A stretch of DNA of 35,401 bases from Bacteroidales bacterium (lineage in GTDB: Bacteria > Bacteroidota > Bacteroidia > Bacteroidales > GCA-2748055), in assembly GCA_029938715.1 (NCBI GenBank), contig JAOZUK010000031.1, forward strand, positions 1 to 35,401. Direction: 5' to 3'. Shown piece by piece: positions 1 to 35,401 of the stretch; within the stretch, counting starts at the first letter, position 1, and every line of letters starts with the position of its first letter. The position numbers and the translations under genes were made by a program. A model generated the notes under the pieces. The model was not told the origin of the DNA. It saw only the letters and a program-made list of their open reading frames with translations, and did not search any database.

Positions 1-13
1 TTGCTTTTTTCAT
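1..13 (-). CDS. Possible 5' end of a gene leaving the window
   Basis: An ATG at 13 reads leftwards as M-K-K-A before the window ends. Met-Lys-Lys is a common start for exported proteins in this lineage. It lies about 100 nt downstream of the stop of the ABM-like gene, on the same strand. Only four codons are visible, so neither the reading frame nor any function can be confirmed. Confidence 0.3.
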
Positions 14-115
14 GTGGTTTATCTTTTATTGTTCAATTGTAAGTTTGTCTATTGGTCTATATAACCCTGTAGCATTGATTAAGTTTAAAACAGAAATCCA
101 GGATTAATACCTAAG

Positions 116-415
116 TCAACATTTTTTCAGCTTCAAAGCCAGTTTATTGTTTTTCATTCCGTTTATTAATAATTCGGATTTTACTCCAAGTGTATTAATT
201 GCACCACACAACAGTGCGAAATCATGATCAGCTCCCATTTTATCCAGCTGCTCCTGGTTCTTCAGCTCAGCGGTTACACTTATTGTATTCTCAGTTTTTG
301 CTATGTTAAAGTTTGAGCTGTATTGTTGCAGGTGACCCAGCAGTGAGTTCAGGGTCTGAATAAGTTCCACATGCTTTTCGGATGAAGGTGTAATGGCTAT
401 TTCCAGTAATGTCAT
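116..415 (-). CDS. Small ABM-like (dimeric alpha/beta barrel) protein
   Basis: A 99-residue cytoplasmic protein with no signal peptide. Its pattern resembles the antibiotic biosynthesis monooxygenase (ABM, YgiN-like) fold: an N-terminal strand, a helix (about 12-30), a central strand (about 43-52), then a helix with the 'QEQLDKMGADHDFALLCGAI' type segment (54-73) and a final strand (about 78-86). ABM proteins are usually 95-110 residues, dimeric, and include quinol oxygenases and heme or stress-related members. No catalytic residue can be assigned here. The gene follows the PAS/sigma-54 regulator gene on the same strand, with a strong -24/-12 promoter about 48 nt before its ATG. It is therefore the likely direct target of that regulator. 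Fold assignment is by pattern memory only; a regulatory or ligand-binding role is equally possible. Confidence 0.75.
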   Translation of the reverse strand: MTLLEIAITPSSEKHVELIQTLNSLLGHLQQYSSNFNIAKTENTISVTAELKNQEQLDKMGADHDFALLCGAINTLGVKSELLINGMKNNKLALKLKKC

Positions 416-462
416 AATTTCATTGTAACAGTGGCAGATATATACTTTAGTGCAGACTTGTT

Positions 463-478
463 TGCAATTGGAATGCCA
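463..478 (-). promoter_or_regulatory. Sigma-54 (-24/-12) promoter of the ABM-like gene
   Basis: On the minus strand the sequence reads TGGCATTCCAATTGCA. The invariant GG and GC are separated by exactly 10 nt, matching the sigma-54 consensus TGGCAC-N5-TTGCA with only minor departures. The predicted start near 452 leaves a leader of about 37 nt before the ATG at 415. A sigma-54 activator gene ends only about 120 nt upstream, which supports the assignment. Confidence 0.8.
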
Positions 479-522
479 AAAATTACATAGGGCTGATAAA
501 CTGACTATTACAGAATTCAGGG

Positions 523-589
523 TGAGAATAACGGTTGGATATTCAGGAGTATATCCGTGAAATATAACGGATACTATGAAATATAACGG
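523..589 (-). promoter_or_regulatory. Putative upstream activator sites (repeat cluster)
   Basis: TGAAATATAACGG occurs exactly twice, at 558-570 and 577-589, 19 bp apart start to start. A related TGAGAATAACGG is at 523-534. An inverted pair TATCCGT (552-558) and ACGGATA (567-573) overlaps the first copy. Relative to the predicted start near 452 these lie at about -71 to -137, the usual range for enhancer-binding protein sites. Binding by the adjacent regulator is inferred, not shown. Confidence 0.6.
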
Positions 590-598
590 CGATTACCG

Positions 599-2014
599 TC
601 AATGTTTAGGACGCTGAATCTCCAGTTTTCGCATGCGCGACCGCAGTGTTTCAGGGTGCATATCCAGTATCCGGGCAGCACCGTCGGGGCCTTCAACACG
701 CCAATAGGTTCTCTCAAGCACTTTGATGATATATTGCCGTTCGTACTCATTCAACGGAAGCATCTCATCTTTTTCATCAAAATCCGGCTGCTTTAGTTGT
801 TCAACAACCAGTTTTGTGCCAGGAGATATGATGATGGCCCTTTCAATCACATTTTCAAGTTCACGGATATTGCCGGGCCACGTATAACTTTGCAATTGCT
901 TAATGGTTTTTGCCGGAATTTTAGTAATACACTTGCCCAGTTTAAGATTAAAACGTTTTACGAAATCCTGTGCCAACAGAGGGATATCTGAGATCCGGTC
1001 TCGCAAAGGAGCAATGGTAATCGGGTAGACCTTAAGGCGGTAGTACAGATCTTTTCTGAACAAATTTTTCTGAATATCCTCTTCCAGGTTTCGGTTGGTA
1101 GCAGCTATGATCCTGGCATCTATTTTTATTGTTCTGGGATTGCCAACTTTTTCAAACTCTCCCTCCTGTAATACACGCAGGAGTTTTGGCTGAAGTTCAA
1201 TGGGTAATTCACCAATCTCATCAAGAAAAATGGTACCCTTGTGTGCCAGTTCAAATCTTCCGATCTGATGCTTAATTGCCCCGGTAAAAGCACCCATTTC
1301 ATGACCGAATAATTCACTCTCTATTAAACTTGCAGGTAAGGTAGCGCAATTAACTCTGATAAATGGTTTATCCCGTCTGTTACTCAGGTTATGAATCGCC
1401 CTGGCAAACAGCTCCTTGCCTGTTCCTGTTTCCCCCTCCAGCAAAACAGTAGTATCCAATGAAGCAACCTGTTCAACCCGGTATAGGGCATGTGTTAATG
1501 GCTCACTCTCCCCAATGATATGTTCAAAATCGCGTTTGTTTTTAATCTCCTTCCGCAAGTATATGTTTTCAGCCTGAAGCTGACTTCTTAAATTCTCTAT
1601 CTCCTCGATTTTAGACTTTAATTTAGCTTCTGTTTTTTTCAATTTACTGATATCGATGGCCAGACCTATCAGGTACTCCTTCCCATCAACAAGCAACTTG
1701 CTGCCCGATCCAAGGTAGGGGATTTTTTCACCCGACTTGGTAAGCATATTGTACTCAACCGTCCTCTCCTTTCCATCGCTTATCACTTTCTCGAATACAC
1801 CCAGAACCCTCTCCTTGTCAGAGACATCTTGAAAATTTGAGACAGGTTTATTATACAATTCGTCTTTAGAATAACCAAGGACTAATTCTACATTACTGTT
1901 CCACATTAACATCCGGCCTTCCTTATTAAAAACATACGCAAGTTCGGGCATTCCCTGAAGTATTTGTTGGCCGGTTAAAAGTTTAGCAGGAATTGGCTCT
2001 TTTAATTTTGTCAT
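599..2014 (-). CDS. PAS-domain sigma-54-dependent transcriptional activator
   Basis: A 471-residue bacterial enhancer-binding protein. It has an N-terminal PAS sensor (about 18-125), a short coiled coil (about 125-160), an AAA+ ATPase (about 165-395) and a C-terminal Fis-type helix-turn-helix (about 430-468). Visible motifs are Walker A GETGTGKE (194-201), the sigma-54-contacting loop GAFTGA (241-246), Walker B TIFLDEI (261-267) and [11 protein letters not shown] (379-389). Such proteins bind upstream sites and remodel sigma-54 RNA polymerase by ATP hydrolysis. There is no receiver domain, so the input is probably a ligand, redox state or partner sensed by the PAS domain, which I cannot identify. 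The next gene on the same strand carries a sigma-54 promoter and a repeat cluster, making it the probable target. The ATG at 2014 gives an N-terminus typical of cytosolic regulators. Confidence 0.95.
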
Positions 2015-2073
2015 AAATAATAGAAAGGAACTGTAAAAGTAAGAAATACATAATGATTAAATATATACGATTT

Positions 2074-4899
2074 TCATTTATATTCCTGATTCCCTTTGTC
2101 AGGTAAACTCTCCCTGTTTTCCAACCGGTACTCATCTTTTTCCTTGCTCTCTCGAATCATGTCCTCTTTATTATCCATAACCGGTGATTCATCCAGCGCT
2201 TTCCAGTCAAAATTTTCATCAAACGGGTCGAGTGCCTTCTGAGGCTCAAAGACCCTTGGATCCGCCGGAATTGCAGAGTATGTTCTATAATTTGGAGTAG
2301 AGGTAAAAAAATCGGCTAAATCAGTTGCGCCCGCATCGTATTGATTTAAATAGGGCATCCCCAGAATATTCCAGAATGTTTTAAAAATACTTCCAAAACT
2401 ATAATGATCATGACTCACATAATCTTCTTTTACCCAGGGTGATGCGAGCATCAAAACACTGCGGTGGGCATCAATATGGTCAACGCCGTTTTGAGCATCA
2501 TCCTCGGTAATTACAATTAACATATTTTCCCAATATGGGGTGTGCGAAAGGTATTCTACAATTCGGCCCACTGCCAGATCGTTGTCGGCCATGTAGCTTT
2601 CGCGGAAAGGATAACCCGCTTCGGGACGCTCACCAGCACCATGGTCGTTGGGAATAATAACGGTTATAAACGCTGGCATTGTCTCCTGCCCACTTATCCA
2701 TTTTTTTTCAAACTCCTTTTGAAACTGGTCAATCCTGAACTGATCAGGAATTGCCATGTTGTAAGTTGGATACTGTTTTGAAGTGCGATCCCAGATTGGT
2801 TTTGGTAGCGGATAATTAATGTAGTGTCTTATGCCTTCGTATTTATACTTTTCGTCGTAAATTCCCGGTTCAAACATAATGCTGAATCCAAAATTGAAAA
2901 AGTCGATATTGTTGCGTTCCAGGTGATCCCACATAGAACCCGCTTCGTTGTAATCTTCAGGATAAATAGCTCCCGCTGCGCCATTCATGGCATAAACTCC
3001 TGGTGCTTTTGAATTGAAATCAAAGGAGCGATTGCCTCCATAACTGGCAGCCGTGCAGGTTTCACACCACTCGTTTGGGTAAGTGTTTACCAGCCACCGA
3101 TGACCATCGGCTGAAACATCCGAATCCACATAGAAATTATCGGCTATGGCAAAATTGTTTGCAATTTTCAGATGATTCGACATGATATCTGCATTCTGAA
3201 CCGAAGCTGTTCGTTGCGAATTCTGAAATGAAACACCCGAGCCGTACCGGGCTAAACCAACTTCACCATCTCCTTTTTCAACTTGTCCGAATACTTCATC
3301 ATAGGTGCGGTTTTCCTTCGAAATAAAAACAATATGTTTAATGGGACTCTCTTTTTCTCCAGGATAGAGTGGGATAGGGTTGTTTTTTCGCCAATCAAAC
3401 TCTCCCGAGGAGGCCTTCTTAAAGTCGAAATTATTGGTAATTACCTCTTTCGTATATTTTTTCAATTCTTCATCCGAAGGAATATTAAGAATTTGAACCG
3501 TACCTTTCATTAATGAGCCAATGTAGCTTCCAGATGGAGTGACTTTAAAATTCTTTCCACCGTTCGGGCCACTTCCAAAACCTTTTGCATTAACAACAAT
3601 CAACTTTTTACCGTCATTACTTACTTTGACTTTCGAGGGAAACCAGCCGGTGGGAATGTGTCCTAATACTTCCAGTGTTTTTACATCGATTACTGCCACA
3701 GCATTTATTCCAGACTCAGCCACAAACAACCGTTTATTGTCGGGTGAAAGTGTGAGACCAAATGGAATGACACCGCGAAATTGTTTTACACGGTCGTCGG
3801 GTTTCAGATATATAGTATTTACAACTGTGTCTTTATCAATGGAAATCACAGAAATATTGTCGTTGGTTCCGTTAGTTACAAACACATATTTTTCAGTTGC
3901 AACTAATGAATTGGGACTGGCCCCTCCAACGGCGGGAATGCCTTCTACCTTTGCGCCCACCAGATGGCCTGTTTTTGTTTTGGCAACAACTTTTGGATGG
4001 TCAGGATTCTCCAGATTAATTGTGAATACTGAAAACGCTTCGGGTGCATTCATCTCGCCTAAAGCCGGAACAGAGATACTGTCGTTTTCAATTCCTTCAA
4101 TCATCTCCTCACTACCATAAGCAAAGGCAGGAAATTTTAAGGCTTTTTTTCCTACATTTTCCGCAGTGATTCCATTTATTACACTGTATTCGAACATGCC
4201 TGAATTGGCCACATAGATTCTCCTTTCATCTGGTGATAAACAAATTCCAAATGGATATCTTCCTACAGGAACACTGTGTTCCAGCTTGCCTGTTTCTGTA
4301 TCGATAATGACCATTCGAAATCCAATTTGATCAACAGCGTAAAGCCTCTTCCCGTCTTTTGAAAGGGTCAAATCACCAATGTAACCGTGGCTGTAGTCTG
4401 TATCACCCGAAATATAAGAGCAATCAATTGAGGCCTTTTTCTTACCGGTATTTATGTCGAAAACGAATATTTTATTTTCCTGTCCTCCGGCAACGTAAAC
4501 GGTCTGGTTATCATTGGAAATTGCCAGTCCCATAAAAACTGAAGCTAAAATTCCTGCGTCTGTTGATGGACCGGGAGGAACTTGTTGTACCTCTGGTGTG
4601 GCGGATAAAATATTACGAATAATTGTAATTGAAAGAGGCCCTGTTCCCGAGTTGGCAGTAATTGCAGTATTTCCGTCGGGACTTAAGGTCAGCCCGTACG
4701 GGTGCGGCGCAACAACAATACTTTTTCCAGCAGGCGCAACAATTCGTCCGTTGGGAATAACGGTTTCTCCCTCTTTATCAATGGTTACGAAGCGATTGCC
4801 TGCCGGGACATTAATAATCCACAGGTTGGAGTTCCTGTTCTCAGAACAGGAACTCAATAGAAACAGGCATAGGATGTAGAAGGTGGTTTTAAGTTTCAT
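2074..4899 (-). CDS. YncE-like beta-propeller / phosphoesterase fusion lipoprotein
   Basis: A 941-residue lipoprotein: the signal peptide ends in LSSC with the lipidated Cys at 18. Residues about 30-470 form a seven-bladed-type YncE/YVTN propeller with repeated 'LSPDxxxxYVA' blades (for example around 72, 180, 222, 384). Residues about 520-880 match the phosphoesterase family PF04185 (phospholipase C/acid phosphatase-like), with HIVFISKENRTYDEVFG at about 522-538 and later PNDHGAG and ITEDDAQNGVDHIDAHRS segments expected near the active site. The tail is charged. The family is widespread in Bacteroidota as a bifunctional YncE/alkaline-phosphatase-like protein; its natural substrate is not known to me. 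It lies 77 nt downstream of the GH71/99-like gene on the same strand and 60 nt upstream of the PAS regulator gene, so it may be the last gene of the catabolic operon or independent. Confidence 0.9.
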   Translation of the reverse strand: MKLKTTFYILCLFLLSSCSENRNSNLWIINVPAGNRFVTIDKEGETVIPNGRIVAPAGKSIVVAPHPYGLTLSPDGNTAITANSGTGPLSITIIRNILSATPEVQQVPPGPSTDAGILASVFMGLAISNDNQTVYVAGGQENKIFVFDINTGKKKASIDCSYISGDTDYSHGYIGDLTLSKDGKRLYAVDQIGFRMVIIDTETGKLEHSVPVGRYPFGICLSPDERRIYVANSGMFEYSVINGITAENVGKKALKFPAFAYGSEEMIEGIENDSISVPALGEMNAPEAFSVFTINLENPDHPKVVAKTKTGHLVGAKVEGIPAVGGASPNSLVATEKYVFVTNGTNDNISVISIDKDTVVNTIYLKPDDRVKQFRGVIPFGLTLSPDNKRLFVAESGINAVAVIDVKTLEVLGHIPTGWFPSKVKVSNDGKKLIVVNAKGFGSGPNGGKNFKVTPSGSYIGSLMKGTVQILNIPSDEELKKYTKEVITNNFDFKKASSGEFDWRKNNPIPLYPGEKESPIKHIVFISKENRTYDEVFGQVEKGDGEVGLARYGSGVSFQNSQRTASVQNADIMSNHLKIANNFAIADNFYVDSDVSADGHRWLVNTYPNEWCETCTAASYGGNRSFDFNSKAPGVYAMNGAAGAIYPEDYNEAGSMWDHLERNNIDFFNFGFSIMFEPGIYDEKYKYEGIRHYINYPLPKPIWDRTSKQYPTYNMAIPDQFRIDQFQKEFEKKWISGQETMPAFITVIIPNDHGAGERPEAGYPFRESYMADNDLAVGRIVEYLSHTPYWENMLIVITEDDAQNGVDHIDAHRSVLMLASPWVKEDYVSHDHYSFGSIFKTFWNILGMPYLNQYDAGATDLADFFTSTPNYRTYSAIPADPRVFEPQKALDPFDENFDWKALDESPVMDNKEDMIRESKEKDEYRLENRESLPDKGNQEYK

Positions 4900-4975
4900 G
4901 ATGATTTGTTCCTGTTAAACCAATATAAGATTTTTTACTCGAACAGATCCCAAATCCACCTTTTCACTTCAACTC

Positions 4976-7900
4976 TTAATGTATAACCACTAATTCCGTA
5001 TAGACCCTCTTATTGGTATTTATTTTCATCAAATACGTGCCAGCTTCTATACCGGATAGAGGAATAGTCAGAATATGATTTCCTGTAATTAAATTCATAT
5101 CATTTACTCCTTTTCCTACTTCCCGTCCCCTTAAATCGAAAATGGAAATATTTAATTCTGTTGGTTTTTCTACGGTTAAGTCCACAGTAATTTCTGTGTT
5201 AGCAGGGTTTGGATATATTCCAATAGCGTGTTCGAATTTGGTTGCATTTCCAACAGATACGGGTCCGTTTTTATATGTTGCTGCAATAACTGCATCTCCT
5301 GCAGTCGTGGTCAGAGTGGTAAGTGGTGAATTGACATTCGCTATGATAGGCGAACCGGATTCAATGACCCATTTATCAAATAACTGATCCACGGGAGCTG
5401 TGTTAGCTGAGATATAAAAGGTGACTCCCGGAAGGTAGGTTCCACTTCCAGCTCCATTCTTAACTGTAAGTGTATAGGGTTGGATTTCCGTAAAAGTGGC
5501 TGTTACAATGGCTGCGTTTGATGGCATTGTTAAAATAGTAGTGGCTGAGTTAGCATTGGCAATTTCAGGGCTGCCAGAGTTAATTTCCCAGTCATCAAAC
5601 ATCATCCCTTCCGGAGCTGCCTCAGCCGTTATGGTAATCTCTATACCCGAATAGTAATTGCCATCTCCACTACCCTTATAAACGGTCAGCGGATACCTTT
5701 CCCCGGCATTGGGATCGACAATTTCAATGGCATCAATCCGTGTGGTTACAACCCCTGATTTATGGTGGTAAAGGCGAAACCAGTTGATTGCGCTCAAATC
5801 GGGTTCTCCCTCTGTAATGCTTGCTTCGCTAAACTCCAGGCTGATAAAATTCCAGCCCGGTAATAACTCTCCAATGTCCCAGTTATACTCATTTTGATCA
5901 GCCCGTCCTGCGCTTCCTATCTCCACCTGGTTTGATCCAGCCATCTGTGAGGTATCGGAAACATAATACCAGAATTGCAATTTCCCGCTCTCTACTGATG
6001 CTCCTGAATTATAGGGCGTTGAGAATATTTTTTTATACTCATCGGTGGCACTACCGGTGAATTCAATGCATCCCAATCCCTCTTTTTGATCCGTGGTGTT
6101 TAGGCTTATCTGTCCCGATGATCCCCAGTCTTTCAGAAGATCACAATCATCCAGAAAAATACCTAATACTTTATATTGGGCAGTTACCTCTACATTACCA
6201 GCAGACATTTTAAGCAAAGTGTTTTCAGCATTTATGTCTTCGATCAAGGGATCTCCTGAGTCGATTATCCACCCAATAAATTGCTGTGCCGGAGGAGCTT
6301 CATCTGCCGATATATTGATGATTTCATTTTCGATGAAATTGCCATCGCCAGTGCCACTGTTAACGATCAACTCATACTTTGCGGCCCCTGCATTCATATC
6401 AAAAACCTGAATTTCATCAATCCTTGTGGTTACCTCTCCTATTTTGGAATTGGTAATATTGACCCAGTTGATGGCGTTTAACTCTGGCACTCCATGGATG
6501 TTTGCCTCACGAATCTTTAAGGTGACCAGATTCCATCCTGTGGACACACCGGTCAGGGTCCAGCTATACGCATCTGTATCCGGTGTGCCTCCACTGCCTA
6601 TCTGGACCTGAATATCGGTCCCTATAAGTGATGCATCGGACGTATAATACCAGAACTGCAATATGGCATCATAAGCTGCGATCCCTGAATTATATGGATC
6701 AGCAAACACTTTTTGGAATTCAATAGTATCATCTATACCTCCGCTGAACTCAATGCAGTGGGTTCCCTGTTTTTGATCGGTGTTGTTGAGGGTTAAATTG
6801 GCTGAAGGATCCCAATCGGTGAGGGCATCACAATCATCTAAAAAATCCACAGAAGAGCCCACATTAATCAGCCGCATATGAGACAAATCTCCAAACAAAC
6901 CCACACTATCCCTTATCATGCTCCACTGGAACTTATAGACACCTTCATCACCGGGTGCTGTGATATCAAAAGTGAAGGTTTTACTTTCCCCTGGTACTAT
7001 GGTTTCGTCTGTGTTTAAATTAACCTCATCGGTACCCCAGATAGCACTACCCGGCGCAACCGTATACCCAAGCCTGAAATTGTCAGACGATGTCCAATCT
7101 GTGGTTCCTCTATTTTCCATCACAAGGCTGACTGAACTTGTGGCGCCGGGACCCATTACAGTTGGTACCACTTGAGAAGTAAATTCCGCATTATCTGGAA
7201 ATGGAACGATGGGAATGGTGGATGTCAGGTCGATCTCCTGGCGAAGCATCTTGGTGCCCTCACCGGTCAACCGGAGGTACCAGTCGCTTGGCAGTTTATA
7301 GCCATCAATATCGAGGGTGACGAATTGTCCCTTTGTGGGATTCTGGCTGGCATTCTCTGTAGTTTTGAATATGGCAGTCCCTTCATCCACTTCGTCGTAC
7401 ATGGCTATATAGACCATGTTGCAACCTGCATCAATGGCATTAAACATCTGACGCCAGAAGAAGGTGCCTCCATTTCGTTTGATGTGATTGAATTTCTCAC
7501 CCTTGAGGTTCACCCACGAGAATCCGGGAAATATCACAGGGATATAATCAATGTTCATGCTCTGCGCGGTTGCCAGATCAGGTTCTATTTTATCTCTTCG
7601 GAAGATATCTGCACCACTGATGTCACCGTATCTTCCAACGGCCCATGGGCTGATCACATCCAGTTTTTCATACACTCTTTGCCATTCGGGATCTTGCGTC
7701 CGCCAATCATCATTGACCCCTCCTTTTAAGGTGACCAGGTATTTCTCAGGAGCATCCTCTGTAAACCACTGGACCATATCTGCTGCCATGGGGGCTGTGA
7801 GGTTTTCCTTGGTGTTACCAACATTAATTCCCCAGAGTGAAAGTACCGGACGACCATTGTGATGCAGGTAGTTCGGACTCTCCGTTATTTTTAGATCATC

Positions 7901-8449
7901 CACAAGGTGCATCCAGTCATTCTTGAGATCTTCCACCACGGTGGTCGTTCCCCCTGACATATCATACATATTGGCAAAAACCCGCCCATGTGTTTCAGAA
8001 GCATGCCTTACATTCTGCAATACAGTATCTCGCTGATCTGTCCTGCTCAGGGCGGAGCTGATAAAGCGCTGTACAAATACCCCATCGATGCCGTAGTCCT
8101 TCATCCATTTCACATGGCGATCCACTGTTTTCGCGGTATAGGAACTAAACAAGCCGGCATTGGTAAGATCAGAATAGACGAAATCTGTTTCAAAAAGCTC
8201 GTCTGCATCATACTCCCGCAAATCGGGCCACATGTCGAAACTAATGTTGTCCGGATTCGGTGTAGCACCTCCCGACCAGTGTATCCAGGAGTAACCACTG
8301 CCATCTCCGGGTGCACCAAACCAGCCCTGGTAGCCAGCCATAATTTTATTGTTCATTGTACTGGGATCGACAATGTCCTGAGCGTTCAAGGTCTTACTGA
8401 ACAGGAGAGATGCGAAGAGCATCGCGACTATATAAGCATGGTTTTTCAT
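4976..8449 (-). CDS. Secreted GH71/99-like glycoside hydrolase with T9SS tail
   Basis: A 1157-residue modular exported protein. A signal peptide (1-23, cleaved after LNAQ) is followed by a GH71/99-like catalytic-type domain (about 24-405), with IMAGYQGWFGAPGDG near the start and YDEVDEGTAIFK (351-362) near the end. These proteins are predicted (beta/alpha)8 endo-glycosidases; D352, E353 and E356 are candidate acidic residues, not confirmed. Next come an NBR1-type Ig-like domain (about 414-531), a beta-sandwich carbohydrate-binding-like module (534-690), an InlB-like repeat (691-760), a second copy of both (764-918, 919-986), a third InlB-like repeat (991-1059) and a type A T9SS sorting domain (about 1078-1157, beginning IGIYPNPANTE). 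The protein is therefore surface-displayed or secreted. It sits 100 nt downstream of the broken isomerase gene in the transporter/oxidoreductase cluster, so it probably releases or processes that pathway's sugar. Exact substrate unknown. Confidence 0.88.
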   Translation of the reverse strand: MKNHAYIVAMLFASLLFSKTLNAQDIVDPSTMNNKIMAGYQGWFGAPGDGSGYSWIHWSGGATPNPDNISFDMWPDLREYDADELFETDFVYSDLTNAGLFSSYTAKTVDRHVKWMKDYGIDGVFVQRFISSALSRTDQRDTVLQNVRHASETHGRVFANMYDMSGGTTTVVEDLKNDWMHLVDDLKITESPNYLHHNGRPVLSLWGINVGNTKENLTAPMAADMVQWFTEDAPEKYLVTLKGGVNDDWRTQDPEWQRVYEKLDVISPWAVGRYGDISGADIFRRDKIEPDLATAQSMNIDYIPVIFPGFSWVNLKGEKFNHIKRNGGTFFWRQMFNAIDAGCNMVYIAMYDEVDEGTAIFKTTENASQNPTKGQFVTLDIDGYKLPSDWYLRLTGEGTKMLRQEIDLTSTIPIVPFPDNAEFTSQVVPTVMGPGATSSVSLVMENRGTTDWTSSDNFRLGYTVAPGSAIWGTDEVNLNTDETIVPGESKTFTFDITAPGDEGVYKFQWSMIRDSVGLFGDLSHMRLINVGSSVDFLDDCDALTDWDPSANLTLNNTDQKQGTHCIEFSGGIDDTIEFQKVFADPYNSGIAAYDAILQFWYYTSDASLIGTDIQVQIGSGGTPDTDAYSWTLTGVSTGWNLVTLKIREANIHGVPELNAINWVNITNSKIGEVTTRIDEIQVFDMNAGAAKYELIVNSGTGDGNFIENEIINISADEAPPAQQFIGWIIDSGDPLIEDINAENTLLKMSAGNVEVTAQYKVLGIFLDDCDLLKDWGSSGQISLNTTDQKEGLGCIEFTGSATDEYKKIFSTPYNSGASVESGKLQFWYYVSDTSQMAGSNQVEIGSAGRADQNEYNWDIGELLPGWNFISLEFSEASITEGEPDLSAINWFRLYHHKSGVVTTRIDAIEIVDPNAGERYPLTVYKGSGDGNYYSGIEITITAEAAPEGMMFDDWEINSGSPEIANANSATTILTMPSNAAIVTATFTEIQPYTLTVKNGAGSGTYLPGVTFYISANTAPVDQLFDKWVIESGSPIIANVNSPLTTLTTTAGDAVIAATYKNGPVSVGNATKFEHAIGIYPNPANTEITVDLTVEKPTELNISIFDLRGREVGKGVNDMNLITGNHILTIPLSGIEAGTYLMKINTNKRVYTELVVIH
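5273..6850 (-). repeat. Tandem duplication of CBM-like plus InlB-like modules
   Basis: Within the GH71/99-like gene, a unit encoding a beta-sandwich module starting FLDDCD plus an InlB-like repeat occurs twice (about 6170-6850 and 5492-6160). A third InlB-like repeat is at about 5273-5479. Shared landmarks are 'TDQK.G..CIEF', 'LQFWYY.SD', 'TTRID.I' and 'SGDGN'. The copies are clearly diverged, so this is an old internal duplication rather than an assembly collapse. Confidence 0.85.
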
Positions 8450-8500
8450 AGTGGAGTTGGATTTTGAATCACTAATAAAGGGAATCTGACTTAATTAAAT

Positions 8501-8517
8501 ATTAATCACAGATTAAT
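8501..8517. promoter_or_regulatory. Operator-like palindrome upstream of the GH71/99-like gene
   Basis: ATTAATC-ACA-GATTAAT is a perfect 7-bp inverted repeat with a 3-nt spacer, flanked by TTAATTAA at 8491-8498 and 8513-8520. It lies in the 99-nt gap between the broken isomerase and the GH71/99-like start. There is no GC-rich stem or T tract, so a terminator is unlikely. A regulator site is the simplest guess, but AT-rich chance symmetry is possible. Confidence 0.35.
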
Positions 8518-8548
8518 TAACGAAAAAACGATGCAATCCTTTAAAACA

Positions 8549-9300
8549 TCAATTGTCCAGATACCGTTTCTGGTATTCGCGCCATGTATTTATTGACGTG
8601 GTTAAAGCTATTTCCGCATCTTGCTTGATGTTGTAGCACTGAAGCCCGAAAGGCCCTTCATAACCATTGTCTTTTGCAAGCTTAACCAGATTATAGGTAT
8701 TAAAAGTCCCTTCTCCAAGTGGTTGGATTAACTGATCCCAACCCATCTCTTTGGTGTTGCCAGAATCGGCACCGGAAATGGAGATCATATAGAGGTATGG
8801 AAGCGCATCCGTCAGTTTTTGCTCCCAGCCCTGGGTTCCTTCTGCTTTTAAGAGGTGGCAAAGATTGAATATAGCTCCCGAATGGCTTTTACAACCATTG
8901 AATCGCCTTCTTCCTGATTTTCCTGGTAAGCGTTGGCCCGGACAATAAACGTTACAATCAGGTTTCGGTTCTTCGAATCTACAATTGCTTCCTTCAGGCC
9001 CTCTTTGTAGGTCATGTTTCCTGTGCTGTCAATGTCAAGATTCCAGTAAATTTCCGGCAATTTTAAACCTGCGTTATCAAGGGCAGCTCGGCGGGCGAAA
9101 TAGTCTCCGGCACCATAGTGGCCACCCCAGCCATCAAATCCCAAACGTTTAAAAAATTCAGCCTGTGCATCAACCCCTTCCGGAGCATGGGGCAGATTAG
9201 CAGCATTGGAAAAGCAGTAAAAGGTGTTGTCGAGATCCTTTTTTGGTGTTGAACATCCAAAAAGAGATGCAACTAAAAGGAAATAAAGTATTTTTTTCAT
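8549..9300 (-). pseudogene. Broken sugar phosphate isomerase/epimerase-like lipoprotein gene
   Basis: The 5' part (from 9300) encodes a lipoprotein signal (ASLFGC, Cys 16) and the first half of a xylose-isomerase-like TIM barrel (FFKRLGFDGWGG..., up to IREL at about 141-143), then runs into a stop at 8848-8850. The 3' part lies in another frame: from about 8878 it reads GAIFNLCHLLKAEG..., continuing through ISGADSGNTKEMGWDQLIQPLGEGTF to the stop at 8549. The two parts total about 250 codons, whereas I recall intact relatives at about 280-300. The missing piece is the centre of the barrel, so this is an out-of-frame internal deletion rather than a simple frameshift. Both frames share GGAGCT at the junction (8873-8878). 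It follows the Tat-type oxidoreductase by 15 nt in the operon. A sequencing or assembly error remains possible. Confidence 0.85.
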
Positions 9301-9315
9301 GTGGTTGATCTACTT

Positions 9316-10704
9316 TTAAATTAATTCATATTGTTGAAACTTATTCATCCAGTCCACTACATGTTTATCAAGCCATTTAATACGGAATGGACGGGTCATT
9401 AGTGCATTGGCTGCATTGTCATTAACAAACTGTCTTGCAGCATTATCCCAGTTGAGTTTCCTTCCAAGGGTAACAGCAAAGAGTCCCATCATGGTTAGCA
9501 TGTACACATTGTTTCCCACCTCCAGAGGTTCGAGACTTGGTTTACCGGTTTCTATACTTTTCAGAAAATCAGCTTTATCGGTAAGGGTATCCTTATAAGA
9601 GATATCATTTTCTCCAGGTACGAAATCCAGAATTTTGTCGCTGCTGGCAGAAAGTTTATCCGGATACTCAATCCGAATCCAACCCTCTTTTCCTATAAAC
9701 TTCACATAGGGAACATCAATTAAAAATTTTAATATTAATCCATCGGCATATTCATAGTTAATCTCAAATGCATTAATCGTATTCCACAATCCCTTATCAA
9801 ATGTTCCTGTTCCTTCAACGCTTACAGGTAATTCATACTCTTTCTTCATTCCCCACATGGCAATGTCATTCAAGTGGGCACCCCAGTTGGTAATCATTCC
9901 GTTACAATAATCCGACATGCGCAACCACCCGGGTCTGGAATCGATTCTTTTCGGATCGTGAACCCGTTTTAAGGTATAGGGTGCCTGGAAGGCAGGTCCC
10001 AGCCACATATCGTAATTTAATTCTTCAGGTATGGGCATTGTTTCCTGTGGCCCGATGGCACTTCCGTTAAGTTCTCCGGGAACACCAACCTCCACTTCCA
10101 CCAATTCTCCGATGACACCGTTATGTACCAATTCCACTGCCCGGTTTATTTCCCTTAAGGAACGGAATTCGCTGTCCAGTCGATTGGCAACACCTGCTTT
10201 CTTAACAGCTTCAACAACTGCCGTTCCCCAGGCAGGAGCAACGGTAAAGGCTTTTTCCATACAAACATGCTTGCCGGCTAAAGCTGCGTGAATGGTAACA
10301 GGGGCATGCCAGTGGTCGGTGGTAGAGATCATCACAGCATCCACATCTTTATTGGCTATCAGCCCCCGGTAATCGTCGTATTCCTTTACGCCCTTGTACT
10401 TTTTACCTGCTTTTGAATAGAAGTCATTAATTACTTTTGTGGCATTTTTCATCCGCCATGAATCCACATCGTTGGTGGCAATAACACGATACTTATCAAG
10501 TGTAAGAAAACCGTTGTTCAGATTTGCAAATACCGCTTGACGGCCGGTACCTATCATACCCACATTGATCTGGTTGCTTGGAGCTGTTTTCCCAAATACG
10601 GTTGAGGGAACAACAGTAGGAAGTATCATTGCTCCGGCTACTGTAGCCGATGACTTTTTGATGAAATCCCGTCGGGTAGTTTTTTTAGTTTTCATAGTTT
10701 CCAT
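9316..10704 (-). CDS. Tat-exported Gfo/Idh/MocA family oxidoreductase
   Basis: A 462-residue protein with a twin-arginine signal (TTRRDFIKKSSATVAGAMILP, about 8-28), implying folded export to the periplasm with its cofactor. The Rossmann segment INVGMIGTGRQA (about 45-56), the STTDHWHAP segment and the MEKAF motif (equivalent of the family EKP lysine) mark an NAD(P)-dependent Gfo/Idh/MocA enzyme. Many Tat-type Bacteroidota members carry tightly bound NAD(H) and act on sugars or glycosides. The gene overlaps the end of the UroD-family gene, which implies translational coupling. Two ATG starts are possible, at 10704 and at 10695 (M4); the shorter gives a conventional MKTKKTTRRDF start. The broken isomerase gene follows after 15 nt. 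Substrate unknown; the context suggests oxidation of a sugar or uronic acid. Confidence 0.92.
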   Translation of the reverse strand: METMKTKKTTRRDFIKKSSATVAGAMILPTVVPSTVFGKTAPSNQINVGMIGTGRQAVFANLNNGFLTLDKYRVIATNDVDSWRMKNATKVINDFYSKAGKKYKGVKEYDDYRGLIANKDVDAVMISTTDHWHAPVTIHAALAGKHVCMEKAFTVAPAWGTAVVEAVKKAGVANRLDSEFRSLREINRAVELVHNGVIGELVEVEVGVPGELNGSAIGPQETMPIPEELNYDMWLGPAFQAPYTLKRVHDPKRIDSRPGWLRMSDYCNGMITNWGAHLNDIAMWGMKKEYELPVSVEGTGTFDKGLWNTINAFEINYEYADGLILKFLIDVPYVKFIGKEGWIRIEYPDKLSASSDKILDFVPGENDISYKDTLTDKADFLKSIETGKPSLEPLEVGNNVYMLTMMGLFAVTLGRKLNWDNAARQFVNDNAANALMTRPFRIKWLDKHVVDWMNKFQQYELI

Positions 10705-11848
10705 ATTCTTTTAATGCATCAAGCATCGCCTTTATATTCTGAGGGGGCACTTCGGCCTGAATGTTATGTATGGTGCTGAACACAAATCCACCTCCCGGGG
10801 CAAGCGCTTCAATGTTTCGTTTCACATTATCTTTCACCTGTTCTGGTGTCCCAGATGGCAAAATGTGCTGTGTATCCACACCTCCACCCCAGAAAACAAT
10901 GTCTTTACCAAAATCCTTTTTCAATCGGACTGGTTCCATGCCTGTTGCCGTCACATGAACCGGGTTTAATATATCAACTCCCATTTCAATTAAATCCGGA
11001 ATAATGGGCCGAACATTTCCGCATGAATGGAACAGAATCTTAATTCCTTGCTTTTTTCGTTTTATGAACTCCAATACCCTTGTAAAATGGGGCATATAAT
11101 ACGCTCTGAACTGATCGGGAGCAATTAGCTGCGATTGTTGGGTTCCATAGTCATCGCCCTCACCAACTACATCCACCACATCCCCAATTTCATCGAGTAA
11201 AGCATCCCAGTATTCAATTTTTAAATCGGCCATTTTACCAATGAGTTTATCAGAGTTTAACTCAAACATAAACGGGTCGACCATGGCATTTTCCATCCCT
11301 CGTACACGCTGGTGCATTTCAAAAAGGCCTGCACACAACCCTTTTGTAAATACTGGTTTCTCCCCGTCCCGGTATGCTATCGCTTTTTCCCGTAAACCCA
11401 CAAACCGCTGTTTGTTGGAGGCATTGGGCCAGGGATACTTTTCAATTACATTTTCTTCCAAAAAATCAACATCCTCCATGGGGCTCTTCACCAATGAAAA
11501 CCAATAACCGTCTTTTGGAAAATGATGTGTAAAGCCCCACTCATCGAAATATTCAAAATAGTTACCCCGGTCCTTCAGTTTTGAATAGACATCCCAGTTG
11601 TGACTTGTTAGGGGAAACACCCCACGCACATCCGCATCAAATTCCTGCAGGACTTCTTCTGAAGGGAGAACAATTTGTTGAATCACATCGGTCCAATCTG
11701 GCGGCTCTGAATCTTTCCCTTTGAACTTTAGATAATTCTGATAGGCAGTATTGGTAATTCCTGTCCATGTTGTTGCAGCCAGGTCGTATGGAACATGGTC
11801 GGCCTCCTGGAAGTTTAAGGCTTTTAATACTCTTTCTCTTGAATTCAC
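10685..11848 (-). CDS. UroD/MtaA-superfamily protein (not HemE)
   Basis: A 387-residue cytoplasmic protein beginning NSRERVLKALNFQEADHVPYD, the usual start of the uroporphyrinogen decarboxylase-like superfamily that includes the corrinoid methyltransferases MtaA/CmuA. The zinc-type HxC motif is present in ILFHSCGNV (about 286-294). The distal Cys of MtaA is not evident; STIHNIQAEVPP supplies a His instead. The heme enzyme HemE signature (RQAGRY) is absent, so it is unlikely to make coproporphyrinogen. The start is GTG at 11848; the overlapping ATG at 11850 is followed at once by a stop. It begins 2 nt after the MFS stop and overlaps the oxidoreductase start, so it is embedded in a sugar operon. 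Roles could be methyl transfer from an O-methylated sugar or an unknown lyase or aldolase reaction; neither is proven. Confidence 0.85.
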   Translation of the reverse strand: MNSRERVLKALNFQEADHVPYDLAATTWTGITNTAYQNYLKFKGKDSEPPDWTDVIQQIVLPSEEVLQEFDADVRGVFPLTSHNWDVYSKLKDRGNYFEYFDEWGFTHHFPKDGYWFSLVKSPMEDVDFLEENVIEKYPWPNASNKQRFVGLREKAIAYRDGEKPVFTKGLCAGLFEMHQRVRGMENAMVDPFMFELNSDKLIGKMADLKIEYWDALLDEIGDVVDVVGEGDDYGTQQSQLIAPDQFRAYYMPHFTRVLEFIKRKKQGIKILFHSCGNVRPIIPDLIEMGVDILNPVHVTATGMEPVRLKKDFGKDIVFWGGGVDTQHILPSGTPEQVKDNVKRNIEALAPGGGFVFSTIHNIQAEVPPQNIKAMLDALKEYGNYEN

Positions 11849-11850
11849 AT

Positions 11851-13131
11851 CTATAATTTTGTTACGGGTTTCATTCGGGGAACCAGCACATGAATGATTG
11901 TGATTCCTATTAAGTAACCAAAGGATGCTACTTTAAAAGCAATTTCATATCCACCCTGACTTGACTCACCTAATGCATGGCCCAGCAGTAATGCAGTAAC
12001 CATACCACCTGCAGTACTCACCGTGGTGGCAAATCCGGTTACAGAACCAACTACATTTTTAGGAAACAGATCGGAAATTACAGTAAAAATATTGGCCGAC
12101 CAGGAGCAGTGTGCTGCAGCTGCAAGTGCAATTAAGGCTACACTTATAACCAGTGAGGATTGATGTGGAACGGTCATGACCGGAAGGACTAATATTGCCG
12201 ATCCAAGCATGGTTATTTTACGTGAAAAATTGACCGATTTCCCCTTTTTCATTAAAAAGGAAGATATGGCCCCACCGGTAATTCCTCCCAAATCGGCTAT
12301 GACATAAATGGAGACCAGAGGCAACGCCATCTCTTTTAAATCGATTCCAAATTTTGTGTTTAGAAATTTGGCTCCCCAGAAAAGGTAGAAATACCACACA
12401 GGGTCGGCCATCAGTTTGCCCAGGGAGACAGCCCAGGTTTGGCGATATTTTAATAGTTTAAACCAGCTGATTTTTACTTTTTCCACCTCAGGTTCTCCGT
12501 CTTCAATGAAATCGATTTCAGCCTTATTGGTGAACCTGCTTTCACGTGGTTTCCTATAGAAGATCAACCAAAAGAACAACCAGAAAAAGCCAAGGAAACC
12601 GGACAAAATAAAAACCCATCTCCACGATCCCAGTCCAGCTATAATTAGAGGAATCAGGATTGGAGCAAGAATCGCACCTACGTTGGAACCACCATTAAAT
12701 AATCCGGTAGCAAACGCCCTCTCTTTTTTGGGAAACCATTCGGCTACCGTTTTGATTGCAGCCGGAAAGTTACCAGCTTCGCTTATACCCAGCCCTATTC
12801 TGGCAAGGGCAAATCCAACCCATGTTCGGGCGGTAGCATGAAGCATACTTGCAATGCTCCACAATACTACAGCTATGCCCAATCCCACTCGTGTACCTAC
12901 CCTATCTATAAAATAGCCCATTAACAAAGTACCAATGCCATAGGCAAGCTGAAATGCTGCAATGATGTACCCGTATTCCTGCTCGGTCCAGCCAATCTCA
13001 GTCTCTAGTAGTGGAGCCAGTATCCCCATTAAAAACCGGTCAAAATAGTTTACCGTAGTGGCAAAAAACAGCAAGGCCACAATTGCCCATCTGTAATTTG
13101 TCTTCTTCAATGACGTTTTTTGTTTGCTCAT
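11851..13131 (-). CDS. MFS transporter, hexuronate/anion:cation symporter (ACS) type
   Basis: A 426-residue inner-membrane protein with about 12 hydrophobic segments. The segment VNYFDRFLMGILAP near the N-terminus and the MFS A-like motif GYFIDRVGTR after helix 2 resemble the ACS family (hexuronate ExuT, glucarate GudP and sialate-like carriers). EAGNFPAAIKTVAEWFPKKERA is a strong ACS-type segment. A polar central loop (about residues 195-225) separates the halves. It is the first gene of a tight minus-strand operon with the UroD-family gene, the Tat oxidoreductase and the broken isomerase, and it diverges from the LpxR-like gene across 199 nt. The likely cargo is a sugar acid or similar anion produced by extracellular enzymes; exact specificity cannot be read from sequence. 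Confidence 0.92.
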   Translation of the reverse strand: MSKQKTSLKKTNYRWAIVALLFFATTVNYFDRFLMGILAPLLETEIGWTEQEYGYIIAAFQLAYGIGTLLMGYFIDRVGTRVGLGIAVVLWSIASMLHATARTWVGFALARIGLGISEAGNFPAAIKTVAEWFPKKERAFATGLFNGGSNVGAILAPILIPLIIAGLGSWRWVFILSGFLGFFWLFFWLIFYRKPRESRFTNKAEIDFIEDGEPEVEKVKISWFKLLKYRQTWAVSLGKLMADPVWYFYLFWGAKFLNTKFGIDLKEMALPLVSIYVIADLGGITGGAISSFLMKKGKSVNFSRKITMLGSAILVLPVMTVPHQSSLVISVALIALAAAAHCSWSANIFTVISDLFPKNVVGSVTGFATTVSTAGGMVTALLLGHALGESSQGGYEIAFKVASFGYLIGITIIHVLVPRMKPVTKL

Positions 13132-13330
13132 GCTGTTTCTTGCAGCGTCAAAATTGTTTAACTCCTTCGCTTACAGTAGGTAGTTTGTTTCCTGGTAATA
13201 ATATGAAATATGTGGCATTAAAGAAGACGGATTCACAATTTATACCTAATCTAAAGATTTGAATACCTTAGTAATGTAAATTAGAGCAGCCTAAGGATGA
13301 GCTGTATCATCAGGGCAGGAGATATAGAAC

Positions 13331-14374
13331 ATGCGGCACTGTTATCTGTTGGTTTTACTGATCTTTTTATTCCATGGAATCCCTGTCCATGGTGATGGTG
13401 TTGATTATAGATCCCCCTGGAGATCGGGTGACTCTTTAACGCTGCTTCATTCGGGAAATGACCAATACCTGGATGATCTGCCAATGGCTGTTTCGCTAGA
13501 TGGGTATATCTCTTTTGCCTGGGAGAACGACTTGTATTATCAGCAAGACTACTATTTCACCAATGGTTTTCAAATCGACTTTTTTCATGACAGGCTGCGA
13601 CAATCGCCCATCAACAGGATATTGATTCCTATCCGGGATCCTAAGGAGGGGATCATCTGGTCCGGACTGCAGCTGCGGCAGGAGATATTTACTCCTAAAG
13701 ATCTGGCCATGGATACCATATCAGCCGGAGACCACCCCTATTCATCCACACTGACATTGGCTCAGGTAAGTGTGTTTAATCTACCAGCCAGTCGGTTACG
13801 AATTGTCTCTGGATTGAAATTGGGTGTACTGGGGCCTGCCTCCCTGGGCTTCAAGACACAGGAGTTGGCACACCTGGTTTCCAATCCATCAAGACCCCCT
13901 CAGGGCTGGGACTACCAGGTGCGAAATGACCTTATCGTAAACTACGATCTCCAGGTTGAAAAGGGATTGATTCAGCATGGAATAGCCTTATTTGGACTCA
14001 AAGGAAAGGGCCGGCTTGGAACCTTGCATACCGACCTGGAGACAGGTCTATGGTTCAGACTTGATGCCCGGAAAGGTTATTTCAACCGGTTCGGGCCTTC
14101 AGGTGGTCCCGGACTAAATGTTATATTCCTTCTTTCCGCATCCGCAACCTATGTTTTTTACGATGCCACGTTGCAGGGCGGAGTTATCAATAAAAGTAGT
14201 CCCTACATACTTGCGCCTGATCATCTGATCCGGTGGCTGGGAAACCTGGAGGGTTCTATCACATTTGAATTTTACAGACATCAATTGGAAGTCTACACCC
14301 AGATGACCTCCCCCCGTTTCCGGTTGGCCCAACCGCATGGTTGGATGGGGATGGCATATAAATTATGGTTTTAG
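13331..14374 (+). CDS. LpxR-family outer-membrane lipid A deacylase
   Basis: A 347-residue exported protein (signal peptide about 1-21) of the LpxR/DUF2219 outer-membrane beta-barrel family. Salmonella LpxR removes the 3'-acyloxyacyl chain of lipid A in a Ca-dependent reaction. Family motifs are visible: WENDLYYQQDYYFTNGF (64-80, the N66-D67 pair and T77) and GDHPYSSTL (133-141, normally DRPYAG). H181 in LAHLVSNPSRPPQGWDYQ is at the position of the catalytic His. The PY-A-G to PY-S-S change is a departure from the proteobacterial consensus. Aromatic C-terminal WF fits barrel insertion. It is followed after 3 nt by the HDAC-family gene, so the two are co-transcribed. Outer-membrane lipid A editing is inferred from the family; Bacteroidota lipid A differs, so the acyl position attacked is uncertain. 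Confidence 0.88.
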   Translation: MRHCYLLVLLIFLFHGIPVHGDGVDYRSPWRSGDSLTLLHSGNDQYLDDLPMAVSLDGYISFAWENDLYYQQDYYFTNGFQIDFFHDRLRQSPINRILIPIRDPKEGIIWSGLQLRQEIFTPKDLAMDTISAGDHPYSSTLTLAQVSVFNLPASRLRIVSGLKLGVLGPASLGFKTQELAHLVSNPSRPPQGWDYQVRNDLIVNYDLQVEKGLIQHGIALFGLKGKGRLGTLHTDLETGLWFRLDARKGYFNRFGPSGGPGLNVIFLLSASATYVFYDATLQGGVINKSSPYILAPDHLIRWLGNLEGSITFEFYRHQLEVYTQMTSPRFRLAQPHGWMGMAYKLWF

Positions 14375-14377
14375 TCA

Positions 14378-15223
14378 ATGGATATACTATTTAATAGCAA
14401 GTTCCTGCTGCATAATGCCGAAAGTTATGCTGAAGGCAGGTACAGGATTGAGGATTTCGCCTCCAATACAGAGGAAGTTGACCACAACGGTGAACCCTAT
14501 ATTACCCTGGTTCATAGTGAATCACACCTTGGATTGGTACGTGATGCATGTATGAATTACAGGGTATTAGCAGAGGTCAGCCTCTCTCCGGAGAGCTACC
14601 AGGCAGCCTGTTCAGCAGTTGGTCTTGCAGTTTTGGCTGCTGAAAGGAGCGATTTTGCAGTGGTCCGGCCTCCGGGCCATCATGCCAAACCCGATCAGGC
14701 AGCTGGATTTTGTCTTTTCAATAACATCGCCATAGCAACCCAAAAGCAGGTAAATGAGGGAAAAAAGGTCTTCATTCTGGATATCGACGGTCACCATGGT
14801 GACGGGACCCAGCAGATCTTTTATGATTCGGACCAGGTCCTTTATTGTTCCATACATCAGCAATTTGTTTATCCGGGTTCGGGTGACACGCATGAAACAG
14901 GAGAAGGTGCCGGAATTGGATACACCAAGAATTTTCCCCTGTCACAGGGATCAGGAGACAGAGAATTGCTGGAAGCAGTAGATGAGGCCATACAAAGGGC
15001 TACGGATTTTAAACCTGATGTGGTTGGTGTATCAGCAGGATTTGATGGTTACATTAAGGACAGGTTGTTGGGATTGAATTATACACTTGATGGATATTAC
15101 CAGTGCGGGAGAAGACTCAGCCAATCCTTTGATCATGTTTTTGCGGTACTGGAGGGAGGGTATCACCTGGATAACAGAGCGTGCACCGAGCAATTCATCA
15201 GGGGAGTAAATAGTAAACTCTAA
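14378..15223 (+). CDS. Histone-deacetylase-family (zinc) amidohydrolase
   Basis: A 281-residue cytosolic enzyme of the class II-like HDAC/acetylpolyamine amidohydrolase family. Visible active-site elements are RPPGHHA with the catalytic His pair H101-H102, zinc ligands D137 and H139 in LDIDGHHGDGTQ, D223 in SAGFDGYIKD, and Y262 in LEGGYH, which points to transition-state stabilisation. Bacterial relatives deacylate acetylated polyamines, acetyl-lysine or other small amides. Length and motif set are complete, so it should be active. It starts 3 nt after the LpxR-like gene and is followed by threonine dehydrogenase after 52 nt on the same strand. The link to lipid A editing is unexplained. It could be a housekeeping protein deacetylase or a small-molecule deacetylase. 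Confidence 0.93.
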   Translation: MDILFNSKFLLHNAESYAEGRYRIEDFASNTEEVDHNGEPYITLVHSESHLGLVRDACMNYRVLAEVSLSPESYQAACSAVGLAVLAAERSDFAVVRPPGHHAKPDQAAGFCLFNNIAIATQKQVNEGKKVFILDIDGHHGDGTQQIFYDSDQVLYCSIHQQFVYPGSGDTHETGEGAGIGYTKNFPLSQGSGDRELLEAVDEAIQRATDFKPDVVGVSAGFDGYIKDRLLGLNYTLDGYYQCGRRLSQSFDHVFAVLEGGYHLDNRACTEQFIRGVNSKL

Positions 15224-15275
15224 ATCCGGATGAGCCAGGTTGCCGGAGGCATTTTTTATTATTAATTTTCGCATT

Positions 15276-16298
15276 ATGAAAGCACTGGTAAAATCCAAAG
15301 CAGAAAAGGGGATCTGGATGGAGGATGTTCCAATTCCTGAAATCGGTCCCAATGATGTGTTGATCAACGTTTACAAGTCGTCCATATGCGGTACAGATTT
15401 GCATATTTATAGCTGGGATGATTGGGCTCAGAAAACCATTCCCATTGGATTGACCATTGGTCATGAATATGTTGGACACGTTTCGAGGGTAGGAAGTGAA
15501 GTAAGTGAATTTAAGGAGGGAGACCGTGTTACTGGCGAGGGTCATATCGCTTGCGGGCATTGCAGGAACTGCCGGCGTGGACGGCAGCATATCTGTGAAA
15601 CCACCATTGGAATCGGGGTAAATATCAATGGTTCCTTTGCCGAATACGTGAAGGTTCCCTCCAAGAATGTAATGAAAATTAATGCTAAGATTCCTGATGA
15701 GATTCTCTCTATCATGGATCCCTTTGGGAATGCCACCCATACAGCTCTCTCATTCCCCATGATCGGGGAAGATGTGCTGATAACCGGTGCCGGACTCATA
15801 GGGAGCATGGCGGTGGCTGTTGCACGTTTTGCAGGAGCGCGCTATGTGGTGGCTACCGAGATCAGTGATTACAGGGCGGAACTGGCCAGAAAAATGGGAG
15901 CTGACAGGGTTATAAATCCCATGAAAGAGGATCTAAGATCTGTCATGAATGACCTTGGGATGATCGGGTTCGATATCGGGCTGGAATGTTCGGGGTCCCC
16001 GGCTGCCTTTAATCAGTTGGTGGAACATATGTACAACTCAGGGAAGATTTCACTTCTGGGCATACTCCCCCCCTCCACTCAGGTGGATTGGAACCGTATT
16101 ATCTTCAAAGGGCTGACTCTAAAGGGTATTTACGGACGTGAGATGTTCGAAACCTGGTACCACATGGAGCAGATGCTTATGTCGGGAATGGACCTTTCTC
16201 CAATCATAACCCATCGCTTCTCCATCGATGAGTTCCAGAAGGGATTTGATGTGATGGAGAAGGGCAACTGTGGTAAGGTGATCCTGAACTGGGATTAG
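15276..16298 (+). CDS. tdh: L-threonine 3-dehydrogenase
   Basis: A 340-residue zinc alcohol-dehydrogenase-family enzyme that oxidises L-threonine with NAD+ to 2-amino-3-ketobutyrate. Numbering matches E. coli Tdh closely: catalytic zinc ligands C38, H63, E64, relay residues T40 and H43 (ICGTDLH), and structural zinc cysteines C93, C96, C99 and C107. The NAD fold has [12 protein letters not shown], and [19 protein letters not shown] plus SPIITHRFS are Tdh hallmarks. The start was set at 15276 because MKALVKSK aligns with the E. coli N-terminus; an upstream in-frame ATG at 15240 would add 12 unmatched residues. The usual partner kbl is not adjacent. A TTG (15240-15242), 20 nt, TAATTTTC (15263-15270) element just before the ATG could be its own promoter with almost no leader, or chance. 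Confidence 0.96.
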
Positions 16299-16311
16299 AC
16301 TGGACCCTTAA

Positions 16312-17241
16312 TCATTTCTCAATAATTATACTGTCAACCGGTTCTTCAGGCTGGTCTACTGCATAGAACTCCACAACAAGCTTGCTGTTTATACAGGTGG
16401 CCTTAATTGCTCCATAGTCAGCATCGCAGCAAAACAGGTCAAATTCATCCTCAGGCAATGGATTGGAATCGCAATTGTAGAGCGACTTTCCGCCCACCCC
16501 GTTTACGATATAGTAAAGACCCTCTTCACCCTTCTTCGATATTCTGGAGTAGATGTGATCATGGCCTGATAGTACAATATCTACCTGCTTACCGTAATAA
16601 TCCCATTGCATCCTTTCGGTGCCGCCATGAGGGCCGGAAGAAAAAGGAGAGTGATGAAAGTAAACGATGTGAAAGGGGCTCTCTGAAAGATACAATTGCT
16701 CAGCTAGCCACTGTTTTTGATCCTCCACATTTTCAGTTACAGAGTTTAACGAATAGAAAGTGATGGGCCCCCAGACAAAACTATAATATTCTTCACCCTG
16801 GGGCAAAGTAAAAAAATTCAGGTATGGCAGCAGCCCATCCTTATTGTTTGCATCATGGTTCCCGGGCGATGGAAAAAATCGGTTGGTCTGCTCTTTGTAC
16901 GCAGTTCCATTGCACCGATACTCTTCAGGAGCATCGAAATTGTAGATGTAATCCCCATAGTAATCACTGATGTTTCTTTTAATGGTATTTAATTCGCCCG
17001 ATTCATAATTGTTATCCCCGGTAGTGATTATAAAATCAGGATCCCAGCTTTTAACCAGGTTTGCCACTTTCTCTTCCGGTTCACCTGCTCTCCCGAAATC
17101 ACCTATTGCGGCAAATACAATGGTATCAACATCCATATGGATTTCCAAACCTTGAGGAGCAATCAATTCCATTTCACCACAGGATTGAAAAATCCAGGCT
17201 GAAACCATCAGAGTCCATGTGATTCTACGTAGCATTACCAT
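16312..17241 (-). CDS. Metallophosphoesterase lipoprotein
   Basis: A calcineurin-like phosphoesterase of about 309 residues from the chosen start, exported as a lipoprotein (hydrophobic stretch ending IFQSC). All metal-binding motifs are present in order: GDFGR (Asp), GDNNYESG, GNHDAN, HHSPFSSGPHG and SGHDHIYSR. The organisation resembles purple acid phosphatase/Icc-like proteins that hydrolyse phosphomonoesters or nucleotides in the periplasm. The start was chosen at the ATG at 17241 (MVMLRRITW); a second ATG lies at 17235, and an upstream in-frame ATG at 17286 would add 15 residues that spoil the signal peptide. It converges with tdh across only 13 nt without a visible terminator and lies just downstream of the Tricorn-like gene on the same strand. 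Substrate unknown. Confidence 0.9.
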   Translation of the reverse strand: MVMLRRITWTLMVSAWIFQSCGEMELIAPQGLEIHMDVDTIVFAAIGDFGRAGEPEEKVANLVKSWDPDFIITTGDNNYESGELNTIKRNISDYYGDYIYNFDAPEEYRCNGTAYKEQTNRFFPSPGNHDANNKDGLLPYLNFFTLPQGEEYYSFVWGPITFYSLNSVTENVEDQKQWLAEQLYLSESPFHIVYFHHSPFSSGPHGGTERMQWDYYGKQVDIVLSGHDHIYSRISKKGEEGLYYIVNGVGGKSLYNCDSNPLPEDEFDLFCCDADYGAIKATCINSKLVVEFYAVDQPEEPVDSIIIEK

Positions 17242-17318
17242 AGTTTCTCCCAACAGTGAGCTAAGATAAATAGTCCTTATTTGCAATGGACTATTGCTAT
17301 TTTAACACTTGATGGGGC

Positions 17319-20300
17319 TTACTGGTTCTTATATATTTTATTTAAATCATCCGCATTACGGTCCTCCCGTTCAGGTGCAGGGGTCATCTTTGGCGGATTG
17401 GTTTTTAGTAATTCCATTACCTCTTCCACCACACGTTCGATCTGTGGATCACGTCCCTGAAGCAGGATGTTGGGATCATCCCAAACTTCGATGTCGGGGG
17501 CCACTCCTTCACCTTCCCAGAACCAGTGTCCGTCGTTGTCGTACAGTCGGGCCCCGGGCAAGGTAATTCCTCCGCCGTCGATCAGCTGATGACCGGTGGC
17601 AGGTCCCACCAGGATTCCCAGCGTGCGTTCCCCAACAATGGGTCCGGCTTCCAACTCCTGGAAGGCCCAGGGCAAGCCGTCCCCACCTGATCCGGCCCAT
17701 CCGTTTATGAGCATACCCATGGGACCGGTATTGGTTTTGATAGGTTGAGTATGATCCTTTCCATGACGCCAGTGAAGGTTGTAAACCACCGGGCGTTGTA
17801 GCAGTTCAAGGAATCGGTCCGCAAGCGCTCCCCCCCCGTTGAATCGTTCGTCGATGATAAAGCCCTGCTTGTCCAACTGACCATAGAACATATTTACCAG
17901 TTCGCGCTGTCCGCGCCTTCCAGTATTCGACATATAGATATATCCCAGGTTGCCGTCAGACAGCTTATCCACCATTTTTCGGTTGTCCTCGATCCACTCC
18001 AGGTATCTCAGGTTGATCTCTTCGTTAGGGGATAAACATTTTACCACCAACTGTTTTGCATCTTCCTTATTGCCCGATTCACTGGTGGTCAGCGAAACGG
18101 TCTTGCCCGAAAGGCCTTCAAAATTTGCATAGGGATCTTTTTCAGGATCCAGAGATACCCCATTGACCGAATGGATGTAATCACCGGCTTTCACTTTAAC
18201 ACCCGGCTTGTCAAATGGACTTCGCACCTCAGTATCCCAGACGGCAGGTTTAACAATTCTCTTGATCTGGTAACCCTTATCGGTAAGTTGCCAGTCAATT
18301 CCCAGGAATCCGGTGGACTTCCTTTGAACCTGCTCCACATCTCCACCAAAGGTATAAGTATGTCCGGCACTCAGCTCGGCCTGCATATTTGACTGGAGGT
18401 TGGACACATCCAACCGCGATCGGGCATCCTTCAATAGGGAACCGTACTGCTCCTTCAATCCTGCCCAATTCACCCCATGCATCTGGGGATCATAGAAAAA
18501 ATCCCTGTACCGGCGCCAGGTATCATTAAAAATCTGCTCCCACTCCTCCCGGGGGACAAGGTCCATCACCAGGTCACTGGTGGGAATGGGTTTGTCCACT
18601 TTCTGGCTTTCCTCCGGTTTGATGATTCCATATTTGCCTTTCACATTAACCAGAAGCATTTCTCCATCGGCAGTCAGGTTTACCCCATTCACATCTGTAA
18701 TCATGGTTTTCTCTTCCCGCTTCTCAAGGTCATAATAGACCAGCGATCTGGACTTGGATTCTGATCCTGTATTGGGGCTCCTTAAATATACCACCTTGCC
18801 CTTAAAAGAGGCCAGCCAGCTCATATTTCCGGCCTTGGGAGGCAGAATATCAATCCGCGACTCCAGGCCTTTCAGATCTATCTTTACCTCTATCTTTTCA
18901 TCTTCGGATTTCTCTTCTGAGTCCTCCTTAGCATCTTTCTTTGAATCCTTTTTATCCTCTTTCTCGGTATCCTCCTTTGGCTCCTTTTTCTCCTCCGAAT
19001 CGTCAGTTTTCTTTACCTCATCATTTTTAGGATTCAACAAGGAAGGTGTATCAGCGGTGAGGGAGATTACTGCCAGCTGGGTAGAGTTGGGATAGACCCA
19101 TGTACCGTCGCCCATATCTGAGTAGGTGGCACTCATGTTCCTGTTGGTAAGGTAGTATAGGTATTTTCCATCCACACTGAACAGGGGCCGTGAATCGTCG
19201 TAAAATCCACTGGTGGCCTGATGCAGGCTGGAGCCTTCCATGCTATATAGAAAGAGGGCATTGTTCGAGTTGTCGAGGCCCAGGCTGAAAGCCAGCCATT
19301 TGGAATCAGGCGACCAGGCAATGGGGTAGGAGTACCTGCTTCCGTGTCCCAGGTTCCACTGCGATTTGGCAACCACGGTGGTCGACTTGGTTTCAATGTC
19401 AATTATCGATATATCATTGGTTTCATCGATGAAACTTAACTTCTTGCTATCGGGCGACCAGTATATCTGATATCCAAATCCTTTGGTCCGGCTGGTAAGT
19501 TGTACCGGAGGCTCGGCGTTATTCCCCTGCAGATAGATCTGGTATTCACCGGAAGCATCGCTCCAGTAGGCAATCTGGCTGCCATCGGGCGACCAGGCAG
19601 GCATCATATCGAAGGCTCCGCTGGACCTGGTCAGATTCAACACATAACCCTCCTTAACCGGTACATTAAATAGCTCACCCCGTGCTTCAAAAACAATCCG
19701 CTTTCCTTCGGGAGAGGCTGACATATTTCGGATGTTCTTGCTCACATTTACACTCCTGGGAATCTCCAGCGAGAGGTCACTGATTACATTCACCTGAACT
19801 GGCTTATAATCCATTGTGGTCGCATCCATCAGGTAGAGGCTCCCTCCGGCTTCAAAAACAAGCTCCTTAGAACCGGCTGAGAGGAAGGAGATATCGAAAT
19901 CCTTCAGAAAGGTGATCTGTGAGGCCTTCTTCTGTTTTGTATCATACACCCAAACATTGTGTCGCATCTGCTCTCCCTGGTCGGAGAGGAAGAAGATCTG
20001 ATCTCCCACCCAGGCAGGCTTGCCATCGGTGGCCGTATTATTTGTAATATTTTCAGCGTGATCTTTCTCCAGGTCATAGACCAGGATATCGGAGGTCAAT
20101 CCTCCCCGGTATCTTTTGAAAGGATAGTTTTCCGTGATTTTTGTAATGTAGGCCAGTGACTTCCCATCGGGAGCAAAGCTGGCCAGCTCACCGTAAGGAA
20201 TAGTCAGTTTTTCAGGCATTCCTCCATCCTTATCCACAAGGTAAAACTGGGAATAGGACTGTCGGCCACTCTCCCTTCGCGATGCAAATAGTATACGCTC

Positions 20301-20651
20301 TCCATCCGGGTGCCACTCCACCATGCGATCGGAATGGGACTGGTAGGTTAGTCTGGTGGGAACGCCTCCAGTGGCAGGCATCACATATACATCCTGGTTC
20401 CCATTGTAACTGGCCGTATAGGCAATGGAACTTCCATCGGGAGAGAATCTGGGCCATGATTCTTCTCCGGGTGAGTGGGTTAGCTGAAGGGCCGTACCAC
20501 CCTCTTTGGAGGTGACCCAGATGTCGCCCCCGTACACAAATGTGATGTTGTTGTCAGAGACATCCATGTAACGCATCAGTTTGGCACTGATCTGTCCGAA
20601 TGTGATCTGACCTGTTATTGCCATGGCCAGGATTAAAGCTGTTCTTTTCAT
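17319..20651 (-). CDS. Tricorn-like S41 peptidase
   Basis: An 1110-residue exported protease (signal peptide about 1-20). The N-terminal half has PD40/WD40-type propeller repeats ('FSPDG', 'WSPDGSQIAYWS', 'WSPDSKKLSFID'). A very acidic Lys/Glu/Asp linker is at about residues 543-585 (18896-19024). Then come a C1 helical region, a PDZ domain (about KPGVKVKAGDYIHSVNGVSL) and a tail-specific S41 catalytic domain. The likely nucleophile is Ser about 988 in NGWAGSGGDGLP, with IDERFNGGG before it. Archaeal Tricorn trims proteasome peptides; Bacteroidota homologues are periplasmic or surface peptidases. The start was chosen at 20651 because MKRTALILAMAITGQ is a clear signal peptide; the open frame continues 61 codons upstream to 20834 without protein-like character. 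Divergent to the Rieske-GOGAT gene. Confidence 0.92.
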   Translation of the reverse strand: MKRTALILAMAITGQITFGQISAKLMRYMDVSDNNITFVYGGDIWVTSKEGGTALQLTHSPGEESWPRFSPDGSSIAYTASYNGNQDVYVMPATGGVPTRLTYQSHSDRMVEWHPDGERILFASRRESGRQSYSQFYLVDKDGGMPEKLTIPYGELASFAPDGKSLAYITKITENYPFKRYRGGLTSDILVYDLEKDHAENITNNTATDGKPAWVGDQIFFLSDQGEQMRHNVWVYDTKQKKASQITFLKDFDISFLSAGSKELVFEAGGSLYLMDATTMDYKPVQVNVISDLSLEIPRSVNVSKNIRNMSASPEGKRIVFEARGELFNVPVKEGYVLNLTRSSGAFDMMPAWSPDGSQIAYWSDASGEYQIYLQGNNAEPPVQLTSRTKGFGYQIYWSPDSKKLSFIDETNDISIIDIETKSTTVVAKSQWNLGHGSRYSYPIAWSPDSKWLAFSLGLDNSNNALFLYSMEGSSLHQATSGFYDDSRPLFSVDGKYLYYLTNRNMSATYSDMGDGTWVYPNSTQLAVISLTADTPSLLNPKNDEVKKTDDSEEKKEPKEDTEKEDKKDSKKDAKEDSEEKSEDEKIEVKIDLKGLESRIDILPPKAGNMSWLASFKGKVVYLRSPNTGSESKSRSLVYYDLEKREEKTMITDVNGVNLTADGEMLLVNVKGKYGIIKPEESQKVDKPIPTSDLVMDLVPREEWEQIFNDTWRRYRDFFYDPQMHGVNWAGLKEQYGSLLKDARSRLDVSNLQSNMQAELSAGHTYTFGGDVEQVQRKSTGFLGIDWQLTDKGYQIKRIVKPAVWDTEVRSPFDKPGVKVKAGDYIHSVNGVSLDPEKDPYANFEGLSGKTVSLTTSESGNKEDAKQLVVKCLSPNEEINLRYLEWIEDNRKMVDKLSDGNLGYIYMSNTGRRGQRELVNMFYGQLDKQGFIIDERFNGGGALADRFLELLQRPVVYNLHWRHGKDHTQPIKTNTGPMGMLINGWAGSGGDGLPWAFQELEAGPIVGERTLGILVGPATGHQLIDGGGITLPGARLYDNDGHWFWEGEGVAPDIEVWDDPNILLQGRDPQIERVVEEVMELLKTNPPKMTPAPEREDRNADDLNKIYKNQ

Positions 20652-20805
20652 AGGATAGGCGTTTGATTGAAAACGATATAAATGTAATAAAATAGTAAAG
20701 CATCCGGGTAAGCATTTATTTTGTAAGGAAGAGGGCTTAAGATGGACTGAAGAGTGAGAACAAATTACCACAGTGCTTGTTCCCAGAGTAGTATTCATCT
20801 TCAAT

Positions 20806-20824
20806 GCCCTTGTGTGATAAGGGC
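20806..20824 (+). promoter_or_regulatory. Small hairpin in the leader of the Rieske-GOGAT gene
   Basis: GCCCTT (20806-20811) and AAGGGC (20819-20824) form a perfect 6-bp stem with a 7-nt loop, ending 27 nt before the ATG at 20852. No T tract follows, so it is not a standard terminator. It could be an operator or a leader structure; chance is possible. Confidence 0.25.
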
Positions 20825-20851
20825 TCTGATTCATATTAATACTTGTAGAAC

Positions 20852-22459
20852 ATGAATAAATTTGAACTCTGTAAATTTTCAGAATTGGAAGACCGCCAAC
20901 CCAGGCATGCTATGGTAGAAGATCTGGATCTGGTCATCATCAGGTATGACAATCACGTATCTGTTCTATATGGTCGCTGCCTCCATCGGGGAGCTTTAAT
21001 GGCAGATGGACATATTGAAGGGGAGAATCTCATATGTGGAGTTCACGGTTGGGATTATCGTTACGATACCGGTGTATCTGAGTATAACAACAAAGAAGTG
21101 CTCCATAAATTTTCCACCCTGGTTGAAGAGGATGTGCTCATTATTGATCTTGATGAAATTCAATCTTTTCTTAAAGAGTATCCCCAACCGTTTAACAGGA
21201 AGAGCTACCTGGGTTCATATGCCGACACCCACCCCGAAGAGACCGAACCCTACACAGGATATATTTCCGAATTGGCTAAGAATGGTCTTAAAAATATAGG
21301 TCACCACGGTTTTACTGAAGCCATGGGGGTGGATCGAAATACGCTTCCCAAATGGGAAGAGATCCAGTTTTTACCGGCCCAATTAGCCAGGCGCCCTCTG
21401 CCTGATCATGTAAATGTCTCCACAAAGGTCGTTATTGGCAAGAACGCACAAAAACCCCTGGAACTAAACATGCCCGTCTTTGTGTCGGACATGAGTTTTG
21501 GGGCTTTATCCAGGGAAGCAAAAATAGCCCTGGCGAAAGGAGCAGAGATGGCGGGCACAGGAATTGCAAGCGGTGAGGGTGGAATGTTGCCTGAAGAACA
21601 GGAGAATAACTCCCGCTATTTTTACGAGCTGGCTTCGGGAAAATTTGGATTCTCCTGGGAGAAGGTTCAAAAAGCCCAGGCATTTCACTTTAAGGGCGGA
21701 CAGGGAGCAAAGACGGGTACGGGTGGGCATCTGCCTGGCAATAAGGTAACAAAAGAGATTGCTGAAGTAAGGGGACTTGAGGAGGGAAGTGCGGCCATCA
21801 GTCCGGCTGCATTTCCTGATTTAATAACACCAAAAGACTTTGCTGATTTTGCCAATAAAGTGCGGGAGAAAACAGGGGGCATTCCGGTTGGATTTAAGAT
21901 TGCGGCATCACATATTGAGCAGGACATTGATTTTGCAATTGAAGCGGGTGCTGATTATATCATCCTCGACGGACGGGGAGGAGGAACGGGAGCCGCGCCT
22001 GCCATTTTAAGGAATAACATCAATGTTCCAACCATTCCAGCCCTGGCCAGAGCCCGAAGGCACCTGGATCAAAAAGGGAAAAAAGAAGTGTCACTTATTA
22101 TCACCGGCGGATTACGTATTGCTGATGATTTTGTAAAAGCTCTGATGTTGGGTGCAGACGCTGTTGCCGTTTCAAACTCTGCCCTTCAGGCCATTGGTTG
22201 TCTGGGAATGCGAGCCTGTAACACCAACAATTGTCCGGTGGGTATTGCCACACAAAAGGAGGAACTCAGGCAGCGAATTATCATTGAAAGCTCAGCCAGA
22301 CAGCTTAGTAATTTTCTAAACGCCACTTCTGAATTGATGCAGGTTGTGGCCAGGTCCTGCGGGTATGGTGATATGAACCAATTTAATCCGGATGATCTGG
22401 TGACCCTTAACCATGACATTCATCTCCTCACCGGAATGGCATACGCCGGGCTCTCTTAA
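20852..22459 (+). CDS. Rieske domain fused to GOGAT-like FMN glutamate synthase
   Basis: A 535-residue cytosolic two-part redox enzyme. Residues about 1-105 are a Rieske [2Fe-2S] ferredoxin-like domain with ligands C43-x-H45 (GRCLHRGA) and C62-x2-H65 (ICGVHGWDY). Residues about 150-535 are the FMN/[3Fe-4S] synthase domain of glutamate synthase: FVSDMSFGALS (210-220), SGEGGM (240-245), FHFKGGQGAKTG (279-290), ILDGRGGGTGAAP (371-383), and the cluster cysteines C450-x5-C456-x4-C461 in CLGMRACNTNNCPVG. The class II glutaminase domain of classical GltB is absent, so ammonia or another amine would have to be supplied. Relatives include archaeal-type glutamate synthases and the MgsC subunit of N-methylglutamate synthase. 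It diverges from the Tricorn-like gene and precedes Gfo/Idh and lysine-dehydrogenase-like genes. The physiological reaction is uncertain. Confidence 0.93.
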   Translation: MNKFELCKFSELEDRQPRHAMVEDLDLVIIRYDNHVSVLYGRCLHRGALMADGHIEGENLICGVHGWDYRYDTGVSEYNNKEVLHKFSTLVEEDVLIIDLDEIQSFLKEYPQPFNRKSYLGSYADTHPEETEPYTGYISELAKNGLKNIGHHGFTEAMGVDRNTLPKWEEIQFLPAQLARRPLPDHVNVSTKVVIGKNAQKPLELNMPVFVSDMSFGALSREAKIALAKGAEMAGTGIASGEGGMLPEEQENNSRYFYELASGKFGFSWEKVQKAQAFHFKGGQGAKTGTGGHLPGNKVTKEIAEVRGLEEGSAAISPAAFPDLITPKDFADFANKVREKTGGIPVGFKIAASHIEQDIDFAIEAGADYIILDGRGGGTGAAPAILRNNINVPTIPALARARRHLDQKGKKEVSLIITGGLRIADDFVKALMLGADAVAVSNSALQAIGCLGMRACNTNNCPVGIATQKEELRQRIIIESSARQLSNFLNATSELMQVVARSCGYGDMNQFNPDDLVTLNHDIHLLTGMAYAGLS

Positions 22460-22489
22460 ATGTACCTCATATCTGCTTTTTCGAATGCA

Positions 22490-22517
22490 TTAAATTCTTA
22501 AATTGCGTAGAATTTAA
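22490..22517. promoter_or_regulatory. Inverted repeat between the Rieske-GOGAT and Gfo/Idh genes
   Basis: TTAAATTC (22490-22497) and GAATTTAA (22510-22517) form a perfect 8-bp inverted repeat with a 12-nt spacer in the 106-nt gap. It is AT-rich and lacks a T tract, so an operator is more likely than a terminator. Significance is uncertain. Confidence 0.3.
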
Positions 22518-22565
22518 ATCAACCGACTATCATATAACCTAAACGACCATTCAAATAAACTTACC

Positions 22566-23870
22566 ATGATCCAAAAACAATCCCGACGTACCTTTATCAG
22601 ACAGACCCTTGTGGGAACAGCAGGTATTGCTGCGCTGCCGCTATTTCAAAGTTTTAAAGCCGGAGCAAATGACACCATCAGAATTGGAATCATCGGGCTC
22701 GGACAGCAAGCCATGAATCTGATGCATGGATTTAGCAGGATTCCCGGAATAGAGATCGTAGCCGGGGCTGATGTGTACGGAATTAAACGGGAACGTTTTC
22801 AGAAGCGGATGAAGGATTTTTACCAGGAAAAAGGAGTAACGGTTGAGGTAAAAACCTACAAGAACTATCAGGAAATACTAGACAGAAAAGATATCGATGC
22901 GGTGGTGATAGCTACGCCTGACCACTGGCATGCACTGATGGCCATTGATGCTTGCGAAGCTGGGAAGGATATTTACCTGGAGAAGCCCCTCACATTTACT
23001 TTGAAGGAGAGTCTGGCGGTGGTGAAAGCCGTTCGGGATAACAATGTGATTCTGGCTGTTGGAAGCCAGCAGAGATCCGACCACAATTTCCAACAGGCGG
23101 TACAATTGGTCAGGAAGAGCGCCATTGGAGAGTTGAAGCATATTGATGCCTATGTGGGGCGGGCTCCACAACCCTACAACTTACCTGAAGAGGTGATTCC
23201 CGCCGACCTGGATTGGAACCAGTGGCTGGGCCCACTTCCATCCCTGCACTATAACTCAAGGTTGAATCCCCCCGTTTCAATTGATCCCCCCTTAAATGAG
23301 AAATACTGGGCCGAATGGCGCTATTTCAAAGAGACCGGAGGAGGCTTTACCTGTGACTGGGGAGCCCATAACTTTGATATCGGGCAATGGGGTCTGGACA
23401 TGGACAGAGGCGGACCCGTAAAGATCATTCCTGCAGGCTATATTGAGACAGATCACCTGACCTATATTTATGAGAACGGGGTGACCATGAGCAACAAGCC
23501 ATGGGATGAAGGAAAACAACGTGGAATTAAATTCTGGGGCGCAGATGGTTGGATAGAGGTTTGGCGTGGGGGAATAAAAGCCTCAGAGAGCTCCCTGCTT
23601 TCTGATGGATCGGATGATAAAAATAAAGGACTGCTCTATGAATCGGGTACCGGACACCTGGATAATTTTGTGGAGTCGGTGCGTGAAAGAAAGGAACCCA
23701 TCGCCAATGTGGAGACAGGACAACGTACCTGTGCCACCTGTATTTTAGGAAATATCGCCACCGAACTGGGAAGACCGGTAAGCTGGAATCCCGAGAAGCA
23801 ATACTTTGTGAATGATCCGGAGGCTGAAGCCCATTATCACAGAGAATACAGGGTGGGGTATAAATTGTAA
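22566..23870 (+). CDS. Gfo/Idh/MocA family oxidoreductase with Tat-type signal
   Basis: A 434-residue protein with a twin-arginine signal (QSRRTFIRQTLVGTAGIAALP, about 5-25), indicating periplasmic location. The Rossmann fold is marked by RIGIIGLGQQA (about 39-49), IATPDHWHALMAI, and the catalytic-type lysine in YLEKPL. CDWGAHNFDIGQWGL near residue 275 is the C-terminal-domain motif of the Bacteroidota exported branch. It is a paralogue, not a copy, of the gene at 9316-10704; the two differ throughout. The lysine-dehydrogenase-like gene follows after 11 nt and is probably co-transcribed. Substrate unknown: family members act on sugars, inositols and glycosides, or as glycosidases using bound NAD. 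A link to amino-acid metabolism would be unusual. Confidence 0.93.
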   Translation: MIQKQSRRTFIRQTLVGTAGIAALPLFQSFKAGANDTIRIGIIGLGQQAMNLMHGFSRIPGIEIVAGADVYGIKRERFQKRMKDFYQEKGVTVEVKTYKNYQEILDRKDIDAVVIATPDHWHALMAIDACEAGKDIYLEKPLTFTLKESLAVVKAVRDNNVILAVGSQQRSDHNFQQAVQLVRKSAIGELKHIDAYVGRAPQPYNLPEEVIPADLDWNQWLGPLPSLHYNSRLNPPVSIDPPLNEKYWAEWRYFKETGGGFTCDWGAHNFDIGQWGLDMDRGGPVKIIPAGYIETDHLTYIYENGVTMSNKPWDEGKQRGIKFWGADGWIEVWRGGIKASESSLLSDGSDDKNKGLLYESGTGHLDNFVESVRERKEPIANVETGQRTCATCILGNIATELGRPVSWNPEKQYFVNDPEAEAHYHREYRVGYKL

Positions 23871-23881
23871 ATTTTATTGAT

Positions 23882-25021
23882 ATGAGTAATGTTATTGTAC
23901 TGGGTGCCGGAATGGTAGGTAGTGCCATGGCCATTGATATGGCAAAAAAACACGAGGTAACCCTGACCGATTTAAGTCAGGATGTCCTGGACAGAGTAAA
24001 GCAGAGATGTGATAATTTATCCATCCAACTGTTGGATGCTACGGATAAGAATAAGCTGCAATCCACCATAAAGAAGTTTAACCTGGTGATCAATGCAGTG
24101 CCTGGTTTTCTGGGTTTTGAAACGTTGAGAGCTATCATCGAGGCTGGAATGAATGTCATTGACATTGCCTTTTTTCCTGAAAACTCACTGGAGCTGGATG
24201 CTCTGGCCAAAGAGCACAACGTTACAGCAATCGTCGACTGTGGGGTGGCCCCCGGAATGGATAATGTGATCCTTGGTTACTACAACGAAATCATGAAACT
24301 TACCAATTTTGAGTGCCTGGTGGGAGGTTTACCAAAAGTTAAGAAGTGGCCATTCTGCTACAAGGCACCCTTCTCTCCCATTGATGTCATTGAGGAGTAT
24401 ACACGTCCAGCCAGGTATGTGGAGAATGGGAAAGAGATCGTCAGGGAGCCTTTAACCGATTGCGAGTATGTGGAGTTTGATAAGGTAGGCACCCTGGAAT
24501 CGTTTAACTCAGATGGATTAAGGTCCATTATCTACACCATGCCCCATATTTCCAATATGAAGGAGAAAACATTGAGGTATCCCGGGCATGTGGAGTATGT
24601 AAGGGTTTTAAAAGAGAGTGGCTTTTTTGATGAGGAGAAAATTGAAGTGGATGGAAAATTGATCTCTCCGCTTGATTTCACCAGCAAGATTCTGTTTAAT
24701 GAATGGAAGCTGGAAGAGACCGAAGAGGAGATTACCGTACTGAGGGTTACTTTGAAAGGAGAAAATGCTGCCGGCCAGAAAGAGGAAGTTGTTTATAGCA
24801 TGCATGATGAATACAATCCCGGGACCGGGACCTCTTCCATGGCACGTACCACTGGTTATACCGCCACTGCAGCAGCCAACCTGTTTCTGGATGGATTGTT
24901 CTCCGAAAAAGGAGTGTTCCCACCCGAGCTGGTTGGAAAATACAAAGTCTGTTTCGATTACTTTTTAAGCTACCTGGAGGATAGAGACATTCATTATGTA
25001 AAGAGTTCCCGGTTGATATAG
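23882..25021 (+). CDS. Lysine 6-dehydrogenase / saccharopine dehydrogenase-like protein
   Basis: A 379-residue NAD(P)-dependent enzyme. The N-terminal Rossmann motif is VIVLGAGMVGSAMA (4-17). DCGVAPGMDN (about 119-128), the Glu-Ser-Phe segment before SDGLRS, RYPGHVEYV, and SSMARTTGYTATAAANL followed by KGVFPPE match the Geobacillus-type L-lysine 6-dehydrogenase as I remember it. The length (about 380) also fits. That enzyme converts lysine to allysine (2-aminoadipate semialdehyde) plus NH3 and NADH. Saccharopine dehydrogenase is a close alternative in the same superfamily. It follows the Gfo/Idh gene by 11 nt and converges with the APC permease gene across 14 nt. A lysine or lysine-derivative catabolic role is suggested by the family and the permease but not proved. 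Confidence 0.82.
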   Translation: MSNVIVLGAGMVGSAMAIDMAKKHEVTLTDLSQDVLDRVKQRCDNLSIQLLDATDKNKLQSTIKKFNLVINAVPGFLGFETLRAIIEAGMNVIDIAFFPENSLELDALAKEHNVTAIVDCGVAPGMDNVILGYYNEIMKLTNFECLVGGLPKVKKWPFCYKAPFSPIDVIEEYTRPARYVENGKEIVREPLTDCEYVEFDKVGTLESFNSDGLRSIIYTMPHISNMKEKTLRYPGHVEYVRVLKESGFFDEEKIEVDGKLISPLDFTSKILFNEWKLEETEEEITVLRVTLKGENAAGQKEEVVYSMHDEYNPGTGTSSMARTTGYTATAAANLFLDGLFSEKGVFPPELVGKYKVCFDYFLSYLEDRDIHYVKSSRLI

Positions 25022-25045
25022 CCGGGAGCCCGGCTCTAACTTTTT
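25020..25045 (+). terminator. Compact intrinsic terminator between convergent genes
   Basis: AGCCGGG (25020-25026) and CCCGGCT (25029-25035) form a GC-rich inverted repeat, effectively a 6-bp stem with a 4-nt loop. On the plus strand it is followed after 5 nt by TTTTT (25041-25045). It overlaps the stop codon of the lysine-dehydrogenase-like gene. No T tract is seen for the opposite direction. Confidence 0.55.
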
Positions 25046-26385
25046 CGTCCGCTGTACCTGAGGTAAACATAGATGGGAACCCCTGCTGTTAACAGGATGG
25101 CTCCCCAGATTAGTACTTCAGATTCCAGTCCGGTAATGGCCCATAGAGAATAGAGAAATGCGGGGATGGAGATAAGTGAGGCTGCTATAAGCCTCTTTCT
25201 GTTGAACTCTCTCTTTTTTCTTAAATAGAGTGCTATTTCGGAAAGGGAGGAGAATAGGTAGGGCAACAGGCAACTGAGGGTGGAGAGCATAATGATAAAC
25301 GAAAACATCTTTACCAAACCCCTGGTAAAGTTTAGGCTCACCAGTGCAGAGGCAAGCACACTGGCTATCACAATTCCAATCACGGGTATACCTTTCCCGG
25401 AGATCTTATTAAAGGCTGGTGGAAATAGTTTATCCCTGGCAGCAGCCATGGGGAGTTGACCCTGAAGCAGGATCCAGCCATTCAAAGCTCCAAAGCAGGC
25501 AATGGCTGCTCCGATGGCGATGAGGACTGAGGCCCAATCTCCCCATATTTTTTGTGCAGCATCAGCAAAGGGAGCTGCTGAATTTTGAAGCTCAGCCGGT
25601 GCCAGGATTCCCATAACCCCTACTGTACTCGAGATGTAGAGCAGGGCTGCAGTTATAATTCCTGCAATGGTAGCCCTGGGAATGGTCTTTGTTGGGTTTT
25701 TTATATTGTCGGATGGAATGGTGGCTGACTCCAGGCCAAGAAATGCCCACAATGCCAATGCAGCAGTGGCAGTAATGGCGTCGAAATTGCTCTCCCCACT
25801 TAAATTGAATGGGGTGAAATGAGCCTTGTTAAAGTAGAAAAATCCAAAGGTTCCAAGAACCAGCAATGGTAGAATTTTAAGCACAGTGGTGATGAGCTGT
25901 ACCATCCCCACCTTTTTGATGCTTTTGGTGTTGATGAAGGTAAAGAGCCAGATGGCGCCAATGGCCACACTTGCTGAAAGGATTTGGTTCTCTTTTAGTG
26001 CAGGTATAAAGAAAGACAGATAACCTACACCAGCTACAGCAATAGCCGCATTTCCCGCCCAGATGGAGATCCAGTAGCCCCAGGCCACCAGGAAACCTGC
26101 AAAATCTCCAAAACCTTCTCTCGAATAGGTATAGGGTCCTCCCGACTGGGTAAACATTTTACTAAGCCTTGAAAAAACGAGAGCAAGAAATATGCTACCA
26201 ACCACCGTATAGATCCAGCCAAAAATAGAGATACCTCCGTACAGGGCCAGGGCAGCCGGTAAGAGAAAGATCCCCGATCCGGTCATATTCCCCACCACCA
26301 GGGAGGTGCTCAGCCAGAAGCCAATTTTTCCTTTATTTTCAGATTTTTTGATTTTCAATGAAATCTTCTCCTTTTTTAACCACAT
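25036..26385 (-). CDS. APC-family amino acid permease
   Basis: A 449-residue inner-membrane transporter with about 12 hydrophobic segments. The helix 1 motif GNMTGSGIFLLPAAL (about 34-48) contains the GSGIF substrate-binding loop typical of APC permeases such as AdiC/PotE. SGGPYTYSREGFGDFAGFLVAWGYW follows in helix 3, and SATIPSDNIKNPTKTIPRA lies in the central region. Such carriers import amino acids or exchange them for amines. The frame opens at ATG 26385, overlapping the MttB-family gene by 47 nt. A TTG at 26358 preceded by AAGGAGA at good spacing gives MKIKKSENKGK and a shorter overlap, and may be the true start. Overlap with the methyltransferase gene implies coupled expression, so the cargo is probably that enzyme's substrate or product. 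Confidence 0.92.
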   Translation of the reverse strand: MWLKKEKISLKIKKSENKGKIGFWLSTSLVVGNMTGSGIFLLPAALALYGGISIFGWIYTVVGSIFLALVFSRLSKMFTQSGGPYTYSREGFGDFAGFLVAWGYWISIWAGNAAIAVAGVGYLSFFIPALKENQILSASVAIGAIWLFTFINTKSIKKVGMVQLITTVLKILPLLVLGTFGFFYFNKAHFTPFNLSGESNFDAITATAALALWAFLGLESATIPSDNIKNPTKTIPRATIAGIITAALLYISSTVGVMGILAPAELQNSAAPFADAAQKIWGDWASVLIAIGAAIACFGALNGWILLQGQLPMAAARDKLFPPAFNKISGKGIPVIGIVIASVLASALVSLNFTRGLVKMFSFIIMLSTLSCLLPYLFSSLSEIALYLRKKREFNRKRLIAASLISIPAFLYSLWAITGLESEVLIWGAILLTAGVPIYVYLRYSGRKS

Positions 26386-27763
26386 CCATGGCCTCTACTG
26401 AAGACCTCATTGCTTTGGCGTAGAGATCTTTTGTGGTTTCAATCAATGCATTGTCTGCCATAGGCATGCCCTGCTCATTCCAGGCGTCCAGGCTCATGGA
26501 GGTCCACAGGGCGTCGGTGTCACTTAATTCATGCAGGGAGCCCAGGGTCTGTTCCGAAGTAAAGAAGTTCCCTCCGGGGCCCACATGATCAATTTCCTTA
26601 AGATTAACGGCCTTATCATTTAGTGAAAAGCCCTTTGCGAATTTCCTTGCCTCCCCTATGATATGGTTGGATAGCACCACAGTGGCGGGCGAGAATGCCA
26701 TGGAATCAAAATTGCCTCCCACGAAGGGAGCACATCCAACTTTACCCAGACAGGAGGTCAGATGATTGAGCCACAAATTTCCCGAAGCCACTAAATCGGC
26801 CCCCCGGCCATTGTTACTCCCGGAGGTACCACAATGGGGAAGTTTATAGAAGTCCATCATTTCGGCGCATGCCAGGTTCAGTAAGTAGGAGGTGGGAGTA
26901 TATTGGCTCCCCATATTTGACATGTTAAAGGCTGCAGGCAGGCTTCCAAGGATTACCTCACTGCCGGCTCGCACCAGCTGACTGAATACCAGTCCGGCCA
27001 GCAATTCTGCATTTAACAGTGCCAGCGATCCTCCCTCGGTTGCAGGAGAGGTGCCTCCAAACATGCTGTAGTTGGAGAACATCAGGGGCAGATGGTGATT
27101 GATAGAGGCAATCATCTTATCGGTGGTGCTCTTATTCAATACCAACGGAGTGATGGGATTCACATAGGGGATGCAAAAGGGACGATTTGAAATATCACCA
27201 TGTAAAAAAGTGAGGAGGTCTAATACCTGATTGATCTTCTGGTCGCCCGAAACCAGTAAAACCAATGGTTTGGTGGTATTGGCATACATGTCAAGCGCCG
27301 AGTATAGGTCCGATGTATCGGGGGATACATCCGAAGGAACTCCAAGAGTGGAAACCATGTCGAAGTTATCCAGCAGTTGGCCCAGTTGCGTGGAGTGTTG
27401 CATGTGTTTCCTGGTAAATAATTCCACCTGATTTGTCTCAATGTCCTGAAACCATGTGTTGGTTACCCCAATTCCAAAATGGGTATGATTGCCCTGATTT
27501 ATACCCAGTTGAAAAGCGTCATTTCCATTTTTGTTAAATACTTCAATGTTGGATGGAGCCAGTTGTATCACCTCATTGATTAATTCGCCACTCAAATAGA
27601 CCATCGCATTTTTCACCTTTACCCCGTCAGACTTTTTAAAAATTCTTAATGCCTCTTTAGATTCCACTTCTATGCCCGTATCCTCAAGAATACGTATGGA
27701 GTAGCGATGGACCTCATTCATATGCTCGGTGGAGAGCAATTGTAGGCTGGGACGGACATTCAT
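26339..27763 (-). CDS. MttB-family (trimethylamine/betaine) methyltransferase, non-pyrrolysine
   Basis: A 474-residue cytosolic protein of the MttB superfamily. PSLQLLSTEHMNEVHRYSIRILEDTGIEVES at the N-terminus and PHCGTSGSNNGRGADLVASGN and CAPFVGGNFDSMAFSPATVVLSNHIIGEARKF near the C-terminal half are characteristic. Archaeal MttB uses pyrrolysine from an in-frame UAG. This frame has no internal stop, so it belongs to the non-Pyl branch, whose characterised members demethylate quaternary amines (glycine betaine MtgB, proline betaine MtpB, carnitine MtcB) and pass the methyl to a corrinoid protein. No corrinoid protein or activating reductase is encoded in this window. Overlap with the APC permease gene suggests an imported methylated amino compound. 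Specificity is inferred only. Confidence 0.9.
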   Translation of the reverse strand: MNVRPSLQLLSTEHMNEVHRYSIRILEDTGIEVESKEALRIFKKSDGVKVKNAMVYLSGELINEVIQLAPSNIEVFNKNGNDAFQLGINQGNHTHFGIGVTNTWFQDIETNQVELFTRKHMQHSTQLGQLLDNFDMVSTLGVPSDVSPDTSDLYSALDMYANTTKPLVLLVSGDQKINQVLDLLTFLHGDISNRPFCIPYVNPITPLVLNKSTTDKMIASINHHLPLMFSNYSMFGGTSPATEGGSLALLNAELLAGLVFSQLVRAGSEVILGSLPAAFNMSNMGSQYTPTSYLLNLACAEMMDFYKLPHCGTSGSNNGRGADLVASGNLWLNHLTSCLGKVGCAPFVGGNFDSMAFSPATVVLSNHIIGEARKFAKGFSLNDKAVNLKEIDHVGPGGNFFTSEQTLGSLHELSDTDALWTSMSLDAWNEQGMPMADNALIETTKDLYAKAMRSSVEAMDVVKKGEDFIENQKI

Positions 27764-27935
27764 CTTTAAGTTATCTTCTCAACAGAGTGTGACATGGAGA
27801 TTTCCAAGTTTCAGATCGTTTTGTGTTGTTTTAAGGTACTCGTGTGTTCGACTCAGGTATCAGCAGTAAATGTAGATAATTTGAGACTAATATATCTATT
27901 ATGTAATTCCTCTGAACAAAGCTCTTTCACGGGTG

Positions 27936-27968
27936 TTGATCATTATCAGAGAAAGTTTTGTACTTTTA
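27936..27968 (+). promoter_or_regulatory. Bacteroidota-type promoter of the beta-barrel gene
   Basis: TTG (27936-27938), a 22-nt spacer and TACTTTTA (27961-27968) approximate the Bacteroidota -33/-7 promoter (TTTG, about 19-21 nt, TAnnTTTG). The expected start near 27973 leaves a leader of about 20 nt before the ATG at 27994. The stretch TTTTGTACTTTT also occurs before the DUF4136 gene. Confidence 0.55.
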
Positions 27969-27993
27969 TTAGCCAAACTAAAAACAGCAAGAT

Positions 27994-28611
27994 ATGAAGA
28001 GAATAATACTTATACTGATGGTTGGGGGAATCTTCCTTACCGACACCCAAGCACAGGAAATTGAAATTGGTGGATTTTACGGGTATACTTTTGGCTCGAC
28101 CATCAGAACATATTATGGGGATTACAAAACATCAGATGGCCCTAACTTTGGAGGTCACGTGGGATTTGGAATTGCTCCTAATTCGTTTGTGGAGCTAACT
28201 TACAACCGGTTCAGCACAGATATTAAATATTACTACAACAATATCAGTGAGCCGGTACCTCTGAATACAGATTATTTTCAGATCGGAGGCGTGCAGCAGG
28301 TTCCTGTAGGAACCGGAAATATCCTCCCTTATGGAGCTGTATCCCTGGGAACTTCAGTATTTACGGTGAAGAATTCCTATGGCGAACTTAACTCTGGTTC
28401 AAAATGGATGTTGTCTGCCACACTGGCAGCAGGTCTGAAGTTCCACCTGGGAGAAATCCTGGGCTTACGCCTGCAGGCCAGGATGGGTTTGCCCATGTAT
28501 TTCAATGGTCTCTACCTGGGTACAGGAGGAGCAGGAGCCTCATTAAGGGTTCCCATGATTCAATTTGATTTCAGTGCCGGAGTATTCCTCAGGCTGGGTG
28601 GCACCCCCTGA
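27994..28611 (+). CDS. Outer-membrane beta-barrel protein (OmpW/porin-like fold)
   Basis: A 205-residue exported protein with a signal peptide (about 1-20, ending DTQAQ). The mature part alternates hydrophobic and polar residues with frequent Gly and Tyr, as in small eight-stranded outer-membrane barrels ('EIEIGGFYGYTFGS', 'SFVELTYNRFSTDIKYYY', 'SAGVFLRLGG'). I cannot name a family with certainty. It has its own promoter and is followed by a bidirectional terminator, so it is a single-gene unit. It sits between the MttB-family gene (divergent) and the DUF4136 lipoprotein (convergent), neither of which explains its role. A structural or small-molecule channel role is plausible. Confidence 0.8.
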   Translation: MKRIILILMVGGIFLTDTQAQEIEIGGFYGYTFGSTIRTYYGDYKTSDGPNFGGHVGFGIAPNSFVELTYNRFSTDIKYYYNNISEPVPLNTDYFQIGGVQQVPVGTGNILPYGAVSLGTSVFTVKNSYGELNSGSKWMLSATLAAGLKFHLGEILGLRLQARMGLPMYFNGLYLGTGGAGASLRVPMIQFDFSAGVFLRLGGTP

Positions 28612-28632
28612 TCCGATATACCTATTTGAACT

Positions 28633-28673
28633 AAAAAATCCAGCCAGGATATCTACTCCCGGCTGGATTTTTT
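28633..28673. terminator. Bidirectional intrinsic terminator
   Basis: AAAAAATCCAGCC (28633-28645) and GGCTGGATTTTTT (28661-28673) form a perfect 13-bp inverted repeat with a 15-nt loop and T tracts on both strands. It lies between the convergent beta-barrel and DUF4136 genes and would stop transcription from each side. Confidence 0.92.
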
Positions 28674-28715
28674 TATGATCTTTTATTAATGAGTTCTGTG
28701 TGACCCCAGGTGATT

Positions 28716-29297
28716 TTACTCGGTCACAGGGGCTACCGGGTACTCCTTCATCATCTCAGCTATAACTCTCGGAATGTTGGCTTCCCGTTTTTTTGGATTT
28801 TCAGTAATGGTGCCTTTTCCAACTGATTCCCAGATTAATTGCTCCTTTTTTCCATCAAATACCGAAACTATCAGTGTTCCTTCGGTATAGTCATAATCGC
28901 TGTAAGTAGTTGTGGAGTGTCCGCCACCCCAGCCATAACCTGGACCGTAGCCGTAGTAACCGCCATAACCGCCATAACCGCCACCCATACTGCTCGTATG
29001 TGCAGTGGTCTGCGTTTTTTGCTGAGTCACTATATAAAGACTGACGATCAATTCGCCCTCTCCTTTTTCAACAATTTCCAGATTTCTGGCTAGAAACTCA
29101 TTTCCAAAGGCTTCTTCAATTCTCTCCTTATCGAAGCGATTCATAAGCTGATCGGAGTTGTCGGTCCAACCATAATACTCAAAGGTCTTGTACTGGGTAA
29201 AGTCAACGGTTTTATCCAGATCACTTATCACACTTAGGCTGCTACAGGAAGATAATATCACTCCTGCCAGTAAAGCAAAAAATAATTTTTTCATCAT
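28716..29297 (-). CDS. DUF4136 lipoprotein with Gly/Tyr-rich insert
   Basis: A 193-residue outer-membrane-type lipoprotein (lipobox LSSC, Cys 18). The sequence after the signal (DKTVDFTQYKTFEYYGW), the middle RFDKERIEEAFGNEFLARNLEIVEKGEGELIVSLYIV and the end (VFDGKKEQLIWESVGKGTI..., IPRVIAEMMKEYP) match DUF4136, whose function is unknown but which is very common in Bacteroidota. Residues about 105-126 are a Gly/Tyr/Trp-rich low-complexity loop. The gene has its own promoter and a shared terminator downstream, so it is probably monocistronic. A cell-envelope stress or structural role is a guess. Confidence 0.92.
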   Translation of the reverse strand: MMKKLFFALLAGVILSSCSSLSVISDLDKTVDFTQYKTFEYYGWTDNSDQLMNRFDKERIEEAFGNEFLARNLEIVEKGEGELIVSLYIVTQQKTQTTAHTSSMGGGYGGYGGYYGYGPGYGWGGGHSTTTYSDYDYTEGTLIVSVFDGKKEQLIWESVGKGTITENPKKREANIPRVIAEMMKEYPVAPVTE

Positions 29298-29333
29298 CTG
29301 ATATTCATATTTGGTTTATAAATTTTATATAAC

Positions 29334-29365
29334 GAAAAGTACAAAAAATTGTCTTACACATACAA
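29334..29365 (-). promoter_or_regulatory. Bacteroidota-type promoter of the DUF4136 gene
   Basis: On the minus strand TTG (29365-29363), a 21-nt spacer and TACTTTTC (29341-29334) fit the Bacteroidota -33/-7 pattern. The start should be near 29330, about 33 nt before the ATG at 29297. It shares TTTTGTACTTTT with the beta-barrel promoter. Confidence 0.6.
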
Positions 29366-29412
29366 TAACAATGGAGAACTTAATTTGTTTTTATTCCCGG
29401 ATTTTCCTCTCT

Positions 29413-32400
29413 CTATTTTTCAGCATCAAAATCCTCACGGGAGGTAATGGTAATGCCGTCTCCCCCCGATTTTAACAGGCCCTTATGAATGCTCTTAAGT
29501 GAATCTTCCAGGAGTTTATCCACCTCTTTTTCCATGGTCCTGACCCTGGTTTCCAGGAGATCCATTCGGTCGTACTGTACCTGTGTGGGTCTGCCCTCGT
29601 AGAAAGAAATAGTTCCGTAGAGGAATCCTACATCCTCCCGCAACCGGGCGTCTCCCCTTAAGTCTCCGTAATTTGTAACCAGCAATCGCTCCCTGATCTC
29701 ATCCAGAGAAGACTGCAGAGCTGTTTTCTTTTTTTGCATGGCTGTAGTGAGTCCGGGAAGATTATCTGCTTCAGACAAACCCCTTCTGACATCATTGATT
29801 CTGCGATCCAGGTAGGCAAGGCCCTCCATCAGGTCAAATCCCTTCTGCTGGAGTGTTCGCCTGGCCATTCTGTCTTCTGCGGAGTAAGGTTCATCCGGGT
29901 TGTCATAAAGGGTGAAAACCTTCTCAAACACCTCTTCTTTTCGGGTGACCTTTACCCTATAGTCTCCTGAAGGATAGGCCATACCCCCACCCATCATGGC
30001 TATTCGCATCTGGAAAGGCACTGCCTCCGACAGGGGAGCCCTGGGAGGCTTCTGAACAGGAGCCCAAAGAACCTGATTAATCCCTTTTCGGCTAACCACG
30101 GGCAGCTCGGTAATGAGATTATTATCCATGTCAAAGATCTCCATGGTCATTTTACCAATCAGCTGCCGCTTCTTCATATAAAAGGTAATGGGTATGGCCA
30201 TGGATGGATTCCGCCCTGTGAATTCATCGTCCTTTGCTGGCCAGCCCGGTCCCGACACCACCATGGGCACAGGCTTACGCTGCTCCATGAAAACGAATTC
30301 AGAAGCGAGTACCTCCTGTGTCAGTTGACGCAAAGGAGAGATATCATCAATGATGTACACTCCCCTACCATGGGTTCCCAGCACCAGGTCGTGTTCCCGG
30401 GGATGGATCACCATATCCATCACCGATACATTGGGAAGTTCATTTTTAAACTGAGCCCATTGACCACCTCCGTCAAGAGATACATAGAGGCCAAATTCGG
30501 TCCCCAGGAATAGCAGGTCGGGATTAACCAGGTCTTCCAGGATTTTGTAACAATGCGACTTTATCTCCTCACTGGCAAGTGATTTCCAGGTACTCCCATA
30601 ATCGGTTGTTTTATAAACATAAGGAGTAATGTCGTCGCTCCGGTGTCCGTCAAAGGTAGCATAGGCAGTGCCTGTTTTAAATCGACCGGGATAGACACTG
30701 GAGCACCAGGTATTTTTGGGCAGGCCCGGGATATTTGCCACCACATTGGTCCAGCTCTTTCCCCCGTCGCTGGTCACCTGAAAGTTCCCGTCATCGGTAC
30801 CCACCCAGATGACCTTGTCATCCAGTGCCGACTCAGCGATGCAGAAAATGGTGGTGTGGTTTTCTGCAGTTGAATTGTCCACGGTCAATCCCCCGGACTC
30901 CTCCTGTTGCTGTTTTTCAGGGTTGTTGGTGGTCAGATCGGGTGAAATCCTTGTCCAGGAATTGCCCCGGTCGTTGGATTTGTAAAGGTATTGTGCACCC
31001 ACATAGACGGTGTTGCTGGTGGGACTCATGCTAATGGCCGCATCCCAGTTAAATCGAAGTTTTCCGGTCTCCTCAGTCTCCATGGGTGCTATCAACCTCA
31101 TGCTCTGGTAACGCTTATCAGTTTGTCCGAACAGCCCCCCCTGCATCTGCCAGTAAACAATGTTGTGATCGTCCGGGTCGGTGTGCACTGAAAAACCATC
31201 TCCGATTCCAAACTCCTGCCAGTCGTGGTTCCGAATCCCCCCGTAGGAGCGTGAAGGGCCTGCCCAGGAGCCGTTGTCCTGCAATCCCCCATATACATTG
31301 TAAGGCTTCTCCATATCCACACTCACCTTGTAGAATTGGGATACAGGCAGGTTGCGCAAATGCCGCCACGAGGATCCAAAATCGTTGCTCACATAGAGGC
31401 CTCCGTCTGTGGCCGCATACATATAACGGTTGTCTGCCTCTGAGATCCAGAGGTCGTGAATATCGGGATGAATGTTGCCCCCGGCAAAAGAGGTATTCCT
31501 GAACTTTCTCCCTCCGTCTTCGGAGACATAGAGGTAGGTGCCCGGTTTGTATACCCGGCTGGTGTCCACGGGATCAGGAATGATCAGGCAAAAGTAGAAG
31601 GGACGTTCGGCAATGGTGGGGGATTGATTGAGCATCTCCCAGCTCGTTCCTTTGTTTTTTGACCTGTAGAGGGCTGTCTGATCCGATTCAATAATGGTAT
31701 AGAGATAGTTTGGATCGGCGGGGGATACACGAATGGCTACCCGACCCTTTTCACCTGCAGGAAGATCTGTTTTTAATTCCTCCCAGCTCACTCCGCCATC
31801 CACCGACTTATAGAGTCCGGAACCGCTACCCCCCGAGTTGAAGTCCCACGCTGTTCTGCGAAAGGTCCACATCCCGGCATAGAGGATCTCCGGGTTCTCA
31901 GGATCCATATCGAAATCGGAGCAACCCGTATGCTCATCTACATATAGAATTCTAGTCCAGGTATTGCCTCCATCCTCGGTCTTAAAGAGCCCCCTCTCCT
32001 CACCGGCTCCCCAGAGATGCCCCAGGGCAGCCACATAAACTATGTCTGGATTCTCAGGATGAATGACAATCCTGGAGATCCGTTCGCTGTTTTCCAGCCC
32101 CATGGGCTTCCACTTTTCCCCTCCGTCGGTGGACTTGTAGACTCCGGTCCCGATGGAGACGGAGTTCCTGGTCCAGGATTCCCCGGTACCCACCCATACC
32201 GTATCGGGCCTTTGCTGGTCGATGGTTACGGCCCCTATGGACAGGGTATGTTTGTCAAAGACCGGTTTGACGATTACACCCCCATTGGTGCTTTTCCACA
32301 GACCGCCACTTGCAGTCCCTATATACACATGAAGAGGATTGCTCTGAAGGGCATCCACACTGGTTACCCTTCCACTCATAAGGGCTGGCCCAATTTGCCG

Positions 32401-32517
32401 GGCCTGGATCCTTCCAAAGGTGCTGGAGGTTACTTTTATCTGGGTCTGTGAAATACCATCGCTTCCGGCAGAAAGAAGAATAGCGACGGCAATCACGAGT
32501 GATACTGGGAGCCTCAT
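29413..32517 (-). CDS. BNR/Asp-box repeat (VPS10/sortilin-like) exported protein
   Basis: A 1034-residue exported protein. After a signal peptide (about 1-24) there are about eleven Asp-box motifs of the S-x-D-x-G-x-x-W type (STDGGEKW, TEDGGNTW, SVDGGVSW, SKNKGTSW, SNDFGSSW, SNDRGNSW, TSDGGKSW, TTDYGSTW and related), implying two beta-propellers as in VPS10/sortilin and the WD40/YVTN/BNR-like family. A C-terminal region (about 740-1000) carries a FlgD-like or Ig-like part and a predicted helical segment. No sialidase catalytic set is seen, so hydrolase activity is doubtful. The true start is ATG 32517 (MRLPVSLV); the frame also opens at a TTG at 32523. It starts 2 nt after the LolA-like gene, so they are coupled. 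Possible roles are substrate binding or protein maturation at the cell surface. Confidence 0.88.
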   Translation of the reverse strand: MRLPVSLVIAVAILLSAGSDGISQTQIKVTSSTFGRIQARQIGPALMSGRVTSVDALQSNPLHVYIGTASGGLWKSTNGGVIVKPVFDKHTLSIGAVTIDQQRPDTVWVGTGESWTRNSVSIGTGVYKSTDGGEKWKPMGLENSERISRIVIHPENPDIVYVAALGHLWGAGEERGLFKTEDGGNTWTRILYVDEHTGCSDFDMDPENPEILYAGMWTFRRTAWDFNSGGSGSGLYKSVDGGVSWEELKTDLPAGEKGRVAIRVSPADPNYLYTIIESDQTALYRSKNKGTSWEMLNQSPTIAERPFYFCLIIPDPVDTSRVYKPGTYLYVSEDGGRKFRNTSFAGGNIHPDIHDLWISEADNRYMYAATDGGLYVSNDFGSSWRHLRNLPVSQFYKVSVDMEKPYNVYGGLQDNGSWAGPSRSYGGIRNHDWQEFGIGDGFSVHTDPDDHNIVYWQMQGGLFGQTDKRYQSMRLIAPMETEETGKLRFNWDAAISMSPTSNTVYVGAQYLYKSNDRGNSWTRISPDLTTNNPEKQQQEESGGLTVDNSTAENHTTIFCIAESALDDKVIWVGTDDGNFQVTSDGGKSWTNVVANIPGLPKNTWCSSVYPGRFKTGTAYATFDGHRSDDITPYVYKTTDYGSTWKSLASEEIKSHCYKILEDLVNPDLLFLGTEFGLYVSLDGGGQWAQFKNELPNVSVMDMVIHPREHDLVLGTHGRGVYIIDDISPLRQLTQEVLASEFVFMEQRKPVPMVVSGPGWPAKDDEFTGRNPSMAIPITFYMKKRQLIGKMTMEIFDMDNNLITELPVVSRKGINQVLWAPVQKPPRAPLSEAVPFQMRIAMMGGGMAYPSGDYRVKVTRKEEVFEKVFTLYDNPDEPYSAEDRMARRTLQQKGFDLMEGLAYLDRRINDVRRGLSEADNLPGLTTAMQKKKTALQSSLDEIRERLLVTNYGDLRGDARLREDVGFLYGTISFYEGRPTQVQYDRMDLLETRVRTMEKEVDKLLEDSLKSIHKGLLKSGGDGITITSREDFDAEK

Positions 32518-32519
32518 TT

Positions 32520-33242
32520 TCAATTATTTGCGGGCTTGGAGAATATTGAATCGTCCACTTCCACGTTGGTTTTAACCTCATCCATCATAATGGTCATAGC
32601 TGTCTGTCCCCCATATTTTTGTTCAATGGTAAAAGCCATGATATAACCATTCACATCCTGGTAGTTACTAAAGAGACCTTCAGCTTCAGTTTCGGATCCA
32701 TTCATCATGGTTTTGGATTTTAATTTCAGGATCAGATAGCTCTCTGTCTCCATGTAGTAGTAATCGATATTCCCATTCTTTTTGGTCAGTTTCAGTACAT
32801 AGGCTTCAGATCCATCCACCTCTTCGGTGCCTTCAAGTTCAAGCTGGTGCCCCTTTTCTTTGTAATTCCATAATTGACCATCCAGATCTCCCGATTCAAT
32901 TAGCCCATCGGCTTCTGGTCCGGTGACATCTATCGGATCTGCAGATCCCATCATGGGATTGATCATCCATGCAGTCTCCCCATCATAGGCCTGAATGATC
33001 TGGGCGCCTTGAAACTCAACGGTAACCCGGATCTTATTGGGCCTTTTGCTGATCATTTTAAAGGGGCTATCCATACCCATCATCACAGCCTTCCCGGTAG
33101 CCTGTATGGTTTTCACTTTAAGAAGTTTTTTTTGTCCGATGGTTTCGAAATGTTTATCCAGAATTTTATCCAGATCCTGTGCAGAGCTTACAGATATAGC
33201 TACAAAAGCTACGATTATTGAAATAAAAATGTTCTTTTTCAT
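32520..33242 (-). CDS. LolA-like periplasmic protein (outer-membrane lipoprotein-sorting type)
   Basis: A 240-residue exported protein (signal peptide about 1-21, MKKNIFISIIVAFVAISVSSAQ). The mature part has alternating strands such as KTIQATGKAVMMGMDSPFKMISKRPNKIRVTVEFQGAQIIQAYDG and LILKLKSKTMMNGSETEAEGLFSNYQDVNGYIMAF. These match the LolA/LppX-like half-barrel fold used to carry lipoproteins or hydrophobic ligands. Proteins of this size annotated as 'outer membrane lipoprotein-sorting protein' often lie beside large exported Bacteroidota proteins. The next gene, encoding the BNR-repeat protein, starts 2 nt after its stop, suggesting shared function in export or assembly. Not classical LolA (E. 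coli about 200 residues); cargo unknown. Confidence 0.82.
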   Translation of the reverse strand: MKKNIFISIIVAFVAISVSSAQDLDKILDKHFETIGQKKLLKVKTIQATGKAVMMGMDSPFKMISKRPNKIRVTVEFQGAQIIQAYDGETAWMINPMMGSADPIDVTGPEADGLIESGDLDGQLWNYKEKGHQLELEGTEEVDGSEAYVLKLTKKNGNIDYYYMETESYLILKLKSKTMMNGSETEAEGLFSNYQDVNGYIMAFTIEQKYGGQTAMTIMMDEVKTNVEVDDSIFSKPANN

Positions 33243-33288
33243 CAGGTTATAATTTATATTAACATTAAATATACTTAAAAAATCCTAT

Positions 33289-35100
33289 TCAATACTCCCC
33301 GAGCCAAAGCCATTGGAAGTCTATCTTCTCGCCGCCCTGGGGCTTGACTTCCAGGCTAATGTCATAGTAGCCTGGTTCTGAAAAATCCATTTGGCCCAAA
33401 CGGTGTGAGTTAAAGCTTCCAATCTGCCAGTCACTGTTTGGCTCTCCCACAAACTCACCTGTGGGTTGGAAGTTGGCCCTCAGAGTACCTTCGGATGATT
33501 TTACGGTAATCGATCCTTTTCCCTTTTCTCCCTGGTAATTATAAGATATGTCGGCATACAGAGCAGTGGGTTTATCCATAAAGACTCGCCACTGATAGAT
33601 GCTTTTCTCTTCCACTTTAATATGGGAAGGAAGGGTGCCATACCGGCTTGGGGGCTCTACCATGGTATTACCCTTCAGGTGGGTGGCATTTGAAAGAGTC
33701 AGGGAGTAGCCACCATATACCGATTGAGCGGCCAGTCCGTCTATGGTGGCTGGATAACTGTCGTATTCCAGAACCAAAACGGATACAAGCGGATCGGGTT
33801 GTTCGGCTGGCAGTTTTAGTAGGGTCATCGCCTCTGAGTTTATAAAAAGGATATCGGATTGTTCCGGATCGGCAAGCAGGTAGGCCTTCACCGGTTTTTC
33901 TAAAACTCCTGTTACCGGAAGTTGATGGGATAAGGGCCAGTTAAACACATGAAGGTATAACCTGGTTGAACCATCCTGAAACTGTTTGCAGGTGATCTTT
34001 CCCCAGTCGTGCTGATCTTTAACCAGGTCGAAGGCCTGACTGCCATAGATGGACTCGCCGTTCACTGTCAGCCATGATCCCATGGCCAGAAGGCGCTCTT
34101 CAATTTCGTAGGGCACATCCCCATTGGCCCGGGGACCAATGTTCAGCATCATGTTGCCGTTGAGGCTCACATTACCGATCAGAGAGTGCAGCAGGGTGGT
34201 GGTCGATTTCCATTGGTCCTCCAGTGCATGAAATCCCCAGGAGTGGGCCACTGTGGCCGGGGATTGCCAGGGGAACTCCTCTTTTTTACTGCCCAGCTGA
34301 TTGTCGCCCAGTGTTTTAAAGTCGATATCGCTGTCTTCTTCAATGGACAAGCCCAATCGTGAATTCACCAGGCAGTCGGGCTGGAGTTCCCTAATAACTC
34401 CTTTTAACTGCAACAGTTGTTCTTTGGTCACACAGGTTCGCGAATGATGAATCCACATATCGAACCAGATGATGCCAATGTCTCCATAATCGGTTAGTAG
34501 TTCCTTCATCTGTGGGATCACTTTCTGTTGCCAGTAACGGTCATAATCTTCAGCCGGGATACCATAAATTTCCTTCGAGTGGTCCCAGCCATCGGGATGT
34601 TCCCAATCCACCCAGTGCGAATAGTAGAGACCGAGTTTCAAACCATGTTTTTGACAGGCTTCAGACAGCTCCTTAACTATATCGCGTTTGGGGCTGGTAA
34701 ATTCTGCCACATCATAATCACTAACCTGACTATCCCAAAGTGCAAATCCATCGTGATGCTTGGCTGTGAGGGTCACATATTTCATCCCTGCCTTTTTAGC
34801 CAGGAGCACCCACTGTTCGGGATCGATCTTTTCCCAGTCGAACCGGTTCAGCAGGTTTGTGTACTCGTCGCGGGCAATCCGGTTGCGGTAGAATATCCAC
34901 TCGGCGTAGTTGTTATTGTTCCTTAGTTTTTCACCCTTCCAGACCCCTTCCGCACCACTGTACACCCCCCAGTGTATAAACATTCCATACCTCGCGTCGG
35001 TAAACCAAAGGGCTCGCTGGTTGGTATTTTTCTGGGCATGGCTGAAAATGGTGGCCAAAGTTAGTATGGCCACCAATAAAACGATTTTAGGCTTTCTCAT
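33289..35100 (-). CDS. GH29 alpha-L-fucosidase
   Basis: A 603-residue exported glycosidase (signal peptide about 1-22). The GH29 catalytic TIM barrel (about 28-370) shows ARYGMFIHWGVYSG with H43, TAKHHDGFALWDS with H115-H116, and the nucleophile D214 in GIIWFDMWIHHS. The acid/base residue of GH29 varies in position and is not assigned here. NGNMMLNIGPRANGDVP is another family landmark. A beta-sandwich C-terminal region follows (about 380-600). The enzyme releases terminal L-fucose from glycans or fucoidan-type polysaccharides by a retaining mechanism. It sits alone on the minus strand between the GerW-family and LolA-like genes, with a candidate promoter just upstream. Export suggests periplasmic or surface action. 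Confidence 0.95.
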   Translation of the reverse strand: MRKPKIVLLVAILTLATIFSHAQKNTNQRALWFTDARYGMFIHWGVYSGAEGVWKGEKLRNNNNYAEWIFYRNRIARDEYTNLLNRFDWEKIDPEQWVLLAKKAGMKYVTLTAKHHDGFALWDSQVSDYDVAEFTSPKRDIVKELSEACQKHGLKLGLYYSHWVDWEHPDGWDHSKEIYGIPAEDYDRYWQQKVIPQMKELLTDYGDIGIIWFDMWIHHSRTCVTKEQLLQLKGVIRELQPDCLVNSRLGLSIEEDSDIDFKTLGDNQLGSKKEEFPWQSPATVAHSWGFHALEDQWKSTTTLLHSLIGNVSLNGNMMLNIGPRANGDVPYEIEERLLAMGSWLTVNGESIYGSQAFDLVKDQHDWGKITCKQFQDGSTRLYLHVFNWPLSHQLPVTGVLEKPVKAYLLADPEQSDILFINSEAMTLLKLPAEQPDPLVSVLVLEYDSYPATIDGLAAQSVYGGYSLTLSNATHLKGNTMVEPPSRYGTLPSHIKVEEKSIYQWRVFMDKPTALYADISYNYQGEKGKGSITVKSSEGTLRANFQPTGEFVGEPNSDWQIGSFNSHRLGQMDFSEPGYYDISLEVKPQGGEKIDFQWLWLGEY

Positions 35101-35118
35101 TTATTCCCATCTTTGTCT

Positions 35119-35150
35119 GAAAGATAGGGAACCAAATTGAAAGGGTGAAA
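35119..35150 (-). promoter_or_regulatory. Candidate promoter of the GH29 gene
   Basis: On the minus strand TTTC, a 20-nt spacer and TATCTTTC (35126-35119) resemble the Bacteroidota -33/-7 pattern, with C in place of the final G in both boxes. The start would be near 35114, giving a short leader before the ATG at 35100. Confidence 0.4.
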
Positions 35151-35151
35151 C

Positions 35152-35401
35152 CTATTTTTTCTCCTCTTTTTTCTCCTTCTCCTTGTTCTTCATTTCTGCT
35201 ATCTTATCCACCAGATCGGGTACCTTATCGAACAGTGCCGAAAGTGCTGTTTTCTTATCCGATGGGATAAAGGAGATTTCATCGCCTTTTGCAACCAGAA
35301 ATCCAAGGGGAACAACCCCTATTCCAGCTCCGGCTCCACCCCCGGATCCCTGGTTCTTGGATTTTGGATCAGTGCCAGAACCCACCCCGCTTCCGAATCC
35401 G
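35152..35401 (-). CDS. GerW/YtfJ-family protein, 5' end beyond window
   Basis: The 3' part of a gene running off the right edge; at least 82 codons are visible, and the frame is open to the last base (…GFGSGVGSGTDPKSKNQGSGGGAGAGIGVVPLGF). The Gly-rich SGGGAGAG segment followed by VVPLGFLVAKGDEISFIP is the mark of the GerW/YtfJ (DUF3221-like spore protein) family. The Lys/Glu-rich tail (KNKEKEKKEEKK) is typical. In Bacillus it is a germination-related spore protein; in non-sporulating Bacteroidota, homologues are common and of unknown role. A GTG at 35385 is not the start, because homologous sequence continues upstream of it. Family name is from memory of the motif. Confidence 0.85.
   Translation of the reverse strand, partial: GFGSGVGSGTDPKSKNQGSGGGAGAGIGVVPLGFLVAKGDEISFIPSDKKTALSALFDKVPDLVDKIAEMKNKEKEKKEEKK

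Follow-up and report, generated by a model that had tools for sequence, protein, structure and literature searches.

The MttB superfamily comprises the pyrrolysine trimethylamine (TMA) methyltransferase MttB, in which roles have been described for Gly110, Met249, Pyl334 and Tyr364 (PMC9842639), and non-pyrrolysine quaternary amine methyltransferases such as MtgB, MtpB, MtcB, MtyB and MthB. The known substrates named for MttB enzymes in PMC12155760 (TMA, glycine betaine, proline betaine, carnitine, gamma-butyrobetaine, phosphocholine) include no methylated lysine. Trimethyllysine occurs in vegetables and is a carnitine precursor (PMC3890275).

The window analysed here, a whole stretch of 35,401 nucleotides from a Bacteroidales bacterium with kinship to Mariniphaga, had been proposed in the original prediction to encode a route by which a methylated amino acid is imported, demethylated and deaminated and its ammonia reassimilated. 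The features concerned are as follows.

20852..22459, plus strand: Rieske-GltS, a protein with a Rieske and an FMN glutamate-synthase domain, 535 aa (PF00355, PF01645)
22566..23870, plus strand: Gfo/Idh/MocA oxidoreductase with a Tat-like leader (PF01408, PF19051)
23882..25021, plus strand: L-lysine-6-dehydrogenase-like protein (LysDH; Sacchrp_dh), 379 aa (PF16653, PF03435, PDB 3abi)
25020..25035, no strand: terminator-like hairpin at the junction where LysDH and the permease gene converge (consensus match only)
25036..26385, minus strand: APC-family permease, AdiC-like, 449 aa (PF13520; AdiC as best PDB match)
26339..27763, minus strand: non-pyrrolysine MttB-superfamily methyltransferase, 474 aa (PF06253 match)

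The MttB gene, the only MttB match in its genome, is full-length (PF06253, 177.6 bits against a gathering cut-off of 25, residues 4-472) and its frame has no internal stops. Pyl334 of M. barkeri MttB aligns with Ser316, so the label non-pyrrolysine given in the original prediction is correct, and the score against the pyrrolysine TMA methyltransferase model TIGR02369 (222.8 bits) falls below its cut-off of 525. Members of the clade are 39-76% identical to this protein and other MttBs 20-29%; Tyr200, Tyr232, Glu301 and His310 are identical in at least 48 of 51 alignment rows. Pyrrolysine in Bacteroidota was considered and rejected, as the TAG in the match from G003 is the gene's own stop (ORF of 475 aa). 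We propose the window MttB as a candidate N-methylated-lysine (trimethyllysine):corrinoid methyltransferase.

As had been described, the permease ORF overlaps the 3' end (stop) of the MttB ORF, by 47 nt as called, and this strand converges on the LysDH gene across a gap of 14 nt. The permease is a full-length family member (PF13520, 194.6 bits) that adjoins MttB in seven of the eight members of the window's sub-clade. Its nearest solved structure is AdiC, the arginine/agmatine antiporter (309 bits), and its score against the AdiC equivalog NF007929 (372.3 bits, cut-off 574) is too low for it to be called AdiC; such a permease would suit a substrate that is a cationic amino acid more than one that is a neutral betaine. 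LysDH, likewise full-length (PF16653, 166.6 bits; PF03435, 62.3 bits), has its best PDB match in 3abi (PH1688; 225.8 bits over 368 residues), described as L-lysine 6-dehydrogenase (PMC10413350), and scores 77 bits against carboxyspermidine dehydrogenase. The His-Glu-Glu triad of the latter (PMC10413350), H228-E229-E230 of 8deb by hand count, aligns with Ser-Asp-Gly in LysDH and is thus absent. By sequence, LysDH therefore has the features of an L-lysine 6-dehydrogenase.

The two upstream genes are probably outside the route. Rieske-GltS (PF00355, 46.2 bits; PF01645, Glu_synthase, 314.3 bits) matches approximately residues 853-1211 of GOGAT large chains, that is, the FMN part only, and no glutaminase domain was found among the window genes scanned with Pfam. 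Of the GOGAT/MgsC-like enzyme of the original prediction, a gene with a Glu_synthase domain thus stands, consisting of a Rieske and an FMN domain; the GOGAT assignment does not. MgsABC (N-methylglutamate synthase) has MgsA and MgsB partner genes, and neither partner is named among the 23 window ORFs scanned with Pfam. Of 51 loci besides the window, L140 alone has a relative of Rieske-GltS (47%), and we reject Rieske-GltS as a methylamine or ammonia handler. Given this single-locus relative and the FMN-only match, the proposed reassimilation of ammonia is left without specific backing. The Gfo/Idh/MocA gene, which the original prediction did not mention, sits between Rieske-GltS and LysDH, 11 nt before the latter, and the N-terminus of its product looks twin-arginine-like by eye. 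No counterpart is labelled near MttB at the other mapped loci, and on this ground and that of the leader we set it aside as a pathway member.

A corrinoid protein had been expected elsewhere in the genome, with a RACo-like activator to be looked for, and both were found on contig C869.

C869:5723-6256: MttC-like corrinoid protein (TIGR02370, 173.9 bits, below the cut-off of 215.3; both B12-binding Pfam domains above theirs)
C869:7121-7792: RACo (213.8 bits, above the cut-off)

The same contig carries a methyl-THF:corrinoid methyltransferase near a formate-THF ligase and a formate channel. The genome thus holds both the corrinoid protein and the reductive activase that go with a non-pyrrolysine quaternary amine:corrinoid methyltransferase, and the window MttB may transfer methyl groups from a quaternary amine to a Co(I) corrinoid. 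The RACo ORF is 494 aa long with a stop at its end, and stops inside some other RACo matches are taken for terminal stops. Because RACo is present in 22 of 28 genomes of the family and MttB in 8, the C869 module mainly serves other donors.

Lysine-degradation genes recur near MttB in several lineages of the clade. LysDH or saccharopine dehydrogenase (SDH) lies within 4 kb of MttB at 9 of 51 clade loci against 0.24 expected, a count that includes two of the seeds of the idea (the window and L082) and that rests on matches of at least 37% identity to reference proteins, the SDH reference being that of L082 itself. The 37 loci first fetched once the idea had taken shape include 4 with such a gene (L144, L148, L149 and L153), against 0.18 expected (P 4e-5 if independent). 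The proximity implies that the state changed at least four times on a quickly built tree, which carries no bootstrap values and drew long-branch warnings for the outgroup rows and L159. The 130-aa piece L085 and the L102 remnant were excluded from the tree and the 51, and loci from one contig with the same gene map (L074 and L062; L075 and L058) were counted once. LysDH adjoins MttB in the window, L062 and L077. SDH does so in L082, L084, L144, L148, L149 and L153, accompanied by LKR except in L149, where the contig ends; in L082, L144, L148 and L153 the two genes are directly 3' of MttB. SDH also adjoins the eroded MttB and permease of L102, outside the 51. LysDH of 43-100% identity is present in all eight genomes with a full-length MttB of the window's sub-clade, and LKR stands beside SDH in all six named Desulfobacterota genomes, a figure confined to those six. 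With a corrinoid protein and RACo in the genome and with recurrent lysine neighbours, neither of the absences named as fatal to the original prediction, that of a corrinoid protein or that of MttB-dehydrogenase co-occurrence, therefore applies.

That the window LysDH is a mere chance neighbour, converging on an MttB-permease pair of unrelated function, strikes us as rather unlikely. The same arrangement returns in L062 (G003), albeit in the window's own genus; in L077 (Neomarinimicrobiota-type) LysDH is codirectional with MttB, about 120 bp upstream; and L056, again of the same genus, has a remote MttB (23% identical) in the order permease-LysDH-MttB, with a 17-nt overlap and then a 22-nt gap. 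Chance would suit the convergent orientation and the hairpin between the genes, which is weak evidence by itself since the region has 13 terminator-like sites against 7.3 expected. It would also suit the LysDH orthologues of 80-86% in G284, G102, G011 and G143, which have no MttB match, and the location of the MttB-permease pair and LysDH on different contigs in G257.

Further sampling yielded no new clade member among 395 genomes of the phylum (E 1e-60), G257 and the eroded G156 locus among the 393 genomes of the order, and G419 alone among 109 genomes of its order. A clade fragment is present in G1305; G426 (2.1 Mb), which has a 130-aa clade fragment, gave no Sacchrp_dh match. In G025-G027, one genus without MttB, the neighbours of LysDH are a corrinoid protein gene and one for homocysteine S-methyltransferase.

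Our preferred reading, to which we give a probability of roughly 45%, is that N-methylated lysine, most likely Nε-trimethyl-L-lysine (TML), is demethylated by the clade or, at a minimum, by those of its members that neighbour lysine genes. A possible competitor, to which we give somewhat less credence, is that the clade demethylates another, betaine-type quaternary amine, with lysine genes as recurrent but functionally loose neighbours and with substrates differing among subgroups. No lysine neighbour was found at 28 of the 51 loci, all with adequate flanks (16 Desulfobacterota, 11 Neomarinimicrobiota-type and 1 Bacteroidota; the flanks of another 14 were too short), and neighbourhoods vary, with ABC transporters (L079, L141, L147), homocysteine S-methyltransferase (L078, L138, L139) or a housekeeping block (L161, L164-L170). 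The Neomarinimicrobiota-type operon proved uninformative as a pathway: MttB of L169 neighbours RsgA, Dus, an HRDC nuclease, an acyltransferase and an S9 peptidase, among others, a set that clustering finds common to related loci. The MttB substrates named in the source cited above also favour a betaine; however, the proximity recurs in separate lineages, involves two lysine routes (LysDH; LKR and SDH) and exceeds the chance estimate. Further points against the trimethyllysine reading are that LysDH is common without MttB within the order (about 126 of 393 genomes), that the two lie on different contigs in G257, that G426 gave no Sacchrp_dh match and that the C869 module mainly serves other donors.

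For the trimethyllysine reading, the genes, their neighbourhoods and the presence of partner proteins are observed, and we infer from them the substrate, the direction, the use by MttB of the corrinoid protein on C869 and all the chemistry, as follows. The AdiC-like permease would import the cationic amino acid, and MttB would pass one methyl group to the Co(I) corrinoid protein, kept active by RACo. The methyl-THF:corrinoid methyltransferase would then form methyl-THF, which would either supply biosynthesis or undergo oxidation towards formate (formate-THF ligase, formate channel). The demethylated product would enter lysine catabolism through LysDH after full demethylation, the net outcome being methyl-THF and a lysine skeleton; a point against this is that the genes at the window locus include none seen to encode an enzyme acting on dimethyl- or monomethyllysine. 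In a bolder alternative, LysDH, presumed to act on the methylated product, would oxidise the C-epsilon-N bond of dimethyllysine to give allysine, dimethylamine and NADH.

Three sulfate-reducer loci have the order MttB-SDH-LKR-PylMttB, followed in two by PylMtbB. In some Desulfobacterales, MttB (quaternary), PylMttB (tertiary), PylMtbB (secondary) and LKR with SDH (primary amine) may share the work. A single corrinoid TML pathway, in which sulfate reducers strip the methyls in this order and pass lysine to LKR-SDH of the same run, and Bacteroidota use the dimethylamine-releasing short form, seems doubtful to us as a whole. No MtmB (monomethylamine methyltransferase) is named among the subset of ORFs of these loci scanned with Pfam and NCBIfam, as would be expected if the end product were a primary amine. 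Alternatively, LKR and SDH of the sulfate reducers could be there to supply the lysine from which pyrrolysine is made, or to keep it in balance, with MttB in a general methylamine island. This is quite improbable, even though PylS, PylB, PylC and PylD genes diverge from MttB in L148, with homologues in L082 and L153, and pyrrolysine is made from lysine (PMC8318568). No PylMttB or MtbB occurs at window-sub-clade and Neomarinimicrobiota-type loci, yet three of these have LysDH. Moreover, LKR (267 bits against AASS) and SDH (272-274 bits against saccharopine reductase/AASS) match two parts of AASS, a lysine-degrading enzyme.

If the clade is lysine-linked, a cationic amino acid would join the MttB substrate list, TML would have an oxygen-free demethylation route, pyrrolysine enzymes would be tied to a substrate beyond simple methylamines, and the hypothesis could be tested in a cultured sulfate reducer such as Desulfocicer vacuolatum DSM 3385, the source of locus L084.

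Compared with the pyrrolysine TMA methyltransferase (7xcl/7xcm), of the same superfamily, the window MttB retains Gly110 as Gly97 and differs, besides the loss of pyrrolysine, in Met249 (Tyr232) and Tyr364 (Pro346, position counted by hand). LysDH shares the SDGLRS motif with 3abi, its lysine activity being predicted only, and stands in place of the LKR and SDH of the saccharopine pathway (AASS), neither of which is labelled at the window locus. Like MtgB, MtpB, MtcB, MtyB and MthB, the window MttB belongs to PF06253, lacks pyrrolysine, adjoins a transporter and has the corrinoid partners in its genome; its score against the glycine betaine enzyme (2qne/9yce), the sole one of the five compared, is just 123 bits. 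Unlike them, it has an AdiC-like permease and lysine genes for neighbours. Together with the lysine-breakdown genes beside some distant relatives, this setting suggests a methylated lysine, trimethyllysine, as a putative new MttB substrate.

The original prediction joined four genes of the window (MttB, an amino-acid permease, a lysine dehydrogenase and a glutamate-synthase-like enzyme) into a methylated amino-acid route, and their families agree with its calls; a Gfo/Idh/MocA gene that it did not mention sits among them:

20852-22459, + strand: protein with Rieske and glutamate-synthase FMN domains
22566-23870, + strand: Gfo/Idh/MocA protein
23882-25021, + strand: lysine-6-dehydrogenase-like protein (LysDH)
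25036-26385, - strand: AdiC-like APC permease
26339-27763, - strand: MttB

Their contig (C746) belongs to an assembly of 6.2 Mb in 945 contigs, 97% complete and 4.3% contaminated. When the window MttB is aligned with M. barkeri MttB, Ser316 takes the position of Pyl334, in keeping with the predicted non-pyrrolysine enzyme; Gly110 corresponds to Gly97 and Tyr364, by hand count along the alignment, to Pro346. LysDH is much nearer to 3abi, identified in PMC10413350 as an L-lysine 6-dehydrogenase, than to carboxyspermidine dehydrogenase; the His-Glu-Glu triad of the latter is missing from LysDH. The best solved-structure match of the permease is AdiC (309 bits), and its score lies under NCBI's AdiC equivalog cut-off. 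A separate run (9316-13131, - strand) encodes an MFS transporter, a UroD-type protein (10685-11848; weak MtaA/CmuA-like scores) and a Gfo/Idh/MocA protein. Because a 48% relative (L066, on G002:C50) carries fused B12-binding domains, the UroD-type sequence may represent a second corrinoid methyltransferase.

The window MttB falls in a clade, represented here by 51 loci, whose members are 39-76% identical to it, compared with 20-29% for other MttBs. Thirteen of the orthologous loci are in named genomes, the best being in a Mariniphaga sp. MAG, which marks the window's own assembly as a Bacteroidales MAG. The order of Desulfocicer holds 25 clade genes in 23 of 291 genomes, the Neomarinimicrobiota-type phylum of G418 holds 15 in 14 of 179, the phylum of the Calditrichia MAG has members in 2 of 40 genomes, and Bacteroidota have few. 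A quick tree of the 51 members and four outgroup rows placed the window MttB in an eight-member sub-clade (SH-aLRT 100); the permease adjoins MttB in seven, and LysDH adjoins it in the eighth, L077. Within the window's genus, a remote MttB closely follows a permease and a LysDH at L056, and a different MttB-like family occurs with DUF3863/DUF3864-type proteins and carbohydrate-active genes at L056 (11917-14917), L060 and L061.

The proposed co-occurrence of MttB with a dehydrogenase extends to other species. LysDH or saccharopine dehydrogenase (SDH), at ≥37% identity to reference proteins, lies within 4 kb of MttB at 9 of the 51 loci: LysDH at the window, L062 and L077, and SDH at L082, L084, L144, L148, L149 and L153, accompanied by its partner enzyme LKR except at L149, where the contig ends. 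By group, these are 2/7 Bacteroidota/Calditrichia, 1/15 Neomarinimicrobiota-type and 6/29 Desulfobacterota loci. Among the other 42, neither gene was found within 4 kb at 28 loci with adequate flanks, and flanks were too short to call at 14. Chance predicts 0.24 such genes in 349 kb of flank, from a Sacchrp_dh_C density (34 matches in 49.1 Mb, 12 of the clade-bearing genomes) that comes from MttB-carrying genomes and includes the MttB-adjacent genes. The 37 callable tree rows require at least four state changes of adjacency; Poisson tails are 6e-12 if all nine are independent, 1e-4 for four events and 2e-3 for three. As the window and L082 gave rise to the idea, the 37 loci fetched afterwards offer a cleaner figure: SDH at four (L144, L148, L149 and L153) against 0.18 expected (P 4e-5). 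These four, all Desulfobacterota, may stem from one ancestral event, and the 14 later-fetched Neomarinimicrobiota-type loci were all negative or too short in flank. Outside the 51, eroded MttB-permease remnants adjoin a 446-aa saccharopine dehydrogenase (L102 of G156, 4775-6887).

At the genome level, LysDH (43-100% identity) is present in all eight genomes with a full-length sub-clade MttB, counting G416 through the matching G002 contig (L056) and G003 through a 115-aa end piece. This presence alone is weak evidence, because about 126 of the 393 genomes of the window's order carry LysDH. G426, with a 130-aa clade fragment, gave no Sacchrp_dh match. All six named Desulfobacterota genomes (G420-G425) encode an SDH at least 54% identical to that of L082 with LKR adjoining, and in two of them the pair adjoins MttB. 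In G025-G027, where no MttB was found, LysDH adjoins a homocysteine S-methyltransferase, a corrinoid protein and a selenouridine synthase-like gene (neighbours named directly at L069, by clustering at L094 and L095).

The corrinoid protein was expected away from the MttB locus, and both it and a RACo activator were found in a single run on contig C869 (L055; 8,944 bp). The MttC-like model TIGR02370 has two matches in this genome, neither of which reaches its cut-off. The stronger (173.9 bits) is a 222-aa stand-alone protein encoded on C869; the other (124.2 bits) lies within a 1109-aa ORF of C257, presumably MetH. As the C869 protein is the sole stand-alone corrinoid protein found there, we infer that the window MttB works with it. 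The opposite strand of C869 carries a formate channel, formate-THF ligase and methyl-THF:corrinoid methyltransferase (score 277, cut-off 259), and in two relatives (L067 and L071) a MetF-type gene comes next; the C869 gene set looks like a methyl-to-formate route. RACo occurs in 22 of 28 family genomes and MttB in only 8, so the module appears to serve methyl transfer in general, with MttB feeding into it. A congeneric locus (L065 of G008, 6931-10796) has a methanol methyltransferase MtaB (677 bits) with its own corrinoid protein and a RACo-like gene.

The sulfate-reducer cassettes are arranged as follows:

L082 and L148: MttB-SDH-LKR-PylMttB-PylMtbB
L144: MttB-SDH-LKR-PylMttB, then contig end
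L153: MttB-SDH-LKR only
L084: SDH-LKR divergent, MttB-PylMttB-MtbB on the other side

PylMttB and MtbB also occur at L083, L139 and L154, with no SDH or LKR nearby. PylMttB has an in-frame TAG at the Pyl334 position, with frames open beyond it, and L148 encodes PylS (both parts), PylB, PylC and PylD as well as a corrinoid protein of the MttC type (239 bits), every one of them scoring above its cut-off. LKR corresponds to one part of AASS and SDH to the other. Because quaternary, tertiary and secondary amine enzymes stand together with free-lysine enzymes, the simplest common substrate would be an N-methylated lysine, and the AdiC-like permease fits such a substrate.

The genes named in the original prediction are confirmed, and its interpretation is partly supported in a broader form: a putative lineage within the MttB superfamily that is linked to lysine, with trimethyllysine as the best candidate substrate. 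In open-licence PMC, no paper was found on MttB with trimethyllysine or on lysine/saccharopine with trimethylamine methyltransferase, and trimethyllysine with corrinoid returned only papers off-topic by title and abstract start. Since the Bacteroidota loci reveal nothing of the route beyond the quaternary step and LysDH, dimethyllysine would be either handled elsewhere or split by LysDH. Among known MttB-superfamily members, whose substrates are those given in PMC12155760, MtyB offers a precedent: according to PMC8604678, no activity could be detected when this enzyme was offered the dimethyl product of its own substrate, though it accepted the monomethyl compound.
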